Shown one piece after another: positions 1-64,000 of a stretch of DNA of 64,000 nt; position 1 is the stretch's first letter, and each line of letters opens with the position of its first letter. The DNA is from Cupriavidus oxalaticus. Its GTDB lineage: Bacteria > Pseudomonadota > Gammaproteobacteria > Burkholderiales > Burkholderiaceae. Where the stretch lies: contig NZ_CP038634.1 in NCBI RefSeq assembly GCF_004768545.1, positions 1,364,001 to 1,428,000 on the forward strand, given 5' to 3'. The translations under genes were made by a program, and so were the position numbers. The notes beneath the pieces are model-generated. The model was not told the origin of the DNA, did not search any database, and saw only the letters and a program-made list of their open reading frames with translations.

Positions 1-108
1 CTCGTCTGTGCCGCGACCGCGCTGGTGTGGGCTGGCGGCCAGTGCTTCCCGCGCATGGCCCTTTCGCTGATGCAGGCCACGCCCTGCGACAGCGTTGGCG
101 CCGCCTGA
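1..108 (+). CDS. 3' end of an unidentified CDS cut by the window edge
   Basis: Frame 1 is open from the first base to a TGA at 106-108, giving 35 residues that are hydrophobic at first (ATALVWAGG) and end in DSVGAA. This is probably the C-terminus of a protein that starts outside the window. The residues are too few to name a family. The short hydrophobic start would fit the last part of a membrane or exported protein, which is only a guess. Confidence 0.35.
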   Translation, partial: LVCAATALVWAGGQCFPRMALSLMQATPCDSVGAA

Positions 109-267
109 ATCTGCCCGTCCCTCTCTTGCTTCCCTCCTTCGGCCACCACAGGATTACAGCCTGCGGATGAGGGCGTTCTGTGCGCGCAAGCACTATGCTT
201 GAGATGCCCGGCGTCCGAGCAGCCCCATTCCAAGAGGGCTTGCCGCGCCGGGATGCTAGGGGGTCGT

Positions 268-546
268 ATGGAAGGCGGGATGGAATACCTGGTCGTGCAT
301 GGCTTCGCCGTGCGCGAGGGCCGGGGCAAGTGGGCTTGCTGCTTCGAGATCCGGCTGGCTGGTGCGGGCGAGCAGCCACTGTTGTATCGCGGAGAACTGC
401 ATGGTCGCCGCTACGATTGCGAGCATGCCGCAGCGCAGGCCGCGCGTGAAGCAGGACAGCGTGAAGCGGTGTTGCGGGTGGAAAGCCTGCGCGCACTGAT
501 CCTGGCGCAGCATCGCCTGCGCCTGCCGGCAGCTACGCTGCCCTGA
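268..546 (+). CDS. Small hypothetical protein (92 aa)
   Basis: I do not recognise a family. The product is short, soluble and without a signal peptide or membrane segment. It begins MEGGMEYLVVHGF and has a beta-rich first half (WACCFEIRLAG) and a helical, Ala/Arg-rich second half. The ATG at 268 is preceded by AGGGGG four bases away. The ATG at 280 has GAAGG in front and is an equally good start. The gene stands alone, with about 690 bp of non-coding sequence behind it. It is either a small conserved protein or a chance frame in GC-rich DNA; the well-placed ribosome-binding site tips me towards real. Confidence 0.5.
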   Translation: MEGGMEYLVVHGFAVREGRGKWACCFEIRLAGAGEQPLLYRGELHGRRYDCEHAAAQAAREAGQREAVLRVESLRALILAQHRLRLPAATLP

Positions 547-750
547 GCCAGGGCGCCGCGGCGCCCTGCTGTGTTCCGCGTGCCTCGCCAGCGCCAGCGC
601 GAGGCGCGACCACTGCTGCCGTTGTCCTGCAGCAGTGCTGCCTGCCACCAGTCCCGCTCGCCAGCCATTGCCGTGCACCCACAGGGCATGCACATGCCTG
701 CTGGCGTCGCCGCGCTGCCGAACCCTGTCGCGCGCGCCGTGCCATGCCAC

Positions 751-790
751 AAAAAAAGAAGCCCGCCGACCGGGGGACCATGCGGGCTTT
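751..790 (-). terminator. Intrinsic terminator, minus strand
   Basis: GCCCGC and GCGGGC pair perfectly across a 15-nt loop and are followed on the minus strand by TTCTTTTTTT. This is the most canonical Rho-independent terminator in the window. On the plus strand the stem is followed by only three T, so it works mainly leftwards. Confidence 0.7.
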
Positions 791-900
791 GAAGGCGTGC
801 AGGCAATACTGCCCGCCCACACGTCCTCTTGACGATATCCAATCGGCACGCACGCCTCTATCAACCAGAAGCAGCATGCGCGTCACGCATGCGGCTGAAT
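751..900 (-). ncRNA. Candidate structured small RNA ending in an intrinsic terminator
   Basis: Read on the minus strand, a 7-bp outer stem (GGCGTGC at 856-850 with GCACGCC at 800-794) encloses two smaller hairpins, CGAT-loop-ATCG and GGCA-GTAT-TGCC (813-802). The layout resembles a three-way junction. It is followed directly by a terminator: GCCCGC (787-782), a loop, GCGGGC (766-761), then TTC and a run of seven T. No minus-strand gene lies downstream, so a riboswitch or attenuator in cis is unlikely and a free small RNA is the better reading. A nine-codon frame (MRDAHAASG) just upstream could be a leader peptide. I recognise no Rfam family; 5' end and promoter are not defined. Confidence 0.4.
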
Positions 901-1233
901 GCCACTAAACCGGCTCAACCGGAACTCAACCTCTGCGGCGAACGGTACAGACGCGCTTGCCATCGGCATGCGCGTCCTTGCGCCACGCAATGACGGCCGA
1001 ACCTGTGGGCCCGTGCAAGGTTTGTGCGCCGTCCAACAGACTGTCCTGAACCGCGCGCGCCAAGATCGCCATCAAGACCGATGGCGCAAGCATTTGGCTC
1101 GGGGCAGGGAGAAGGCGGGCATGACAGCAGACAGTCAGTGCACGGCAGCCGGAACGCGAGCGCGAGGGCGCGCATCCGGCGCGGGCCACGCACACCCGCG
1201 ATTGGATCGGCATGGCAGGCGCGGAGGTCTCTA

Positions 1234-2217
1234 GTGTACGGCGACACCAAGATGCGTGGACGTGGCGGGCCTGGGTTGCGTGGCGGCAATCCGGTGTGGT
1301 CGCACGTCAACTGCCATGTCGACCTGTGGATCGAGTTGCTGCACGGACTTGAACTGCCACCGGTCGCCGCGCTGCCGTGCGCAGTGCGCCAGGATTTCGA
1401 GGCCGATCATTTCACGCAGTGCCGCTTTCCGGTGGCGGACCTGGAGCGGCTCTACGGGCTGACCGCCCATGCGCTGACGCTGTACGACTCGCTCGAGTCG
1501 CACGTGGCGGCGCAGACCGCGCGCGGCCATCTCGTCGTGATCGAACTCGACAGCGGCCAGCTGCCGCCGCCGCCCGGCGCGGGCTACCAGCGCCACCGCA
1601 CGCCGACCTGCATCGCCGTCGACGTGCTGATCCCCCAGGCGGGCGCCGTCGGCTATTACCACACCGACGGCTACCACACCGCCAGCGGCGAGGACTACGC
1701 CGCGATCTTCCGGCTGGCACCGGGAGCGCGCAGCGCCGAGTCGCTGCCCTTCGTGCATGCCGAGGTAGTGCGCCGCGATGGCCGGCTGCGCGGGCGCGAG
1801 TCGTTGCTCGACGCTTCGCTGGCGCTGCTGCGCACGCACCTCGGCAACCGTCCGCAGCAGAATCCCGTGACACAGTTCCGTGCCGTGTTTCCCGCCCACC
1901 TGGAGCGGCTGATGGCGCGCGGCGAGCCGGGCTTCCACCACTACGCCTCGGGCGTGCTGCGCCAGCTCGGCGCCAACTTCGAGCTGCTGGCGCGCTACCT
2001 GCGCTGGCTGGTGATGCAGGGACAGGAGGTCCCGGAGAAGGCGGCCGAAGCGTGCTACACGATGGCGTCGGAAGCGATGGTGATGCAGTTCCGGCTGATG
2101 CGCGCCGTGATCAGCCGCAAGCCGGATCGCTGCGAAGACTGCCTGGACCAGCTCGAGGCCTCTTACCAGGCCAGCGTGCCGGCGCTGGCCCGGCATTTCG
2201 GCGAGTATGCGCCATGA
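1234..2217 (+). CDS. DUF1839 family protein, copy 1 (possible papain-fold acyltransferase)
   Basis: The 327-aa product is a paralogue of the protein at 12172-13179: both carry NC-x-x-DLW-x-ELLHG, QDFE-x-DHFT, a DLE-x-LYG block and a GEDY block. The GTG start is chosen because GGAGG (1223-1227) sits six bases upstream; the ATG at 1252 has no such site. Cys27 (VNCHVDLW), Asp106 (IELDSGQLP) and His121 (YQRHRTP) line up with Cys39, Asp118 and His134 of copy 2. I infer a BtrH-like Cys-Asp-His acyltransferase arrangement, but in this copy the 'FYLP' part after the Asp is degraded. The stop overlaps the start of the truncated GH2 gene (ATGA), so the two are translationally coupled. Family membership is fairly sure; the function is not known. 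Confidence 0.85.
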   Translation: MYGDTKMRGRGGPGLRGGNPVWSHVNCHVDLWIELLHGLELPPVAALPCAVRQDFEADHFTQCRFPVADLERLYGLTAHALTLYDSLESHVAAQTARGHLVVIELDSGQLPPPPGAGYQRHRTPTCIAVDVLIPQAGAVGYYHTDGYHTASGEDYAAIFRLAPGARSAESLPFVHAEVVRRDGRLRGRESLLDASLALLRTHLGNRPQQNPVTQFRAVFPAHLERLMARGEPGFHHYASGVLRQLGANFELLARYLRWLVMQGQEVPEKAAEACYTMASEAMVMQFRLMRAVISRKPDRCEDCLDQLEASYQASVPALARHFGEYAP

Positions 2218-3005
2218 CCGCCGCTGCCGAGGCCACGGGCCGGCGAGCCGCCGCCCTCATTTCGGCCGCCGTTCCGTCCGTCGACGTCACACCCCTCACC
2301 GCCTTCACCGACGTTGCGGGGCGCGCGCCTTGCGGCCCGTGGCGATGGCTGCAGACGCTGCCCGGCGCGGCACCGTCGCCCGCGGTGCTCGACGATGGCG
2401 CGTGCTGGCTGCCGGCGCCGGTGCCCGGTTCGGTTGCGATGGCCATGCAGGCGGCGGGCCGCTTGTGCGAAGGCGCGCCGGTGCCGCTGCACTGCCACGA
2501 CTACTGGTACCGGCTGCGTTTTGCCGGACACGGACCGCGGCTGCTGCGGCTGCGCGGCCTGGTTCGCGGCACCGAAGCGTGGGTCAACGGGCGCCAGGTG
2601 ATTGCCGTGGATGATGCGATCGGGCATGGCACTGAACTGCACGAGTTGCACGCACCGCATCAGTTGTACGAGGCCGCGATCGAACTGTCGGGCATGAACA
2701 CGATCCACCTGTGCTTCCGCGCGCCGCGCGTGCTGCATCCCGCCGCGGCGGCAGTGCGTGGCTGGCGCTGCACGGTGGTGGCCGCCGCCGGCCACCTGGC
2801 CGGTTTTCTTCCGCGCGCCTTGCCGTTGGATGAGGTCGGGCCATGCCAGCCCGTCGAATTGCTTGCGCCCATCACGCTCTTTACGCCATTTGCGCCCCTT
2901 CCGGCACCGCTCGTTTCCGCCGGCCGCCCCGCGCTTCCACCCGTCTCCGACTTTTGCAGGAGGGCCCGGCACCTGCCGGCGCCGCTGCAGCGCGCTGCAC
3001 GCTGA
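2214..3005 (+). CDS. Truncated GH2-like protein: N-terminal sugar-binding domain only
   Basis: The 263 residues match only the N-terminal part of the 863-aa GH2 protein at 9555-12146. Shared blocks are WLPAPVPGSVA, the HDYWYRLRFAG region, the LRGLVRGTEAWVNG jelly-roll strands and VGPxxxVELLxP. After the last block the sequence runs out into a Pro/Ala/Arg-rich tail that looks like read-through of degraded DNA. The whole catalytic barrel, with both active-site glutamates, is missing. The start ATG overlaps the stop of the DUF1839 gene, and the frame is open upstream, so a longer reading is possible but would be the shadow of DUF1839. It is either a decayed duplicate or a retained stand-alone carbohydrate-binding domain. 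Calling it a gene remnant is the safer choice. Confidence 0.7.
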   Translation: MTAAAEATGRRAAALISAAVPSVDVTPLTAFTDVAGRAPCGPWRWLQTLPGAAPSPAVLDDGACWLPAPVPGSVAMAMQAAGRLCEGAPVPLHCHDYWYRLRFAGHGPRLLRLRGLVRGTEAWVNGRQVIAVDDAIGHGTELHELHAPHQLYEAAIELSGMNTIHLCFRAPRVLHPAAAAVRGWRCTVVAAAGHLAGFLPRALPLDEVGPCQPVELLAPITLFTPFAPLPAPLVSAGRPALPPVSDFCRRARHLPAPLQRAAR

Positions 3006-3301
3006 TTGCGCCGTGGCCGGGCATCCGCTCGGCTTTCCGGCCAACCTCCCGATGGATGAGCGCTTCCCAACCATTCGCCTACTGTCGCAGCGCCTCGCCA
3101 TGACGCTAAATAGAGTCACTGGCTTGCAGTCAGCGCCGCAGCAGGGTCAACGGCGCAGCCAGGCAGTCGGAAACCAGTCATGCCGGTCCATGCCGGCGCT
3201 GAACGGGGACCGGCAAGGCTGAAGCCCGTTTTCCCGAGTGGCGTTCGCCGAGCCGGCTGGACGTTGTTCCCGAAAACGGGTTTGGACAGGGGGTACGAAA
3301 A
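3006..3301. repeat. Intergenic spacer with a degenerate repeat and an inverted repeat
   Basis: Bases around 3160-3215 translate on the minus strand to APAWTGMTGF. This resembles the 'PAFAGMT' read-through of dispersed intergenic repeats seen in many proteobacteria. Beside it, AAGCCCGTTTTCCCGAG (about 3221-3237) and CCCGAAAACGGGTTT (about 3269-3283) face each other as inverted arms. I see no gene. The promoter of the Crp-type regulator at 3302 should lie here. Confidence 0.4.
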
Positions 3302-4024
3302 ATGATTACGCATCGGTCGGAACTGCATGTCAATCACCTGCTCAGCGCGTTGCCGCGTGGCGAGTGGGAAGCGCTGGCCCAGCATTTCGAGCTGGTCCGG
3401 CTGCGCGCCGGGGAGTTGCTCACCGATTCCGGCCAGCGCATCGTCCACGTCTACTTTCCAACCACGGCAGTGGTTTCGCTGCTGTCGCTGCTCGAAGACG
3501 GCGCGACCGTCGAGATCGCCGCGGTCGGCCATGAAGGGCTGGTCGGGATCCCGGTGGTCACCGGCGGCGACACCATGCCCAGCCGCGTCGAAGTGCGCAG
3601 CCCCGGCCTGGCCTACCGCATTCCCGCACGCATGCTGCGCGCCGAGCTGCCGCGCCTGCCCACGCTGCAGCGCGTGACGCTGCTGTACGTGCAGGCGATG
3701 CTGACGCAGATCGCACAGACCGCCGCGTGCAACCGCCACCACTCGCTGAACAAGCAGCTGTGCCGCTGGCTGCTGCTGGCGATCGACCGGCTCAGTTCCA
3801 ACGAGCTGGTGATCACGCAGCAGGTCATCGCCAACATGCTCGGCGTGCGCCGCGAAGGCGTGACCGAGGCCGCGGGCAAGCTGGAGGACCTGGGACTGAT
3901 CCACCACAGCCGCGGCCATATCACGGTACTGGACCGCTGCGGCCTGGAGAAGCATTCATGCGAATGCTACAAGCTGGTCAAGCGCGAATATGACCGGCTG
4001 CTGCCCGCGCTGGCCAGCGCCTGA
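3302..4024 (+). CDS. Crp/Fnr-family transcriptional regulator
   Basis: The 240-aa protein has an N-terminal cyclic-nucleotide-binding-like barrel (about residues 10-130: LRAGELLTDSGQ, VYFPTTAVVSLLSLLEDG) and a C-terminal winged helix (about 170-215: ITQQVIANMLGVRREGVTEA, then LEDLGLIHHSRGHITVLDR). There are four cysteines but not the N-terminal cluster of Fnr, so oxygen sensing by an iron-sulfur cluster is unlikely. The subfamily is the one often annotated 'Crp/Fnr family' in Cupriavidus and Ralstonia, with an unknown ligand. It lies 86 bp upstream of a Wzc-type gene on the same strand, so control of that gene or of the EPS locus is plausible. No obvious Crp box is visible in its own promoter. 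Confidence 0.9.
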   Translation: MITHRSELHVNHLLSALPRGEWEALAQHFELVRLRAGELLTDSGQRIVHVYFPTTAVVSLLSLLEDGATVEIAAVGHEGLVGIPVVTGGDTMPSRVEVRSPGLAYRIPARMLRAELPRLPTLQRVTLLYVQAMLTQIAQTAACNRHHSLNKQLCRWLLLAIDRLSSNELVITQQVIANMLGVRREGVTEAAGKLEDLGLIHHSRGHITVLDRCGLEKHSCECYKLVKREYDRLLPALASA

Positions 4025-4110
4025 ACGGCGCTGCCAGCTGCCCCTGGCGGCGTGAGGTGGCCACGCGCGGCGCAGGACGCCGCGCTGATCCCATTTGAGG
4101 AGCGGTACCC

Positions 4111-6543
4111 GTGAGCAGACTGTCATATGCCAGTGCACCGGCGGAAGGTGCGGCCCCCCGGCGCGAAGCCCAGCCCGCCAGCACGCGCCAGGCGCGCGCG
4201 CTGATGGACCATATGGGCTGGATCGTCGCCGCGGGCGTTGTCGGCGCCGGCGTCGGCGCGCTGGTGGCGCTGTCCGAGCCGCCGCAATACCGTGCGCAGG
4301 CGCTGGTGCAGGTGGAGGGCCGCGACGGCGGCGTGCGCAGCGTGGCGCAGACGCAGGGCGCCGCCGGCTTCGACGCGGGGCTGCTCAAGAGCCGCGCCGT
4401 GGTCGGGCCCGTGGTGGAGCGGCTGCGCCTGGATATCACCGCGCAGCCGCTGCGCGCGCCGCTGGTGGGCGCGCTGGTCGACCGCTTTTCCACGCCCGGC
4501 CACGTGCGCGGCACCTGGCCCGCAAGCCAGGGCTATGCCTGGGGCGGCGAACGCCTGGTGGTCGACACCATGACCGTGCCCGAGGACCTGGTGGACCAGC
4601 CACTGGTGTTCGAGACGCGCCGCGACGGCGCCTACCGCCTTTTCGACCATGACGTGCTGCTGCTCGAGGGCCGTGTCGGGGAGACCGCCAGCGGCAACGG
4701 CATCACGCTGCGCGTGGACCGCATCGAGGCCGCGCCCGGCACGCGCTTCGCACTGACGCGGCATGACCTCGCGCGCACCGCCGAGGCCGTGCGCAAGGGC
4801 CTCCAGGTCGAGAGCGAAGGCGCGCAGATGTCCGCGAGTCAGGGCAGCGCACCGGCGCAGCCGGGCGGCACGGTGCGCGTGGGCTGGCAGTATGCGGACC
4901 GCCAGCTTGCTGCCGAGCTGGTCAACGGCGTCACGCGCGCCTATATCGACGGACAGACCACCAAGCGCCGCGAGGACGCCGCCGGCACGCTGGCCTTCCT
5001 GTCGAACGAATTGCCGCGCGTGCAGGCCGAGCTGACCCGTGCGGAAGAGGCGCTGACGCGCTACCGCGCGCGTACCGGCTCGATGGCGCCCAGCCGCGAT
5101 GCGCAATCGTTCCTGAACAACAGCATGGAGTACCAGCGCCAGATCGCCGCGCTGCGGCTGGAGCGCACACGGCTGCTGCAGCGCTTCACCACCGAGGCCA
5201 ATGAAGTGCGCATGGTCGACAGCCAGATTCAGCAGATGACGCGCGAGCGCGCCGAGATCGATGCGCGCATGCAAAGCCTGTCGGCCTCCGAGCGCGAATC
5301 GGTGGCGCTGACGCGCGACGTCAAGGTGGCCGAGGACATGTACATGGCCCTGCGCACCAAGGTCGAGCAGCTGTCGCTGATGCTGTCCGACAGCTCCAGC
5401 CAGCTGCGCGTAATCGACGCCGCGATCGCGCCGGTGACGCCGGTGGGGATCGGCACGTGGCCGTTCGCTTCCGTGGGCGCGCTGCTCGGGCTGTGCCTGG
5501 GCGTGGCCGGCATCAACCTGCGCCAGCGCCTGCGCCCGTCGGTGGCCAGCGCGGCTGATGCCGAAGAGCGGCTTGGCATGGCGATGCTCGGCGACATCGC
5601 CTTCAGCAACGAGCAGGCCGATCTGGAGCGCCAGATCGAAACCAAGCGCAGCCTGGGCATTGCCGCGGGCTTCACGCTGCCGACCGAGGCGCGCCTGGGC
5701 TGGCCCGAGCCGGGCACCGAGGTGATCGATGCCGTGACCGCGGCCGCGCCGGAGGACAAGCGCGCGCGCGCCGAACGCCTGCTGCGCCAGGGCCTGCACG
5801 ACCAGTACCTGCTGGCGCGGCGCGCGCCGCATTCGCTGGCGGTGGAGGGATTGCGTACCTTGCGTGCGGCGCTGCACTTCGCGCTGCGCGATGCGCCCAA
5901 TTGCCTGGTGGCGATCACCAGCCCGGCCAGCGGCGCGGGCAAGACCTTTACCGCGGTCAACCTCGCGGTGCTGTTTGCCGAGGCCGGCCAGCGCGTGCTG
6001 CTGATCGACGCGGACCTGCGCCGCGGGCGCGTGGCGGACTGGTTCGACCAGCCGGTAGAGCCGGGCCTGGCCGAAGTGCTGGCCGGGCGCGCCGCGATCG
6101 CCGACGCGGTCAGGCCGAGCGTGGTCAGCGGCCTGTTCCTGCTCAATCGCGGCGCGGCGCCGGCGAATCCGTCCGAGTTGCTGATGCTGCCGGCGCTGGC
6201 GGAAACGCTGCGCCTGTGCGCGGGCCGCTTCGACCTGGTGCTGGTCGATACTCCGCCGGTGCTGGCGGTGGCGGATGCCACGCTGGTGTCCAACCTGGCA
6301 GGCTCCACGCTGGTGGTGGTGCGCGCTGACGTAACCGCGGCGGGCCAGGTTGACGACGCCCTCAAGCGCCTCGCGCATGCCAACGCGCGGCTGGCGGGCG
6401 GGATCCTGAACGGGGTCATGCCACGGCGCAGCAACAGGTCGGACTTCAATACCATCAATCCCTATCTGGGCATGCCCTTGCCCAAGGCGGAAGCGAAGCG
6501 CCCGGCATTGACCAGGCAAGTCAATGGAGCGGAGAAAGCCTGA
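4111..6543 (+). CDS. Wzc/GumC-type polysaccharide co-polymerase with a kinase domain lacking a tyrosine tail
   Basis: The 810-aa inner-membrane protein controls EPS chain length and export. A first membrane segment (about 38-54, WIVAAGVVGAGVGALVAL) is followed by a Wzz periplasmic domain with a long coiled coil, a second segment (about 450-470) and a cytoplasmic BY-kinase-type ATPase. Walker A is SPASGAGKTF near residue 604, Walker A' is LLIDADLRRG and Walker B is LVLVDTPPVLAVADA. The C-terminus ends NPYLGMP...QVNGAEKA with one tyrosine only. The usual autophosphorylated tyrosine cluster is absent, unlike the second Wzc at 15706-17928. The GTG start is preceded by GAGGAG eight bases away. No phosphatase or Wza gene is next to it. 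It may act as a second co-polymerase or on the same export complex. Confidence 0.92.
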   Translation: MSRLSYASAPAEGAAPRREAQPASTRQARALMDHMGWIVAAGVVGAGVGALVALSEPPQYRAQALVQVEGRDGGVRSVAQTQGAAGFDAGLLKSRAVVGPVVERLRLDITAQPLRAPLVGALVDRFSTPGHVRGTWPASQGYAWGGERLVVDTMTVPEDLVDQPLVFETRRDGAYRLFDHDVLLLEGRVGETASGNGITLRVDRIEAAPGTRFALTRHDLARTAEAVRKGLQVESEGAQMSASQGSAPAQPGGTVRVGWQYADRQLAAELVNGVTRAYIDGQTTKRREDAAGTLAFLSNELPRVQAELTRAEEALTRYRARTGSMAPSRDAQSFLNNSMEYQRQIAALRLERTRLLQRFTTEANEVRMVDSQIQQMTRERAEIDARMQSLSASERESVALTRDVKVAEDMYMALRTKVEQLSLMLSDSSSQLRVIDAAIAPVTPVGIGTWPFASVGALLGLCLGVAGINLRQRLRPSVASAADAEERLGMAMLGDIAFSNEQADLERQIETKRSLGIAAGFTLPTEARLGWPEPGTEVIDAVTAAAPEDKRARAERLLRQGLHDQYLLARRAPHSLAVEGLRTLRAALHFALRDAPNCLVAITSPASGAGKTFTAVNLAVLFAEAGQRVLLIDADLRRGRVADWFDQPVEPGLAEVLAGRAAIADAVRPSVVSGLFLLNRGAAPANPSELLMLPALAETLRLCAGRFDLVLVDTPPVLAVADATLVSNLAGSTLVVVRADVTAAGQVDDALKRLAHANARLAGGILNGVMPRRSNRSDFNTINPYLGMPLPKAEAKRPALTRQVNGAEKA

Positions 6544-6953
6544 AGCTGGAGCTCAGGGTCGCGGGACGTGCCAGTTTCTGCGCGACATACGCACGAGCGC
6601 ATGCAGCAACGCCGGCAAAGCGTTACGCAGAAACGGGTACGTCCGCATCGCGTGACGGCCCTCGGTCGGTGCCGCCTCCGCGCGGAGCTGCTCCATTGGT
6701 AGCGCTATGGCAAGAAGATCCTGACAGGGTCTTCGCCCCGAGGCCTGGATGTCCCTTCGTGCTTTCCCGCGCAAAGACCACGCATTGCCCTCGCAACTGC
6801 AGCCGGGCTTCTCCGCCCGGAGCTCGCCGTGCCCGGGCAGCCTTGCAGGCGTGCCGGCACCGCAGCCCATTGGTACGGAAGCGTACCGATTCGAGCCCGA
6901 AGTTCAGGCTAAATGGCTCAACACCATGCTTCCCCAAAATCTGGAGTCCCAGC
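6544..6953. other. Intergenic region upstream of the carrier-protein operon
   Basis: This 410-bp stretch should carry the promoter for the carrier-protein module. It contains the first copy (6625-6641) of the 17-bp repeat ACGCAGAAACGGGTACG. I see no convincing gene in it; the frame that runs into the carrier-protein gene from 6669 is Pro/Arg-rich and lacks a ribosome-binding site. Confidence 0.5.
6625..6641 (+). repeat. 17-bp intergenic repeat, copy 1 (ACGCAGAAACGGGTACG)
   Basis: Identical copies occur at 44416-44432 and 47964-47980, all outside genes. The sequence is not palindromic. It may be a binding site for a regulator of the locus or the core of a dispersed repeat. This copy lies about 310 bp upstream of the carrier-protein start. 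Confidence 0.6.
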
Positions 6954-7205
6954 ATGAGAGCAGCCATACGTACCATCCTCTTGGAAGTGGCTCGTCTGAA
7001 CGTGCCAGTTGAATCGTTGGACGACCACGCCGATCTGTATGAAGCAGGACTGTCGTCGCTGGCGACCGTGCACGTCATGATCGCGATCGAGAACGCTTTC
7101 GGCATCGAAATCCCCGATCGCATGCTGACCCGCCAGCTGTTTCGCAGCATCGGCGCACTGGCGACGGCAGCCGAGCAACTCAAGAATGAGCAGGAGGCGG
7201 CGTGA
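6954..7205 (+). CDS. Stand-alone acyl/aminoacyl carrier protein
   Basis: The 83-aa protein has the four-helix carrier-protein pattern and the phosphopantetheine site in DLYEAGLSSLATVHVMIAIE, with Ser35 the predicted attachment residue. After 4'-phosphopantetheinylation it would hold an acyl or aminoacyl group as a thioester. Its genetic partner is the SerRS-like amino acid:[carrier protein] ligase two genes downstream, as in the Bradyrhizobium and Agrobacterium pairs described for that ligase family. This makes an amino acid the likely cargo rather than a fatty acyl chain. The ATG at 6954 opens the compact domain. The stop overlaps the GTG of the next gene, so the module is one operon. No phosphopantetheinyl transferase is nearby; a housekeeping one would be needed. 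Confidence 0.9.
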   Translation: MRAAIRTILLEVARLNVPVESLDDHADLYEAGLSSLATVHVMIAIENAFGIEIPDRMLTRQLFRSIGALATAAEQLKNEQEAA

Positions 7206-8401
7206 GCCCCGCGCTTGCCAGCGTTGAGCTGGCACCTCCGCGCGCCGAGATTGCCGATGCCGCGCACTGGCTGGCGGCGGCCAGGCTGGTCGCCGCAGAA
7301 GCAGCACGGCATGCAGACCAGGTCGACCGGGACGCAAGCTTTCCCTGTCAGGCCTTCACGGTATTGCGCGAGCACAAACTGCTGGGTGCCATGGTGCCGA
7401 CTGACCTTGGCGGTGGTGGCGCGCCGCTCGAGACGATCGCGGCGGTTTGCCGCGTGCTCGGCGCCGCCTGCGCTTCGACGGGCATGATCTACGCGATGCA
7501 CCAGATCCAGGTGGCATGCCTGGTCAACCATGCCGGCAACAGTGCATGGCACGCGCAACTGTTGCAACGGCTTGGCGGCGAACAGTTGCTGCTCGCATCG
7601 GCCACCTCCGAAGAGGCTATTGGCGGTGCGTTGCGCAACAGCGGACGCGCGGTCAACGTCGACAACGGCAACCTCCATTTGCTGAAGATGGCGCCAACCA
7701 TCTCCTATGGCGCCCACGCTGACGGAATTCTCGTGACGGCACGTCGACACCCCGATGCCGCGCCCACGGACCAGGTCATGGTGAGCGTTCTGAAGCCGGA
7801 CTACACGCTGGACAACCTCTCCGCATGGGACACCCTGGGCATGCGGGGCACGTGCAGCAACGGCTTCCGGCTCGAAGCGCGCGGCCATACCGATCAGATC
7901 CTGCCGGTGCCGTTCGGCGAGATTGCGGACGTTACGATGACCCCCGTGTCGCATATCCTGTGGTCTGCCGTGTGGACAGGCATCGCGGCGGACGCGGTCC
8001 AGCGTGCCAAGGCACTGTTCCAGGGCCAGGCCCGTGCCCGACCCGGCACGCTGCCGCCATCGGCAACGCGCGTGGCTGAGGCCGTAGCCATCATCCAGAT
8101 GCTCGATGGCCGCCTGGAGCTGGCGCTCAGCCACCAGCGCCAGCGGCAGGCAAGGCAGGGCGTGTCGGCGATGTTCAGCCTGGCGGCGGAAATGAATGGT
8201 CTCAAGACCAGCGTGTCGGTGCTGGCGCTCGAGGCAGTCCAGATCGCGATGCTGGTGTGCGGCATGGCGGGCTACAAGCATGGCACGCCGTTCAGCCTGG
8301 GACGCCACCTTCGGGATCTGTGGTCGGCGCCCCTGATGATCAACAACGATCGCATCCTGACCAACACCGCCAATCTGCTGCTGGCGGACCGGACTGCCTG
8401 A
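7202..8401 (+). CDS. Acyl-CoA dehydrogenase-superfamily flavoprotein
   Basis: The 399-aa protein shows the family's N-terminal helical part (FTVLREHKLLGAMVPTDLGG), the middle beta domain (WDTLGMRGTCSNGFRLEARG) and a C-terminal helical bundle ending LGRHLRDLWSAPLMINNDRI. That ending is closer to the 'type 2' C-terminal domain of flavin monooxygenases such as DszC and HpaH than to beta-oxidation dehydrogenases. Its place between a carrier protein and an amino acid:carrier-protein ligase suggests that it oxidises the tethered aminoacyl group. The choice would be desaturation, as in prolyl-carrier-protein dehydrogenases, or hydroxylation. AGGAGG precedes the GTG by four bases, and the gene overlaps its upstream neighbour. 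The reaction is inferred from context only. Confidence 0.85.
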   Translation: MSPALASVELAPPRAEIADAAHWLAAARLVAAEAARHADQVDRDASFPCQAFTVLREHKLLGAMVPTDLGGGGAPLETIAAVCRVLGAACASTGMIYAMHQIQVACLVNHAGNSAWHAQLLQRLGGEQLLLASATSEEAIGGALRNSGRAVNVDNGNLHLLKMAPTISYGAHADGILVTARRHPDAAPTDQVMVSVLKPDYTLDNLSAWDTLGMRGTCSNGFRLEARGHTDQILPVPFGEIADVTMTPVSHILWSAVWTGIAADAVQRAKALFQGQARARPGTLPPSATRVAEAVAIIQMLDGRLELALSHQRQRQARQGVSAMFSLAAEMNGLKTSVSVLALEAVQIAMLVCGMAGYKHGTPFSLGRHLRDLWSAPLMINNDRILTNTANLLLADRTA

Positions 8402-8411
8402 GGATCCGAGC

Positions 8412-9416
8412 ATGGACGACACCAGCAACACTTGCACGCCCGACGAGAACGCATCACCTGTTGCGGGTGATCATTTTTTCCACGCCGTACCGGTGCGGGA
8501 TCCGGACCTCGGCCGTCGTGCCTACCGGCAGGCGCTCATCGATGCCCGCGTGCTCTTTCCGACCAAGGTCGATGGCATTTATGGTCGCAGCGCGCTGTTC
8601 GAAGGCATTGCCGATGGATTGAACCTCGCCATCGGCAAGCTCGGAGCCGACCAGCATGCGGAAGTGATGCGATTTCCTCCCGCGATGCCGCGCGAGGATT
8701 TCGAAGCGAGCGAATACCTCAAGAGTTTTCCGCAACTGGCGGGGACGGTGCATTGCTTCTGTGGCGGCGAACGGGAACATCACCGTCTGCTCGCCCGTGT
8801 GGAACACGGTGAGAACTGGGCGGAGCAGCAGCGACCGACCGAAGTGGTGCTGGCACCCGCCGCGTGCTATCCGGTCTACCCGGTAGTGGCCGACCGCGGG
8901 CCGATGCCCCGTGGCGGCCTCGTGGTCGACGTGCTGACGTATTGCTTCCGCCATGAGCCCTCCATCGACCCCGCACGCATGCAGATGTTCCGCCAGCGCG
9001 AGTACGTGCGGCTCGGGACAGCCGAGCAGATTGTCGAATTCCGCCAGACATGGATGGAGCGTGGCCAGAAGCTGGCCAGCATGCTCGGGTTGCCGCACGA
9101 GGTGGATATTGCGAACGATCCGTTCTTCGGTCGTGGCGGCAAGATCGTCGCGGACAGTCAGCGTGAACTCAAACTGAAGTTTGAGCTGCTGGTGCCGATC
9201 AACGATGGCGCGCCCCCGACCGCTTGCATGAGTTTCAACTATCACATGGATCATTTCGCCCATGCGTGGCCGCTGCGCACCGATGACGGGGCGCTGGCCC
9301 ATACCGGCTGCGTGGGCTTCGGCATCGAGCGCCTGACGCTGGCTTTACTGCGCCATCACGGCTTCGAACTGGCGCGCTGGCCGCAACGCGTGCGCGATGT
9401 GCTCGGAGGCATCTAG
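8412..9416 (+). CDS. Amino acid:[carrier protein] ligase, SerRS-like class II synthetase homologue
   Basis: The 334-aa protein is a class II aminoacyl-tRNA synthetase catalytic core without a tRNA-binding arm. Motif 2 is seen as CFRHEPSIDP...MFRQREYVRLG and motif 3 as GCVGFGIERLTLALL. Cys152 (AACYPVYPV), Glu197 (FRQREYV) and Cys300 (TGCVGFG) match the zinc ligands of atypical seryl-tRNA synthetases. Their spacings of 45 and 103 residues equal those I recall for the characterised Bll0957 (Cys131, Glu176, Cys279). Members activate a small amino acid with ATP and load it on the phosphopantetheine of a cognate carrier protein, here most likely the one at 6954-7205. Which amino acid (Gly or Ala in known members) cannot be told from the sequence. 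It follows the flavoprotein gene by 10 bp. Confidence 0.9.
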   Translation: MDDTSNTCTPDENASPVAGDHFFHAVPVRDPDLGRRAYRQALIDARVLFPTKVDGIYGRSALFEGIADGLNLAIGKLGADQHAEVMRFPPAMPREDFEASEYLKSFPQLAGTVHCFCGGEREHHRLLARVEHGENWAEQQRPTEVVLAPAACYPVYPVVADRGPMPRGGLVVDVLTYCFRHEPSIDPARMQMFRQREYVRLGTAEQIVEFRQTWMERGQKLASMLGLPHEVDIANDPFFGRGGKIVADSQRELKLKFELLVPINDGAPPTACMSFNYHMDHFAHAWPLRTDDGALAHTGCVGFGIERLTLALLRHHGFELARWPQRVRDVLGGI

Positions 9417-9554
9417 TCCAACGCCGCGAGCATTCGACCGGAACCGCGCAGAGTGTTGCCGGCTGATGCCGCTGGAGCCAATTTGCGAGGCAGTCGGCTG
9501 TGATCCGCCAGGCTGGCATCCCGGCCCTGCCGGGTTACGCGATGAAGGCAGTCC

Positions 9555-12146
9555 ATGATGTCCCAAGGTTACCCGGACACAAACACCTCGATGCCTGATC
9601 CGGAGTCATTCCCTGACATCCGATCGGGCATCCCCATTGGCAACGCCGTGCTCGGTGGCGAGTGGACGTGGATACAGACGGGCGCCGGTGCAGCCGACAG
9701 TCCGGCGGGCCTGGATGGCACGGCGGGCTGGCTGCCGGCCCCGGTTCCTGGCACGGTGGCCAGCGCGCTGCGCGCCGCCGGTCGCTGGGACGACTCCGCG
9801 CCGCCGCCACTGCACCTGCATGACCATTGGTATCGTGTGCGCTTTGCCGGGCGGGGCAGGCAAGTGCTGCGCTTTAACGGACTCGCCACAGTGGCCGAAG
9901 CCTGGCTCAACGGAAAACTCGTGCTGGGTGTTCAGCATATGTTCGCCGCGCACGAGGTCGAGGTCGACCTGGACGGAGACAACCTGCTGTATCTCTGTTT
10001 TCGGGCGCTGCATCCATGGTTGCGCAAGCGGCATGGCGCAGTGCGCTGGAAGCCCAGAATGATCGTGCCCCCCACCTTGCGTACGGTCCGCACGACCCTG
10101 CTTGGCCATATGCCGGGCTGGTGCCCGCCGGTGCATGCGGTGGGGCCCTGGCGTTCCGTAGAGTTGCTCGATCCGGCAAGCGACGACATTCTTCACGGCG
10201 TGCGCGCTGACATGTCGGCGCAAATGCCGGAAGGACACGGCGTCGTCTCGCTGCGGCTGCATTTCCCGGGGGCAGCGCCGGCTTCGGGGTCGTTCGAGGC
10301 AACAGACGGTGAGGGTTGCCGCCATCCCGGCACACTCTCGCGCATTGACAGGCACACCCTTTCGGGCACGCTACGGGTCGAACGACCGAAGCCATGGTGG
10401 CCTCATACGCACGGCGAGCCACACCTCTACCGTGTCGATGCAACCGTCGACGGGCGCGCCATCGAATGCGGCCGGGCCGGTTTTCGCACGGTATCGCTCG
10501 ACGGTGCGAGCGCATCGGCTTCGTCCGGGCCTTCGCGGTTGTCTGAGCCGTTTGCACTGTGCATCAATGGCGAGCGGCTGTTTTGCCGCGGGGCCTGCAT
10601 TTCCAGCATCGATTTGCCTGGCCTCGCAGACACTGATGAAGCCTCCCGGTACTGGCTGACGCTTGCGCGCAACGGCGGCATGAACATGGTGCGCATCAGC
10701 GGTGTCACGTGCTATCCGGGTGAAGCCTTCTATCGGGTTTGCGACGAACTGGGCTTGCTGGTCTGGCAGGATTTCATGTTCGCCAACTTCGACTATGGCA
10801 GCATCGGACCCGGCGTTGGCCTTACCGATGACTTCCAGCGCGAAGTCACCGGGTGGCTGACATCGACCCGGGCGCATCCAAGCGTTGCGGTGCTTTGCGG
10901 CGGTAGCGAGGCGGAGCAGCAGGCGGCAATGCTGGGTACCTCGCGTGGCGAATGGAAGCAACCGCTGTTCGAGGAGTTGATCCCGGGCCTGGTTGCCGCG
11001 CATCGTCCGGACGTGGTCTATGTCAGCAATTCGCCAACCGGAGGGGCCTGGCCGTTCCAGCCGGACAGCGGTGTCTGCCACTATTACGGCGTGGGGGCCT
11101 ACGAACGTCCGTTGACGGATGCGCGGCTGGCACAGGTCCGCTTCGCCTCCGAATGCCTGGCCTTTGCCAATGTTCCCGGTGATCGAACGCTGACAGAGCA
11201 CGGACTGTTGCTGCCGCTGCATTCCCCGCGCTGGAAAGCCACGGTGCCGCGCGACGCGGGTGCACCGTGGGATTTCGAAGATGTCCGCGATCACTATTTG
11301 CGCGCCTTGTACGATGTGGATCCGCCGCGCTTGCGGTATGAGCAGCCCCAACGCTATCTGATGCTGTCGCGGGCGGTGACGGCGGAGGTGATGACCGAAG
11401 TCTTCAGCGAATGGCGACGGGTGGGATCGGGTTGTTCCGGCGGCCTGATCTGGCAGCTGCAAGACCTGACGCCTGGCGCAGGCTGGGGTATTGTCGATGC
11501 GTGCGGGCGCCCCAAGTCGGCATGGCATGCGCTACGCCAGGTCTGGCAACCAGTGCAGGTGCTGATTACTGATGAGGGGCTCAATGGACTGCACCTGCAC
11601 GTGCTGAACGAAATGCCGCAGCCACGCTCTCTGCTGCTGGTCCTGCGCTGCCTGCGTGATGGCGCGATGGTGGTGGCTGAAGCCCGGCACAGCCTGCGGC
11701 TGCCGGCGCGCGGGTCGGAGCGTATCGAGGCGTCCGCACTGCTCGATCGCTTCTTTGACTTCACGTATGCCTATCGCTTCGGCCCGCCGACGCATGACGT
11801 GGTACTGGCGACGTTGCTTGCCGGCGACAGCGGCGAGCCACTGAGCCAGGCGGTGTACCTGCCCGACCGCCGTGCCACCGCGCTCAAGGCGCCTGGGTTG
11901 CGGGCGCAGCTAGAGCAGGTTGGCGACGAGTGGTGGCTGACGGTGTCAGCGGAGCGCTTCGCGCGCTGGGTGCACATCGAGGACGTTGCCTACCAGGCTT
12001 CGGAGAACTGGTTCCACCTTGCACCGGGAAGCAGCCGGCGAGTTCGACTCGTGCACGAGCGCAAGGGCGCGGCGCAAGCTGTTACCGTTCCCTCAGGCGA
12101 AATCTACGCTGTGAATGCTGACCATCCGCTTGGCTATGATGGTTAG
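9555..12146 (+). CDS. Glycoside hydrolase family 2-type protein (beta-mannosidase-like)
   Basis: The 863-aa protein has the GH2 order: an N-terminal sugar-binding jelly roll (about 20-200, with WLPAPVPGTVA and the DHWYRVRFAG block), an immunoglobulin-like domain (about 210-330), a TIM barrel and C-terminal beta domains. In the barrel, ELGLLVWQDFMFANFDYGS is typical of the mannosidase/glucosaminidase branch. Glu452 in VLCGGSEAEQQ is the likely acid/base (family form NNE, here GSE) and Glu533 in RFASECLAF the likely nucleophile. No signal peptide is seen, so it acts in the cytoplasm unless secreted otherwise. It lies 138 bp behind the carrier-protein ligase and converges with a DUF1839 gene. 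A role in trimming or transferring sugar in EPS assembly is inferred. The substrate is unknown. Confidence 0.85.
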   Translation: MMSQGYPDTNTSMPDPESFPDIRSGIPIGNAVLGGEWTWIQTGAGAADSPAGLDGTAGWLPAPVPGTVASALRAAGRWDDSAPPPLHLHDHWYRVRFAGRGRQVLRFNGLATVAEAWLNGKLVLGVQHMFAAHEVEVDLDGDNLLYLCFRALHPWLRKRHGAVRWKPRMIVPPTLRTVRTTLLGHMPGWCPPVHAVGPWRSVELLDPASDDILHGVRADMSAQMPEGHGVVSLRLHFPGAAPASGSFEATDGEGCRHPGTLSRIDRHTLSGTLRVERPKPWWPHTHGEPHLYRVDATVDGRAIECGRAGFRTVSLDGASASASSGPSRLSEPFALCINGERLFCRGACISSIDLPGLADTDEASRYWLTLARNGGMNMVRISGVTCYPGEAFYRVCDELGLLVWQDFMFANFDYGSIGPGVGLTDDFQREVTGWLTSTRAHPSVAVLCGGSEAEQQAAMLGTSRGEWKQPLFEELIPGLVAAHRPDVVYVSNSPTGGAWPFQPDSGVCHYYGVGAYERPLTDARLAQVRFASECLAFANVPGDRTLTEHGLLLPLHSPRWKATVPRDAGAPWDFEDVRDHYLRALYDVDPPRLRYEQPQRYLMLSRAVTAEVMTEVFSEWRRVGSGCSGGLIWQLQDLTPGAGWGIVDACGRPKSAWHALRQVWQPVQVLITDEGLNGLHLHVLNEMPQPRSLLLVLRCLRDGAMVVAEARHSLRLPARGSERIEASALLDRFFDFTYAYRFGPPTHDVVLATLLAGDSGEPLSQAVYLPDRRATALKAPGLRAQLEQVGDEWWLTVSAERFARWVHIEDVAYQASENWFHLAPGSSRRVRLVHERKGAAQAVTVPSGEIYAVNADHPLGYDG

Positions 12147-12171
12147 CGACGCCTGCCGGTCGCGTGCTGGC

Positions 12172-13179
12172 TCAGCCGAAAGCCGATAGCAGTCCTGCCA
12201 TGGCCTTGTCATGGCAGGACTCCAGGCTATCCAGGCAGTCCGCGCAGAGGTCGGCGCGCCGGCGTGCCACTGCCCGCGCCAGTCGGAACTGCAATACCTT
12301 GCTCTCGGTTGCGATGGCGCGTGCGTCGTCTGCGACGGCCAGGGGCGTCTCGTGCCCATGCTCGCTTAGCCAGTACAGCCAGTGATGCAGCATCTCGAAG
12401 TTGGCGCCCAGCTGGCGCGGGAAGTTGAAGGTGTACAGGTGAAAATAGGATTCGTCCCTCGCCAGCAGGGCGTCCATATGCTTGCCGAACACCTGTCGCC
12501 AGCGACCTACCGGATTGCCTGCGGGGCGCCTGGCGAGGTGGTATCGCATCAGTGCCACCGAAGCATCGACCAACGCGGACGATTCGAGCGGAGGCCGCAC
12601 GCGTTTTGCATATTCAGCATAGGGGAACAGGATGTTTGCGTTGCCTGCGAGCTCGGGCAAGAGCCGCATCAGGCCGCGATAGTCCTCGCCCTGCGCGTTG
12701 TGGTAGCCCAGGCTGTGGTAGTACCAGACACGCTCGGCCTGGTTGTCGATACGGTTGATCGCTATCGTGGTCTTGACGTGCTCGCGCCGGTAGGCGGTGG
12801 CATGCGTGTCGGGCAGGTAAAAGCTGTCGACTTCGACCAGTGCGGTGTGACCGCGCTCGACCTGCGCCGTGACGTGTGCCTGCAGCGTGTCATAAACGGC
12901 CATTTCCTGCACGCTGATCCCATACAGCGTTTCCAGATCCATCTGCGGGTACTTGAAGAAGGTGAAGTGATCGCCTTCAAAGTCTTGTGCAACGGTGAAC
13001 GCGAGTCCTGCGCGCGGTTCGAGCCCCCAGCCATGCAGCAATTCCACCCACAGGTCGATATAGCAATTGGTTTCCTGCCAGATGGCTTCGGAACCATGCA
13101 GAGCGTGGGGATGCGCGGTCGCCGGCAGGGCGGTTCTCAGCCCGCCTCCACCTTCGCCGCTTGCTGTCGAGACTTTCAT
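12172..13179 (-). CDS. DUF1839 family protein, copy 2 (possible papain-fold aminoacyl transferase)
   Basis: The 335-aa protein belongs to the same family as 1234-2217. ATG 13179 is preceded by AGAGGA; a GTG 15 bases earlier is also possible. I see a Cys-Asp-His arrangement: Cys39 in ETNCYIDLW, Asp118 in LVEVDSFYLPDT and His134 in YRREHVKTTIAI. The block G-H-T-A-L-V-E-V-D-S-F-Y-L-P followed by a His and hydrophobic strands resembles BtrH-type N-terminal domains. In butirosin synthesis BtrH moves an aminoacyl-type side chain from a carrier protein to an amino sugar. That would fit exactly beside an amino acid:carrier-protein ligase. This is a pattern match by eye, not a search result. The gene converges with GH2, and its 3' end carries a strong hairpin. 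Confidence 0.85.
   Translation of the reverse strand: MKVSTASGEGGGGLRTALPATAHPHALHGSEAIWQETNCYIDLWVELLHGWGLEPRAGLAFTVAQDFEGDHFTFFKYPQMDLETLYGISVQEMAVYDTLQAHVTAQVERGHTALVEVDSFYLPDTHATAYRREHVKTTIAINRIDNQAERVWYYHSLGYHNAQGEDYRGLMRLLPELAGNANILFPYAEYAKRVRPPLESSALVDASVALMRYHLARRPAGNPVGRWRQVFGKHMDALLARDESYFHLYTFNFPRQLGANFEMLHHWLYWLSEHGHETPLAVADDARAIATESKVLQFRLARAVARRRADLCADCLDSLESCHDKAMAGLLSAFG
12191..12221. terminator. 12-bp perfect hairpin in the convergent 3' overlap region
   Basis: AGTCCTGCCATG at 12191-12202 and CATGGCAGGACT at 12210-12221 pair perfectly across a 7-nt loop. The hairpin lies inside the last codons of the minus-strand DUF1839 gene and just behind the stop of the plus-strand GH2 gene. 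With only 25 bp between the two stops it could act as a two-way terminator. No T-run follows, so termination is inferred. Confidence 0.45.
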
Positions 13180-13538
13180 GTCGGTCCTCTGCACCTTTCA
13201 TTGTGCTGGCTTGCGTACGGACTTCCGATTCTGGCGAGACGGCACCTGCCATTCGGTGCGCTCTCAAACAGACTTGAAGAACTGGTGAGGCAAGCCGAGG
13301 AAAATGGGTCGCGGGAGTGCTCGCTGGCGCCGTGGCAGAGCCGGCGGCTGAAGTGTGAGATAGCCAACGGTGCAAAGGGGCGCCGCGGGGCATAGTCACT
13401 GCAGGCAATCCTCCGCATTGAGTGCCCGTGGATGGATCGTTGCCATGGGCAAAGCAACCGAACCAAGAGCATGAAGCCTGTCAGCGGCGCTCCCCCTGCG
13501 CCATGCCCAAATGAGTGCGGTTTCTCGGAGCCATTGTG
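13180..13538. other. Divergent promoter region between DUF1839 and phosphoglycosyltransferase genes
   Basis: This 359-bp stretch must hold the promoters of the minus-strand DUF1839 gene and the plus-strand transferase gene. I find no clear -35/-10 pair, no palindrome and no copy of the TGATTAGATG motif found before other EPS units. Confidence 0.4.
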
Positions 13539-14159
13539 ATGAAGCGCATCTTTGATGTTGTCCTGGCCTTGCTGGGCATGCTGCTGCTTGCCATTCCGCT
13601 TCTGCTCCTGGTTTGCGTAGTGCGCGTGCGTCTGGGCAACCCGGTTTTCTTCCGGCAAGTCCGGCCGGGGCTTCATGGCGAACCATTCCACATTCTCAAG
13701 TTTCGTACCATGACGGATGCTCGCGGACCGGACGGCGAACTGCTGCCTGATCCGGAGCGGCTGACCAGACTTGGGGCGTTTCTTCGCTCCACCAGCCTCG
13801 ATGAGCTGCCGGAGCTCTGGAATGTACTCAAGGGTGACATGAGCCTGGTTGGGCCACGGCCGCTATTGATGGAATACCTGCCGCGCTACTCTCCAGAGCA
13901 GATGCGCCGCCACATGGTCCGTCCCGGCATTACCGGACTCGCACAGATCAGTGGACGCAACGCGATCAGCTGGGAAGAAAAATTCCGGCTGGACGTCTGG
14001 TACGTGGATCACGTTTCGGTGTGGCTGGACATCGTGATCTTGTGGAAGACCGTCATCAAGGTAGTAGCGCGCGAGGGGATCAGTGCCGCGGGAGAATTCT
14101 CCGCCCCTCGCTTCATGGGAAGCAAACGGAGCGCCTCGGATGCCGATATCGCGCGATGA
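13539..14159 (+). CDS. Initiating phosphoglycosyltransferase, small (PglC/WcaJ-C) type, copy 1
   Basis: The 206-aa membrane protein should transfer a sugar-1-phosphate from a UDP-sugar to undecaprenyl phosphate and so start a repeat unit. It has one N-terminal re-entrant helix ([20 protein letters not shown]) and the catalytic core with [34 protein letters not shown] and [14 protein letters not shown]. The Asp-Glu pair in LDELPE is the family's catalytic dyad. ATG 13539 is chosen over the ATG at 13515 because TCGGAG lies eight bases upstream and the core starts there. A second, similar enzyme is at 36814-37470. With the PglF/PglE/PglD-like genes of this locus, a 4-amino-6-deoxy HexNAc-type first sugar is possible. 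Sugar specificity is not readable. Confidence 0.93.
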
Positions 14160-14228
14160 ACTGGAAACGGGTGGCGACATACGCCGGGGCGCACGGGTAA
14201 GCGACCATTCGACAACTTGAGGCTCCTG

Positions 14229-14930
14229 ATGCAGCTATCCTGGATGCTCATTGTCCATAGTGGCGGCGCGTCACTGGCGGTCCCCCTGGCGGGCCTTGTT
14301 GCGCTCCGTCTGGCCTACCTGGGATTGTGGGAGCGCGCGTGTTACTGGCTCATGTCGCTGGTGGGCGGTGCAGCCGTCATTCTTGCAGGGAAGCTGGCGT
14401 TCGAATTCAATGGGTGGTCAATGCCATCGGTGAACGTGTACAGCGTAAGCGGGCACGCCATGCTCACTGCATCGGTCTACCCGATGCTGGGCGCGATACT
14501 GGGATCGGCATGGGGCAAGCGAACGGCCAGGATCGGCCTGTCTGCCGGTGTACTCGTGGCCGTACTGGTGGCGATTGCCCTGATCGTCGGACACTATCAC
14601 ACGCTTGCTGAAACCCTGATCGGCATGACTGTCGGATTTGCCGTGGCGTGGATCAACTTGCATCCATTTCGTCAGCCCGCTCGTCAGCGTGCGCGCCCCG
14701 GTCGGACGCCGATGCTTGCGAGGCTGGCGCTTTGCGGGTTCCTGTTCGTCTTTGTGCTGGCAGCGACACGTCCCGTCAAGGGTCGATTGTGGTCACATGG
14801 AATGGATTGGTTCGGCGTCACCGAGCGCTATTCCAGGTACATCGATACCGATCCGGTCTCCGGCCAGATCGTGGTGACGGTCGTGAAATGCCGGGTGCCG
14901 TCGTACCGCGTATGTTCTGAAACCTTTTGA
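14229..14930 (+). CDS. PAP2-like membrane phosphatase homologue
   Basis: The 233-aa protein has five or six membrane helices and parts of the PAP2 phosphatase signature. SVSGHAMLTASVYP matches the central SGH motif, and VGHYHTLAETLIG matches the last His-x3-Asp-type motif with Glu in place of Asp. The first motif (K-x6-RP) is not clear: KLAFEFNGWSMP has Lys without Arg. The start at 14229 has GAGG six bases upstream. It follows the phosphoglycosyltransferase by 69 bp on the same strand, so dephosphorylation of undecaprenyl pyrophosphate for carrier recycling is a natural guess. The incomplete motifs leave room for a non-catalytic relative. Confidence 0.7.
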   Translation: MQLSWMLIVHSGGASLAVPLAGLVALRLAYLGLWERACYWLMSLVGGAAVILAGKLAFEFNGWSMPSVNVYSVSGHAMLTASVYPMLGAILGSAWGKRTARIGLSAGVLVAVLVAIALIVGHYHTLAETLIGMTVGFAVAWINLHPFRQPARQRARPGRTPMLARLALCGFLFVFVLAATRPVKGRLWSHGMDWFGVTERYSRYIDTDPVSGQIVVTVVKCRVPSYRVCSETF

Positions 14931-14950
14931 GCCGGGCCCCGAGCTGTTCA

Positions 14951-15619
14951 TCACTGATCGCGAATCAGGCGTGAGGTCATCTGGAAACTGCCGGCAGTGA
15001 TGAACTGCCGGTCCTTGGCGCTGGTCGAAACGCAGGTGTGAGAATCGACAACGCATTCCGCGCCGATGCTGACGCCCGGAAAGAGCGTCGCGCGTGTCCC
15101 CAGGAAGCACCGCGGTCCGATGGCGGCGTTGCCATTGAGGACCGCATGAGGAGAAAGCACGGAGCACGCACCCACCCGGGCACCGTGCCCAATTCCGCTG
15201 GAGACATTGGCCACCACGCCGTCCTCCACCACCGCGCCCCGGCTGATGACCGCAAACGGAAAAATCAACGAGCCGACGCCCAGGTGGGAGGAGGGCGAGA
15301 CGAGGGCCGTACCGTGGACATAGATCGGAACCTCGATCCCGCTATGCAGGAGCCATGACAGTACCTCTTGCCGTGCCAGGGTGGCACCGATCGCTACCAG
15401 CACTGCCTGGCGCGGCGTTGGCCGGTACTGACGAATCGACCCCAGATGTGGCAGGTCTATGCCCTCCGGAACCTTGTCTGGCGTGTCATCGATGAAGCCC
15501 GCTACCGTCGGTCCGCCGCACAGCGCTTCTGCCTGCAGATAGTCATAGAGTTCCAGCCCAAGTCCGCCTGCGCCGGCGATGACCACGGACGAGACGGCAT
15601 CCGCATGAACGAGTGGCAT
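14951..15619 (-). CDS. NeuD/PglD-type sugar O/N-acyltransferase
   Basis: The 222-aa protein has an N-terminal Rossmann-like UDP-sugar-binding part (SSVVIAGAGGLGLELYDYL, about 10-95) and a C-terminal left-handed beta helix of hexapeptide repeats (about 100-205, e.g. VVEDGVVANVSSGIGHGARVG). This layout is that of PglD, which uses acetyl-CoA to acetylate the 4-amino group of UDP-4-amino-4,6-dideoxy-GlcNAc. Sialic-acid NeuD is similar. The locus also has a PglF-like dehydratase (39504-41519) and an aminotransferase (41983-43236), so completing a UDP-diacetamido-trideoxyhexose is likely. The catalytic His should be the one in SSGIGHGARVG. The enzyme is close to the Wzc/Wzb/Wza operon but separated by 86 bp. 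Confidence 0.85.
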   Translation of the reverse strand: MPLVHADAVSSVVIAGAGGLGLELYDYLQAEALCGGPTVAGFIDDTPDKVPEGIDLPHLGSIRQYRPTPRQAVLVAIGATLARQEVLSWLLHSGIEVPIYVHGTALVSPSSHLGVGSLIFPFAVISRGAVVEDGVVANVSSGIGHGARVGACSVLSPHAVLNGNAAIGPRCFLGTRATLFPGVSIGAECVVDSHTCVSTSAKDRQFITAGSFQMTSRLIRDQ

Positions 15620-15705
15620 GACTTGTTTGCCCTCAGCGAAGCAAAGTTCGAGTTCAGCGGCCGACGGCTGGACGGAAACTACACCAGCCGCCGCCGTCGC
15701 CCTGG

Positions 15706-17928
15706 CTAAGCCCGCTTGGTCTGTCCATTGCCGTAATCGGCGAGATAGCGATACTTGCCAAAGTAGCTATGGGACCGGTACCAGCGACCCTCGATCAGAA
15801 GCCCGTTGAACAGCACGCCCTTGACATCGGCGCCAGCCTGCCGGATCGCGCGTTGCGCCGCAACCAGTTCGCCGGTCGTGGTCTTCTCGGCGCGCGCCAC
15901 CAGGAACACGGCGCCAGCCTTGCCTGCCAGGATGCCCGCGTCGGCAGCCACAAGCACTGGCGGCGTATCGATCAGCACCAGGTCATAGCGCGCTTTGAGC
16001 TGCTCAAGCACGGAGTCCATGGCGGGGCTCAGCAGCAGATCTGTCGCGTGTGGTGGTTGCGAGCCGGTCGGTATGAAGTCCAGGCCGGGCACCACTTGCC
16101 GCTGCAATACCTGCTCCAGCGGCGCGCCCATCAGCAGTTCCGTCAAGCCAGGGCCGCGCTTGACATCAAAGGAACTCTGCAGGCTACCGCGGCGCAGGTC
16201 GGCATCAATGAGCACCACGCGGCTTCCGGTCGCGGCAATTGCGGCAAAGTTAGTACAGACAAAGGATTTGCCGACGCCCGGGGCAGGCCCGGTGATCACT
16301 ACCGTCGGGCTGTTGCTCCCGGCCATGGCGAAACGCAATGCGGTACGGAAGCTGCGCAGACTCTCCACCGTGGGATCGTCCGGTTGCTGGAGTGCCAGAA
16401 GGCCGGCGCCGGGTGACAACTGTGACTGTTGTTTGCTGAAGGGGATGGTCGAGTAGACAGTCATCCCTGTCTGCCGCTCGATCTCGTCCGGGTCTGCCAC
16501 GCCGCCCTCGAGCGTATGGCGCACGAAGACCACCAGCAGACCAGCAACCAAGCCCAGCGCGAGCGATAGCCCGGCAATCAGCGCCCGGTCCGGCCGGACC
16601 GGCTTGAGCGGTACCTCCGCCGGGTCGACAATCCGCGCCGTTCCTACCTTGCTCGCCTTGATCAGCTTTAACTGCTGGACCTCGTTCAGCAGGGACTGCA
16701 GCAGCTCGGTGCTGACCTTGACGTCGCGCATCAGCCGCAACACGTTCTGCTCCACGTCCGGCAGCTTCTGGATCCGCCCGGACACTCCGTTCAGCTGGGC
16801 GGTCAGGCCGGAGATCTGGCTGTCGACGAGTGCGACGGCCGGATGAGTTGAAGTAAAGCGCGCAGCCAGTTCCTGGCGCTTTTGCTGCAACTCCTGCAGC
16901 TTGGTCTGAATCTGCACCGACTGACCCAGGATCAGCTTGGACTCCTCGCCGAGGTCGATCGTGCCGCGTTGATTGCGCATCGCGTTATATCGGGTCTCGG
17001 CCGTGTCGACCTGCTGCCTGAGCAGCGGCACCTGCTGCTCGAGAAATGCGAGGGACTTTTCGGCTTCGGCGGCTTTGCGGCGGATGTTCTGTTCAACATA
17101 GGCATTGCCGACTTCGTTGAGGATAGCCGCCGTCATGTCTGGCGAGGCACCTTCCAGAGCCACGCCGATCACGCCGCTATCCTTGCCGCGTTCGCTGATC
17201 GTCAGCTTCTCCTGCAAGCGCGCGATGCCAGCAGCGCGCGCCAGGCGACGCAGCACGAACTGGGTACCGGGACGCCCGTCCAACTGGCTTACCAGCATGG
17301 TGACCGCGCCGTTGGCAGTGGTGATCGTCAATGGCGATCCCACTTTGCCGGTAGCCTCGACATCGTCGCTGGCAAACCGCACCCTGTACTCGTTGTCACC
17401 CAGCGCGGTCAGCAGGATCTTGCGCTCCTCCATCGACGCAGGAACGTCGAGTTGGGACACGGCAATCGATTCATGGCCCCACGCAAAGCCACCCCATCCA
17501 AACAGCCCAGGGTGCGACCGTTCAGGATTGAAGCTGGCGATTACCGGGCCAATCACGGGGAAATAGCGCGGTGCGGCTTCGATATACAGGTGCAGGTTGT
17601 CGACAGCCTTTCCGACCACCATCCGCGAGCGCAGGAGTTCAATCTCCGCGGAAGCGGCGGGTTTGGCATCGGGTCCCGGTGAGATGGAGGCTATGAGCTT
17701 GCTGACGTGGCTACCACCCGAGTCCTCCACTTGCACCGTCATGTTCGTGCGGTAGACGGGCTTGGCCAGGAGGGCATAGGTAAGGCCGACCACGAGGACC
17801 ACGCCGACGACGGACAGGAAGGTCTTTCGATAGCGGGCCAGCAAATCGAGATAGGCGGTAAAGTCCACGGCCGATTGATGCTCGTCCCCGCCAGCGGGAG
17901 CTTGATCCCCGGTACTGACCGTTCTCAT
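15706..17928 (-). CDS. Polysaccharide co-polymerase / BY-type tyrosine autokinase (Wzc, EpsB)
   Basis: The 740-aa inner-membrane protein drives chain-length control and high-molecular-weight EPS export by cycles of tyrosine phosphorylation. It has an N-terminal membrane segment (about 35-55), a Wzz domain with a coiled coil (about 290-400), a second segment (about 445-465) and a cytoplasmic kinase. Walker A is TGPAPGVGKSF (near residue 550), Walker A' is VLIDADLRRG and Walker B is DLVLIDTPPVL. Unlike the copy at 4111-6543 it ends in a tyrosine cluster: WYRSHSYFGKYRYLADYG holds five Tyr. AAGGAG precedes the start, and the ATG overlaps the stop of the phosphatase gene, so wza-wzb-wzc are one operon in the classical order. 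Confidence 0.95.
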   Translation of the reverse strand: MRTVSTGDQAPAGGDEHQSAVDFTAYLDLLARYRKTFLSVVGVVLVVGLTYALLAKPVYRTNMTVQVEDSGGSHVSKLIASISPGPDAKPAASAEIELLRSRMVVGKAVDNLHLYIEAAPRYFPVIGPVIASFNPERSHPGLFGWGGFAWGHESIAVSQLDVPASMEERKILLTALGDNEYRVRFASDDVEATGKVGSPLTITTANGAVTMLVSQLDGRPGTQFVLRRLARAAGIARLQEKLTISERGKDSGVIGVALEGASPDMTAAILNEVGNAYVEQNIRRKAAEAEKSLAFLEQQVPLLRQQVDTAETRYNAMRNQRGTIDLGEESKLILGQSVQIQTKLQELQQKRQELAARFTSTHPAVALVDSQISGLTAQLNGVSGRIQKLPDVEQNVLRLMRDVKVSTELLQSLLNEVQQLKLIKASKVGTARIVDPAEVPLKPVRPDRALIAGLSLALGLVAGLLVVFVRHTLEGGVADPDEIERQTGMTVYSTIPFSKQQSQLSPGAGLLALQQPDDPTVESLRSFRTALRFAMAGSNSPTVVITGPAPGVGKSFVCTNFAAIAATGSRVVLIDADLRRGSLQSSFDVKRGPGLTELLMGAPLEQVLQRQVVPGLDFIPTGSQPPHATDLLLSPAMDSVLEQLKARYDLVLIDTPPVLVAADAGILAGKAGAVFLVARAEKTTTGELVAAQRAIRQAGADVKGVLFNGLLIEGRWYRSHSYFGKYRYLADYGNGQTKRA

Positions 17929-18398
17929 GATACCTCTCCTTGAGCATCAGTTGGTGCAACCTCTGCCAGCCGTGCAGACCATGAAGCAATGCCCTGCTTG
18001 ATCAGTTCCAGAACGATATAAAACATGCTTGGCGAGCATCCGTACGGATCCGGCACATCCGTGGACGTGGATTCGCAAATCCGGTGGGTCTTCCCGCGTG
18101 CCAGCGGGAAAACCCGTTCAAGCTCGTCGCGTTGCTCGCTGTCCATCACGAGGATCAGGTCCGCAGCTGCCACAAGTGCGTCGTTCACAGCGCGGGCGCG
18201 GTGACTGGCAATATCGAGGCCCTCGCGCGCAAGCAGCCTGACAGCGCTTGGGTCCGCGGGTGCGCCGACCGGCGGAGCGAGTCCGGCCGAAGCTACCTCG
18301 CATGCGGGCAGAAGTTGGCTCAGCAGGCAGGCCGCCATGGGGCTGCGACAGACGTTGCCGATGCAAATCACCAGGATCGAGCGAGTCATGTTTCGCAT
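17925..18398 (-). CDS. Low-molecular-weight protein-tyrosine phosphatase (Wzb, EpsP)
   Basis: The 157-aa cytosolic enzyme dephosphorylates the Wzc kinase tail. The P-loop CIGNVCRSP (CX5R) lies near residue 12 and the general acid Asp in DVPDPYG near residue 115. Both are intact. The length fits the family (about 150). The start is 5 bp behind the Wza stop; a second ATG three codons in is an alternative. The stop overlaps the start of the kinase gene by four bases, which fixes a tight wza-wzb-wzc operon. Confidence 0.95.
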   Translation of the reverse strand: MRNMTRSILVICIGNVCRSPMAACLLSQLLPACEVASAGLAPPVGAPADPSAVRLLAREGLDIASHRARAVNDALVAAADLILVMDSEQRDELERVFPLARGKTHRICESTSTDVPDPYGCSPSMFYIVLELIKQGIASWSARLAEVAPTDAQGEVS

Positions 18399-18402
18399 CC
18401 CG

Positions 18403-19575
18403 CTATTTGATTGCCGTGGCAGTACTGAACACAGGCTGCGTGCTCGGCAACAACTGGTTGATCACACGGCTCCAGCGGACCACCTCACGTGCGTCCACAT
18501 AGACCACATCTTTCGGTTCCAGCTCGAAGCCCTCGGCGATAGCCAGCGCCGCCGGAGAGTTGCTGTTCAGATGGAAGATGTTGGGTTCGCCATCGGCCGC
18601 CTTGCGGATGACGTAGATCTGTTCCGCATTGGCCGAACTCGGATTGACACCGCCGGCATCGCCAAGTGCTTCGTTCAGTGTCATCCGTCCATTGCGCATG
18701 AGCAGGGAGGCCGGGCGCACCACTTCGCCGGTGACGAAGATCTTGTTGTCCTCGCGCTGTTCCACGCGGACGATGTCGCCCGAGCGCAGCAGAATGCGGG
18801 ACGGATCAATACCCCTGGCAAGCAGCGCAGGAATGTTGACATACCAGCTACGCTCGCCGCGGGTAACGCGGATGCGGCTGTTGTCACCGGTCAGATTCAG
18901 CACGCCGCCGGCGCGATTGAGCGCTTCCACCAGCGTCATGGGCGCGTCATCGATGGCCTGCATGCCAGGCGTCTTGACTTCTCCGTCAACATAGACACGC
19001 TGGCTACGAAAGCCGAGCACCCGCACCGTCATCTGGGGGTTCCTGACCACTCGCGACAGAACCCGCGCCATCTGGTCGCGAACCTCGTTTGCTGTCTTCC
19101 CACCCACCTTCATGACGCCGGCGTAGGGGAATTGGATATCGCCCTGTGCGCTGACCACATAACCCGGCACGTTGGCGCCGCCGCTGGACTGCGGGATTTC
19201 GAAGGCGGCGCCGATGCTGTAGGTCTGCGTGGGAAACACCAGTTCCGGATGGTCCCACACCACGACCGAGATGATGTCGCCAGGGCCGATCTGATAAGGC
19301 CGCGGTGTGGCGAACAGTTCTTCGACCCGCTCATTGTCTGTACGAACCTTGCTGCGTTGGGCTTTCACCAGATCGAGGGTGATCGGTGTCACCTTGGGTA
19401 CGACATCGGGACCGATTGCGCTCACCACTGCATTGGTGCCGAAGTACATGCCCGGCGAAGCAGAGCAGGCTGCAAGCAGGCCGGTGGCGACAAGTATCGA
19501 CAGACTGGAAGCGATGTTGTGGCGATGGGTAGCCAGGATGATTCGGGAATGCATGCGCCAATTGACTGGTCTCAC
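18403..19575 (-). CDS. Outer-membrane polysaccharide export lipoprotein (Wza/OPX)
   Basis: The 390-aa protein is the outer-membrane exit pore for EPS. A signal peptide ends in a lipobox (TGLLAAC, Cys near residue 39). The poly_export domain follows (PYQIGPGDIISVVVWDHPEL, about 100-215), then SLBB-like domains (VYVDGEVKTPGMQ, VTGEVVRPASLL). The C-terminus WSRVINQLLPSTQPV fits the amphipathic alpha-barrel helix. I use the GTG at 19575 because AAGGAG lies six bases upstream. The ATG at 19554 has no site and would shorten the signal peptide. The frame is open much further upstream, but that part has no family features. It is the first gene of the wza-wzb-wzc operon. Confidence 0.93.
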   Translation of the reverse strand: MRPVNWRMHSRIILATHRHNIASSLSILVATGLLAACSASPGMYFGTNAVVSAIGPDVVPKVTPITLDLVKAQRSKVRTDNERVEELFATPRPYQIGPGDIISVVVWDHPELVFPTQTYSIGAAFEIPQSSGGANVPGYVVSAQGDIQFPYAGVMKVGGKTANEVRDQMARVLSRVVRNPQMTVRVLGFRSQRVYVDGEVKTPGMQAIDDAPMTLVEALNRAGGVLNLTGDNSRIRVTRGERSWYVNIPALLARGIDPSRILLRSGDIVRVEQREDNKIFVTGEVVRPASLLMRNGRMTLNEALGDAGGVNPSSANAEQIYVIRKAADGEPNIFHLNSNSPAALAIAEGFELEPKDVVYVDAREVVRWSRVINQLLPSTQPVFSTATAIK

Positions 19576-19838
19576 GGCGGTCTCCTTACTGATGGCAGCG
19601 GACAACGCATCGCATCTGCCATGCCCTGATGCTTTGCATCGTAGGAGGGGCAGCTCCATGCTTCGGTGCGTTGTCGCACGTTGAATGTTCGGACGTGAAA
19701 GCTGTACTGCCGCGAGCGCCAGCCTTCGCCCAGTGGGCCCCTCCGTTCGCTGCATCTCGCTTCCTGCAGTAAAGGTGCAAAGGCCAGCACTGGTCTTCCA
19801 GCCCGTGTGCAATGCACGGAGCCTCGATATCGACCAGG

Positions 19839-21089
19839 TCAGGACACCGGGTTGGCCTGAGGTCTGCATGCTTCGTCCAGCACACCAGCCAGGCGCTGCG
19901 CCAGCAGCTGGAAGCTGTGGTTGCGCTCGACATATTCGCGGCCGGCGCGCCCCATACGCAGGCGAGCCTCGAGCGGCGCTGCGGCGATGCTGATGATGGC
20001 GTCGGCAAGCGCCTCCGGCTGCTCCGCGGCCACTGTCAATCCCGCCGTCGAGTCGGCCACCGGATTATTGGAGGCATTGGAGGCAATGACGATGGGCCGG
20101 CCCGCAGCCAGGTAGTCAAACAGCTTGTTCATGCTGATGCCGTACCGGTACAACTGTGGCAGGTCGCGCACGGCGATGACAAAGGCATCGGCCTCCATTG
20201 CCACAGCCGGAATGCGGGTCTTCGGTACGGGGGGCTCAAAGATGACATTGCACAAGCCGAGTTGCTGCGCCTGCGCCATCAGCGCAGGCTTGAGGCCGCC
20301 ATCTCCAACCATGCGCAGGATGATGTGCCGCCCCTCTGGCCGCTGCTGCACAAGCTTCATTGCCTGCAGCACATTGTCCAGGCCGTTGGCTTGCCCGTGG
20401 GCGCCGAAATACATCAGCGTAAAACGCTCGGACGGCGCGACGGTGCGTGCAGGCGTGGGCGGCGGGAACAGCGACAGGTCCACGCCGTTGGGTATCCAGG
20501 TTATGCGCTCTTTCGGGATGCCCAGCGGCGCGATGTACTCCCACGCGTGCGGCAGCAGCACGACGATGCGAGTGGCACGCCGATACAGCCAAAGCTCGAG
20601 CTTGCGCAGCGCCCAGGTAAGGAAATCCCCTTCGCGCAGGCGACCCATGTCCACGAGCGTCTGCGGCCACAGGTCACGCACCTCGAACACGAACGGGACC
20701 TTGAAGCGGTGCGCCAGCAAGGCGCCCGCCGCCGCGGCGAAGGGGTGTACGCTGGAGCCGATCACCACGTCGGGACGCGGCAGGCCACGCGTGGTCCGCC
20801 GCCGCAAGGCGCGCCAGCTGTAGGCCAGCATGTTGAGGATGCGGCCAGCGCCATTGCCTTCGTATGTGGGCGTACGTACCCAGAGGAAAGACACATCGCG
20901 AATACTGTCAAGGCGCGACAACCTGCCCGCCTCCAGATGCCGTTCCCTTGCGCCGACCGCGTTGGCCGCGATAACGGTTGCCTGCCAGCCGGACGACCTC
21001 AGGTGCTCTGCCAGGTGGAAGTGTCTCGTACCGCCGGGGCTGCTGCCGGGTTCCAGGGCATAGTGATTGAGAATCCAGACGTGCTTCAT
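19839..21089 (-). CDS. Glycosyltransferase family 4, WcaI-like
   Basis: The 416-aa cytoplasmic enzyme has the GT-B fold: an N-terminal domain starting MKHVWILNHYALEP and SPGGTRHFHLAEHL, and a donor-binding domain with YFGAHGQANGLDNVLQAM and the family 4 E-x7-E region (about 325-345). It transfers a sugar from a nucleotide donor to the lipid-linked repeat unit. The ATG at 21089 opens the domain. The open frame extends to 21293, but that part runs through a 12-bp tandem repeat and has no homologous features. The gene lies 263 bp upstream of wza on the same strand. Its long 5' region carries a copy of the TGATTAGATG motif (21291-21300). Confidence 0.9.
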   Translation of the reverse strand: MKHVWILNHYALEPGSSPGGTRHFHLAEHLRSSGWQATVIAANAVGARERHLEAGRLSRLDSIRDVSFLWVRTPTYEGNGAGRILNMLAYSWRALRRRTTRGLPRPDVVIGSSVHPFAAAAGALLAHRFKVPFVFEVRDLWPQTLVDMGRLREGDFLTWALRKLELWLYRRATRIVVLLPHAWEYIAPLGIPKERITWIPNGVDLSLFPPPTPARTVAPSERFTLMYFGAHGQANGLDNVLQAMKLVQQRPEGRHIILRMVGDGGLKPALMAQAQQLGLCNVIFEPPVPKTRIPAVAMEADAFVIAVRDLPQLYRYGISMNKLFDYLAAGRPIVIASNASNNPVADSTAGLTVAAEQPEALADAIISIAAAPLEARLRMGRAGREYVERNHSFQLLAQRLAGVLDEACRPQANPVS

Positions 21090-21582
21090 GGAGGGACCGG
21101 ATCGTTGGATGCTGGCGCACATGTCATTGGCGGGCTTCGCCCGGTTGGCCGACCCGGCCCGCAGGGTGGGCCACCAGGGCAGACGCGGGCCTGACAATAG
21201 CTGATCCTGCCGCGACCGCATGTGGACGCGCAGGGCCATGGTCAGGGCCATGGTCAGGGCCGGATGAGTACTTTCCCATCCGCCCGAATACATCTAATCA
21301 GAGTCCGACGCCCCGTGAAAGCGCATAGCGTGGCCCAGACCACACTGCCCGGCATCGCACCGCGGCAGCCTCGCGGGTGCGGCAGGAAAGCGCGCGCGCC
21401 TTGCGTTCGGCGTCACACCCAGCTTCATTGCGGGCACGGTAGCGAGTCCCGATAATCTTCTCTGTCAGCGCAGTCGGCTGTGGCTCGGCCATCCGGTTTG
21501 CCATGTGCTGTCCATGCCCTGCTCAAAGCCGTGCACAGACGTCGTTCAATCAGACGCCGGCATTCTCACTCTGGAATTCCCT
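21090..21582. other. Divergent intergenic region with short tandem repeat and conserved motif
   Basis: The stretch separates the GT4 gene from the deacetylase gene. It holds a tandem repeat of CAGGGCCATGGT (two full copies and a part, 21231-21261) and copy A of the TGATTAGATG motif, facing the GT4 gene. I see no other gene or RNA. Confidence 0.5.
21291..21300 (-). promoter_or_regulatory. TGATTAGATG motif, copy A
   Basis: On the minus strand the motif reads CTCTGATTAGATGTATT, about 202 bp upstream of the GT4 start. The same core stands upstream of the Wzy gene (27046-27055) and the ATP-grasp gene (36699-36708), with one mismatch before the aminotransferase (41891-41900). It always points to the downstream EPS gene, so it is a candidate activator site or promoter element. 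Confidence 0.5.
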
Positions 21583-22935
21583 ATGAAGCACATGACTGAG
21601 GAAACCCTCTCCTGGCTGCAGCGGATTCTCGCGGAGCGGTTTGGCCATGGTTTTCAGTTGCAAGGTACCGACGCGGGCTTTGTCCGCTTGAGCCTTGCTG
21701 GTTGCGGCGAGGGATCGATCGAGATTGCCGCTGACCCCGTCACCTTCAAGCGCGCGGACTCGGCGCTCGCCTTTACAACCTGGGATGCACTTGCCGAGGG
21801 GTGGCAGACGGCCCTGCGCGGACCTTTGCCGGCGCCAGGCCTCGCGCGCGCTCCGTCGCCGCTGATCGAGTCGACGCCGGCTGGCTATCGAATCCACTAT
21901 GACGTTCTCGGTCTTTGCTACTGGATGCTGTCGCGCCAGGAGGAGGTTGGCCGCACCGACCTGGATAAATACAGGCGCTTCCCGGCGAGCGGCTCGCATG
22001 CCCACAGGCATGGCTACCTGGAGCGACCGGTGGTGGATGAGTGGTTGCATATCCTTGGGCAGGTGATCAGGCGACAGTGGCCAGAACTGCAGCTCAGGCA
22101 GCTTCGGCCCGGCATGAAGGTGTCGCATGACGTGGATGTTCCCAGTCGTTATGGTTTTGGCTCCGCGGCGCGAATGCTCCGCCGCATGGCCGGCGACATT
22201 CTGATTCGCCGGGACGTACGGAGCGTGCTGCAGGCCCCGGTCATCAGGATGAAGACGCGCACCGCGCTGCATCCCGGCGATCGGGTCAATACCTTTGACT
22301 GGATCATGGATGTTTCCGAGCGCCATGAACTGGTCAGCGCCTTCTACTTCATCTGCGGCCGCACCCACCCAGGCATGGATGCCGACTACGAGCCGGAGCA
22401 TCCTGCGATACGCGGATTGATGCAGCGTATCCATGCCCGTGGTCATGAGATCGGCCTGCATCCGAGCTTCAATACCTATCAGGCCCCCGGCGCGGTGCAG
22501 GCGGAGGCAATCCGGCTGCGGCGGGTATGCGAGCAAGAGAAGATCGAGCAGGAGGTCTGGGGCGGACGCATGCACTATCTGCGCTGGGAGCACCCGACCA
22601 CGATGCTCGGTTGGGAGCAGGCGGGCATGACCTACGACAGCACGCTCAGCTATGCCGACCACGCCGGATTCCGCTGCGGCACCTGCTTCGAATATCCGGC
22701 CTTCGATCCGGTGGCAGGCAAGGCCCTGAACCTGCGCATTCGCCCGTTGATTGCCATGGAAGGCACCGTCATGGGTTATATGGGGCTTGGAACCGGCGAG
22801 GCGGCATGGAGCAAGTTCCGGGAGCTGAAGGACACCTGCAATGCGGTGAATGGCTGCTTTACCATGCTGTGGCATAACTCGTCGCTCGGCAAAGCCGAGG
22901 AGCGCGAGCTGTACCAGGCTGTCGTCGCCCACTGA
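21583..22935 (+). CDS. Polysaccharide deacetylase family protein
   Basis: The 450-aa protein has an N-terminal domain of the kind found before deacetylases of EPS loci (about 1-190) and a C-terminal NodB-like barrel. Metal and catalytic residues are visible in KVSHDVDVPSRYG (the Asp-Asp pair), in ARGHEIGLHPSFNTY (His-x4-His type) and near the end in LWHNSSLG. It would remove N-acetyl groups from a GlcNAc-type sugar, which would free amino groups. No signal peptide is seen, so action on a lipid-linked intermediate in the cytoplasm is possible; pseudo-enzymes also exist in this subfamily. Starts at 21583 or 21592 are both possible. It converges with the exported protein at 23024. Confidence 0.8.
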   Translation: MKHMTEETLSWLQRILAERFGHGFQLQGTDAGFVRLSLAGCGEGSIEIAADPVTFKRADSALAFTTWDALAEGWQTALRGPLPAPGLARAPSPLIESTPAGYRIHYDVLGLCYWMLSRQEEVGRTDLDKYRRFPASGSHAHRHGYLERPVVDEWLHILGQVIRRQWPELQLRQLRPGMKVSHDVDVPSRYGFGSAARMLRRMAGDILIRRDVRSVLQAPVIRMKTRTALHPGDRVNTFDWIMDVSERHELVSAFYFICGRTHPGMDADYEPEHPAIRGLMQRIHARGHEIGLHPSFNTYQAPGAVQAEAIRLRRVCEQEKIEQEVWGGRMHYLRWEHPTTMLGWEQAGMTYDSTLSYADHAGFRCGTCFEYPAFDPVAGKALNLRIRPLIAMEGTVMGYMGLGTGEAAWSKFRELKDTCNAVNGCFTMLWHNSSLGKAEERELYQAVVAH

Positions 22936-22983
22936 CAAGCTGTCGCGTCAGCGAGCCACGATCGCCCCACCCCTGCCGCCCGG

Positions 22984-23010
22984 CCGCGCGCGATGGAAAC
23001 GAGCGCGCGG
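22984..23010. terminator. Hairpin between convergent genes
   Basis: CCGCGCGC (22984-22991) pairs with GCGCGCGG (23003-23010) across an 11-nt loop, in the 88-bp gap between two convergent stops. It is placed as a bidirectional terminator would be. No T-run follows, so this is an inference. Confidence 0.4.
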
Positions 23011-23023
23011 TTGGCTCGTCCCT

Positions 23024-24577
23024 TCAGCGCGCGCCGCCGCGGCGCACCAGCGTAGGCCAGAACATCATCTCGGCAAGCATGCGCCCGCTGTCGCCGGGCT
23101 GCCTGGCAAAGCCGGGGTAATGGGCTGCAACGAAGTCCCGGTCTTCCTTGCGCGACGACTGGGTAATGTCGTACAAGCGCACACCCAGCGCGTGCATGGC
23201 TGGCCAGGTTGCATAGCCACCGGTGGGGAATGACTCAGACAGGCCATACGGTGGATAGCCCTCCGCGCAACTGCCGGTACCGTTGTCGTAATTCACCCGA
23301 TACCAGCCGTTGGCGCCACTGAAGTAGTTGGCGAACAGGGGGCGAGCCCGATCCTGATTCCAGACGCGAAGACTGAACTGGCGTGCAAAGGCAGCCATGG
23401 TGTCTTGCGAGGGCAAACTCGCCGGGTCTATACCGTAGACCTGGACCATGGCCGCACGATTGCGCTCGATGGCATCAAAGAAATGTACCAGCCGTCGTGC
23501 GTGGCTGATGTCCCAGCCGATGTTGGCGACCGGCGCGAAGCGCTCGGCTGGAATATGCGTCTGCGCCGTGACCAGCTCGGGTCTGGCCGGATCGCGCTTG
23601 CACACCACGGGCTTGTCCCGCCCGGTGTAGGAGGCATACCGGTTTGTGTCATAAAGCCGCCAGAATCCCGCATCAAGATCGGCCACCCTGATGCCCTTGC
23701 CGGTCTTGCCCTCCGGGTCAGGAAGCGCCTGTACAGTAGTACGAGCCGCAACCAGGCGCAGCAACAAGTCCAGGTGTGCTTTCATGGTGGCAATACTGCC
23801 GTCATTCAGGCCCACCGCCTGGGCAAGCCGAGGCCGCGCGGCCAGCATGCCGGCCAGATCCGCGTAGATGGCAATCTGCCAAAGCTCCTTGTCGGTCAGG
23901 AACAATTCCGACGAGGTATTTTTTACATCCTCCGGCCTGGCGGCGATCCGCTTGCGCAACGCGTCCTGCGCCGCAGGCGTGTTCCAGCGTTCCAGGTGCT
24001 CGCGCGCGATGCGTGCCGTCTGCTCGACAAAGTCGTTGGGAGCCCCCGTCCGAACCTCGCGGCTCATGCCGTTGGCAAGGCTGCTCGCGAAGGCCAGGAA
24101 CTGGGTGCTGTTGAGCAACACCTCGGTATTGCGCAGCCGGATGCTGTGGCTGCACTCGGGGCCACCGCGGCATATCCAGGCCCGCCCTGGCTGGTCGCCG
24201 GGCGCGGGTGCAAGCTGTGCATAAGTGCTGGCAACCAGGCCGGCCAACTGGGCCTGGCGCGCGCTGCGCTGGCAACGTTGTGCCATGGCCAGCAAGTTAT
24301 GAAAGAAGACCTCTAGGTGATATAGCGCATAGGTGTCGCCTTGCTTCACCAGCCGTTCCGCGATCAGCTGCTGTTGCACGAAGACGAACCCGCTTTCGTC
24401 CCAGCGGCGCCAGACCAGGCCTTCGACAGGGCCACCGCATTCCAGCGCGGCCGGCATCACACCGCCAGACTGCGCCTGCGCCGCTGGCACGCTACAGGCC
24501 AGCAGTACAACCAGGCTACCGGCGCGCAGCAGAGCGCGCGCAAGAGGTCGACGGGCGCGTGCGTTGTGCTTGCTCAT
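23024..24577 (-). CDS. Large exported protein of unknown function in the EPS locus
   Basis: I do not recognise the family. The 517-aa protein has a clear Sec signal peptide (ALLRAGSLVVLLACSVPAAQA, cleavage after about residue 36) and a mature part rich in helices, aromatic residues and a few cysteines (CGG, WICRGGPECSHSIRLRN, GTGSCAEG). The helical, Trp/Tyr-rich build resembles alpha/alpha-toroid enzymes such as polysaccharide lyases or epimerases. The Cys-rich piece could bind a metal or form disulfides. The start has AAGGAG eight bases upstream. It is the last gene of the minus-strand run 23024-28285 or its own unit, 51 bp behind a FemAB-like gene. A periplasmic enzyme that cuts or modifies the EPS is my guess from context. 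Confidence 0.75.
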   Translation of the reverse strand: MSKHNARARRPLARALLRAGSLVVLLACSVPAAQAQSGGVMPAALECGGPVEGLVWRRWDESGFVFVQQQLIAERLVKQGDTYALYHLEVFFHNLLAMAQRCQRSARQAQLAGLVASTYAQLAPAPGDQPGRAWICRGGPECSHSIRLRNTEVLLNSTQFLAFASSLANGMSREVRTGAPNDFVEQTARIAREHLERWNTPAAQDALRKRIAARPEDVKNTSSELFLTDKELWQIAIYADLAGMLAARPRLAQAVGLNDGSIATMKAHLDLLLRLVAARTTVQALPDPEGKTGKGIRVADLDAGFWRLYDTNRYASYTGRDKPVVCKRDPARPELVTAQTHIPAERFAPVANIGWDISHARRLVHFFDAIERNRAAMVQVYGIDPASLPSQDTMAAFARQFSLRVWNQDRARPLFANYFSGANGWYRVNYDNGTGSCAEGYPPYGLSESFPTGGYATWPAMHALGVRLYDITQSSRKEDRDFVAAHYPGFARQPGDSGRMLAEMMFWPTLVRRGGAR

Positions 24578-24628
24578 GCCAGCATCTCCTTGTAAAAGCG
24601 CGGGCGCTTTGCTTTCCCGGCGGCACGG

Positions 24629-25585
24629 CTATCGGGAACGCATGAGCTGATACAGCGAGAGCGCCCTGGATGGTGTCTTGGTAATGAGGAAATACGGTCT
24701 CTGAACAGCACCGAAGCCTCGGAAGAAGCGTTCCACCGATTCCAGCATGGAGCCAGAGAAGTCATAGACCTTGGTTACCGTCGAGGCGAACCTGATGGTT
24801 TCCCAAATGCAGTAGCTGCCGGCTCCGGTATTGGATGGCATGTCCCGGTTTGCGCCTCCCATCAGGCCATATGCGCTCTGCTCGTCCCACACGAGATAGG
24901 CGCTGTAGTGAGGCCGTCCCTGCTCATCCTCGACGATAAAGATCCTGCGTTTGCCCCGCTCCTTGCACGCAGCGTCGATTCGCCTCGCGACGTTATCGGA
25001 ATAGCCTCGGCGCCATTTTGGGTCAATGCCGACATTGCGGTTCAGTGGCAGGAATTCATCAATGTTGTCGGTGTGGCGCACGCGAAGATTGAAGCGGTCG
25101 CTTGCTTTCCGGATGTCCTGTTTCACCGTGGGTTGCATGGCGCTCCAAAGCGATGTCTCGTCACTGAGGTCCGGAAGAATGTAGGTATATCTCGTGGTCT
25201 GCCGATAGCCTTTCCAGAAGAAGGGCAGCCAGTTGGTATTGTTGTAGTCCCAGGCCTGCACGAAATGGTCGAACCTCGGCAGTTGTTCGATCAGATTCGT
25301 CATCAACTCCTTCTGTTGGCTCAGTAATTTTGTCGGCTTTGCATCCTTGCACGCGAGCCATGGTCCCAATCCGTTTCCGGCGGGAGGCTGGGTAAGGATG
25401 ACAAAGCCATACCTTGTCTTCTTGACGTAGGGCATGGCTGCTATTACCTTTCCTGCCCGCTCCACCAGGGCCACGCTCCAGCGGTCGGCCCCGACCGTCG
25501 CGTCAAGCCACCAGGCCCGGCTGGACAGCGGGATTGAAAGTTCGGTCTCGCAGAGCTCCCTGTATTTGCTCTGATTGATGTCCAT
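24629..25585 (-). CDS. FemAB/GNAT-like acyltransferase, copy 1
   Basis: The 318-aa protein is a double-GNAT-fold transferase of the FemAB-like group found in polysaccharide loci. Its second domain has KQDIRKASDRFNLRVRH, a LMGG strand and a C-terminal YDFSGSMLESVERFFRGFG block. That last block is the counterpart of the 'F..G.d..v..FK..FG' motif of FemX-type enzymes. FemAB proteins usually move an aminoacyl group from tRNA to an amine; the EPS branch has no settled donor. It is clearly paralogous to 34325-35446 (AWWLDATxGxxxWSVALVER, RFDHFxQxWD, FRGFGA/FRAFGA). The start used is ATG 25585 with GAGG close upstream. It lies 73 bp behind Wzy. Donor and acceptor are unknown. Confidence 0.85.
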   Translation of the reverse strand: MDINQSKYRELCETELSIPLSSRAWWLDATVGADRWSVALVERAGKVIAAMPYVKKTRYGFVILTQPPAGNGLGPWLACKDAKPTKLLSQQKELMTNLIEQLPRFDHFVQAWDYNNTNWLPFFWKGYRQTTRYTYILPDLSDETSLWSAMQPTVKQDIRKASDRFNLRVRHTDNIDEFLPLNRNVGIDPKWRRGYSDNVARRIDAACKERGKRRIFIVEDEQGRPHYSAYLVWDEQSAYGLMGGANRDMPSNTGAGSYCIWETIRFASTVTKVYDFSGSMLESVERFFRGFGAVQRPYFLITKTPSRALSLYQLMRSR

Positions 25586-25658
25586 ACGCCTCAATCATCG
25601 ATGAATATCAGTTGCCGCTGTACAGGCCTTGCCTGGTGACCAGACTGGCGGATACCTG

Positions 25659-26888
25659 TCAGGATCGCGCAGCTTGCTGACCTGGGCACTGCGCAAGCGC
25701 AGGCCGGCTGCCCGCCCGCTCGCGCTTGCGCAGTGCGCAGGCCATCGCGCCCCATGCCAAGGCGAAAATCGGGTCGTTGACGGATTTGGCGGTGGCCGCC
25801 AAGGTCACGGTATAGACGCTGAATGCCAGCGCGAGCGCAACTTCCGGATTCGCGGCGTAGCCCTTCCTGGCCAGCCTGGCTGATTGCACCAATGCATAGC
25901 CGAGCAAGAGTACGAAGCCCAGGAAGCCCACCAGCCCGAAGCTGACCCACGCGGAGAGCGCGTTGTGCGCGTAGCTCCCGATCTCGCCGAGATACAACTG
26001 GGAAGCGTAGCTGCCGAGCAGCGGATGCTCTGCGATTGTCCTGACCGCGTACTGCTGCAATTCGTTTCTTGCCTGATAGGAAGTCGATTCCCTGATCTCC
26101 AGAAGCTGGAGGATGCGCGAGCTGCCTTCGAAGACCTGGAAGCTGACAGCCAGATAGGCGAGTCCGGCTATGCCAAGCGGAACCCAGACCAGCGTGGTCC
26201 GCGATGCGCCGTCCCGAAGCCCGAAGAGAACTGCGGCTACGACGAGGAAGGCCATGAACTCGCTGCGCGCCCCGAGCAGGAACAACAGCGGTACGGCAAT
26301 CACTACCACCAGTGCGGCACGCAATCCGCGATGCAATGCGAGCGCTGCCAGGGCGGCAATGGCGGCAGAACGGGCCAATCCCTGATAGCCGGAAACCCGC
26401 ACGGCGTCACCGGCAATCTTCTCTGTATCGTAGAACTGGCCATTCGAGTTCCACGCGGCGATGGCCAGGAATACGGGCAGTGAAATAGATATTATCCAAC
26501 GCAGCCACTTCTCGTTCAGATCGAGGTTCCTTACCGACATGTAGACCACCAGCCACATGAGTATCGTGCTGAGGTTATACATATAGAAGTCGAAGGACTC
26601 CTGCACTCCTGTACCAAGCAGGTAGTGCAGGCTTGACCATGCCAGGACAAAGAGCACATACAGAACGAAAGCACGATCGATAAACAGAGTCGGCTCGCGC
26701 CCGCGTACCAGTGCACCGAAACCGAAAATCACCAGCGGGATGCCGAGGACTACCGACATGGGGCCGAAGAAGCCACCCAGCACCGGCGGAAAAAAGGCGC
26801 CGGCCACCGCGGTGTGGTAGTAGAAATAGCCCGGAAACAGCGTGAGGAAGACTACGCTGCCAAAGAGCGAGAGGTTGCCGTGCTTCAT
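25659..26888 (-). CDS. O-antigen/EPS polymerase (Wzy) family protein
   Basis: The 409-aa inner-membrane protein has about ten membrane helices and a long periplasmic loop after residue 270. Family features are GARSEFMAFLVVAAVLFG and the loop ending SYAHNALSAWVSFGLVGF, whose His-Asn is typical of Wzy/WaaL proteins. It polymerises lipid-linked repeat units at the periplasmic face, together with Wzx at 28356-29840 and Wzc. The ATG at 26888 starts directly with a helix. Its 5' region holds copy B of the TGATTAGATG motif 158 bp upstream. Confidence 0.88.
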   Translation of the reverse strand: MKHGNLSLFGSVVFLTLFPGYFYYHTAVAGAFFPPVLGGFFGPMSVVLGIPLVIFGFGALVRGREPTLFIDRAFVLYVLFVLAWSSLHYLLGTGVQESFDFYMYNLSTILMWLVVYMSVRNLDLNEKWLRWIISISLPVFLAIAAWNSNGQFYDTEKIAGDAVRVSGYQGLARSAAIAALAALALHRGLRAALVVVIAVPLLFLLGARSEFMAFLVVAAVLFGLRDGASRTTLVWVPLGIAGLAYLAVSFQVFEGSSRILQLLEIRESTSYQARNELQQYAVRTIAEHPLLGSYASQLYLGEIGSYAHNALSAWVSFGLVGFLGFVLLLGYALVQSARLARKGYAANPEVALALAFSVYTVTLAATAKSVNDPIFALAWGAMACALRKRERAGSRPALAQCPGQQAARS

Positions 26889-27045
26889 GACCGCTCTGCC
26901 GCCTCCCTGTTAGTCGTCATTGCGGATTCCGGATCGCCGTCCCCTTGCAGTCCATCAGCCAGTGAAAGTCTGCCCCCCAGGCAAGCGGTGGATCTAGCCT
27001 TTCCGGATGCAAGGCTCAGCCACGGATATCCGCTCGCGCTCCATC

Positions 27046-27055
27046 CATCTAATCA
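27046..27055 (-). promoter_or_regulatory. TGATTAGATG motif, copy B
   Basis: On the minus strand it reads ATTTGATTAGATGGATG, 158 bp upstream of the Wzy start and inside a 284-bp gap. It is identical in its ten core bases to copies A and C. Confidence 0.5.
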
Positions 27056-27172
27056 AATTTGCCGCTACTTTGATAGCGCAGTGCGTGAGCCAGCCCACAC
27101 CGGACAATGCGCAAGCCCGAAGCCAAAGCCATTCCTCGGCCGAGTCGCTGAAGCGGCGAACCGGCCACGCAC

Positions 27173-28285
27173 TTAGGCCAGGATCCGCTCGTAGAAATGA
27201 AACAGCTTGTCCTGCTCGTTCGCCCAGTTGTATTTCCTGGTCACGGTGCGGCGGCCGTTCTCGCCCATGCGGCGCGCCTCATCGGGATGCGTCACCAGAT
27301 AGTCGACGGCATTGGCGATTGCCTTCGGATCCAGCGGATCCACGCACAGGCCGCTTTCGCTTTCCTCGACGATTTCGCGCCAGAGCGGAAAATTGGAGGC
27401 AATGGGCGGGATCCCGGCCGCCATGTACTCGAACATCTTCACGGGCAGTGCATCGAGAAAATTGATGAGCGGGTGCAGCGTCACCAGGCCGGCCACCGAC
27501 CGCGCCAGCACGCCCCGCACCCCGTCCCGGTCCAGATAGCCGAGTTCGTTGACGCGGGACCAGCCGCTGGCCGCCCTCACCTCCGATTCCAGTGCCTGGT
27601 CGCCGAACCGGCCGGCCAGATTCAGTCGCGCCGCGGATTGCACCTGCTCGAGCGCCATGACAGTCTCGCGGATACCGCGAGTTGAGCTGATGCTGCCGAC
27701 ATAGCAGATTTCCGCTCGCTTGGATTCCCACTGCACCGGGCCGCCAAGTTCGCCGAGAATCGGGTAATTGTTGATGTCGACGGTGCGAGGATTGATCGGC
27801 AGGAAATTGTCCCTGATAAAGGGGGTAGCCGCGACGATGCCGTCGAATTCGCGACAGGCACGTCTCTCGTATATGGCAAAGGCACCCGCCAGCGCGCGCA
27901 ATCGCCTCGGCCCCAGGTAGGGTTTGCTGAGCAACTGGCGGGGCACGTCCTCATGCGAATCATAGATGACGCGTTTACCCATCTTCTTCAGCTTCAAGCC
28001 AACGGGAATCAGCTCGGGGTCGTGCAGGTGGTAGACGTCGGCATTCAGCGTGAGCGCCCGGCGCAGCACGCGTGTCGTGGTCCGGAAGACGCGGTTTAAG
28101 CGCCCCGCCGAGCCGCCGACATCGGTGATGAAAACCCCGTCCCGGCTTTCATCCCCTTCGCCGTCGGCCACCACCAGCGAGACCCGATAGCCGTTGGCCG
28201 CCAGGCTACGGCAATGCTTGAGGAAGATGCGGTCATCGTAGCGCGGATGAACCGAGGTGAGGTGGGCTACGTTAGCAACTTGCAC
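27173..28285 (-). CDS. Glycosyltransferase family 4
   Basis: The 370-aa enzyme has a GT-B fold. Features are VANVAHLTSVHPRYDDRIFLKHCRS-type N-terminus (first 25 residues), VYHLHDPELIPVG and YDSHEDVPRQLL in the acceptor domain, and EICYVGSISSTRGI and the E-x7-E region near residue 300 in the donor domain. The group is common in EPS loci beside WbpA/WbpB-type genes. The GTG start at 28285 has GGAG six bases upstream. It lies between Wzx and Wzy, so it should add one sugar of the repeat unit. Sugar and linkage are unknown. Confidence 0.9.
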   Translation of the reverse strand: MQVANVAHLTSVHPRYDDRIFLKHCRSLAANGYRVSLVVADGEGDESRDGVFITDVGGSAGRLNRVFRTTTRVLRRALTLNADVYHLHDPELIPVGLKLKKMGKRVIYDSHEDVPRQLLSKPYLGPRRLRALAGAFAIYERRACREFDGIVAATPFIRDNFLPINPRTVDINNYPILGELGGPVQWESKRAEICYVGSISSTRGIRETVMALEQVQSAARLNLAGRFGDQALESEVRAASGWSRVNELGYLDRDGVRGVLARSVAGLVTLHPLINFLDALPVKMFEYMAAGIPPIASNFPLWREIVEESESGLCVDPLDPKAIANAVDYLVTHPDEARRMGENGRRTVTRKYNWANEQDKLFHFYERILA

Positions 28286-28355
28286 TTGAAACTCCGTCTA
28301 CAACGCCACGACATGCATCCGGCACAGAGATGTCTGGTCCGCTAGCGGATCGAGG

Positions 28356-29840
28356 CTACCGTCGTTCATCGTCAGTTCGCGTCGGGCGCAGCGTGCGCCG
28401 CATCCAGAACGCAGACAGGGCCAGGAAGTAAGCGGCAGAAACCAGGGTCCGCCAGTCGGGTTCGCCGCTGAACAGCAGTATCGAAGGCAGTGCCCAGGCG
28501 CAGAAGACCAGCAAGCGCCCCGCATCGTGCGTCACCATTGTCTTGAGCCTCACCCCCACTCGCGACATGAACAGGGTAAGCATCCCGAGATAGGCAACGG
28601 CGCTCACTGCGGAGAAAACGGCAATGCTGGGGTCCGCCGGAACGCTGAATCCGTAACAAACTGCCAGCGTGGCAAGACGAATCGCAAAGGTGCTGAACTG
28701 CGCGATCAGTTCCATCTTCTGCAGTTCCATCACATCAGGGAGGCAGGAGAGCGGCGAGAACTGGAACTGGAAATAGATCCAGGGAGCCATCCAGCGCGCA
28801 TAGTGGCCGGCCATGCGCCACCGTTCGCCGAACACGGCCGCGAACAGGTCCGGCCCGGCGCAAACAAGCAGCACCAGTGCCGGAACGCCGGCATTGGCCA
28901 GCTTCCGGCGCAGCGCCTCGGCCGCCTCGGGCAGGCGACCGGCCCGCATGGCGGCCGGCGCCTGGGCGAAAAAAACACTACCGATCGCCGCGCCGATCAG
29001 TGAGATCGGCGCCGATACCATGCGCAGCGCGAAGGCAAAGTGGCCGACTACGGCAGCGCCGAACAACGCCGAGAAGATCAGCGGCACCAGGTGCACGCCC
29101 GCCACATTGAATGTGGCTGTCCAGGTGGAGTACAGCGGAAAATCCTTGTAGCGGCGCGCAAGGGCCACGATGCGGATCAGCTTCACGTTGCCGCCCCGCC
29201 TGCGGCGGATTTCCCTGATCGCATAGAACAGTCCGCCGGCGCCATGTCCGATTACCGTTCCACCCATCAAGGCCAGGACGCCGAAACCATAGCCGCCCAA
29301 TTGCACCAGGTTTGCGATCACGGACCGCACCAGCCTGGTCTGCGCCAGCTGGCCAAAATACTGCATCCGGACCATCCATCGCTCGATCACAGTGTAGAGG
29401 CCGACCGAAGCAACGCCGAAGGGGAGCAGCCAGAGAGCGCTGGCGTCGATTGACCAGTTAAGGGTCAGGATCAGCGATTCGCCGAAGAACAGCACGCCGA
29501 GCGCGCAAAGCGCGCTGGTCGTCGCCACGCACAGCAGGCATAAGGCCACCAGGTTCTCGGCATCGCGATCGCTGGCGGGCAGGGCGATCGACAAGTCATA
29601 GCGCAGGCAGGCGACAACGCCGAAGAACGCGAGCAGGCCCGCGAAGACCGCCACGGCGCCAAAATCCTGCGGAGAATAGAGGCGCGTCAGAACTGGCGAG
29701 ACCGCCAGCGTAAGTATCTGCGCGGCGGCCTGCCCGCTGACCAGCACGCCAATGCTTCTGCCGACACGGGGTTTCTCCGCCGTGCCGGGGTCCACGGCGA
29801 GCGCCTGCTTGTTCAAGGCACGACTCGCTCTGGCTGGCAC
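28356..29840 (-). CDS. Lipid-linked repeat-unit flippase (Wzx family)
   Basis: The 494-aa inner-membrane protein has about 12 to 14 helices in the MATE/MOP flippase pattern. The start is SIGVLVSGQAAAQILTLAVS followed by PVLTRLYSPQDFGAVAVF, a typical Wzx opening. It would move the undecaprenyl-linked repeat unit to the periplasmic face. The GTG at 29840 makes the gene overlap the aminotransferase gene by 28 bp; a later GTG start is possible. It belongs to the minus-strand run from the UDP-GlcNAc dehydrogenase (33850) downwards. Confidence 0.92.
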   Translation of the reverse strand: MPARASRALNKQALAVDPGTAEKPRVGRSIGVLVSGQAAAQILTLAVSPVLTRLYSPQDFGAVAVFAGLLAFFGVVACLRYDLSIALPASDRDAENLVALCLLCVATTSALCALGVLFFGESLILTLNWSIDASALWLLPFGVASVGLYTVIERWMVRMQYFGQLAQTRLVRSVIANLVQLGGYGFGVLALMGGTVIGHGAGGLFYAIREIRRRRGGNVKLIRIVALARRYKDFPLYSTWTATFNVAGVHLVPLIFSALFGAAVVGHFAFALRMVSAPISLIGAAIGSVFFAQAPAAMRAGRLPEAAEALRRKLANAGVPALVLLVCAGPDLFAAVFGERWRMAGHYARWMAPWIYFQFQFSPLSCLPDVMELQKMELIAQFSTFAIRLATLAVCYGFSVPADPSIAVFSAVSAVAYLGMLTLFMSRVGVRLKTMVTHDAGRLLVFCAWALPSILLFSGEPDWRTLVSAAYFLALSAFWMRRTLRPTRTDDERR

Positions 29841-30928
29841 ATGGCATGTCGGAGAATCACTGAACAGATAGCCTGCTGGCTTGCCATGTCGAGGTACGGA
29901 TGCATCGGCAGGCTCAACACCTCACGCGCCAGCGCGTCGCCGACCGGCAGGCGGGCCTCGCAGGCGGCTACTGCGGGCTGCCGGTTCAGCGGCAACGGAT
30001 AGTGCACGACAGTGGGGATTCCGGTGGCTTTCAGCACATCCTGCAAGGAATCGCGATCCGGGACACGGATGGTGTACTGTGCCCATACGCTGAGGTTGTG
30101 GGGTTCGACATGCGGCGTGGCCTCGAACCCCCCCTGGCGCAGCAGTTCTCCGTACCGCGCCGCCACTTGCTGGCGTAGCTCGACCTCCTCATCGAAGATC
30201 GTCAGCTTTGCCAGCAGGATGGCCGCCTGCAATGTATCCAGGCGACTGTTCACGCCAACGCGGACATGGTGGTAGCGCCGGTCCTGGCCATGACGGGCGA
30301 TCTGGCGCATCGCCTTGGCCAGGTCTTCGTCGTTGGTGAAGATCGCTCCGCCGTCCCCGTAACAGCCTAGTGGCTTGCTGGGAAAGAAGCTGGTACAGGC
30401 AATCGTGGACAGATTGCAGCTACTGCGGCCCTTGTAGGTGGCACCGAAGCTCTGCGCAGCGTCCTCGATGACCGGCAAGCCGTGGCGCGCGGCAATGGCA
30501 TTGATGATGTCGAAATCGGCACACTGTCCATACAGGCTGACCGGGATGATGGCCCTTGTGTGGTCGGTGATCGCCGCCTCGAGCGCCGCGGGATCCAGGT
30601 TGCAGGTGCGCGGATCCACGTCCGCATAGACCGGCTTCGCTCCCAGCAAGGCGACGGTCTCAGCGGTGGCAATATAGGTAAAGCCGGGCATGACGACCTC
30701 ATCGCCGGGCCCGATGCCCAGCGCCATCAGGGCAATCTGCAGTGCGTCCGTGCCGTTGGCACAACTGATGCAGTACCGGGTGCCGGTATCGTGCGCAAGC
30801 CGCTGCTCCAGCTCCTCGACCTCCGGACCGAGAATGTACTGGCCGTGCGCCAGCACGCGCTGGATGCCGGTGTCAATCCTGTGCTTGATGCGGGCTTGCT
30901 GCGCTTTGAGGTCGATGAACTCGATCAT
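29813..30928 (-). CDS. wbpE: DegT/DnrJ/EryC1 aminotransferase, WbpE-like
   Basis: The 371-aa PLP enzyme puts an amino group on C3 of a UDP-3-keto-uronic acid, using glutamate. The N-terminus IEFIDLKAQQARIKHRID, the substrate loop GTDALQIALMALGIGPGDEV, the IEDAAQSFGATYKGR stretch and the PLP lysine in FFPSKPLGCYGDGG are all present. The gene sits in the order dehydrogenase, oxidoreductase, acetyltransferase, aminotransferase, which is the wbpA-B-D-E set of Pseudomonas aeruginosa. The product would be UDP-GlcNAc3NA. AGGAA stands seven bases before the ATG. The symbol is given for similarity in sequence and context. Confidence 0.9.
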   Translation of the reverse strand: MIEFIDLKAQQARIKHRIDTGIQRVLAHGQYILGPEVEELEQRLAHDTGTRYCISCANGTDALQIALMALGIGPGDEVVMPGFTYIATAETVALLGAKPVYADVDPRTCNLDPAALEAAITDHTRAIIPVSLYGQCADFDIINAIAARHGLPVIEDAAQSFGATYKGRSSCNLSTIACTSFFPSKPLGCYGDGGAIFTNDEDLAKAMRQIARHGQDRRYHHVRVGVNSRLDTLQAAILLAKLTIFDEEVELRQQVAARYGELLRQGGFEATPHVEPHNLSVWAQYTIRVPDRDSLQDVLKATGIPTVVHYPLPLNRQPAVAACEARLPVGDALAREVLSLPMHPYLDMASQQAICSVILRHAMCQPERVVP

Positions 30929-30975
30929 GGCTGATTTCCTGTGCAGACGGCATGCGGAGGGGACTGGTCACTGCC

Positions 30976-31557
30976 TCAGTCTGCGGCCTTGCGCAGTGTT
31001 GCGCCGTCCAGGACGTAGCGCTGCCCGCTATTCCGGCAGACGGCCTCGCCCTCGCCGCGCACTGGCAGGTCAAGCTGCTCGCCGAATTCGCTCATCCAGC
31101 CGACCTGCCGTGCGGGAACGCCGACCATCAGCGCATAGGCAGGTACGTCCTTGTTGACAACGGCGCCTGCGCCGACGAACGCATATTCGCCGATAACGAC
31201 GCCGCAGACGATGGTGCAATTGGCGCCCAGGGTCGCGCCCCGCTTCACCAGCGTGTCGCGGTACTCGTTCTTGCGCTCGATCAGCGAGCGAGGGTTGTAG
31301 ACATTGGTGAACACCATGCTGGGGCCGCAGAAAACGCCGTCCTCCAGCGTGACGTTATCGTAGACGGAGACGTTGTTCTGCACCTTGACGTGGTCGCCGA
31401 TGACGACGCGGTTACCGACGAACACGTTCTGGCCGAGCGAGCAATGCCTGCCGATGCGCGCACCGGCACAGACATGGACAAAATGCCAGACGCGCGATCC
31501 TTCGCCGATCTGGGCTCCCGCGTCGACGATGGCCGATGGGTGTACCTGGTCCGTCAT
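30976..31557 (-). CDS. wbpD: UDP-GlcNAc3NA N-acetyltransferase, WbpD-like
   Basis: The 193-aa enzyme is a left-handed beta-helix trimer that acetylates the 3-amino group with acetyl-CoA to form UDP-GlcNAc3NAcA. Hexapeptide repeats run from [20 protein letters not shown] to about residue 150, with the [14 protein letters not shown] loop typical of WbpD. The ATG at 31557 has GAGG five bases upstream. A TTG earlier would overlap the wbpB stop. It sits 47 bp before the wbpE-like gene. No WbpI-type 2-epimerase follows in this window, so the pathway may stop at the gluco form. Confidence 0.9.
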
Positions 31558-31564
31558 CACAGCC

Positions 31565-32533
<969 letters not shown>

Positions 32534-33850
32534 TCAGGCCTTGACAACATTCGCGTATGACGCGCGATACTTTCCGCGGCTGTCGACGAGGAGCTTCGCA
32601 TGCTGGCGGATGAGAAGATAGTCGAAGGCGTCGTGATCGGTGGCCAGCACCACGGCGTCGAAGCCGCAGAGCGATTCGCCGTCGAGCGGCACGCTCGACA
32701 GCTCGAAATAGTGCTCGCGCATTTTCGGAAACACCGGGACGTGCGGGTCGCTGTATGCGACCGTCGCGCCGCGTGCGCGAATCTGTTCCATGATCTCGAC
32801 CGAGGGCGACTCGCGCATGTCATCGACGTTTTTCTTATAGGCAATGCCCAGCACCAGCACCCGGCAGCCTTTGAGTGCCTTGCCCTGCTGGTTCAGTCCG
32901 TCCACCAGCCGGCTGACCACGTACTCCGGCATGGCCTTGTTGACTTCGCCGGACAATTCGATGAAGCGGGTGTGCAAGCCGTATTCGCGCGCCTTCCAGG
33001 TAAGGTAGAAGGGATCGATGGGGATGCAATGCCCGCCCAGGCCCGGCCCGGGATAGTAAGGGGTGAAACCGAATGGCTTGGTTGAAGCGGCGTCGACCAC
33101 TTCGAAGATATCGATGCCCATCCGCGTGGCCACGATCTTCATTTCGTTGACCAGGCCGATGTTCACCGCACGATGGATGTTCTCGAGCAGCTTGGTCATC
33201 TCGGCGGCCTTGGTCGAGCTGACCGGCACCACGCGGTCGATCGCCACTTCGTACAGCGCCATACCGACCTCGCGGCAGACCGGCGTCTGGCCACCGACGA
33301 TCTTGGGAATGCTGCGCGTTTCGAATTTGCCATTGCCCGGGTCTTCGCGCTCCGGCGAATAGACCAGGAAGATGTCGCCGCCCACCTCAAGCCCGCCTTC
33401 CTGCATGCGAGGCAGCAGTTCCTCCTCGGTCGTGCCGGGGTAGGTGGTGCTTTCCAGCGACACCACCTGTCCGGCGCGCAGGTACTTCTTGATGGCGTCC
33501 GCGGTGTTGATGACAAAGCTCATGTCGGGTTCACGATGCTTGTTGAGCGGCGTCGGCACGCACAGGATGATGGCATCGCACTCTCCGGCACGCTCGAAAT
33601 CCGTAGTGGCCTCGAACCCGGTCTCGCGGGCACGGGCGATGCTGCGTGCGGGAATATGCTCGATATAGCTCTGGCCGGCGTTGAGCTTGGCAACCTTGCC
33701 CTCGTCGATGTCGATACCCAACACACGGAAACCGATTGCGCAGTAGCGCAGCATCAGGGGCAGCCCGACATAGCCCAGGCCGACGATGCCGATAATGGAC
33801 TCCCTGTTCTTGATCCGTTCGATGAGATCTTTGGCGATTGGGCTCGACAT
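32534..33850 (-). CDS. wbpA: UDP-N-acetylglucosamine 6-dehydrogenase, WbpA-like
   Basis: The 438-aa enzyme oxidises C6 of UDP-GlcNAc twice to give UDP-GlcNAcA, with NAD+. It has a Rossmann start ([18 protein letters not shown]), the central [13 protein letters not shown] helix, the catalytic Cys in [12 protein letters not shown] and a C-terminal UDP-binding domain ([18 protein letters not shown]). ATG 33850 begins the domain; the open frame continues to 34006 without features. It heads the run wbpA-wbpB-wbpD-wbpE-wzx, so it supplies the uronic sugar of the repeat unit. Confidence 0.95.
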
Positions 33851-34324
33851 GATGGAATCAGAAGGTTTGTGGTTGAAGCCGATCGAATCGGACTGACTTG
33901 CGAGGTGACAGCGCTGAACTGATGAACCGTGCTCCGATTGTAGAAATTCGCCGACCGCCGGATATGTGGGCATTGTTGTCACCCACACACATTGCTGCAC
34001 ATACACCTGCGATCGGGCGCGTCCCAGCGCCGGTACTCGTCGCGGCGTGCCGGGGAGCCTTCAGACTAGCGATTGGCAATTGAAGGAAACATCGTTCCAA
34101 CGGGTATCGTCCATTCGACTGAGGCCGTACCACGCCATCGCGCGTGCGGTGCGCGACAGGCCAGCAATGTGCGAAACCGCACGGATGCTGGCAAGGTGGC
34201 ATTCCCGGAATGCGAGCAATGGGGGATCGGAGCTGCCGCGAATCCACGCGCAGCTGCTACGGATCGGCGCGACCTGAGCGCAACGCGCGTCGACGCAATA
34301 GGCACTGCCACAACAAGCAATCCC
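33851..34324. other. Intergenic region upstream of wbpA
   Basis: In these 474 bp I see a 15-bp perfect palindrome, GCATTCC-C-GGAATGC (34199-34213), which could be an operator for the wbpA operon about 350 bp away. There is no supported gene and no TGATTAGATG motif. The promoter of the wbp operon must lie here. Confidence 0.45.
34199..34213. promoter_or_regulatory. 15-bp palindrome upstream of the wbpA operon
   Basis: GCATTCC and GGAATGC form perfect arms around one C. It lies in the long spacer between the FemAB-like gene and wbpA. It is a candidate dimer-binding site; the regulator is unknown. Confidence 0.3.
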
Positions 34325-35446
34325 TCAGGGATTGAGGAGCGAACGCAGGTACAGGTATGTCAGCAGGATGCGCGAGGGGGTCTTCTGGATAAAGAAGTAA
34401 GGCTGCTGTCTGGCGCCGAATGCCCTGAAAAAGCGCTCGACCGGCTCCAGCATCGACCCTTCGAAGTCAAACGTGCGCGCCACGCCCGAGGCGTAGCGGA
34501 TTGCTTCCCACATGCACAAGCTGGTCGCGCCACTGGTCCGGAGCAATGGATCTGAGCCTCCCATCAGGTAATAGGCGACTCGCCCGTCCCAGACCAGATA
34601 GACGCCGGCATGACGACGGCCTTCCTTATCCACGGCAATGAAGAACTTGCGTGCGCCTCGCGCCGCACACGCGGCGTCAAGGCGGCGCACGAAGTCGTCC
34701 GTGTAGGGTATTGCCATGCGCTGCCGGGAGAAGACCTGCCGGTTCAGCTTGATGAACTCGTCGATGCCAAGGTCGTCGCGCACCTGAAGACCATGGCGGG
34801 AGCCCGCCTTGCGGATTTCGGCTCGGATGTTGTGCTGCATGCCATTCCAGAGCGCTTCCGGATCCGACAGGTCATCGAATACGTAGGTGTACTTGGTGGT
34901 CTGACGGAACCCCTTCCAGGCAAAGGGCAGCCAATTGGTCTGGCCGGGATCCCAGTGCTGCTGGAAATGGTCAAACCGCGGGAGCTGCCCGATCAGATCG
35001 TCCATCAACTCCTTCTGCTGGCCCAGCACTCTCGCCGGCTTGCCATCCATCGGGGCCAGCCACGGTCCGGACATCTTGGCCAGTGCCGGCTGGGCAATGA
35101 CTGAAAACCCGTACATGCGCCGGGGGGCGTAGGGCAGGCTTGCGACTATCTGACCGCCGCGCTCGACCAGCGCTACGCTCCAGTTCCCGGGGCCGGCGGT
35201 GGCGTCCAGCCACCACGCCTGACTAAATAGCGGAATATTCGCAGTATTGCAGAGCTGGCGGTAGCGGGCTTGTGCCGCGTTACCCGCAACCTCCGTGTCA
35301 GCGACCTGCCTGACGGGAGCAGTGGCTCCGCTCGCCGCTGGAGCATTTAGTCCGGGGTGGTGGTCAGCATCCCCTTGACGGCTGGGGTCGGAAGTCGGCC
35401 GCACCAGGTCCGTCGCGGCACTGGCAATCCCATTCGCGCTGTTCAT
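34325..35446 (-). CDS. FemAB/GNAT-like acyltransferase, copy 2
   Basis: The 373-aa protein has an Ala-rich, probably flexible N-terminus (about 1-55) followed by a double-GNAT fold paralogous to copy 1. Shared blocks include the AWWLDATAGPGNWSVALVER stretch, RFDHFQQHWD, EIRKAGSRHGLQVR and FDFEGSMLEPVERFFRAFGA. The ATG at 35446 has AAGGA close upstream, 17 bp after the stop of an ATP-grasp gene. The two are therefore one operon, which is suggestive because ATP-grasp ligases make amide bonds and FemAB enzymes transfer aminoacyl groups. The donor (tRNA, carrier protein or CoA) and the acceptor are unknown. Confidence 0.85.
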   Translation of the reverse strand: MNSANGIASAATDLVRPTSDPSRQGDADHHPGLNAPAASGATAPVRQVADTEVAGNAAQARYRQLCNTANIPLFSQAWWLDATAGPGNWSVALVERGGQIVASLPYAPRRMYGFSVIAQPALAKMSGPWLAPMDGKPARVLGQQKELMDDLIGQLPRFDHFQQHWDPGQTNWLPFAWKGFRQTTKYTYVFDDLSDPEALWNGMQHNIRAEIRKAGSRHGLQVRDDLGIDEFIKLNRQVFSRQRMAIPYTDDFVRRLDAACAARGARKFFIAVDKEGRRHAGVYLVWDGRVAYYLMGGSDPLLRTSGATSLCMWEAIRYASGVARTFDFEGSMLEPVERFFRAFGARQQPYFFIQKTPSRILLTYLYLRSLLNP

Positions 35447-35463
35447 CGATTCCTTCCATGCCG

Positions 35464-36504
35464 TTAGCCGGCTGATGCTTCCATGGCAACATGCTGCTCC
35501 GCCAGTTCGCCGACCCTGGCCAGGTAGGCGCACTTGAACAGTTCGATGCCGGCCTGATAGTGGACTTCCTGGCCGTGCTGCCCGCGCACGCAATTCAGCA
35601 GCACTCTTACCAGGTTGGCTCCCGCCAGATGGGTAAAGGGGTAGCCGCCTCCAAATCTTGGATTCAGCTCCAGGAGATACTGGCGCCCTTCGCGCTCGAT
35701 CACATCGCAGTCGACATTGCCGATATGTCCCAGTTCATGGCTGATGCGCGTGGCGATGTCGTCGAAAGGCCCGCTTTCGACCGTGATCGCGCGATCGGTC
35801 TCTCCCGCGCGCATCGACAGCTTCTTGCGCACGGCAAATCCGACCGGCCTCGCTTCAAGGTCGTTGAAGATATCGAGTCCGTACTCCTGGCCCGAGATCC
35901 ATTCCTGGATCATCACCGCCGCATCTGGCTGTCCCAGCCTGGCAAAAGCCGATTTCCTGCACATCCGCTGGCAGTAGGCATAGGCGAAGCGAAGCTCGTC
36001 GAGGTTCTCGACGAACAATATGCCAAAACCTGCGCTGCCCCAGCGGGGTTTGACCACCAGTGGGAAAATCTCGGTTCCCGCCGAAATTGCATCTTCGGCG
36101 CTCTCCAGCGTGGCATAGCTGCGCGGCGTCGATACTCCGATAGATTCGGCAAACTGCACAGTCAGGAACTTGTCCGCGCACAGATTCACCACCTCTGTCG
36201 ACGAGATCACCGGTATCGTTCCGATCTCGCGAAACCGTTGTGCGTTCGCCGCAAGGAGCGGAAGTTCCAGGTCATTCAGGGACAGGATGGCGGAGACCCG
36301 ATGCACCCTGCACAGGTTGAGCAGGAAGTCGATGTAGTTATCCGCATCAAGCCCGGGCGCCAAAAAAAACCTGTCGCACGCGCTCGCAGCCGGCGCGCCG
36401 CCATTCATGTCCACTCCAAGCACCAGGCCGGCGCCATTCAGCTCCGACTTGAAATACTCCGCCAGGTAGCGCCTTCTACCTATGCACGTCAGCAGAACGT
36501 TCAT
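35464..36504 (-). CDS. ATP-grasp ligase (carbamoyl-phosphate-synthase-like)
   Basis: The 346-aa protein shows a pre-ATP-grasp domain (MNVLLTCIGRRRYLAEYF), the grasp with PLVVKPRWGSAGFGI and MIQEWISGQEYGLDIF, and a metal-binding end with YLLELNPRFGGGYPFTHLAG (Glu, Asn). All main ATP and Mg residues are present. Such enzymes activate a carboxylate with ATP and join it to an amine or thiol. The partner gene is a FemAB-like transferase 17 bp away. In an EPS locus with a uronic acid, amidation of the sugar carboxylate or making an amino-acid derivative are both possible. The 5' region carries copy C of the TGATTAGATG motif. Confidence 0.88.
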   Translation of the reverse strand: MNVLLTCIGRRRYLAEYFKSELNGAGLVLGVDMNGGAPAASACDRFFLAPGLDADNYIDFLLNLCRVHRVSAILSLNDLELPLLAANAQRFREIGTIPVISSTEVVNLCADKFLTVQFAESIGVSTPRSYATLESAEDAISAGTEIFPLVVKPRWGSAGFGILFVENLDELRFAYAYCQRMCRKSAFARLGQPDAAVMIQEWISGQEYGLDIFNDLEARPVGFAVRKKLSMRAGETDRAITVESGPFDDIATRISHELGHIGNVDCDVIEREGRQYLLELNPRFGGGYPFTHLAGANLVRVLLNCVRGQHGQEVHYQAGIELFKCAYLARVGELAEQHVAMEASAG

Positions 36505-36813
36505 GTTCACCCCAATGCCATTCCAGTCACAATGACCCTGTCGTAGCCCAGCAGGCCCCGTCATGCAGGCCTTCGGCCGTTTTCGTTGGAATAGTGCCTG
36601 TATACCGGCATTTTGTTTTCTGCTGCCTTGAGTCGTGGCTTGCCGACCGCGCGGACGCCTGCTGCCCCCGATGCCCACGCTCAATGTCTGACATATGTCA
36701 TCTAATCAGAATGGCCTGCCCGAAAGCAGCGCGATACGTGCGCAAGTTCACGAAGTGGCGACACGCCTCTTGTACCGCGAGCGGGAATGTGACATTCAGC
36801 ACGAGAAGAGTCA
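36505..36813. promoter_or_regulatory. Intergenic region with TGATTAGATG copy C and an adjoining palindrome
   Basis: In this 309-bp gap, copy C (36699-36708, minus strand, ATTCTGATTAGATGACAT) is directly joined to the perfect 12-bp palindrome TGACATATGTCA (36689-36700). Both lie about 190-200 bp upstream of the ATP-grasp start. It is the best candidate in the window for a compound operator. Confidence 0.5.
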
Positions 36814-37470
36814 TCATGCGATGTGAATCGGAACGTCTTCGTTCGCAGCGGGCCGGGGCACGCTCGCCGCATGCTGAACACCGGGACTGCCTGTGAACGT
36901 CGGTACCTCGATGTCCCCTGCTGCGTTAATGCCCTGGCGGCCGACAACGGTGCCTACCGTGCGCAAGAGGATCTTCAGATCCAGCCAGAAAGAGTGGTGG
37001 TCCACGTACCAGGTGTCCAGGCGAAATTTCTCTTCCCAGGTCAGGGTGTTCCGCCCGTTCACCTGTGCCCACCCGGATATGCCGGGGCGGACCAGAAGGC
37101 GGCGAGCCTGGTCGGGTGAGTAACACGGCAAATACTTCATTGGCAGCGGGCGTGGGCCAATGACACTCATGTCCCCCAGCAGGACGCACCAGAACTGGGG
37201 TAGCTCATCGAGGCTGGCGCGGCGCAGGAATCTGCCGAACGGCGTGAGCCTGTCGTTGTCCGGCAGGAGATTGCCATCCGGGCCTCGCTCATCCGTCATG
37301 GTTCGGAACTTCACAACCCGAAATGGCCTGCCGTCCAGGCCCGCCCGCGTCGGTCGAAACAGCACCGGACTGCCTAGCTTCCAGCGCACGGCACCCGCCA
37401 GGAGCAGCAGCGGTATTGCCAGCACAAGCAATGCCATGGAGGCGAACACAATGTCAAACAAGCGCTTCAT
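36814..37470 (-). CDS. Initiating phosphoglycosyltransferase, small type, copy 2
   Basis: The 218-aa membrane enzyme is a second PglC/WcaJ-C-type transferase. It has the N-terminal helix [54 protein letters not shown] with the Asp-Glu dyad, VIGPRPL and RPGISGWAQVNGRNTLTWEEK. It resembles the enzyme at 13539-14159 along its whole length, but has a longer C-terminal tail rich in Pro and Ala. Two starters in one locus suggest two repeat units, or two first sugars for two polymers. It is transcribed away from the flavin monooxygenase gene at 37819. Confidence 0.93.
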   Translation of the reverse strand: MKRLFDIVFASMALLVLAIPLLLLAGAVRWKLGSPVLFRPTRAGLDGRPFRVVKFRTMTDERGPDGNLLPDNDRLTPFGRFLRRASLDELPQFWCVLLGDMSVIGPRPLPMKYLPCYSPDQARRLLVRPGISGWAQVNGRNTLTWEEKFRLDTWYVDHHSFWLDLKILLRTVGTVVGRQGINAAGDIEVPTFTGSPGVQHAASVPRPAANEDVPIHIA

Positions 37471-37818
37471 GATCGATCCGTCCAGTCTGTCACGCAGAGG
37501 AGTTCATTGCCGCCGTCCGACGGATTCCGAATTTCCGCTCTGAGTCTTATCTCACCAAAATCGGCTCGTTGTGTGAAGCAGCAAATGTGGCCGAGGCCAC
37601 GTTCTGCCGCGCCACTGGTCATGCCAAAGTCGGGGCGCCGCTGTGATCGAAAAGGAGTGTGCGGGTCCGTACCGATGCACCGGAGGGCAGGTTTCAGACT
37701 GCCGTAATCTGGCTGGGCGCGTGATCGAAGCAACCGACGACGGCTGCATGGCGCGCAACGCTGCTCCGGAAGGCGCGGCTTCGTAACCGCCAGGAAAACT
37801 CAAAAGGGAAGAGCAATA
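37471..37818. other. Divergent promoter region
   Basis: These 348 bp separate the second phosphoglycosyltransferase (minus) from the flavin monooxygenase (plus). Both promoters must be here. I see no palindrome or repeat that stands out and no additional gene. Confidence 0.4.
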
Positions 37819-39153
37819 ATGTTCTCATCCACGGATACGGTTATTGTCGGGGCCGGCCCCTATGGTCTGTCGGTTTCGGCCTATCTGAGCAAGGCCGGCG
37901 TGCCCAATCAGATTCTCGGGGAACCAATGCATGCCTGGAGAAATTTCATGCCGCCGGGGATGCTCTTGCGCTCGGAACCGTTTGCCTCGAATCTCTACGC
38001 GCCGTGGAAAGGCTATACGCTGGAAGAATATTGCCGTCGTAATCGCGTCGCGTACCGACAGGTCGGATTGCGCGTGCCGCTGGAACTCTTCGTGGACTAT
38101 GGGCTGTGGTTTCAGTCGCGACTGGTCAGTCATGTGCGCCCGGTGGAAGTTGTCGACATGCACCGCAAGGAGGGGCTCTACCGGCTGCTTCTGAGCGATG
38201 GCAGCGCCATGGCGGCGCGGCGCGTGGTAGTCGCCCTGGGCCTGAAAGGATTCGCGCAGGTGCCCCCGGCACTGCAGGCCATGCCGAAGCCTTACGTGGT
38301 CCACTCCGGCGAGTTCGGAAGCCTGGCTTGGGCGAAAGGCAAGAGTATCGTTGTTGTCGGCGGGGGCCAGTCGGCAATCGGGCTGGCTGCGCTTTTTGGC
38401 GAACTCGGAGCTCGGGTTCGGCTGCTTGTGCGCGGCGAGATCAATTGGGGCAGGGAGCCGCGTGTCTCCGGCGGTGGTGTCACAAGGCTGCTCCGAGGGC
38501 GCGTCGGCCTGGGACGTGGTTGGGATTCCAATAGTCCAAGTGTGCTTTTGATGTCCTTCCTGTTGTCCGAGCACCCCGCCTTCTTCCACATGATGGATCT
38601 CCAGCGCCGCCAGAGGTTGCTCGACACGGGTTGGGCACCGTCTGGGGCGTGGTGGCTGCGCGATCGCGTGGAGGGCAAGGTTGATATCCGGACCCAGAGC
38701 GAAATCAGGGATGCCGAACTCAGGGACGGTCAGGTAGTCCTGCAGGTCTCGAGCGCGAATAATGTGTCCCGAATCAGTGCCGATCATGTTGTTCTGGCCA
38801 CAGGGTTCAAGATTGATATGGCCAGGCATTCCTTCCTCTCCCAGGAGCTTCAGGATTCGCTCTCACTCGTTTGCGGCGCGCCAAGCCTGACGCGCAATTT
38901 CGAAACCAATCTACGCGACCTGTACGTGGTTGGACCCGCGGCTGCGCTGAGCTTCGGGCCCGCACTGCGTTTCGTCTATGGCGCGAAGTATGCGGCGCCA
39001 CACCTGGCACGGCACATTCTCGGGCGCTTCAAGGAGGACGGGGATCATCGTGTCCAGCCATCGGCCCGAGAACCGGAACTGGACCAGGAACACAGTGGAA
39101 GCCGTTTGCATGGGCAAACCATGCTTCATGTCTCCGACAACAAGGCGAAATAG
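37819..39153 (+). CDS. FAD-dependent monooxygenase/oxidoreductase
   Basis: The 444-aa flavoprotein has two dinucleotide-binding sites: FAD at the start (TVIVGAGPYGLSVSAYLSKAG) and NAD(P) near residue 180 (SIVVVGGGQSAIGLAALFG). An ATG motif follows (VVLATGFKIDM, about 325). This is the layout of class B flavin monooxygenases, including lysine and ornithine N-hydroxylases. AAGGGAAGAG precedes the start. The gene is flanked by EPS genes on both sides, so it may hydroxylate an amino or aminoacyl substituent of the polymer, or a building block. A role unrelated to EPS cannot be excluded. Confidence 0.8.
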   Translation: MFSSTDTVIVGAGPYGLSVSAYLSKAGVPNQILGEPMHAWRNFMPPGMLLRSEPFASNLYAPWKGYTLEEYCRRNRVAYRQVGLRVPLELFVDYGLWFQSRLVSHVRPVEVVDMHRKEGLYRLLLSDGSAMAARRVVVALGLKGFAQVPPALQAMPKPYVVHSGEFGSLAWAKGKSIVVVGGGQSAIGLAALFGELGARVRLLVRGEINWGREPRVSGGGVTRLLRGRVGLGRGWDSNSPSVLLMSFLLSEHPAFFHMMDLQRRQRLLDTGWAPSGAWWLRDRVEGKVDIRTQSEIRDAELRDGQVVLQVSSANNVSRISADHVVLATGFKIDMARHSFLSQELQDSLSLVCGAPSLTRNFETNLRDLYVVGPAAALSFGPALRFVYGAKYAAPHLARHILGRFKEDGDHRVQPSAREPELDQEHSGSRLHGQTMLHVSDNKAK

Positions 39154-39503
39154 CGTCGGAATCCCTGGCTTTGTCCATCGGGCGCCGTACTGGATCTTCG
39201 ACAGTGCGGCGAACAGTGTCGTGGCGTCATGACGGATGATGTCAGGCACGTCGCAAGCCAACGATGCCGCGTGCGTTCTCCACGAAGCACGGATAGCCGC
39301 AGGCAGGCTTGACGGCTGGCGCGTGCGCTCTGCACGCACCAGACCCGCGCAGCACCACCCTGCCTGACGCTCGGAACGCTCGGAAATGCATGGCCCTCGG
39401 ACCAGGCGCGCGCTCAGCTGTGCCGAGCCACACGGGGCCGTGCAGGACCTGGCTCGGCAATTGGGTTACTGCGTCGCCGTCCCGGGCACCTGGCCGGCCG
39501 CCT
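39154..39503. other. Convergent intergenic region
   Basis: The 350 bp lie between convergent stops (monooxygenase and dehydratase). Frames that cross it are Arg/Pro-rich and have no ribosome-binding site. I see no gene and no clear terminator. Confidence 0.4.
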
Positions 39504-41519
39504 TCAGCCAGCCTCGCTCGGATTGGACAATGTTGGGGGCTGCAGGTCCACGCCGACTTCCGGGGACGGGTTCCGGCGCGATGTAACGCCGCGCAACGGC
39601 GGCGGTGCGGGTGCCAGCACCTTGCGGGCGGGCGAATCCAGAGAGCTGTAGGGGGTGTACTCGGAGACCAGGCTCTGTACGGCGATCTGGATCTCCAGCT
39701 CGTCGCGGGTGTCGCAGGCTGCGAGCAGGCGCTGGAGCTTCGCCTGCAACTCTGCGGCTTCGAGAAACGGTTCGTTCGAGCACATGATGCGCTCGTGACC
39801 GCTGGCCGTCACCTCGCCGCCGATCAAAAGCTCTTCAAAAAGCTTCTCGCCCGGGCGCAGCCCTACGACTTTGATCTCGATGTCGCCGGCAGGGTTCTTG
39901 CGCGTCTTTTCCACCAACCCGGACATCTCGATCATTGTGCGGGCAAGGTCGATGATGCGGACCGGCTTGCCCATGTCGAGCACGAACACTTCGCCACCTT
40001 TGGCCATCGCGCCGGCCTGTATTACCAGCTGTGCCGCTTCGGGGATCAGCATGAAGAAGCGAATGACATCCGGATGCGTAATCGTGATGGGCCCGCCCGC
40101 GCGGATCTGCTTGCGGAACAGCGGCACCACCGACCCGGATGAGCCCAATACATTACCAAAGCGCACCATCGAGAACGTAGTTCTCGTATTGGGGCGGGCG
40201 GCGGCAGCCTGGAAAACGAGTTCTGCAATCCGCTTGCTTGCGCCCATGACATTGGTAGGGCGGACCGCCTTGTCGGTGGAAACCAGCACGCAGGTCTGAA
40301 CGCCGAAATGATCCGCCAGGTCGGCGACGGTCTGGGAACCCAACACATTGTTGCGAATGCCCTCCGGCATGTTCACTTCGACCAGCGGCACATGCTTGTA
40401 AGCTGCGGCGTGATAGATGGTGTCGACCTGCTGGCCGCGCAGTGCCGCGGACATTGCGGTGGAATCGCAGACGGAGCCGATCCGGGCATCGATCTGCAGT
40501 TCAGGATAGCGCTGCCGCAGCTCCTCTGCGATCGCGTAGAGGGCATATTCGGAGTGGTCGAACAGGATCAGTCGCTGCGGTCCCTGCGTGGCGATCTGAC
40601 GGCATAGCTCCCTGCCGATGGAACCACCCGCGCCGGTGACCATTACCGTCTTGCGTAGCGTGCACTTGGCGAACAGGTCTTCACGTGGGGGGACGATGTC
40701 GCGGCCCAGCAAGTCTTCCACGCTGATGTCACGGATGGACTGCACGGTGATCTGCCGGTCGACCAGTTCGAGCAGGGTGGGCACTGTGCGCACGCTGACC
40801 GCATAGTGGTGCAACTTCTCCACAAGCTGGCGGCGGCGTTCTATGGGCAGGGTCGGCGCGGCCAGCACGACTTCATTGATCGCGTACTTCTGGATCTGCG
40901 CGCGCATCTGGTTGCTGTGATGGACGGGGAGGTCGGCAAAGATCTTGCCCTCGAGCGCGAAGTCGTCATCAAAGAAGCAGACCGCCTTGTGACGCAGGCT
41001 GGATCGCATGGCGATGGCGAGCTGGAAGCCCGCCTCGCCGGCTCCAAATATTGCCACGCGCAGAGGCGCTGGCTCGGCCTGCACCTGCCGGGACTGGAGC
41101 GAGCGCATCAGCAATGCACGCGCGACAAAGCGGGAGATTACGACATAGGAGAAAGCGATGAACCAGTAGATCAGCAGGCCGGTGCGAGGCAGCCGGTCGA
41201 GGTGCACCAGGAACGACAGCGCATAGGTGATCCCGATGATGCAGGCCAGGCTGGTGCCAGTCGTCCAAAGGACTTTCAGGTCGAAATACCTCACGACGGT
41301 CCGATACAGGCCGCTGAGCGAGAACACGGGAATCGTGCAGGCCGCAATGATCAGCGGCGGTGTGATGCCGTACTGGGCCAGCAACTCGAAATTGCCGACG
41401 CGCAGGAACAAAGCGAAAGCAAAGCACAGCGGCAGCGCAAGCAGGTCAGCCGATATCATGAGCGCGACCTTGCGGCGTCGGGGCAGCGCAATCAGCCAGC
41501 GCGAAAATAGTCTGGTCAT
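39504..41519 (-). CDS. UDP-GlcNAc 4,6-dehydratase, WbpM/PglF/CapD type
   Basis: The 671-aa inner-membrane enzyme has four N-terminal helices (about 15-135) and a first Rossmann-like region (VAIFGAGEAGFQLA). The catalytic SDR domain starts with VMVTGAGGSIGRELCRQI near residue 300. Active-site blocks HAAAYKHVPLVE and VSTDKAVRPTNVMGASKR are intact. The reaction turns UDP-GlcNAc into UDP-4-keto-6-deoxy-GlcNAc. Together with the aminotransferase at 41983 and the NeuD/PglD-like enzyme at 14951 this gives a bacillosamine-like route; a QuiNAc or FucNAc branch is the alternative. GGAGG lies nine bases before ATG 41519. It stands apart from the other operons. Confidence 0.94.
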   Translation of the reverse strand: MTRLFSRWLIALPRRRKVALMISADLLALPLCFAFALFLRVGNFELLAQYGITPPLIIAACTIPVFSLSGLYRTVVRYFDLKVLWTTGTSLACIIGITYALSFLVHLDRLPRTGLLIYWFIAFSYVVISRFVARALLMRSLQSRQVQAEPAPLRVAIFGAGEAGFQLAIAMRSSLRHKAVCFFDDDFALEGKIFADLPVHHSNQMRAQIQKYAINEVVLAAPTLPIERRRQLVEKLHHYAVSVRTVPTLLELVDRQITVQSIRDISVEDLLGRDIVPPREDLFAKCTLRKTVMVTGAGGSIGRELCRQIATQGPQRLILFDHSEYALYAIAEELRQRYPELQIDARIGSVCDSTAMSAALRGQQVDTIYHAAAYKHVPLVEVNMPEGIRNNVLGSQTVADLADHFGVQTCVLVSTDKAVRPTNVMGASKRIAELVFQAAAARPNTRTTFSMVRFGNVLGSSGSVVPLFRKQIRAGGPITITHPDVIRFFMLIPEAAQLVIQAGAMAKGGEVFVLDMGKPVRIIDLARTMIEMSGLVEKTRKNPAGDIEIKVVGLRPGEKLFEELLIGGEVTASGHERIMCSNEPFLEAAELQAKLQRLLAACDTRDELEIQIAVQSLVSEYTPYSSLDSPARKVLAPAPPPLRGVTSRRNPSPEVGVDLQPPTLSNPSEAG

Positions 41520-41665
41520 TTGCCGGAACCTCCATGCACCGCAGGGTGCAGGGACCTGGTGGCGACCAGGCTGCGACAAGGATGCCCTACTGGCGGAACG
41601 AACAAGAATGGCTGCACACGGTTTTGCATTGTCTTGAGGCTTCTTCTGTCAATGGCTTCCGATTT

Positions 41666-41713
41666 GCCCGTTGGCCCGTCCGTTGGCCAGTCCGTCAGCC
41701 CGTCAGCCCGTCA
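41666..41713 (+). repeat. Degenerate 8-bp tandem repeat (about GCCCGTCA x6)
   Basis: Six adjacent octamers vary around GCCCGTCA; the last three are nearly identical. It is outside genes, about 270 bp upstream of the aminotransferase start and 150 bp upstream of the dehydratase start. Slippage could change promoter spacing, but this is speculative. Confidence 0.55.
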
Positions 41714-41890
41714 GCATGACTGGGTGCTTCGGCACCACTCCAGACTGAAGCAATTATTGTTGCTGGCGCTTCTCTTGCAACACCGCAACGTGGGCTTGCG
41801 TACGCAATGGGCGCCGGCGCGCGCCCTCACCATGGCGCCTCATCTGAGTGTCCTAGTCCACATGGTGGCCTTCACGTGCCAATGCAAGTC

Positions 41891-41900
41891 TGGTTAGATG
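41891..41900 (+). promoter_or_regulatory. TGATTAGATG motif, copy D (one mismatch)
   Basis: On the plus strand GTCTGGTTAGATGATGG lies 83 bp upstream of the aminotransferase start. It has G in place of A at the third core base but keeps the flanking TC and following GATG. Its direction again fits the downstream gene. Confidence 0.4.
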
Positions 41901-41982
41901 ATGGCATTCCAGCGGGTGCTTAGTTGACACCTGGCCTGCGCGGCAGTACCCGCTCCGACTTCCATTGCTGAGGTGGACGACC

Positions 41983-43236
41983 ATGCTGGATACCAGCTTT
42001 TCTCCCTGGCCAAGTTTCACCGCCGACGAGGCGGCTGCCGTCCAGAAGGTGCTGTTGTCTAATCGTGTGAACTACTGGACAGGCTCCGAATGCCGGGAGT
42101 TCGAGGAGGAATTTGCCAGTTGGGTGGGGACGCCGCATGCAATTGCGCTGGGAAACGGGACGCTTGCGCTCGATGTCGCGCTGAAGGCGCTGGGCATTGG
42201 CCCAGGCGACGAGGTCGTGGTCACGCCACGCACGTTTATCGCCAGCATTTCATGCGTGGTGAATGCGGGTGCAACGCCAGTCTTTGCCGATGTCGAGCTT
42301 GCGAGTGGCAATCTTTCGGCAGCGACGATCGGCAAGGTGCTGACGCCAAGGACACGAGCCATCATCTGCGTGCACCTGGCCGGCATACCCTGCGACATGG
42401 ACCCGATCATGGCGTTGGCGCGCGAGCATGGCATCAAGGTGATCGAGGATTGCGCGCAGGCACATGGCGCGCGCTACAAAGGGCGCTCGGTTGGCGCAAT
42501 TGGGGATGTGGGCGCCTGGTCCTTTTGCCAGGACAAGATCATGACCACCGGCGGCGAGGGCGGGATGGTGACGACCAGCGCAAGAGACCTCTGGCTGCGC
42601 ATGTGGTCGTACAAGGACCATGGCAAGAACTGGGATGCGGTCTATGGGCGCCAGCATCCCCCGGGATTCAGGTGGTTGCATGAGTCCTTCGGTACCAACT
42701 GGCGCATGCTGGAAATGCAGGCGGTGATCGGGCGCATACAGCTTGCGCGCATGAAGCAATGGACGGCGCAGCGCGCTGCCAATGCAGAGGTCATTGCCGG
42801 CGCGCTTCGGCAATGCGCTGCAGTCTGGCTGCCCGCCTGCCCACCTGATGCCCGGCCTGCGTGGTACAAGTTTTATGCATTCGTCCACCCGGAGTTGCTC
42901 AGGGAAGGCTGGAGCCGTGACCGCATCGTGGCCGAGATCCAGGCAGCCGGGGTACCCTGCTATGTGGGCGGCTGCTCGGAGGCTTATCTCGAGAAGGCGT
43001 TCGATGACACTGGCTGGCGTCCGCCGTGTCGGTTGCCCAATGCCAGATTGCTGGGTGAATGCAGCCTGATGCTGCTGGTACATCCCACCCTGACCGAGGC
43101 CGAGATTGCCCTGGCTGCGCGGGTGGTGCGCGAGGTAGTCCTTCGTGCAACCCTGCCGACGGGAGCAAGGCAGGACGTGGAAGGCGTGGCGATGCACGAT
43201 GCGGCTCGGGATTGCGCCGGCGCCATGCAGCGATGA
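41983..43236 (+). CDS. DegT/DnrJ/EryC1 aminotransferase, PglE-like candidate
   Basis: The 417-aa PLP enzyme has the substrate loop ALGNGTLALDVALKALGIGP, VIEDCAQAHGARYKGR and the PLP lysine in FCQDKIMTTGGEGGMV. It would aminate a 4-keto (or 3-keto) nucleotide sugar. Because the 4,6-dehydratase gene is its divergent neighbour, UDP-4-keto-6-deoxy-GlcNAc is the natural substrate. AGGTGG stands just upstream of ATG 41983; the ATG at 41965 lacks a site. The last 25 residues are an unusual tail (DVEGVAMHDAARDCAGAMQR). It differs from the WbpE-like enzyme (29813-30928), so the two serve different sugars. Confidence 0.9.
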   Translation: MLDTSFSPWPSFTADEAAAVQKVLLSNRVNYWTGSECREFEEEFASWVGTPHAIALGNGTLALDVALKALGIGPGDEVVVTPRTFIASISCVVNAGATPVFADVELASGNLSAATIGKVLTPRTRAIICVHLAGIPCDMDPIMALAREHGIKVIEDCAQAHGARYKGRSVGAIGDVGAWSFCQDKIMTTGGEGGMVTTSARDLWLRMWSYKDHGKNWDAVYGRQHPPGFRWLHESFGTNWRMLEMQAVIGRIQLARMKQWTAQRAANAEVIAGALRQCAAVWLPACPPDARPAWYKFYAFVHPELLREGWSRDRIVAEIQAAGVPCYVGGCSEAYLEKAFDDTGWRPPCRLPNARLLGECSLMLLVHPTLTEAEIALAARVVREVVLRATLPTGARQDVEGVAMHDAARDCAGAMQR

Positions 43237-43363
43237 TGCACCGGCCAACGCTGATCCGGCTGGACACCGTGGGGTCCCTTCGTGCTGGTGCGCCAGGTTT
43301 TTTTCGCGTGGGAGGACAAACTGTGCAGACCGGCAGGCAGCCTGAACCGCAACCTGTGACGTC

Positions 43364-44398
43364 ATGAAGATCCAGCTGCTCGCTCCATCAGACACCGCCT
43401 GGGGTGAGGTGCTGCGGCGCCGCTGTCACGACTGCTACCACATGCCCGGCTGGGCGCGGGCGGCGGAGTTCGGCGACCGTGGCAGCGCAGGGGCGCTATA
43501 TGCCCGCGACGGTGAGGCCGAGTTGCTGCTGCCGCTGGTAAGGCGCGCCATTGGCTGTGGGGAGTGGGATGCCGTCTCGCCCTACGGCTACGGCGGGCCG
43601 CTCCTGAGCGAGGGCGCCGGGCAGGACTTTGCCGATGCCGCACTGCGCAAGGCTATCGCCATGTTGCGCGCCGATGGCTGCGTGTCCTGGTTCATCCGTT
43701 TGCATCCGCTCCTCAATTCAAGCTGGAACAGCGCAGTCGGCGAGGTGGTGGATCAAGGCCCTACGGTCACGATTGACCTGACCAAGAGCGAGGCCGCGCA
43801 CTGGCGCGACACCGCGCATGGTCACCGCAGCGATATCAACCGGGCCATGCGCGCCGGTATCACTGTGCGCATCGACGAGTCCTTTGGCGCGCTGGGCAGC
43901 TTCCTCGCAATGTACAACGCGTCGATGCGGCGGCTGGGGGCACCGGCATTCTATTACTTTGATGAGCGCTACTACCACACACTGCGCCATGAACTCGGTG
44001 ACCTGCTGAAGCTGTTCGTCGCCGAGGAGGCTGGCATGCCCATCGCCGCAGCGCTGCTTACCGTGGCGCCGTCGTCGGGCATCTTGCAGGGGCACTTGTA
44101 TGGCGCCGACGATCGCGCCCTGAATCGCCAGCCGCTGAAACTGCTCATTCACGCGCAGCGGCAATGGGGCCGCGAGCACGGATATCGCGTGCTGAACCTG
44201 GGCGGGGGGCGTGGGAGCAACGGGGAGCAGGATTCGTTGCTTCGCTTCAAGCGAGGCTTCTCGCCTGACACCCGGATGTTCCGCACCCAGCGCCTGATTG
44301 TCGATCCCAAGCGCTACGCCGCGTTGTGCGGCGGTGGCAAGGCTGGCGAGCAGGAGTTGGCGGACCTGCGCGGATACTTTCCGGCGTACCGGCGCTAG
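43364..44398 (+). CDS. FemAB/GNAT-like acyltransferase, copy 3
   Basis: The 344-aa protein is a further double-GNAT protein, but of another subgroup than copies 1 and 2. It has WDAVSPYGYGGPLLSEG in the first domain, HRSDINRAMRAGITVRI and MPIAAALLTV in the second, and ends LNLGGGRGSNGEQDSLLRFK followed by RGFSP. The last block is the FemAB/BioF2-type 'G.....D.L..FK..f' signature. It lies 127 bp behind the aminotransferase gene and probably belongs to the same unit. It may acylate the new amino sugar, with an acyl or aminoacyl donor that cannot be named. Confidence 0.8.
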   Translation: MKIQLLAPSDTAWGEVLRRRCHDCYHMPGWARAAEFGDRGSAGALYARDGEAELLLPLVRRAIGCGEWDAVSPYGYGGPLLSEGAGQDFADAALRKAIAMLRADGCVSWFIRLHPLLNSSWNSAVGEVVDQGPTVTIDLTKSEAAHWRDTAHGHRSDINRAMRAGITVRIDESFGALGSFLAMYNASMRRLGAPAFYYFDERYYHTLRHELGDLLKLFVAEEAGMPIAAALLTVAPSSGILQGHLYGADDRALNRQPLKLLIHAQRQWGREHGYRVLNLGGGRGSNGEQDSLLRFKRGFSPDTRMFRTQRLIVDPKRYAALCGGGKAGEQELADLRGYFPAYRR

Positions 44399-44415
44399 TT
44401 TGATCCCGGAGTGGG

Positions 44416-44432
44416 ACGCAGAAACGGGTACG
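44416..44432 (+). repeat. 17-bp intergenic repeat, copy 2
   Basis: ACGCAGAAACGGGTACG lies in the 58-bp gap between convergent stops and is followed at once by a 6-bp hairpin (TGGCGC / GCGCCA). In this place it cannot be a promoter for either neighbour, which argues for a repeat element or terminator-linked site. Confidence 0.6.
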
Positions 44433-44456
44433 CTGGCGCACCCTGCGCGGCGCCAC

Positions 44457-45389
44457 TCAGGCCATGGATCCCGGCAGGCTCGTCCCGGCTGCTGCGCCGC
44501 GCGCCTGCGGCAGCCGGTCGGCGCGCAGCAGCGCCCACAATTTCCGTGTCGTGTCCCACGCCGGCACCGCGCCATGCCAGCCTGCCTGGCGCACATTGCG
44601 CGCCAGCATATGTGGCAGCGCCACCGCCAGGAACAGCGCCGCCCTGACCGGACGGTGCTGGCTGCGCCCGTGGCGGCGGTAGGTCACGTACAGGCGCGAC
44701 GCCGCGCTGGCCGGCTCGGTGTCCTCGTCATGGCCGACGGAGACCATGTACTGATTGACCGCGCTTGGTACCAGCGCGATGCGGTGGCCGAACTCGTACA
44801 CCGCGCGGCTGGCGAACTCGCAGTCCTCGTAGCCTGCCGCGAGCTGCTCGCAGAAGCGGATATGGTCGAACAACTCGCGCGGGAACACGGTGCTGTGGAG
44901 CACCACTGAGCACAGCCGCTCGCCATGGCTGTAGTCCAGAGACGGGTAGCCCAGAAAGGCTGCCTTGCGCGGCTTGCCGCGCTGTCCCTGGCACATGTCC
45001 GTGCCCGTCACGATCAGCGGTGTGGCGCAGCCCGATGCCGTGCGGTGCATGTAGTCGTCAGCCAGGCAATCGGCCATCTGCTGCAGGAAGGTTGGCCCCA
45101 GCCGCGTGCGGTCGTCCAGGAACAGCACGTGCGAACCGGTGGCAACGGGCAATATACGGTTGCGGTTTGCGGCCCTGGTGCGGCGCGGACCTTCCAGATA
45201 GGTGATGTCCGGATAGTCGCGGCGCATCATTTCGCGCGTGTCGTAGCCGTGACTGTCGTCCGTGACGATCAGCTGATGCGGCGGCATGGTGGAATCGGCT
45301 ACCGATTGCAGCGTGTGCCGCAGGCCTTCAGGTTGGTCGCACGTGGCGACACACACCGAAAAGGTCGGCATGAAAGTGCGTGCCGGCAT
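44457..45389 (-). CDS. Glycosyltransferase family 2
   Basis: The 310-aa enzyme has the GT-A fold. It starts FSVCVATCDQPEGLRHTL with VTDDSHG as the nucleotide-binding Asp region. VLFLDDRTRLGPTFL carries the D-x-D-type metal site, and YEDCEFASRAVYEFG near residue 195 carries the catalytic Asp region. A basic C-terminal part is helical and may touch the membrane. The ATG at 45389 has AGGGGG seven bases upstream. It lies between FemAB copy 3 and the LuxR-type regulator and is the only GT2 in the locus. Confidence 0.9.
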   Translation of the reverse strand: MPARTFMPTFSVCVATCDQPEGLRHTLQSVADSTMPPHQLIVTDDSHGYDTREMMRRDYPDITYLEGPRRTRAANRNRILPVATGSHVLFLDDRTRLGPTFLQQMADCLADDYMHRTASGCATPLIVTGTDMCQGQRGKPRKAAFLGYPSLDYSHGERLCSVVLHSTVFPRELFDHIRFCEQLAAGYEDCEFASRAVYEFGHRIALVPSAVNQYMVSVGHDEDTEPASAASRLYVTYRRHGRSQHRPVRAALFLAVALPHMLARNVRQAGWHGAVPAWDTTRKLWALLRADRLPQARGAAAGTSLPGSMA

Positions 45390-45464
45390 GTTTGACCCCC
45401 TGTGATCCACAGATCCAGGCACTGCGCCGGCCCGTCTTGCGCGGGTACGGCGCAGAGTCTGGTG

Positions 45465-46418
45465 TTACAGCGCCGTGCTGGTGGCCTGGAATGCGGCGTC
45501 GCCACCACGGGATGCGGCTAGCGGGCGCGCGCTGCTGTCGCGCGAAAAACGTTCGTCGCCGCTGACCCACTCCAGCGTCGCGCCGCGCTGCAGGGCGGCG
45601 TAGACCGCCTCGCCCTTGTTGCGCACCTTGAGCCGCTGGTACAGCGTGCAGGCGTGGCTTTTCACCGTGGCCACCGAGATATTCAGCATGCGGCTGACCG
45701 TCTTGATCGGATAGCCGCGTGCCAGCAGCACCAGCACTTCGTACTGGCGCGGCGTGATCTTGAGCATTTCCGCTTCGCCGTAACTCGGTTCTTCCTCGCC
45801 GATCGGCATGGCGCCGGCGGCGTCTGGCGCGGGCAACGGCTGGCCGGGCCTCAGGTCGGTCAGGTCGCGCACCGCCACGGTAGTGCGCGGCGTGCTGCGC
45901 TGCGCGCTGGCGCATGAGGCGAGCGAAAGCGATTCGGTGGGCAGGTTCGCCGGCAAGGGCAGCGGCGCGGCCGAGGCGAGCGATTGCACCGCCGGCATGG
46001 CCGAGCGCGAGGCGGAAGGCGTGGTCCCGGTTTCAGCCGAGAACAGCAGGCCCTGCACGCCGGAGATGGCCAGGCGGATGGCCGCCTCGATTACCGCCAG
46101 CGAAGCGGTCTTCGGCAGGCAGCCGCACACGCCGCGGGCGCTTTCCGGATTGGGCACGTGCAAGGGCAGTACGTCGGCCAGGATCAGCACGCGCTGCGGC
46201 TGCAGCACGGCCTGCGCCTGTTCGAGTTGTGCCCAGCCCGGACCGGATTCGGCGGGCATGCCAAACACGAGCAGGTCTGCATGGTGGTGCCGGCTATCCA
46301 GCCTGGCGATGTCCGCGGGCGCGATGGCTGCCACCTGGGCGGATTCCTGGATGTTCTCGAGCATCTGCAACAGCCCGAGCCGGAGCAGCGGATGCTCCTC
46401 GATCAGCAACGCGTTCAT
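45465..46418 (-). CDS. LuxR/NarL-family regulator with a degenerate receiver domain
   Basis: The 317-aa protein has a receiver-like N-terminus (NALLIEEHPLLRLGLLQML, about 1-120), a long low-complexity linker rich in Ala, Ser and Pro (about 130-215), and a C-terminal LuxR HTH (ITPRQYEVLVLLARGYPIK, then MLNISVATVKSHACTLYQRL). In the receiver the phospho-acceptor position is lost: ADLLVFGMP replaces the usual DLVLLDxxMP. It may thus act without phosphorylation or respond to another input. GGGGAG precedes ATG 46418. At the edge of the locus it is a natural candidate EPS regulator, but this is inference. Confidence 0.85.
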   Translation of the reverse strand: MNALLIEEHPLLRLGLLQMLENIQESAQVAAIAPADIARLDSRHHHADLLVFGMPAESGPGWAQLEQAQAVLQPQRVLILADVLPLHVPNPESARGVCGCLPKTASLAVIEAAIRLAISGVQGLLFSAETGTTPSASRSAMPAVQSLASAAPLPLPANLPTESLSLASCASAQRSTPRTTVAVRDLTDLRPGQPLPAPDAAGAMPIGEEEPSYGEAEMLKITPRQYEVLVLLARGYPIKTVSRMLNISVATVKSHACTLYQRLKVRNKGEAVYAALQRGATLEWVSGDERFSRDSSARPLAASRGGDAAFQATSTAL

Positions 46419-47120
46419 CGACTTCACTCCCCGTTTGCTCGGGAGCGGACTGCGGGGCGCTTTGCGTATGGAGGGCAGTGCAGGACGTCAGCCACCATTG
46501 GTGCCTGACCGCGTGTGTGACCCCCATGCTTCCATGCCCCGGCAGTTCCGTTCTTCTGGATGGAACTTGTCGATGGCTGGATGGTTGACCCGAACCCGAA
46601 CCCGAAAGATTCTCGCTCCTAAATCGGCTTAAATTCATCTTATGGGCTGGTTGAGTGGATTGCAAGCGAGCGGATTTGGGACGAGGCAGGGTGGGAATGA
46701 CAGACGCGTCATAATCCTTTAAGAATTCACCCAAATGCGCCATGCCAGGTTCCGCAAACGCCGCGCTGGTGCCGGGTCCGGGCAGTTTCACCGATGTGAC
46801 AACCGAAATTAGATTGGTTGCAGCGTTGAAACAGATCGCATTATCCAAAGCCCTCGTGAGAGGGATTGGTAACCCCATCGTGGGGTGTACGGAATATATC
46901 GCCCATGCAGGTGGCGCAATAATGAAACGGCAGCTTGATACGGGGCTTCGTAATATATCTGCACGATTAATGACGCGCTCGGGCGCATGGCCTAGTGCTT
47001 CTGGATGAGGAGTGGCTACACCCTCGGCATGAGACCTGGGAAGGCTGCTGCACCGGTCTGCACCCGGCTTGCCACCAACTGCATCAGACAAGGTGGCAAG
47101 CCGGTTTCGGGCCTTGTCAG
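46419..47120. other. 702-bp intergenic region, partly AT-richer
   Basis: The sequence from about 46610 to 46985 is clearly richer in A/T than its surroundings. It holds a hexamer repeat (three CGAACC-like units, 46588-46605), an inverted repeat AACC-N11-GGTT (46801-46820) and a small hairpin ACCCCA-TCG-TGGGGT near 46872-46886. I find no gene; the frame at 46742-47008 has no family features. This is likely the control region of the LuxR-type gene. Confidence 0.45.
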
Positions 47121-47435
47121 TCAGCGGGTCCAGTAGCCGGGGCGCATCACCCAGCCGTTCGGTCCGCGCACCCAGCGGTCGGGCACGAAGCGGTGGCCCG
47201 GGCGTTGCGCCTGCCAGTAGCCGGGGCGCCAGTCGTAGCTGCCGCGAGCGCCGACCCAGTGGCCGGGCACCCAGACCTGGCCGCGGCGCGCGGCGGGATG
47301 CGGCTCATAGCGCGGCGGCGGCGGATGGCCATAGCCGTGGGCGACGGCCGTGGGATGGGCTTCGGCGGGCGCGATGAGTCCGAAGGCACCGCCCGTGGCG
47401 AGGACGGCTGCTGCAAGCATGAGCTGGCGTTTCAT
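47121..47435 (-). CDS. Small exported YXWGXW/WXXGXW-repeat protein
   Basis: The 104-aa protein has a signal peptide (MKRQLMLAAAVLATGGAFGL, cleavage after PAEA-HP) and a mature part built of imperfect repeats: VWVPGHWVG, YDWRPGYWQAQ, FVPDRWVRGPNGW and VMRPGYW. Such Trp/Gly/Pro repeats mark the YXWGXW family of small periplasmic proteins in Burkholderiales, whose function is not established. The lone position 82 bp from a tiny lipoprotein gene suggests a small cell-envelope pair. Confidence 0.85.
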   Translation of the reverse strand: MKRQLMLAAAVLATGGAFGLIAPAEAHPTAVAHGYGHPPPPRYEPHPAARRGQVWVPGHWVGARGSYDWRPGYWQAQRPGHRFVPDRWVRGPNGWVMRPGYWTR

Positions 47436-47516
47436 GGAATGGCTCCTTGTGGGCGGTGGTGGTCAGGCAATCAGGCAAGCGATCATCAATCTCAATCCGG
47501 GGATCAATCCAGGGGA

Positions 47517-47642
47517 TCAATACCGGTCGTAGTGATGGTGGTAGCGGGGCGGCGGGCCGCCCCGCGGCGGCACGACGATGCAGGCGGAAAGCAGTGCGGC
47601 CGTGGTCGACAGCAGCACGACCAGGGAAAGGGCTCGTTTCAT
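47517..47642 (-). CDS. Tiny lipoprotein (41 aa)
   Basis: A 41-codon frame starts at ATG 47642 with AGGAG seven bases upstream. It encodes MKRALSLVVLLSTTAALLSA followed by a Cys in a lipobox (LLSAC) and a short tail rich in Pro, Gly, Arg, His and Tyr (PPRGGPPPRYHHHYDRY). The signal peptide and lipobox are convincing despite the length. It lies 81 bp upstream of the YXWGXW gene on the same strand and its tail resembles that protein's PPPPRYEPHP segment. It would be anchored to the envelope; the His-rich end could bind metal, which is a guess. Confidence 0.75.
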   Translation of the reverse strand: MKRALSLVVLLSTTAALLSACIVVPPRGGPPPRYHHHYDRY

Positions 47643-48229
47643 TTCTGGGCTCCTGGCGGGATCGCGTTGGACACGGCTTCAATGTAGCGACCGGCCCCCT
47701 CGCTGCGTGCTTGCACTTGTAAGGCTGTCTCACATGGGGCTTAATCGCGCGAGATCGGGCGCGATCGGGCGCGCGCTGCCTGGCGATGCCTGCGCAGCCT
47801 TGTACGGCAAGGCGCCGCACGCCGGAGCGGCACCGCGGATGGGTGCGGCCAGCCCTCGGGTGGCGTAATGTGACGTTACATCGGAAATAAACCTAGCAAG
47901 CAAGCGCGTGCGTCGGGAGGCCGCCAGCGTGTCGGCCGGGCGGCCGGCGCACTGCCACTTCTGACGCAGAAACGGGTACGGCCGGCGCCGATGCCGAAGC
48001 CTTGCCTGCAGTCCTTGCCGGGACCGGGACGGTGCAGCATGCTTCAACATGGCTCGCGCTGCGTGCCGGGCTGGCTCGTCACGGTGCGCGCGGGATGCCA
48101 GTACGGCCGCTCCGGGGCATTGCGCCAATGGCATGAAGCTTGCGCGTGGCGGAGTGCCAGACGGAGTGCCAGACGGAACCCGGTCGGGCCAGGAAGTGGA
48201 ATCTGCCACGTGTGCTTGAAGGAGGCGCC
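47643..48229. other. Intergenic region with 17-bp repeat copy 3
   Basis: In 587 bp I see the third 17-bp repeat (47964-47980), an imperfect palindrome ATGTGACGTTACAT (near 47869-47882), and a direct repeat of AGTGCCAGACGG (two copies, about 48152-48175). No gene is supported apart from the small frame starting at 48230. Confidence 0.45.
47964..47980 (+). repeat. 17-bp intergenic repeat, copy 3
   Basis: The sequence is identical to 6625-6641 and 44416-44432, here about 266 bp upstream of a small membrane-peptide gene and 470 bp upstream of cyanase. Confidence 0.6.
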
Positions 48230-48367
48230 ATGCCAATCATGCTCATCGTGCTTGCCTTGCAGTTTTTGCAGGGGCTGTCGCCACCCGCCGCTGCGCTGTT
48301 TGCGCTGCCGCAGGAGCTGGAGACGCCGGATGCCACGGCCACGGTCGAAACCGCGCTGACTCGCTGA
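48230..48367 (+). CDS. Small hydrophobic peptide (45 aa)
   Basis: The ATG at 48230 follows AAGGAGG by four bases. The product starts MPIMLIVLALQFLQGLSPPA, a single hydrophobic stretch, and ends in a polar tail (LETPDATATVETALTR). I know no family. It lies 65 bp upstream of cyanase on the same strand and could be a small membrane protein or an upstream peptide. The strong ribosome-binding site is the main support. Confidence 0.5.
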   Translation: MPIMLIVLALQFLQGLSPPAAALFALPQELETPDATATVETALTR

Positions 48368-48432
48368 ACCTGCCGCCAATGGGCGGTGGCGCTCCGCATG
48401 GCTTCCATCCACGCCATAGCCATGGAGGCAGC

Positions 48433-48876
48433 ATGAACCGCAGCGACGTCACCGATCTCATCATCGAAGCCAAGGTCAGGCGCGGCATTACCTGGGCGCA
48501 GGTTGCCGAGCGTGTCGGCCGCAGCAAGGAATGGACGACGGCCGCGTGCCTCGGCCAGATGACGTTCGACGAGGCCGGAGCGCGCGCGGTGGCGGAGATC
48601 TTCGGGCTGCCGCCCGAGGCCGAGGCCTGGCTGCGCGAGGTGCCGTACAAGGGCTCGCTGCCAGCGGCGGTGCCGACCGATCCGTTGATCTATCGCTTCT
48701 ACGAGCTGGTCAGCGTGTACGGCACCACCTTCAAGGCACTGATCCACGAGGAGTTCGGCGACGGCATCATGAGCGCGATCGATTTCCGCATGGACCTGCA
48801 GCGCGAATCCGACCCCAACGGGGATCGGGTGCGCATCGAGATGTCGGGCAAGTTCCTGCCCTACAAGACCTATTGA
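48433..48876 (+). CDS. cynS: Cyanate hydratase (cyanase)
   Basis: The 147-aa enzyme decomposes cyanate with bicarbonate to ammonia and carbon dioxide as a decamer. The N-terminal helical domain (SDVTDLIIEAKVRRGITWAQ) and C-terminal catalytic domain are of normal length. The active-site residues are present: Arg and Glu in YRFYELVSVYG and Ser in GIMSAIDF. GGAGG lies four bases before ATG 48433. The stop overlaps by seven bases with that of the convergent CynX-like gene. No carbonic anhydrase (CynT) or CynR is directly adjacent; a LysR gene lies 2 kb away. Confidence 0.96.
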   Translation: MNRSDVTDLIIEAKVRRGITWAQVAERVGRSKEWTTAACLGQMTFDEAGARAVAEIFGLPPEAEAWLREVPYKGSLPAAVPTDPLIYRFYELVSVYGTTFKALIHEEFGDGIMSAIDFRMDLQRESDPNGDRVRIEMSGKFLPYKTY

Positions 48877-50198
48877 GGGCTTACGGGCTTGTCGTCGATT
48901 GTCGTCGACGGCCTGGCCGCCGGCGCCGGCGCGGCGTAGGCCGCGCCAAAGCTGGCCGGGTTCAGGCGCAGCGTCAGCACGCCCACCAGCGCGGCGCAGC
49001 CGAGGTGGTACCACCAGCCCGCGGCAAAGCCGCCGGTATGGGCTTGCAGCATCGCGGTCAGCCACGGCGCCAGTGCCGCCAGCAGGAAGCCGCCGCCCTG
49101 CATCAGCGCGCTCAGCGCGCCGGCGCTGTCCGGGTCGGGCAGGTGGTCCAGCGCCACCACCAGGTACAGCGCAAAGCAGCCGCCCAGCCCGGCGCCGCCG
49201 ATCACGGCCCATGCGTACGGCGCTGCGTCGGGCCAGAGCGCGAGCCCGGCAAAGCCGGTCACCTGCATCGCCAGCGCCAGCAACATCCACGCGCGCCGGT
49301 CGACGCGCCGTGCCGCCAGCGCCGGCAGCAGCAGCGCCGCGCCGGCCTGCGCCACCGCCATCAGCGCCACCAGCGCGCCGCTGGCGGGTGCGCTCCAGCC
49401 GTGGCCCTGGTAGAACGGCGCCAGCCAGGCCACCAGCGAGGCATAGCCGCCATTCATCACGCCAAAGCATCCCATCAGCAACCACGTGCGCGGCCGGCGC
49501 AGCAGGGTTCGCGTAATGGCTGCGGACTGGCCCGCGGACTGGCTGCGCGCCGCCGCGTGGTCCGGCAGCCGGTCGTTGCGATGCGCGCGCGGCAGCGCCA
49601 CCCAGGCCAGCGCGAGAGCGGCCAGCGCCGGCAGCGCCCACAGCGCCAGCGCCTCGCGCCAGCTGCCGGACAGCGCCGTCACGTAGGGAGAAAGTTGCGC
49701 GCCCAGCGCGCCGCCGCCCATCAGCGCGGCCGAGTACAGTCCCATCACCGGGGCCACGCGGCCGGGGAATTCCTGCTTGACCAGTCCCGGGCAGGCTGCC
49801 TGCACTACGGCCACGCCCAGCCCGCACAGCGCCGCCGAGGCGATCAGCCAGCCGGCGTCGGTCACGCCGAGGCGCAGCGCGCAGCCCGCGCCCAGCAGCG
49901 CCAGCGCGCCGAGCACCGCGTTGCGCGCGCCCAGGCGGGCGCGCAGCGCGGGGCCGAAGAACGCGCCCACGCCCATCAGCAGCATCGGCAGCAAGGTCAG
50001 CCAGGCCATGCCCTGGTACGTGAGCCCGGTGCCGGAGCGGATCGACGGCGCGAGCGGCCCCACCGCGGTCAGGAACGGCCGCAGGTTCAGGCCGATGCCT
50101 GCCACGGCGGCCAGCACCAGCCAGCGCGCCGGGGCCCTGCCGCCGCGCGCGCACGCCGCGGCGCCGGCTAGGTCGGGCGCCTGTGCCATGTCCGCCAT
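48870..50198 (-). CDS. MFS transporter, CynX/NimT family
   Basis: The 442-aa membrane protein has 12 predicted helices. Its start WLVLAAVAGIGLNLRPFLTA with VGPLAPSIRSGTGL is characteristic of the CynX family (the 'N-L-R-P' motif in helix 1). CynX proteins are taken to carry cyanate or to export other small anions. Its convergent overlap with cyanase supports a link. A more general exporter role is possible, since the family is broad. Confidence 0.88.
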   Translation of the reverse strand: MADMAQAPDLAGAAACARGGRAPARWLVLAAVAGIGLNLRPFLTAVGPLAPSIRSGTGLTYQGMAWLTLLPMLLMGVGAFFGPALRARLGARNAVLGALALLGAGCALRLGVTDAGWLIASAALCGLGVAVVQAACPGLVKQEFPGRVAPVMGLYSAALMGGGALGAQLSPYVTALSGSWREALALWALPALAALALAWVALPRAHRNDRLPDHAAARSQSAGQSAAITRTLLRRPRTWLLMGCFGVMNGGYASLVAWLAPFYQGHGWSAPASGALVALMAVAQAGAALLLPALAARRVDRRAWMLLALAMQVTGFAGLALWPDAAPYAWAVIGGAGLGGCFALYLVVALDHLPDPDSAGALSALMQGGGFLLAALAPWLTAMLQAHTGGFAAGWWYHLGCAALVGVLTLRLNPASFGAAYAAPAPAARPSTTIDDKPVSPQ

Positions 50199-50199
50199 G

Positions 50200-50667
50200 T
50201 CAGCCGCGCGGAGCGTGCGGCGCGCGCGGGCCGTAGAGCTGGGCGGCGGACAGGTCTACCGGCAAGCGCGTCAGCGGCAGCGGGGGCGGATCCAGCGGCA
50301 GGCGCAGCGCCTGGTAGGCGGCCTCGCTGGACAAGCCGAAGGGCGCGGCATCGTTGTTGTCGAAGGCGTAGTAGACCGCCTGCACCCCGGCCATGGTCAT
50401 CGCCGCCAGGCACATCGGGCAGGGATGGCCGCTGGCGTAGACCACGCTGCCGCGCAGGTCCGGACGGCCCAGCTTGCGCGCCGCGGCCCGCACCGCTTCC
50501 ATTTCGGCGTGGGTGGTCGGGTCGTGGCTGTGCACGATGTCATTCACGCCGGTGGCAACGGCCTGGCCGTCGATGGCCAGCACGGCACCGAACGGACGAC
50601 CGCCGCGTTTGCGATTGGCCGCGGCAAGGCGCACGGCCTCTCGCATGAATTCCTGGTGAGTGGTCAT
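50200..50667 (-). CDS. Nucleoside/guanine deaminase family protein
   Basis: The 155-aa zinc hydrolase has the cytidine-deaminase-like fold. Zinc and catalytic residues are in THAEMEAV (His, Glu) and GHPCPMCLAAM (two Cys). Its length and NDIVHSHDPTTHAEM fit guanine deaminase or related nucleoside deaminases better than TadA. Start ATG 50667 opens the domain; a longer frame upstream lacks features. It is one base from the CynX-like gene start and divergent from the LysR gene at 50818. Confidence 0.88.
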   Translation of the reverse strand: MTTHQEFMREAVRLAAANRKRGGRPFGAVLAIDGQAVATGVNDIVHSHDPTTHAEMEAVRAAARKLGRPDLRGSVVYASGHPCPMCLAAMTMAGVQAVYYAFDNNDAAPFGLSSEAAYQALRLPLDPPPLPLTRLPVDLSAAQLYGPRAPHAPRG

Positions 50668-50817
50668 GGTTTGCGCAGGGATCCCGAAAAGTGAGTCCAC
50701 GCTCGCAAGTCTTGCGGCATGGCAGGTGGCAGGCTGCACACTGTACGCGGGGGCTTGGTGATTGGGAAATTAAATGATGAAATCGCCGGCAGTGGAAAAC
50801 CCAATGGAAAGCCGGCC

Positions 50818-51708
50818 ATGCAGGACCCCCGACTCGATCCCGTGCTGTTGCAGAGTTTTGTCGCCGTGGCGGAAAGCGGCAGCTTTACCCGCGCAGCGCA
50901 GCGCGTGCACCTGACCCAGTCGACCGTCAGCCAGCAGGTGCGGCGGCTTGAAGACCAGCTCGGCTGCGTGCTGCTGGACCGCGGCGGGCGCTACGTGGTG
51001 ACGACGCCGGAGGGGGAGCGGCTGCTGGGCTACGCGCGCCGCCTGCAGCAGCTGATGGCCGAGGCGGTCGGGCAGTTGCGCCAGAGCGCCGGCCAGGGCG
51101 AGATCCGCATCGGCGTGCCCGAGGATTTTGCCGCGCGGCCGCTGACGCCGGTGCTGGCCGGGTTTGCCGACGACTGGCCCGGGGTGCGCCTGGAAGTGAC
51201 CAGCGGCATGAGCCACGAGCTGTGGCAGCGCTTCCAGGACCGCGAGCTAGACCTGGTGCTGGTCAAGCAGCGCGTGGCGCAGGCGCCGGGCATGGCGAGC
51301 TGGCCCGAGCCGCTGTGCTGGATCGACAGCCGCAGCCGCCCGGCGGTGGCGCGCGATCCGGTGCCGCTGGTGGCCTTTCCCGCCGGCGGGCTGTACCGCG
51401 GCGAGATGACGCACGCGCTCGACGCCGGCGGGCGGCGCTGGCGCATCGCCTTTGTCAGCGCGAGCCTGGCCAGCATACTGGCCGCCGTGGCGGACGGGCT
51501 CGGCATCACGCTGCTGCCGCGGCGGCTGGCCACGGCGCATCACGAGGTGCTGGATGGCGGCGGCTGGCCGGCGGCGGTGCCGGACGTCGAGCTGAGCCTG
51601 CACGCGCAGCCGGACCTGCCGGCCCCGGCGCGCGACATGGCCGCGCGCCTGGCCGCCCTGTGCGAGCGTGTCATGAGTTCCGGCGCGGCGGCGCCGGACG
51701 CCGGCTAG
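50818..51708 (+). CDS. LysR-family transcriptional regulator
   Basis: The 296-aa protein has the N-terminal winged helix (LLQSFVAVAESGSFTRAAQR, then LTQSTVSQQVRRLEDQLG) and the two-lobe effector domain (IRIGVPEDFAARPLTPVLAG). It is divergent from the deaminase/CynX-like pair, so by the usual LysR rule it may regulate them. The ATG at 50818 is used; upstream codons in frame lack a domain. Confidence 0.92.
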   Translation: MQDPRLDPVLLQSFVAVAESGSFTRAAQRVHLTQSTVSQQVRRLEDQLGCVLLDRGGRYVVTTPEGERLLGYARRLQQLMAEAVGQLRQSAGQGEIRIGVPEDFAARPLTPVLAGFADDWPGVRLEVTSGMSHELWQRFQDRELDLVLVKQRVAQAPGMASWPEPLCWIDSRSRPAVARDPVPLVAFPAGGLYRGEMTHALDAGGRRWRIAFVSASLASILAAVADGLGITLLPRRLATAHHEVLDGGGWPAAVPDVELSLHAQPDLPAPARDMAARLAALCERVMSSGAAAPDAG

Positions 51709-51716
51709 CGCAAGCG

Positions 51717-51908
51717 TCAGCCGAAGTATTCGTTGTAGTAGCGGGTGCAGGTGCCGGACGGCCGGAAGGTGTACGGCAGTTCGGCCAGCGCGGCGGCTTC
51801 GAGCGAGCCGAAGGGGATGTCGGGCGCGTTCAGGCTGGCGGCTTCAGTGGTGTCGGATTGATGGGCGGGATGCTGGGCGGGATGCTGGGCGTGGGCTTGC
51901 GAAGTCAT
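51717..51908 (-). CDS. Small hypothetical protein (63 aa)
   Basis: The product starts MTSQAHAQHPAQHPAHQ, a short His/Pro/Ala repeat, and ends in PYTFRPSGTCTRYYNEYFG. I know no family. It has no signal peptide. The ribosome-binding site is weak. The conserved-looking aromatic C-terminus makes a real gene likelier than not. It lies 8 bp from the convergent LysR stop. Confidence 0.5.
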   Translation of the reverse strand: MTSQAHAQHPAQHPAHQSDTTEAASLNAPDIPFGSLEAAALAELPYTFRPSGTCTRYYNEYFG

Positions 51909-52175
51909 TTTTGCGGTACGTCGAAGGCCGGACGGGCCGGCGATTGGCAACGCATCCATCCTAATGCGCCCGGGCCTCGCGATCAGCCCCCCTGCGTTGA
52001 ACACACTGTTGCGCAATCGCGTCCAATCGCGGTGCCTTGTGAGACGTTGGCGGCGGATGAATGCAACTCGCCGGTTGCGCCGACGCCTTCCGCGGCAAGG
52101 TCTATATTGGCCGTGGGGCACCATCGTGCGGTGCTCCGGCCGGGAACCTGCCGGCCAGCCAACCGGGAGCGCGCA

Positions 52176-52871
52176 ATGTCAGTCCCACCGTGCTTTGCCG
52201 ATCGCCGCGAAGCCGGCCATTACCTTGGCCGCCGCCTGGCGGAGCTGGGCTTCGGCGCCGACAAGCTCGACCAGCCCGCACTGGTGCTGGCGCTGCCGCG
52301 CGGCGGCGTGCCGGTCGCCTTCGAGGTGGCGCGCGCGCTCGGTGCGCAGCTCGACGTGCTGCTGGTGCGCAAGATCGGCGCCACCGGCTACCCGGAGCTG
52401 GCGCTGGGCGCCGTGGTCGAGGGCGATGCCGCCGGCGGCGGGCCGCATACGGTGGTGAACGACGATCCCTGGGCGCGCCGAGCGGTGGAAAGCGGCAGCT
52501 TCGATGCCGAACGCGGGCGCCAGCTCGACGAGATCGCCAGGCGCCAGCAGCGCTATCGCGGCGGTGCGCCGGTGCCGGCGCGGGCCGGGCGTACCGTGAT
52601 CGTGGTCGATGACGGCGTCGCCACCGGCGCGACCATGCGTGCCGCATTGGAAGGCGTGCGCATGGCGGGCGCCGCGCGGGTGATCGCGGCCACGCCGGTC
52701 GGCGCGCAGGAAGGGCTGGCCAGCCTGGAGGCGGCCGCCGACGAGGTGATCTGCCTGAATACGCCGCCCAACTTCGGTGCGGTTGGCTCTTTCTACCTGG
52801 ATTTCACGCAGACCAGCGACGACGAGGCGCTCGGGCTGCTGCGCCAGGCCACCCCCACGCGCGCGGGCTGA
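52176..52871 (+). CDS. Phosphoribosyltransferase family protein
   Basis: The 231-aa protein has a type I PRTase fold: ALVLALPRGGVPVAFEVARA at the start, the KIGATGYPELALGAVVEG loop and the PRPP-binding motif VIVVDDGVATGATM. The group is a stand-alone PRTase common in proteobacteria, with an unknown base or a role in stress response. GGGAG precedes ATG 52176. The reading frame is open far upstream, but those codons are the shadow of the LysR gene. Confidence 0.9.
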   Translation: MSVPPCFADRREAGHYLGRRLAELGFGADKLDQPALVLALPRGGVPVAFEVARALGAQLDVLLVRKIGATGYPELALGAVVEGDAAGGGPHTVVNDDPWARRAVESGSFDAERGRQLDEIARRQQRYRGGAPVPARAGRTVIVVDDGVATGATMRAALEGVRMAGAARVIAATPVGAQEGLASLEAAADEVICLNTPPNFGAVGSFYLDFTQTSDDEALGLLRQATPTRAG

Positions 52872-52905
52872 CGCGCCGGCGCCAGCGCCAGCGTCAGCGT
52901 CAGTA

Positions 52906-53463
52906 TCAGGCCCGGGCGGCCAGGCGCCGCTTCAGGTGCGGAACCAACCCCCCGGCGCCGAGGATTTCGCGCAGGAAGCCAGGGATCGGCTCGCACGCCA
53001 CCGTGCTGCCGTCGTCCAGGCGCAGCAGCGCCGTCTCCAGGTCCAGTGCCACCCGGGCGCCGTCGGCCAGCCGGGCGGCCTCCGCGCACACCAGCACCGG
53101 CAGTCCCAGGTTGATCGCGTTGCGGTAGAACAGCCCGCCGAACGACTGCGCCACCACCGCGCCCACACCCAGCTCGCGCAGCGCCTGCGGCGCTTGCTCG
53201 CGCGAGGAGCCGATGCCAAAGTTGGCGCCCGCTACCAGCACATCGCCCGGCCGCACGCTGCCTGGAAACTCGGGGCGCAGCGAGGCCAGGCAGTGCCGCG
53301 CCAGCACGGGCAGGGGCGATTTCATCAGCACGGCGGGAGCCATGGCATCGGTGTCGACGTTGTCGCCGAAACGCCAGATGCGGCCGGCCGGCGTTGGGGC
53401 CGTGGTTTGGGCCGCGGTTTGGGCCAGTGTGGGGGCCGGTGTGGGGGCGGTAAGGGCAGTCAT
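52906..53463 (-). CDS. LeuD-like dehydratase small subunit (aconitase swivel domain)
   Basis: The 185-aa protein has the swivel fold with GANFGIGSSREQAPQAL and WRFGDNVDTDAMAPA. It pairs with the LeuC-like large subunit encoded next to it (62 bp). The first 25 residues are a Pro/Thr/Ala repeat (PTPAPTLAQTAAQTT). The neighbours (solute-binding protein, GntR regulator) point to breakdown of a hydroxy-di/tricarboxylic acid rather than leucine synthesis. The exact substrate is open. Confidence 0.88.
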   Translation of the reverse strand: MTALTAPTPAPTLAQTAAQTTAPTPAGRIWRFGDNVDTDAMAPAVLMKSPLPVLARHCLASLRPEFPGSVRPGDVLVAGANFGIGSSREQAPQALRELGVGAVVAQSFGGLFYRNAINLGLPVLVCAEAARLADGARVALDLETALLRLDDGSTVACEPIPGFLREILGAGGLVPHLKRRLAARA

Positions 53464-53525
53464 GCAAGAGGTCAGGCCCGCCTGCGCGGGGCACGTGGTC
53501 AGGCCGCGTCGCTATGTCTATGTCT

Positions 53526-54845
53526 TTATGGCAGCAAGGTGCGCGGGTCGGTAATGCGGCCGGTGACAGCGCTGGCGGCCACGGTCATCGGCGAGCCCAG
53601 CCACACCGCGCTGCCGGCATCGCCCATGCGGCCGGAAAAATTGCGGGCGGTCGAGGCAATGGCGCTGCTGCCGGCCGGGAAGCGTGCGGCGCCATAGCCC
53701 GCGCAGGCGCCGCAGGCGTTGGGCAGCAGGCTGGCGCCGGCCTCGGCCAGGATGGCGAGCGTGCCTTCGCGTTCGGCCTGCTGCTGGTCGCGGCGCGAGG
53801 CGGCGGCCACCTGCAGCTTGACGCCCGGCGCGACCCTGCGTCCGCGCAACACGCGCGCGGCCATGCGCAGGTCTTCCAGCTTGGCGCCGGTGCAGGCGCC
53901 GAGGTAGGCGATCTGCACCGGCTCGCCGGCGGCCTGGTCGACCGGCGCGCTGTTGGCCGGCGAATGCGGCGCGGCCACCTGCGGCGCCAGCGCCGCGGCG
54001 TCGAAGCGGTGGTGCGCCAGCACGGGCGCCCGCGCGTCGGTGCGCCAGTGCGCCAGGTCGATCTGCGCCAGCACCTGCGCCGGCACGCCGGCCTGTGCCA
54101 GCCAGTCCAGCGTGACCGCATCGGGGGCGACCAGGCCGGTCTGCGCGCCCAGTTCGGCGCTCATGTTGGCCAGCGTCATGCGCTCCTGCATCGGCAGCGC
54201 GGCAACGGCGCTGCCGGTGTACTCGATCGCTTCATAGCGTCCGCCGCCCAGGCCGAGCGTGGCGCACAGGAACAGGTTGATGTCCTTGGCGCAGACCCCG
54301 GCTGCGAGCACGCCGTCCCATTCCAGCCGGATCGTGTGCGGCACGCGCAGCCAGATCTCGCCGGTGGCCAGCACGCCGGCCATCTCGGTGGCGCCCACGC
54401 CGAACATATAGGCGCCGAACGCCCCGCCGGTCGGGCTGTGGCTGTCGCCGCCGACGATCAGGCGGCCCGGCAGGACGTGCCCGCGTTCGGGCAGCACCAC
54501 GTGGCAGATGCCTTCGGCATCGATCAGCTCGGCGCCGGCCTGGCGCGTCCAGTCGCGGGTGAAGCGCAGGATCGATTCGGCCTGGGCATCGCCGCCCGGC
54601 ACGAAGTGATCGGTCACCACGACATAGCGCGACGGGTCCCACACGCTCACGCCGAGCTCCTGCAGCAGCGGCGCAACCCGGCGCGGGCCGCTGGAGTCGT
54701 GCGACATCGCCAGGTCGACCCGGCAGATCGCCACCGTGCCGATCTCGGCATAGTCCAGTCCGGCGGCGCGGGCGACCAGCTTCTGGGCTAGCGTCGCCGG
54801 CCTGGCCGCCGCCTCCGCGCAAGGGGAGTCCGCAGGCACGCTCAT
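53526..54845 (-). CDS. LeuC-like/aconitase-family dehydratase large subunit
   Basis: The 439-aa protein carries the aconitase fold: MSHDSSGPRRVAPLL, VGGDSHSPTGGAFGAYMFG, LGACTGAKLEDLRMAARVL and NACGACAGYGAARF. Cysteines for a [4Fe-4S] cluster are seen in GACTG and the CGAC motif. It should dehydrate and rehydrate a 2- or 3-hydroxy acid as a heterodimer with the LeuD-like protein. The ATG at 54845 overlaps the stop of the Bug-type gene (ATGA), so they are coupled. Confidence 0.9.
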   Translation of the reverse strand: MSVPADSPCAEAAARPATLAQKLVARAAGLDYAEIGTVAICRVDLAMSHDSSGPRRVAPLLQELGVSVWDPSRYVVVTDHFVPGGDAQAESILRFTRDWTRQAGAELIDAEGICHVVLPERGHVLPGRLIVGGDSHSPTGGAFGAYMFGVGATEMAGVLATGEIWLRVPHTIRLEWDGVLAAGVCAKDINLFLCATLGLGGGRYEAIEYTGSAVAALPMQERMTLANMSAELGAQTGLVAPDAVTLDWLAQAGVPAQVLAQIDLAHWRTDARAPVLAHHRFDAAALAPQVAAPHSPANSAPVDQAAGEPVQIAYLGACTGAKLEDLRMAARVLRGRRVAPGVKLQVAAASRRDQQQAEREGTLAILAEAGASLLPNACGACAGYGAARFPAGSSAIASTARNFSGRMGDAGSAVWLGSPMTVAASAVTGRITDPRTLLP

Positions 54846-55891
54846 TCCGGCGATGCTCCCGAATACTTGACCACCGAGGCCCAGCGCTTGACGTCCTGCT
54901 TGACGAAGGCAGCAAATGCCTCGGGCGCCATGCCCACCGGCTGCGCACCGTCGTTTTCCAGGCGCTTGCGCACCGAGGGTGACTCCAGGCCTTTTCGCGC
55001 CGCCTGGTAGAGCGCCTGAGTTACCTCCGCAGGCATGCCGGCCGGCCCGAACAGGCCGAACCACGCGCTCGACTCGAAACCCTTGACGGTCGAGCCGATC
55101 GGCGCCGCGCCCGGGAACTGCGGCATCGGCGCCGGGCTGGTCACGCCCAGCACCTTGAGCTTGCCCGCGCGCACGTGCGGCAGCACGTTGATCGTGCTGG
55201 CGAACATCAGGTCGCACTGTCCGGCCAGCACGTCGGTGAGCGCCGGCGCAGTGCCCTTGTACGGGATGTTGACGATATAGGTGCCGGTCATCATCTTGAA
55301 CATGTCGCCGGCCATGTGCAGCGACGAGCCGACCGAACCGATGGCGAAGTTCAGCTTGCCCGGCTCGGCGCGCGCCAGCCGGATCAGCTCGGGCACGCTA
55401 TTGGCCGGCAGCTTCGGCGTGGCCACCAGCACGCTGGGTACGGTGGCGACCAGCGTGACCGGCGTGAAGTCCTGCACGGGGTCGAAGGGCAGCTTCTTGT
55501 ACAGCGTGGCGTTGATGGTGTGGCTGGTGAAGCTCATCAGCAGCGTGCTGCCGTCCGGCGCGCTCTTGGCAACCAGGTCGGCGGCGATATTGCCGCCCGC
55601 GCCGGGCCGGTTCTCGACCACCACGGACTGCTCCAGCAGCTGCGACATCTCCTGGGCGATGGTGCGCGCCAGCGTGTCGGTGGTGCCGCCGGCGGGGGCG
55701 CCCACCAGGATCCGGATCGGCTTGCCGCCAGCGACCTGGCCCTGCCCCTGGGCAGCGGCGCCAAGCGGCAGGATCAGCCCGCAGGCGGCCAGGGCGGCCA
55801 GGCCGGAAACGCGGCGCAGCGCGGTGCGGCGCGCGGGCAGAGGCGGAGACTGACGGGTCGGGCTGGACGAAACCAGGCGGAACACTGGCAT
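54842..55891 (-). CDS. Tripartite tricarboxylate transporter substrate-binding protein (Bug family)
   Basis: The 349-aa protein has a signal peptide (about 1-48, ALAACGLILPLGAAAQ) and the Bug fold with KPIRILVGAPAGGTTDTLAR, VVVENRPGAGGNIAADLVA and VNIPYKGTAPALTDVLAGQ. It binds a carboxylate in the periplasm. No membrane subunits are encoded here, as is usual for the large Bug families of Burkholderiales. It is followed by the LeuCD-like genes and preceded by a GntR gene 88 bp away. Confidence 0.95.
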   Translation of the reverse strand: MPVFRLVSSSPTRQSPPLPARRTALRRVSGLAALAACGLILPLGAAAQGQGQVAGGKPIRILVGAPAGGTTDTLARTIAQEMSQLLEQSVVVENRPGAGGNIAADLVAKSAPDGSTLLMSFTSHTINATLYKKLPFDPVQDFTPVTLVATVPSVLVATPKLPANSVPELIRLARAEPGKLNFAIGSVGSSLHMAGDMFKMMTGTYIVNIPYKGTAPALTDVLAGQCDLMFASTINVLPHVRAGKLKVLGVTSPAPMPQFPGAAPIGSTVKGFESSAWFGLFGPAGMPAEVTQALYQAARKGLESPSVRKRLENDGAQPVGMAPEAFAAFVKQDVKRWASVVKYSGASPE

Positions 55892-55979
55892 GACGACTCC
55901 TCGCTAGATGTGATCGGGAGTGCGCAGTATCGCCCGACTCGGGTGTCCGCGCATCCCGTGCCTTGCTGGCGCGGACGGA

Positions 55980-56762
55980 TCAGTCGCGCAGGCCGGGGCG
56001 AGTCTCGCTTTCCACCCAGACGTTGGCGCTGTCCACGCCGGCGGGCGACAGTTCCATGCGGTATTCGTAGCGGTCGGGACGGTACTGCCCGAGCAGCAGC
56101 TGCACCGGGCGCCCGCCCTGGTCCTTCACCACGCGGCGCACCGCAAGCAGCGCGCCGCCTACCGGCACGTCCAGCAGCGGCGCCACCACCACGTCGGCCA
56201 GGCGTGCCGACAGTACCTGGCTTGCACGGCCCAGCTTGACGCCGCCGGCTTCCAGCAGCCGCAGCACCGGGGTTTCCTCGAGCGCCTTGCGCGAGATCGG
56301 GCGGCCCAGGTCCGCGGGCAGGTAGACGGTGATATGCGACAGAGGCCGGTTGCGGTAGTGGCGCACGCGCACGATCTTGATTACCGGATCGCCCGGCTGG
56401 AGCTGCAGCGACTCGGCCACGTCGGGCGTGGCGTGGACTTCGTCGATCGAGATCACCTTCACCGACGTCTTCTGGCCCATGTCGATGATGTTGTCGAGCA
56501 GGCTGGTGCCGCGCTCCTCGGTGGCCGACGCGGGACGCACGGGGTGCGGGTTGACGAAGGTGCCCAGCCCGCGATGGCGCCGCACCAGGCCTTCCTGCAC
56601 CAGTCGGTCGAACACGCGGCGCATGGTCACGCGCGAGGCGTGGAACTGCTTGGCCAGGTCGATCTCTCCCGGCAGGGGACCCTGGCCGAAGCGTCCTTCG
56701 ACGATCTGCTGGCGCAGTACCACGTAAATCTGGTGATACAGGGGAACGACGGCTTCACTCAT
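55980..56762 (-). CDS. GntR-family regulator, HutC subfamily
   Basis: The 260-aa protein has an N-terminal winged helix (LYHQIYVVLRQQIVEGRF, ASRVTMRRVFDRLVQEGLV) and a C-terminal UTRA ligand domain (about 95-250, with GDPVIKIVRVRHYRNRPLSH). It is the first gene of the run GntR, Bug, LeuC-like and LeuD-like, and is expected to repress it until the substrate appears. Confidence 0.93.
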   Translation of the reverse strand: MSEAVVPLYHQIYVVLRQQIVEGRFGQGPLPGEIDLAKQFHASRVTMRRVFDRLVQEGLVRRHRGLGTFVNPHPVRPASATEERGTSLLDNIIDMGQKTSVKVISIDEVHATPDVAESLQLQPGDPVIKIVRVRHYRNRPLSHITVYLPADLGRPISRKALEETPVLRLLEAGGVKLGRASQVLSARLADVVVAPLLDVPVGGALLAVRRVVKDQGGRPVQLLLGQYRPDRYEYRMELSPAGVDSANVWVESETRPGLRD

Positions 56763-57475
56763 GGTTTCCCTTGTGGAGAGATGACAAGTCTGTAATGCCT
56801 CTAATGTACTTTAAATCAGACATAGAGCCTAGCAGGGATAAGCGGCTGAGGCGATTCGGATACAACGTGGGCGCGCGGCTCCGCGGCATGACCTCCGCTT
56901 TGCGCCATGCCGGTGGCCGATCACACGGCGGCGGCTGTGCGCGTGGCGGGGGCGCCGCGGCATGGCCGGGCGCAGGAGCTTCTGACGGAAGGCGCCTATG
57001 ACCGGAACCAGGCGGCGAAAAACGGACATCGCCGCAATGTGTGGCAGCCAACATGGGAGACGGGAGCCGCACCCGTGTAGTCGTGTTTCAGGCCCGATAC
57101 GCGGCATGGCGCTTCGGGCAACTCCCAGGGCTATTCATAACTCTTTGAAATCTATTGGATTTTTTTGGGCTCCCTGCGCAGCCCCGGGGCCGCCAGGGGA
57201 GGCACTGTCACAGCGGTGTGACATGTCGTTTGGCGTGCACAGCAGGCAGGGCCCCATTGATGGCGCAAGCGGCTAGAAAGTTCCCCGACTGGTACCGGGC
57301 AGGCCTTGTATTACAAGGGTTTGCCGCCGCAGGTGGCGAAGCTGGCACCGATTATGCGCTAGGGCTGGTCGGTTTGGCAGGATGCCGGACCTGAACCTCC
57401 AGCCGTCGTTCCGGACTTGAGCGCCGGCCGGAGGCTGAGCCGCAGTGACACTGTGAATACTCCTGGGAGCTAGGA
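56763..57475. promoter_or_regulatory. 713-bp intergenic control region with two palindromes
   Basis: The stretch holds two perfect inverted repeats: TGTCACA-GCGG-TGTGACA (57206-57223) and CCTTGTA-T-TACAAGG (57304-57318), 270 and 170 bp upstream of the glycine-rich protein gene. They are good candidate operators for the Fap-like operon. Close to the GntR start, CTCTAATGTACTTTAAATCAGA (about 56796-56817) is A/T-rich and may contain that gene's promoter. I see no gene. Confidence 0.5.
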
Positions 57476-59119
57476 ATGAAAAAGACCTTACTGGCGTCGG
57501 CGATTGCCATGGCATTTGCAAGTTCCGCATGGGCAAATCCGACCAACAACAACGACGTAGTGCGAGGCGGGGGCGACAACAACCAGTCGGCCACGGCAAC
57601 CTCGACCCAAAGTGGTAGCGGTGCGGCGGCGAACGAATACTCGAATGCCATCCAAGCGAACGACAGCAGCACGAACACCAAGACCACGACTGTATCTGTC
57701 GACAAATCCAAGACCAACAACAGTTCCAACAACCGGACCAAGAGCGATTCCGACAACCATCTGAAGGCAGTGGCGGCCGGTGTCGGTAGCGCCGCCGCCG
57801 TGGGCGGGGCCGCATCGTCGAGCATCTCCGACGCATTCAACAAGACCACCGCTATCGCGGTGAGCAAGCTGAGTGGCACGGTGAGTGGCAACCATGTCCA
57901 CAACATCGGCAACTATGCCTCGAACTCTGGTAACGCCAACGCCGCCGGCTACGGTGGCAAGGGCGGCACGGGCGGCAACGGCGGTGCTGGCGCAGGCGGT
58001 TCGGGCGGCGACGGTGCTGAAGGCGCAGTCGGTGCGCAGGCCTATGCCTCCAACGGCAGCGCCACGGCCGGCGACGCCAGGAGCGGAAAGGCCAACGCCG
58101 GCGATGGCGGAAACGGTGGCAAGGCCAGCAACTGGGGTGCCAATGGCGGCGACGGCTATGGCAAGGGCGGCAGCGCGCTTAGCGCGGCGGGCAGCAAGGG
58201 TGGCAGCGGCGGCGACGGCTATGGCAAGGGCGGCAGCTCCCTTAGCGCGGCAGGCAGCAAGGGTGGCAGCGGCGGCGACGGCTTCGGCAAGGGCGGCGGC
58301 GCACTGAGCGCCTCGCTCGGCGCGGGCGGGCGCGGCGGCAGCGCCGGCGCAATCGGCGGTGATGCCCTGGGTGCCAGCGCTGCGTTGGGCGGTCTCGCCG
58401 GTGCGGCCGGCGGCTCGGGCGGTGCCGGCGGCAGTGCCAACGGTATGGGTGGCGACACCGGTGGCGCCGGTGGCGCAGGTTCCAGCGGAGCTGCGGCCGG
58501 GACCAACACTGCTGGTTCTGGTTCTGGCACGGGCGGCGCCGCGAGCGGGACCGGTGGTGCGGGCGGCGCAGGCACCTCTTCCGCTTCTGCGACCGGCGGC
58601 GCTGGCAGCGGCACCGGCGCGGCGGGCGGCGCGAGCACTGCGGGCTCGTCGGCGGTGGCCGGAGCAGGTACGGGAACGGGCGGCGCGGGCGGCGCGAGCA
58701 CCGCGACCTCGACGGCGTCAGGCGGCGCAGGCACGGGAACTGGCGGTGCCGGCGGCACGCAGACTGCCACGGGCGGCGCCGGTGGCGCTGGTGGTGCGGC
58801 GACCGCGGGCGCTGCCACCACGGCGGCCTCGAACGGCAGCGCGACGGCCGGCGACGGCGGTAGCGGCGGCGCCGGTGGCAATGGCGGCGCGGCAACCGGT
58901 GGTACCGGTGGCGCGGGCGGTGTCGGCAACGGTGGTGCAGGTGGCACCGGTGGCGCGGGCGGCTATGTCGTCGTCAATGCAGGCACGTTCGACATGTCCA
59001 ACCTGATGACCAGCGTCGGCCAGTCCGCAGCGGGCGTCATGATGGCGAGCCAGAACAGCGGCGCAGCCTCGCTGACGCAGATGAGCGTGAACGTGCAGGC
59101 GAACGTCAACGCCAGGTAA
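57476..59119 (+). CDS. Glycine-rich exported repeat protein, candidate Fap-like/amyloid substrate
   Basis: The 547-aa protein has a signal peptide (MKKTLLASAIAMAFASSAWA), an Asn/Ser/Thr-rich part (about 20-95) and a very long tract of GG-x and GA-x triplets (about 155-495), like mycobacterial PGRS proteins. The C-terminus (YVVVNAGTFDMSNLMTSVG then SQNSGAASLTQMSVNVQ) is a more ordinary beta-prone domain. An RGG lies right after the signal peptide (NDVVRGGG). Long near-identical blocks such as GDGYGKGGSxLSAAGSKGGS occur twice in a row (near 58150-58270). It heads an operon with a C39-type peptidase and a FapF-like pore. It is probably a secreted fibre or matrix protein. Confidence 0.85.
   Translation: MKKTLLASAIAMAFASSAWANPTNNNDVVRGGGDNNQSATATSTQSGSGAAANEYSNAIQANDSSTNTKTTTVSVDKSKTNNSSNNRTKSDSDNHLKAVAAGVGSAAAVGGAASSSISDAFNKTTAIAVSKLSGTVSGNHVHNIGNYASNSGNANAAGYGGKGGTGGNGGAGAGGSGGDGAEGAVGAQAYASNGSATAGDARSGKANAGDGGNGGKASNWGANGGDGYGKGGSALSAAGSKGGSGGDGYGKGGSSLSAAGSKGGSGGDGFGKGGGALSASLGAGGRGGSAGAIGGDALGASAALGGLAGAAGGSGGAGGSANGMGGDTGGAGGAGSSGAAAGTNTAGSGSGTGGAASGTGGAGGAGTSSASATGGAGSGTGAAGGASTAGSSAVAGAGTGTGGAGGASTATSTASGGAGTGTGGAGGTQTATGGAGGAGGAATAGAATTAASNGSATAGDGGSGGAGGNGGAATGGTGGAGGVGNGGAGGTGGAGGYVVVNAGTFDMSNLMTSVGQSAAGVMMASQNSGAASLTQMSVNVQANVNAR
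58147..58290 (+). repeat. In-frame tandem repeat of about 60 bp
   Basis: Three successive units encode GGDGYGKGGSALSAAGSKGGS-like peptides (the third as GDGFGKGGGALSA). The near identity at DNA level indicates recent expansion, which would let the length of the glycine-rich tract vary between strains. Confidence 0.65.
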
Positions 59120-59300
59120 GGCGCGCGGCACCGGCCCGGCCTGAGCCTTGTGCCAGGACGGGCCGGCACTTCGATCTCTTGCCGACAGGACCGGCGCCCG
59201 TACTGTGTGCGGGCGCCCGGCCCCTGTCCATGCCTACGCAGCCTAAATGCTTCGCGGCCGCCCGGATGGAGGCGCGCACGGGGCAGGGGAGGATGACACC

Positions 59301-59732
59301 ATGCAATCGGTCCGCTTTGCCGTCGGGGCATTCGCGACGGTCCTGCTGGCCTGGCCAGCGCTGCAGGCCCGCGCGGAACCGCCGGGTCTGGAAGCTGCCA
59401 TGGAAGCCGCGCGCAGTGCCCCGGCAGCTATCCAGGAAGTCGCGGCAGATACGACGCAGCCCGCGGTCAATAGTTTGTTTGGCGGGGTGGCGAAAGCTGT
59501 ACCCGTGTCTAAACTAGACGATATCCGCGGTGGCGCGGAAGTCACCGTCAATGATATGCGCCTGCACGGCACGGTTGCCGACAACGCCGCGTGGGATGTC
59601 GTGACCGGTACAAACCGGATCACCGAAGGAGCATTCGCGAACGCGGCCGGGATACCCACCGCGATCCAGAACTCCGGCAACAACGTGCTGATCCAGAACG
59701 CAACGATCGTCAACGTCCAGTTCAGACCATGA
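59301..59732 (+). CDS. Small exported protein with RGG motif, Fap-like substrate/accessory
   Basis: The 143-aa protein has a signal peptide (cleavage after about LQARA, residue 25). A linker ends in SKLDDIRGG (71-78), and the mature-like part is rich in Asn and beta strands, ending AIQNSGNNVLIQNATIVNVQ. KLDDIRGG resembles a double-glycine leader end recognised by C39 peptidases, and the next gene encodes such a peptidase. GGGGAGG stands eight bases before ATG 59301. The stop overlaps the peptidase start (ATGA). It may be a minor amyloid subunit or nucleator, analogous in place to FapB. Confidence 0.8.
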   Translation: MQSVRFAVGAFATVLLAWPALQARAEPPGLEAAMEAARSAPAAIQEVAADTTQPAVNSLFGGVAKAVPVSKLDDIRGGAEVTVNDMRLHGTVADNAAWDVVTGTNRITEGAFANAAGIPTAIQNSGNNVLIQNATIVNVQFRP

Positions 59733-60427
59733 AGCTGCTGCGCAACCTGTTGATGTCTGTGCCGTTCGCACTGGCCGCGGGGTTCAGCCCATGTGTCAAT
59801 GCCGCGGATGCCTACATCTACGGTCCGGTCGGCGAACCCTACAGCGTCAGGGTCACCAGCGTTCGCGAAGCGCGCTTCAAATCCACGATCCGCCAGCAAT
59901 ACGATTTCAGTTGCGGCTCTGCCGCGGTGGCCACGCTGCTGACCTACCAGTACGGCCATCCGATGAACGAGGCCACGGTGTTCCAGACCATGTACCTCAA
60001 CGGTGACCAGGCAAAGATCCGCGCCGAGGGGTTCTCGCTGCTGGACATGAAACGTTTCCTGGCAGCGCTCGGCTACGAGGCGGACGGCTATGAGCTGCCG
60101 CTGTCCAAGCTCGAGGAAACGCAGATCCCGGCCATCGTGCTGATCGTGGAAAACGGCTACCACCATTTCGTGGTGGTCAAGGGTGTAAAAGGCAACCGCG
60201 TGCTGGTCGGTGATCCAGCCCGCGGAACACGTGCCATGTCACGCGAGCACTTCGAGAAAGTATGGGAAAGCCAGCTGTTGTTCGTGATCCACAACCGCAC
60301 GGACAACGCGCGCTTCAACCTGGCCGCGGACTGGCGCCTGGCGCCCAGCGGCCCTTACTGGATGGGAGTCAACCGGGATAGCCTGTTCTTCACCGTCATG
60401 CCCAAGCATGGCGTTGGCGATTTCTGA
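59729..60427 (+). CDS. Periplasmic C39-like cysteine peptidase (FapD-like)
   Basis: The 232-aa protein has a signal peptide (LLRNLLMSVPFALAAGFS) and a C39 peptidase fold. The active site is complete: Gln and Cys in IRQQYDFSCGSAAVATLL, His in NGYHHFVVVKG and Asp in VGDPARG. It lacks the ABC transporter part of bacteriocin exporters, as in FapD of Pseudomonas. Two flanking gene products carry KLDxxRGG, so cleavage after the GG is the predicted reaction. It is coupled with the gene before it by a 4-bp overlap. Confidence 0.92.
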   Translation: MKLLRNLLMSVPFALAAGFSPCVNAADAYIYGPVGEPYSVRVTSVREARFKSTIRQQYDFSCGSAAVATLLTYQYGHPMNEATVFQTMYLNGDQAKIRAEGFSLLDMKRFLAALGYEADGYELPLSKLEETQIPAIVLIVENGYHHFVVVKGVKGNRVLVGDPARGTRAMSREHFEKVWESQLLFVIHNRTDNARFNLAADWRLAPSGPYWMGVNRDSLFFTVMPKHGVGDF

Positions 60428-60437
60428 GGAATGCATC

Positions 60438-61304
60438 ATGTTGCAGACTTCCCTCCCGACCCCAGCAGCGCCTCGCACCGCCACGTCGGCGGCCGCGATG
60501 CTGCTTGGTGCGGGCCTGGCCTGTGCCGGCGTGGCACATGCCAGTTCGCTACCCCAGCCCGACAGCCTCGACCCGTCGGCGCTGCCGTCGCAGGCCGCTT
60601 CTGCCAGCGACCGGGACCCTACACCCGTGGCTGCCGCGCGCGGCAGCATGGCCGGCTGGAAACCGGTCGCGCATGACAAGCTTGACGAGATGCGGGGCGG
60701 CTTCGAGATGTCGGGCCTGCAGGTTTCGTTCGGTATCGAACGCGCTGTGTACATCAACGGGGCCCTGGTCGTCGCAACCAGCATTAACATCCCGGACGTC
60801 GGACGCATCACCGCGGACCAGGCGGCGCGCCTGGCGACGACGCTGGGCCCCGCCATCATTGCTTCCACCAACGCCGCGGTCGATAGCGCGCTGGCGGGCG
60901 TCACGGCCGGCGCTCAGGGTGGCGCGAACGGGTCCGCCGGTAGTGCGAGTGCCGGCGCCGCAGGGGCTTCCTCGGCCACGTCGGCTGCGGCCAACGGCGG
61001 CAGCGCCAGTGCCAGCGGCGCCGCGGGCGCGGCCGGCCTGCCCGCTGCCGTGGTGTCGACCGGCACGGGCCAGGTGGTGACCAACGGCTTGCTGAACGTG
61101 ATCCAGAACGGCCCTGGCAACTCGGCCGCGGTGGCGGCGCTGGCCGGCACGCCCACCACGGTGATTCAGAACAGCATGGACAACCAGAGCATCCGGAGCC
61201 TGATGACAATCGACGCAAGCGTGAATACGCTGCAGGCCTTCCGGTCGCAATTGGCCAACGCGACGCTGCAGGATGCGTTGATGCGGGCCGCCAGCATGAG
61301 GTAA
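60438..61304 (+). CDS. Exported protein with RGG motif (FapE-like)
   Basis: The 288-aa protein has a signal peptide (about 1-35, GAGLACAGVAHA), a linker ending in DKLDEMRGG (80-88) and a domain starting FEMSGLQVSFGIERAVYING. A Gly/Ala/Ser-rich tract follows (about 150-205), and then a tail with repeated IQN units (LNVIQNGPGNSA, TTVIQNSMDNQ). The match of xKxVxxxKLDxxRGG with the upstream protein is close. GAGGA precedes ATG 60438. Its place before the FapF-like gene fits FapE, a minor component of the Pseudomonas fibre system. Confidence 0.8.
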   Translation: MLQTSLPTPAAPRTATSAAAMLLGAGLACAGVAHASSLPQPDSLDPSALPSQAASASDRDPTPVAAARGSMAGWKPVAHDKLDEMRGGFEMSGLQVSFGIERAVYINGALVVATSINIPDVGRITADQAARLATTLGPAIIASTNAAVDSALAGVTAGAQGGANGSAGSASAGAAGASSATSAAANGGSASASGAAGAAGLPAAVVSTGTGQVVTNGLLNVIQNGPGNSAAVAALAGTPTTVIQNSMDNQSIRSLMTIDASVNTLQAFRSQLANATLQDALMRAASMR

Positions 61305-61333
61305 TCGTAGCGAAGCAGCAGGCACTACAGGTT

Positions 61334-61356
61334 GCGGGCTCCTGACAACAGCCCGC
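61334..61356 (+). promoter_or_regulatory. Intercistronic hairpin between FapE-like and FapF-like genes
   Basis: GCGGGCT (61334-61340) and AGCCCGC (61350-61356) form a 7-bp stem with a 9-nt loop in the 75-bp gap. No T-run follows, so it is more likely a stabiliser, processing site or partial attenuator than a full terminator; it would lower expression of the pore relative to the substrates. Confidence 0.45.
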
Positions 61357-61379
61357 CCGTCCCGGGGGAGGAAGACGTG

Positions 61380-62816
61380 ATGAAGAAGCGGTCGATGCAG
61401 GGCATCCGGAATGCCGGATGCTCGACGTTGCTGTTGCTCGGCGGCCTGGCGCAGGCCCAGACGCCCGATGCGGGGGGACCCGCGGCAGGCCTGGAATCGC
61501 TGCAAAGGGAACTCGCCGAACAAGCCACCCAGCTCGACGCCATGAAGCGGGCGCTGGCCGAACAAGAGGCAGTCATTCGCGAGCTGCGCAGCGTCATCAG
61601 CAACGAGGTATTGGCCACCAAGCGCGGCGGCCAGGGTGTCGGGGGCGGTGTGTCGCCCTCCAACAACGCCACCAATGCCGCCACCGCTGCGGCGGCGGCC
61701 AGCGCGGCGCAGAGCGCGCCCAACGCGGTCAACAACCCGCAGCAGATCACGCTGCAGCCGCCGCAGGATGTCGCGCAGGGCCCGCAGGCGGGCGAGTCCG
61801 CCAACCCCCAGACCGTGGCCGTGGAAGAACCCGTGGGCCGTCCGCCCGAGCGCGAGACCCGGCCGCCCGAGATCGCGCCGATCATCGACCAGCCCGGCGT
61901 GCTGACCGCACAGGGCAAGCTGGTGCTCGAGCCAGGCTTCCAGTACGGCTACTCCTCCAACAACCGCGTGGCGCTGGTCGGCTATACGGTGATCCCCGCG
62001 ATCCTGATCGGCCTGCTCGACGTGCGCGAGGTCAAGACCTCGACCTACATCCCGTCGATCGCGCTGCGCTATGGCGTGACCAAGCGGCTGGAAGTCGAGG
62101 CCAAGGTGCCTTACGTGCATACGTCGGGCTCGACCGTGAGCCGTGAAGTCTTCACCGGCACCGCCGTCGACAACGTGTTCAATGCCAGTGGTAGCGGCAT
62201 TGGCGACGTCGAGGCGACCGTGCGCTACCAGCTGAACTACGGCAACGAGAAAATCCCGTACTTCGTTGGCTGGCTGCGCTACAAGTCCGCCACCGGCAGG
62301 GACCCGTTCGAAGTGGTGACCGATTGCGTGACGCGTTGCATAGGCAATACCACCGGCACCGGCCTGCCGCTCAGCATGCCGACCGGCACCGGCTTCCAGG
62401 CAATCCAGCCAGGTATCACCTGGCTGCTGCCGACCGATCCGGCGGTGTTCTTCGGCACCTTCAGCTACCTGCACAACTTTGCGCGCGACAACGTCAGCCG
62501 CACCGTGCTCAACGGCCAGACGGAGAACCTGGGCAAGATCGCCCCGGGCGATATCTTCGAGTTCAGCTTTGGCATGGGCCTGTCGCTCAACGAGAAGGCG
62601 TCGTTCAGTATCGGCTATGACCAGGCCATCATCTGGCCGACCAAGCAGAACGGACAGACTGTGCCAGGCTCGGTGCGCATCACGCAAGGCACGCTGCTGG
62701 TGGGCTACTCGTACCGCTTCAACGACCGCTACACGCTGAACCTGTCGGTGGGTGCGGGCCTGACTCGTGACACGCCCGACCTGCAGGTCAACCTGCGCCT
62801 GCCGATCACTTTCTGA
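61380..62816 (+). CDS. FapF-like outer-membrane transporter: coiled coil plus beta-barrel
   Basis: The 478-aa protein has a signal peptide (about 1-26), a coiled coil (about 37-80, LESLQRELAEQATQLDAMKR), an Ala/Asn/Gln-rich linker (about 95-165) and a beta-barrel. The barrel starts near residue 175 (KLVLEPGFQYGYSSNNRV) and ends with LPITF, a C-terminal aromatic as in outer-membrane barrels. This order is that of FapF, the trimeric exporter of the Pseudomonas functional amyloid. GGGGGAGGA precedes ATG 61380. It closes the operon and would secrete the three RGG proteins. Confidence 0.85.
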   Translation: MKKRSMQGIRNAGCSTLLLLGGLAQAQTPDAGGPAAGLESLQRELAEQATQLDAMKRALAEQEAVIRELRSVISNEVLATKRGGQGVGGGVSPSNNATNAATAAAAASAAQSAPNAVNNPQQITLQPPQDVAQGPQAGESANPQTVAVEEPVGRPPERETRPPEIAPIIDQPGVLTAQGKLVLEPGFQYGYSSNNRVALVGYTVIPAILIGLLDVREVKTSTYIPSIALRYGVTKRLEVEAKVPYVHTSGSTVSREVFTGTAVDNVFNASGSGIGDVEATVRYQLNYGNEKIPYFVGWLRYKSATGRDPFEVVTDCVTRCIGNTTGTGLPLSMPTGTGFQAIQPGITWLLPTDPAVFFGTFSYLHNFARDNVSRTVLNGQTENLGKIAPGDIFEFSFGMGLSLNEKASFSIGYDQAIIWPTKQNGQTVPGSVRITQGTLLVGYSYRFNDRYTLNLSVGAGLTRDTPDLQVNLRLPITF

Positions 62817-63044
62817 GGCGGCTTTCGCCGCGCTTTTCCAGGCGTTTCTGACTCACGTGACGTGTGCCTTGCAGCAGGCAGGGCACGCGTGCGCGTCACA
62901 TGCGCGCGCGCACGCGTAGCGCCCCGGCACTTGCCTTGCGCTTGCCCCCCGAACGGCGTACAACGAAATAACCCCGCGCCGTCAGCGGTACTTTCTCACC
63001 CGGTCTACCCACACCATCGGCGCGGCCTGAACAAGGAGAGAGAC

Positions 63045-63557
63045 ATGCGCAAACGCATCTTCTGGTTGTTGCCCGACGTGGCGAGCGCCCGCCGCACCAT
63101 GGACGACCTGCTGCTCGCCCGCGTCGAGAACCGCCGCATCCACTTCGTGGCGCGCGACGGCGAAGACATGACGGGCCTGCACGAGGCCAACCTGTTCCAG
63201 ACCTCCGATATCGTCCATGCCGCGGAAATGGGCCTGGTGGTCGGTGGCGGCGTGGGCGTGGTGGCCGGCGCGGTGGTGGCGATGTTCCCGATCGTCAGCG
63301 ATACGCCGCAATGGGGCCTGGTCGGGGTGCTGGCGGTGCTCGGCGCGGTGTTCGGCGCATGGGCCGCGAGCATGATCGGCAGTTCCGCGCCCAACAGCCG
63401 CCTGCGCGCGTTCGAGAAGGACATCGAGGCGGGCAAGATCCTGCTGATGGTCGACGTGCCGCGCGGCCGCGTCGAGGAAATCGAAACGCTGCTGCAGAAC
63501 GCGCACCCGGAAGCCCGTTTCGCCGGTCTCGATCCGGCCGTGCCGGCCTTCCCCTGA
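63045..63557 (+). CDS. Small inner-membrane protein, DUF1269-like
   Basis: The 170-aa protein has a soluble start (RKRIFWLLPDVASARRTMDD), two glycine-rich membrane helices (LVVGGGVGVVAGAVVAMFP and GLVGVLAVLGAVFGAWAAS) and a basic C-terminal domain (ILLMVDVPRGRVEEIETLL). The pattern matches small DUF1269-type proteins of unknown function. AAGGAG lies six bases before ATG 63045. It stands alone. Confidence 0.75.
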   Translation: MRKRIFWLLPDVASARRTMDDLLLARVENRRIHFVARDGEDMTGLHEANLFQTSDIVHAAEMGLVVGGGVGVVAGAVVAMFPIVSDTPQWGLVGVLAVLGAVFGAWAASMIGSSAPNSRLRAFEKDIEAGKILLMVDVPRGRVEEIETLLQNAHPEARFAGLDPAVPAFP

Positions 63558-63571
63558 TCCGTCCGCAGCAA

Positions 63572-63595
63572 GCCTTGCCGTCGCGACGGCAAGGC
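63572..63595. terminator. 24-nt perfect palindrome behind the DUF1269-like gene
   Basis: The two 12-nt arms (first arm GCCTTGCCGTCG) are directly adjacent, 15 bp after the stop. The place is that of a terminator hairpin, with the innermost bases forming the loop. No T-run follows. Confidence 0.5.
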
Positions 63596-63842
63596 CATTC
63601 GCAGTCTCTCTCGTGCGCCCGCGCGGCGCACTTTGACGCGCATCTCTTAGCGCGTAGCTGGCCACGCCGGAACCGCCCTCCGGTTCCGGTGTGATGCCGC
63701 TGCAACACCCCACCACCTCCTGTTTGCCCTGACCTGGCGCATGCGGTAATTTTCGCAACGGCGCATGGCCGTTGCCGTGCGCAGCGCGCGTAAGCTCGCA
63801 ACAGCGCGCATCAGAATAACGACATACCAGAGGGGGCAATCG

Positions 63843-64000
63843 ATGAAGGCGAAATGGATCGCGTGCGGCATGCTGGCCGCCACGCTTGGATGGGCCGTGC
63901 AAACGGCGCAGGCGGAACCGGGCGTGACCCGCAACACCATCCGCATCGGCCAGTCGGCCGGCATCACCGGCCCCGTCGCCGGTTCGGTCAAGGAACAGAT
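63843..64000 (+). CDS. ABC-transporter substrate-binding protein, partial (5' end)
   Basis: The start codon at 63843 has GAGGGGG upstream. The visible residues are a signal peptide (KWIACGMLAATLGWAVQTAQA) and the beginning of the mature protein, TIRIGQSAGITGPVAGSV. This matches the branched-chain-amino-acid/urea-type periplasmic binding proteins (type 1 fold). The gene continues beyond the window. Confidence 0.85.
   Translation, partial: MKAKWIACGMLAATLGWAVQTAQAEPGVTRNTIRIGQSAGITGPVAGSVKEQ

Follow-up and report, generated by a model that had tools for sequence, protein, structure and literature searches.

A CcbD-like predicted fold for DUF1839, the candidate sugar-linking enzyme of an amino acid:carrier-protein ligase module in exopolysaccharide loci of Cupriavidus

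Introduction

What is an amino acid on a carrier protein (CP) used for in the middle of exopolysaccharide (EPS) genes? The question is raised by a stretch of 64,000 nucleotides from the 7.97 Mb genome of Cupriavidus oxalaticus (NZ_CP038634.1, positions 1,364,001 to 1,428,000; hereafter the window), where genes for a CP, a flavoprotein, a ligase resembling seryl-tRNA synthetase (SerRS), a GH2-type protein and a DUF1839 protein stand together. A sequence-only reading had proposed that an amino acid is loaded on the CP, oxidised there and put on an amino sugar of the EPS, and that this would be a new, tRNA-free route.

In the Dlt system a CP-bound amino acid likewise reaches a cell-surface polymer without tRNA: teichoic acids are D-alanylated, with another ligase family and other transferases (DltB/DltD) than those of the window module. 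Amino acid:CP ligases are a family with solved structures, and the accessible portions of the literature name no product for them. PMC2922099 reports, in a note added in proof, that loading of a CP with amino acids by the Bll0957-type ligase was demonstrated in 2010. The same text describes a conserved neighbourhood of such ligases (ACP, redox enzyme, conserved uncharacterised protein, glycosidase and saccharide genes), predicts that the redox enzyme modifies the aminoacyl group and that the uncharacterised ORF (Atu2574) is an amide-forming ligase, and reports that the original Bll0957 authors had proposed the start of a short non-ribosomal peptide. As far as that text goes, the modules of Agrobacterium (CP Atu2571, ligase Atu2573, Atu2574) and Bradyrhizobium (Bll0957) have the CP, redox enzyme, ligase, uncharacterised ORF, glycosidase, saccharide genes and predicted chemistry in common with the window, and from gene order we infer that Atu2574 is a DUF1839 protein. 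Unlike these modules, the window has two DUF1839 copies, of which the ligase-linked one is on the other strand, and a GH2 fragment; the loci L094-L096, which we take as the Bradyrhizobium type, have neither DUF1839 nor GH2. The idea is thus already in print as a prediction, almost point by point within the accessible text, and the claim of a novel tRNA-free route falls to this prediction and to the Dlt system. What is new here is a likely identity for the sugar-linking enzyme, DUF1839, together with signs that this protein has a second job.

Results

All five genes are present at 6954-13194; profile and structure matches make each a family homologue and none a chance ORF (Table 1). The set as first described (CP with Ser35, flavoprotein, SerRS-like ligase, GH2, DUF1839) is borne out by profiles, structures and residues, and its proposed setting holds as well, since EPS genes lie on both sides of it. 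A second DUF1839 gene (copy a) and a GH2 fragment, at 1252-3005 upstream of the Crp-type and Wzz/Wzc genes, had been missing from the earlier description. A search of the whole genome found no third DUF1839, and phosphopantetheinyl transferase matches (PF01648) lie at two places in it. The genes at 29813-34006, whose order we take to be that of WbpE-D-B-A, are a possible supplier of amino-bearing sugars.

Table 1. Features of the window, with positions counted from its first nucleotide
Feature	Position	Strand	Basis
DUF1839 copy a (Cys44 kept, His139 replaced by Arg, Thr143 by Cys)	1252..2217	+	PF08893
GH2 fragment, N-terminal part only	2214..3005	+	same fragment in L180, L181, L189
Crp/Fnr-type regulator (name by eye; NCBIfam score far under cut-off)	3302..4024	+	
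Wzz/Wzc-type chain-length tyrosine kinase of EPS locus	4111..6543	+	NCBIfam
Stand-alone aminoacyl carrier protein (CP), phosphopantetheine site Ser35	6954..7205	+	NF005480, PDB matches
Flavoprotein, acyl-CoA-dehydrogenase / group D monooxygenase fold	7202..8401	+	profile and fold searches
SerRS-like amino acid:[carrier protein] ligase, catalytic core only	8412..9416	+	NF005479, Bll0957 structures
GH2 beta-mannosidase-like protein	9555..12146	+	Pfam, alignment to beta-mannosidase
DUF1839 copy b, papain-like, CcbD-like predicted fold (Cys44, Thr142, His160)	12172..13194	-	PF08893
Polyprenyl glycosylphosphotransferase (EPS priming enzyme)	13539..14159	+	TIGR03025, 253.9 bits, below cut-off 295.55; protein short
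DegT aminotransferase, acetyltransferase, Gfo/Idh-like oxidoreductase, NDP-sugar dehydrogenase	29813..34006	-	curated cut-off (TIGR03026) passed by dehydrogenase only

The CP matches PF00550 (44.9 bits) and NF005480 (120.8 bits, cut-off 72), its best PDB matches are 4h2w_C and Atu2571 (2jq4) with 64.6 bits each, and Ser35 is conserved in 35 of 35 aligned CPs. The ligase scores 517.7 bits against NF005479 (cut-off 357), which places it in this family, and matches the structures 4h2w (314.1 bits) and Bll0957 (3mey, 307.7 bits). SerRS models match its 334 residues only from model position 308-310 of 518, and the protein is therefore a class II core without the tRNA-binding domain. The three Cys/Glu/Cys zinc ligands claimed earlier are found as C152, E197 and C300, present in all 41 aligned sequences and aligned with C131, E176 and C279 of Bll0957, which we take to be zinc ligands. 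Bll0957 and its relatives are said to load glycine or alanine. Judged from its sequences, the five-gene set very probably serves to load the CP with a small amino acid, which may then be handed on to a sugar.

The flavoprotein has an acyl-CoA-dehydrogenase fold according to Pfam and structure comparison. The classical glutamate of acyl-CoA dehydrogenases (GYxxE region) is replaced by Gly, Asp or Asn in 37 of 37 sequences, and the catalytic base may lie elsewhere; H251, W254, W258 and C218 are invariant in the alignment. The best NCBIfam model, Rv1679 FadE16, gives 83.9 bits, far from its cut-off of 600. The fold is common to the group D flavin monooxygenases (DszC, the nitrososynthases DnmZ/KijD3) and to ColB1, a dehydrogenase of carrier-tethered cysteine, at an identity of only 14-22% in the Foldseek and VIA-align lists. 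Foldseek ranks DszC/TdsC and nitrososynthases at the top, while VIA-align ranks short-chain dehydrogenases and ColB1 there, with gaps of about 2 Z units; the two methods disagree, and the fold does not tell whether the protein is a dehydrogenase or a monooxygenase. If the amino acid is glycine, desaturation between C-alpha and C-beta is impossible. Unlike that of the group D monooxygenases, the substrate is probably a CP-bound amino acid.

In the GH2 protein E452 and E533 are present in 27 of 27 sequences, as the acid/base and nucleophile glutamates of a retaining glycosidase, with roles assigned through alignment to beta-mannosidase. By eye its N-terminus has no obvious signal peptide, and the protein is probably cytosolic. 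The GH2 fragment at 2214-3005 gave no match in a Pfam scan and shows a dN/dS of 0.37-0.47, a sign of relaxed selection.

Both DUF1839 copies match PF08893 far above its gathering cut-off of 22.5 bits (copy b 479.5, copy a 442.7). In the structure search the predicted fold resembles CcbD over nearly the whole protein, and its relatives are CcbD/LmbD, CtaG and AziU3. CcbD links a CP-bound amino acid (proline) through an amide bond to an amino sugar, the lincosamide sugar, as acceptor, and in both CcbD and DUF1839 a cysteine opens the first long helix (Cys44 in DUF1839). The triad is Cys-His-Glu in CcbD/LmbD and Cys44, Thr/Ser142, His160 in DUF1839, so the order differs and the second and third positions look swapped. 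CcbD/LmbD also belong to an antibiotic cluster whereas DUF1839 sits in an EPS context, and the lincosamide system employs an NRPS A-domain in place of an aminoacyl-tRNA-synthetase-like ligase. The accessible part of PMC10318531 classes DUF1839 as a member of the papain-like superfamily, gives its triad as C(T/S)H, with which our three residues agree, and proposes a function connected with cell-wall glycans. From this and from residue spacing, Thr142 appears to occupy the position of the CcbD histidine and His160 that of its glutamate. Among PDB sequences the DUF1839 profile matched none of CcbD, CtaG and AziU3 up to an E-value of 10. The one basis of the link is the predicted fold, and we would say that DUF1839 may work like CcbD, filing it outside that family. 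The fold by itself is no proof of a condensing role, because AziU3 acts in aziridine formation, by a mechanism that the accessible portions of the literature do not give. DUF1839 is hardly named in the literature searched, which covers few of the subscription journals.

The sequence-only reading had expected constant co-occurrence of ligase, DUF1839 and EPS genes. In an evenly drawn sample of 398 Pseudomonadota genomes, the ligase is over its cut-off in 28 (44 at E <= 0.001) and DUF1839 is present in 16, every one of them among the 28. A DUF1839 copy lies at most 126 bp from the ligase in 15 of the 16; the exception is the window, with 2,780 bp and the opposite strand. In this sample the tight linkage and the direction from DUF1839 to ligase (16/16) stand, but constancy does not: 12 of the 28 ligase genomes lack DUF1839, and inside Cupriavidus 9 of 35 genomes with DUF1839 lack the ligase. 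In the nine of these 12 whose ligase neighbourhoods were compared, homologues of neither DUF1839 nor GH2 were detected. Pfam matches there (72 of 90 flank proteins, 7 of the 9 loci) include five AMP-binding enzymes and three Wzz proteins, and therefore the contexts of DUF1839-free ligases are mixed, some being near polysaccharide genes.

DUF1839 searched against the named GTDB contigs gave 579 places, of which the best 80 were followed; all their records are named Cupriavidus, Ralstonia, Paraburkholderia, Burkholderia, Caballeronia or Burkholderiaceae. In the 75 of these 80 that are free of contig edges, we counted the ligase in 67, the CP in 70, the flavoprotein in 65, GH2 (its fragments included) in 69 and the Crp-type gene in 67. 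The proposed EPS context is confirmed by an EPS marker in 66 of the 75, and the markers of the reference set are missing in nine. All five genes stand on one strand in the order CP-flavoprotein-ligase-DUF1839-GH2 in 50 of the best 80, and another 12 have this order with an additional DUF1839 copy, according to an in-house gene caller, which can overlook short genes like that of the CP. Where the DUF1839 locus of a named genome is without ligase, two of seven genomes have one elsewhere and five have none anywhere (an eighth, L146, was left out). From the loci of other classes, taken as Alphaproteobacteria, 94 of 110 flank proteins of 11 loci were scanned as a pool and 29 proteins singly. Glycosyltransferase, flippase or Wzz genes occur in L081, L082, L085, L092 and L097; a double alpha/beta-hydrolase lies beside or near GH2 in L085, L087, L088, L090, L091 and L097, and in L082 it forms one protein with a flippase domain. 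No EPS gene was among the singly scanned flank proteins of L086, L087 and L088.

Within Cupriavidus (36 genomes, that of the window included) the ligase is present in 27 and DUF1839 in 35. Besides the nine DUF1839 genomes without any ligase, G024 has ligases and no DUF1839, and in G034 about 1.4 Mb separate the two. A DUF1839 copy is less than 4 kb from a homologue of the window Wzz/Wzc gene in 34 of the 35; in the 35th, G003, they are at opposite ends of a single contig, and only 1.9 kb would separate them on a circular molecule. Set beside G020 as a ligase-bearing comparison, the loci of the nine ligase-free genomes and of G034 form an erosion series: L186 (with CP) and L187 keep the flavoprotein and DUF1839; L184, L185 and L188 (G034) have DUF1839 and a GH2 gene lacking about residues 409-529; L180, L181 and L189 have DUF1839 and the N-terminal GH2 part; and in L182 and L183 only DUF1839 is left, ahead of the Crp gene. 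Cys44 is found in eight of these ten DUF1839 copies, is Ala in L186 and falls outside the called start in L185. Among ligase-free-type DUF1839 pairs, window copy a included, dN/dS is 0.07-0.21, while in the same loci it is 0.24-0.49 for GH2 remnants, 0.03-0.15 for Crp and 0.12-0.33 for Wzz/Wzc; these and all other dN/dS values given here are simple pairwise estimates with no significance test, and synonymous differences of up to 0.92 make some of them rough. In Cupriavidus there has been duplication of DUF1839, and its coupling to the ligase has been lost in part; copy a of the window is of the uncoupled type. There is clear evidence that DUF1839 has a life beyond the ligase in this genus.

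Two DUF1839 copies are present in 20 of the 35 genomes; usually copy a adjoins the ligase, and copy b follows downstream in the opposite orientation. A tree of 53 rows puts those with Arg or Gln at position 44 on one side of a single supported branch (99/99) inside the copy-a group; Cys44 is kept in the single-copy species C. basilensis, C. gilardii and C. cauae and in one two-copy row, L104. All 23 Arg/Gln44 rows have the ligase directly upstream and a second DUF1839 in the genome, which is in the same locus with Cys44 present in 22 and on another contig for L084. In three pairs of Cys-less copies dN/dS is 0.07-0.12, against 0.14-0.26 in the corresponding pairs of copy b and 0.09 in one pair of single copies that have Cys. 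The Cys-less copies are constrained and were therefore retained for something that does not require Cys44. The window's own copy a, GH2 fragment, Crp and Wzz/Wzc genes follow the order of L180 and L181 (in G003, of L189 and L190), and copy a is 98% identical to the DUF1839 of L180 and 95% to that of L181. Thus the window joins a locus of ligase-free type with a full cassette carrying copy b.

Discussion

Our data describe a module of the amino acid:CP ligase type known from Agrobacterium, here in an EPS locus. The characterised ligase family strongly argues for a first step in which a small amino acid, reportedly glycine or alanine, would be adenylated and loaded on holo-CP at Ser35. The flavoprotein would then oxidise the CP-bound aminoacyl group, as a dehydrogenase or a monooxygenase. 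Fold, gene order and conserved residues suggest that Cys44 of copy b would accept the acyl group and pass it to a sugar amino group in the manner of CcbD. The GH2 protein, probably in the cytosol, might conceivably trim or supply the glycan, and the modified sugar would join the EPS repeat unit. On balance we lean towards a transfer of the CP-bound amino acid by copy b to a sugar of the EPS pathway, and the predicted structure adds support for the condensing enzyme to an already published hypothesis. From the sequence-only reading, the ligase/CP pair, the DUF1839 linkage and the EPS context are retained, now with the CcbD-like DUF1839 fold; constant co-occurrence and novelty are given up.

Several observations run against an EPS transfer: the 12 of 28 ligase genomes without DUF1839, the 9 of 35 Cupriavidus genomes where DUF1839 is still constrained without a ligase, the 9 of 75 loci without an EPS marker and the 5 of 7 named genomes with a ligase-free DUF1839 locus and no ligase at all. 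To these belong the triad order unlike that of CcbD, the lack of sequence similarity to it, and the ligase-linked copy on the opposite strand, 2.8 kb off.

One rival reading is that the module makes a small aminoacyl-sugar metabolite, secreted or a signal, as lincosamide synthetase does, and that its EPS neighbours reflect shared regulation (Crp gene) and not EPS chemistry. The nearest structural relatives of DUF1839 indeed produce small molecules, the GH2 protein lacks an obvious signal peptide by eye, and the singly scanned flank proteins of L086, L087 and L088 include no EPS gene. However, EPS markers are present in 66 of 75 loci and DUF1839 adjoins a Wzz/Wzc gene in all 35 Cupriavidus genomes that have it (G003 if its contig is circular), and we consider this explanation unlikely. 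We give similarly little credence to DUF1839 being a true EPS component independent of the ligase, which would transfer acyl groups from a cellular ACP or tRNA, or be a hydrolase or a structural subunit, with the ligase genes as an accessory donor system gained and lost. This would suit the nine ligase-free Cupriavidus genomes, the stronger constraint on DUF1839 without a linked ligase than on GH2 remnants and the constraint on Cys-less copies (0.07-0.12), but the order CP-flavoprotein-ligase-DUF1839-GH2 is kept in distant groups outside Cupriavidus, and co-occurrence in the phylum sample is 16/16. That ligase and CP begin a short non-ribosomal peptide is very improbable: CP-tethered amino acids are the usual NRPS entry and AMP-binding enzymes make up 5 of 72 flank proteins near DUF1839-free ligases, but no condensation-domain or NRPS family is among the 25 of 92 families listed for DUF1839-type flanks or among the proteins scanned in part of the window.

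Returning to transfer by DUF1839 within the EPS pathway, we tentatively offer a wider reading, although we would sooner expect it to fail in some part than to hold throughout. DUF1839 would be a glycan acyltransferase of CcbD fold with a re-ordered triad, a regular part of EPS loci in Cupriavidus with at least two modes, ligase-fed (copy b, Cys44 intact) and ligase-free (copy a). Among the ligase-linked copies a, one clade would have exchanged the nucleophile Cys44 for Arg or Gln, and only where a second copy exists, so that the Cys-less paralogue would be a conserved partner subunit or have a new function; the window genome would hold a ligase-fed copy b and a copy a of ligase-free type side by side.

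The ligase-free and Cys-less DUF1839 copies indicate that the published picture of a single function is incomplete. Should DUF1839 prove to be the condensing enzyme, a few proteins would be enough to rebuild the amino-acid-to-sugar path in vitro. CcbD-type chemistry would then extend from antibiotics to polysaccharides, and a widespread EPS of soil bacteria would gain an amino-acid decoration that alters its charge.

Acyltransferase-like genes in the window

The EPS region of the window that holds the module also encodes three FemAB-like/GNAT proteins (table below), and these could constitute a separate acylation route, either tRNA- or CoA-dependent.

FemAB-like/GNAT proteins of the EPS region
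Protein	Position	Strand	Basis of the name
FemAB-like/GNAT protein 1	24629-25594	-	by eye; no Pfam match
FemAB-like/GNAT protein 2	34325-35593	-	PF13480 above cut-off
FemAB-like/GNAT protein 3	43364-44398	+	PF13480 and FemAB (PF02388), both above cut-off

The window also contains a repetitive ORF (57476-59119, plus strand) of 547 aa with a very high Gly/Ala content and a signal-like start.

Variation of the module in other genomes

Immediately upstream of the carrier protein gene in L082, a neighbourhood taken as alphaproteobacterial, lie two genes (5923-7988), one class II synthetase-like and the other for a radical SAM protein, which we take to be possibly EpmA and EpmB of EF-P modification. 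EF-P was matched by 3 of the 94 flank proteins in the Pfam tally, and the place of the pair beside the carrier protein is perhaps merely a fixed insertion site. Further along the same locus, after genes for the GH2 protein and one glycosyltransferase and downstream of both, is encoded a protein of 1103 aa (15388-18696) that combines a flippase-like domain (Polysacc_synt_3) with two alpha/beta-hydrolase matches. An ORF of equal length is present in L081 (1460-4768); the domain matches are reported for the L082 protein.

The ligase also occurs without DUF1839. The Cupriavidus genome G024 carries two lone ligase genes (L068 and L069) with 70-71% identity to the window ligase, and this genome lacks DUF1839 as well as any close counterpart of the window's Wzz/Wzc gene for EPS. 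Neighbours of these ligases appear transposase-like by eye. In L095, a locus taken as being of Bradyrhizobium type, the gene that follows the ligase (10541-11413) resembles a GNAT acyltransferase by eye and possibly stands in for DUF1839.

The converse arrangement is found in Paraburkholderia/Burkholderia, where five loci (L146, L148, L157, L158 and L178) retain DUF1839 and a Crp-type gene, while a search at each locus for the ligase, the flavoprotein and the GH2 protein found none. Since these loci resemble the reduced loci of Cupriavidus, the loss may have been repeated, taking place more than once.
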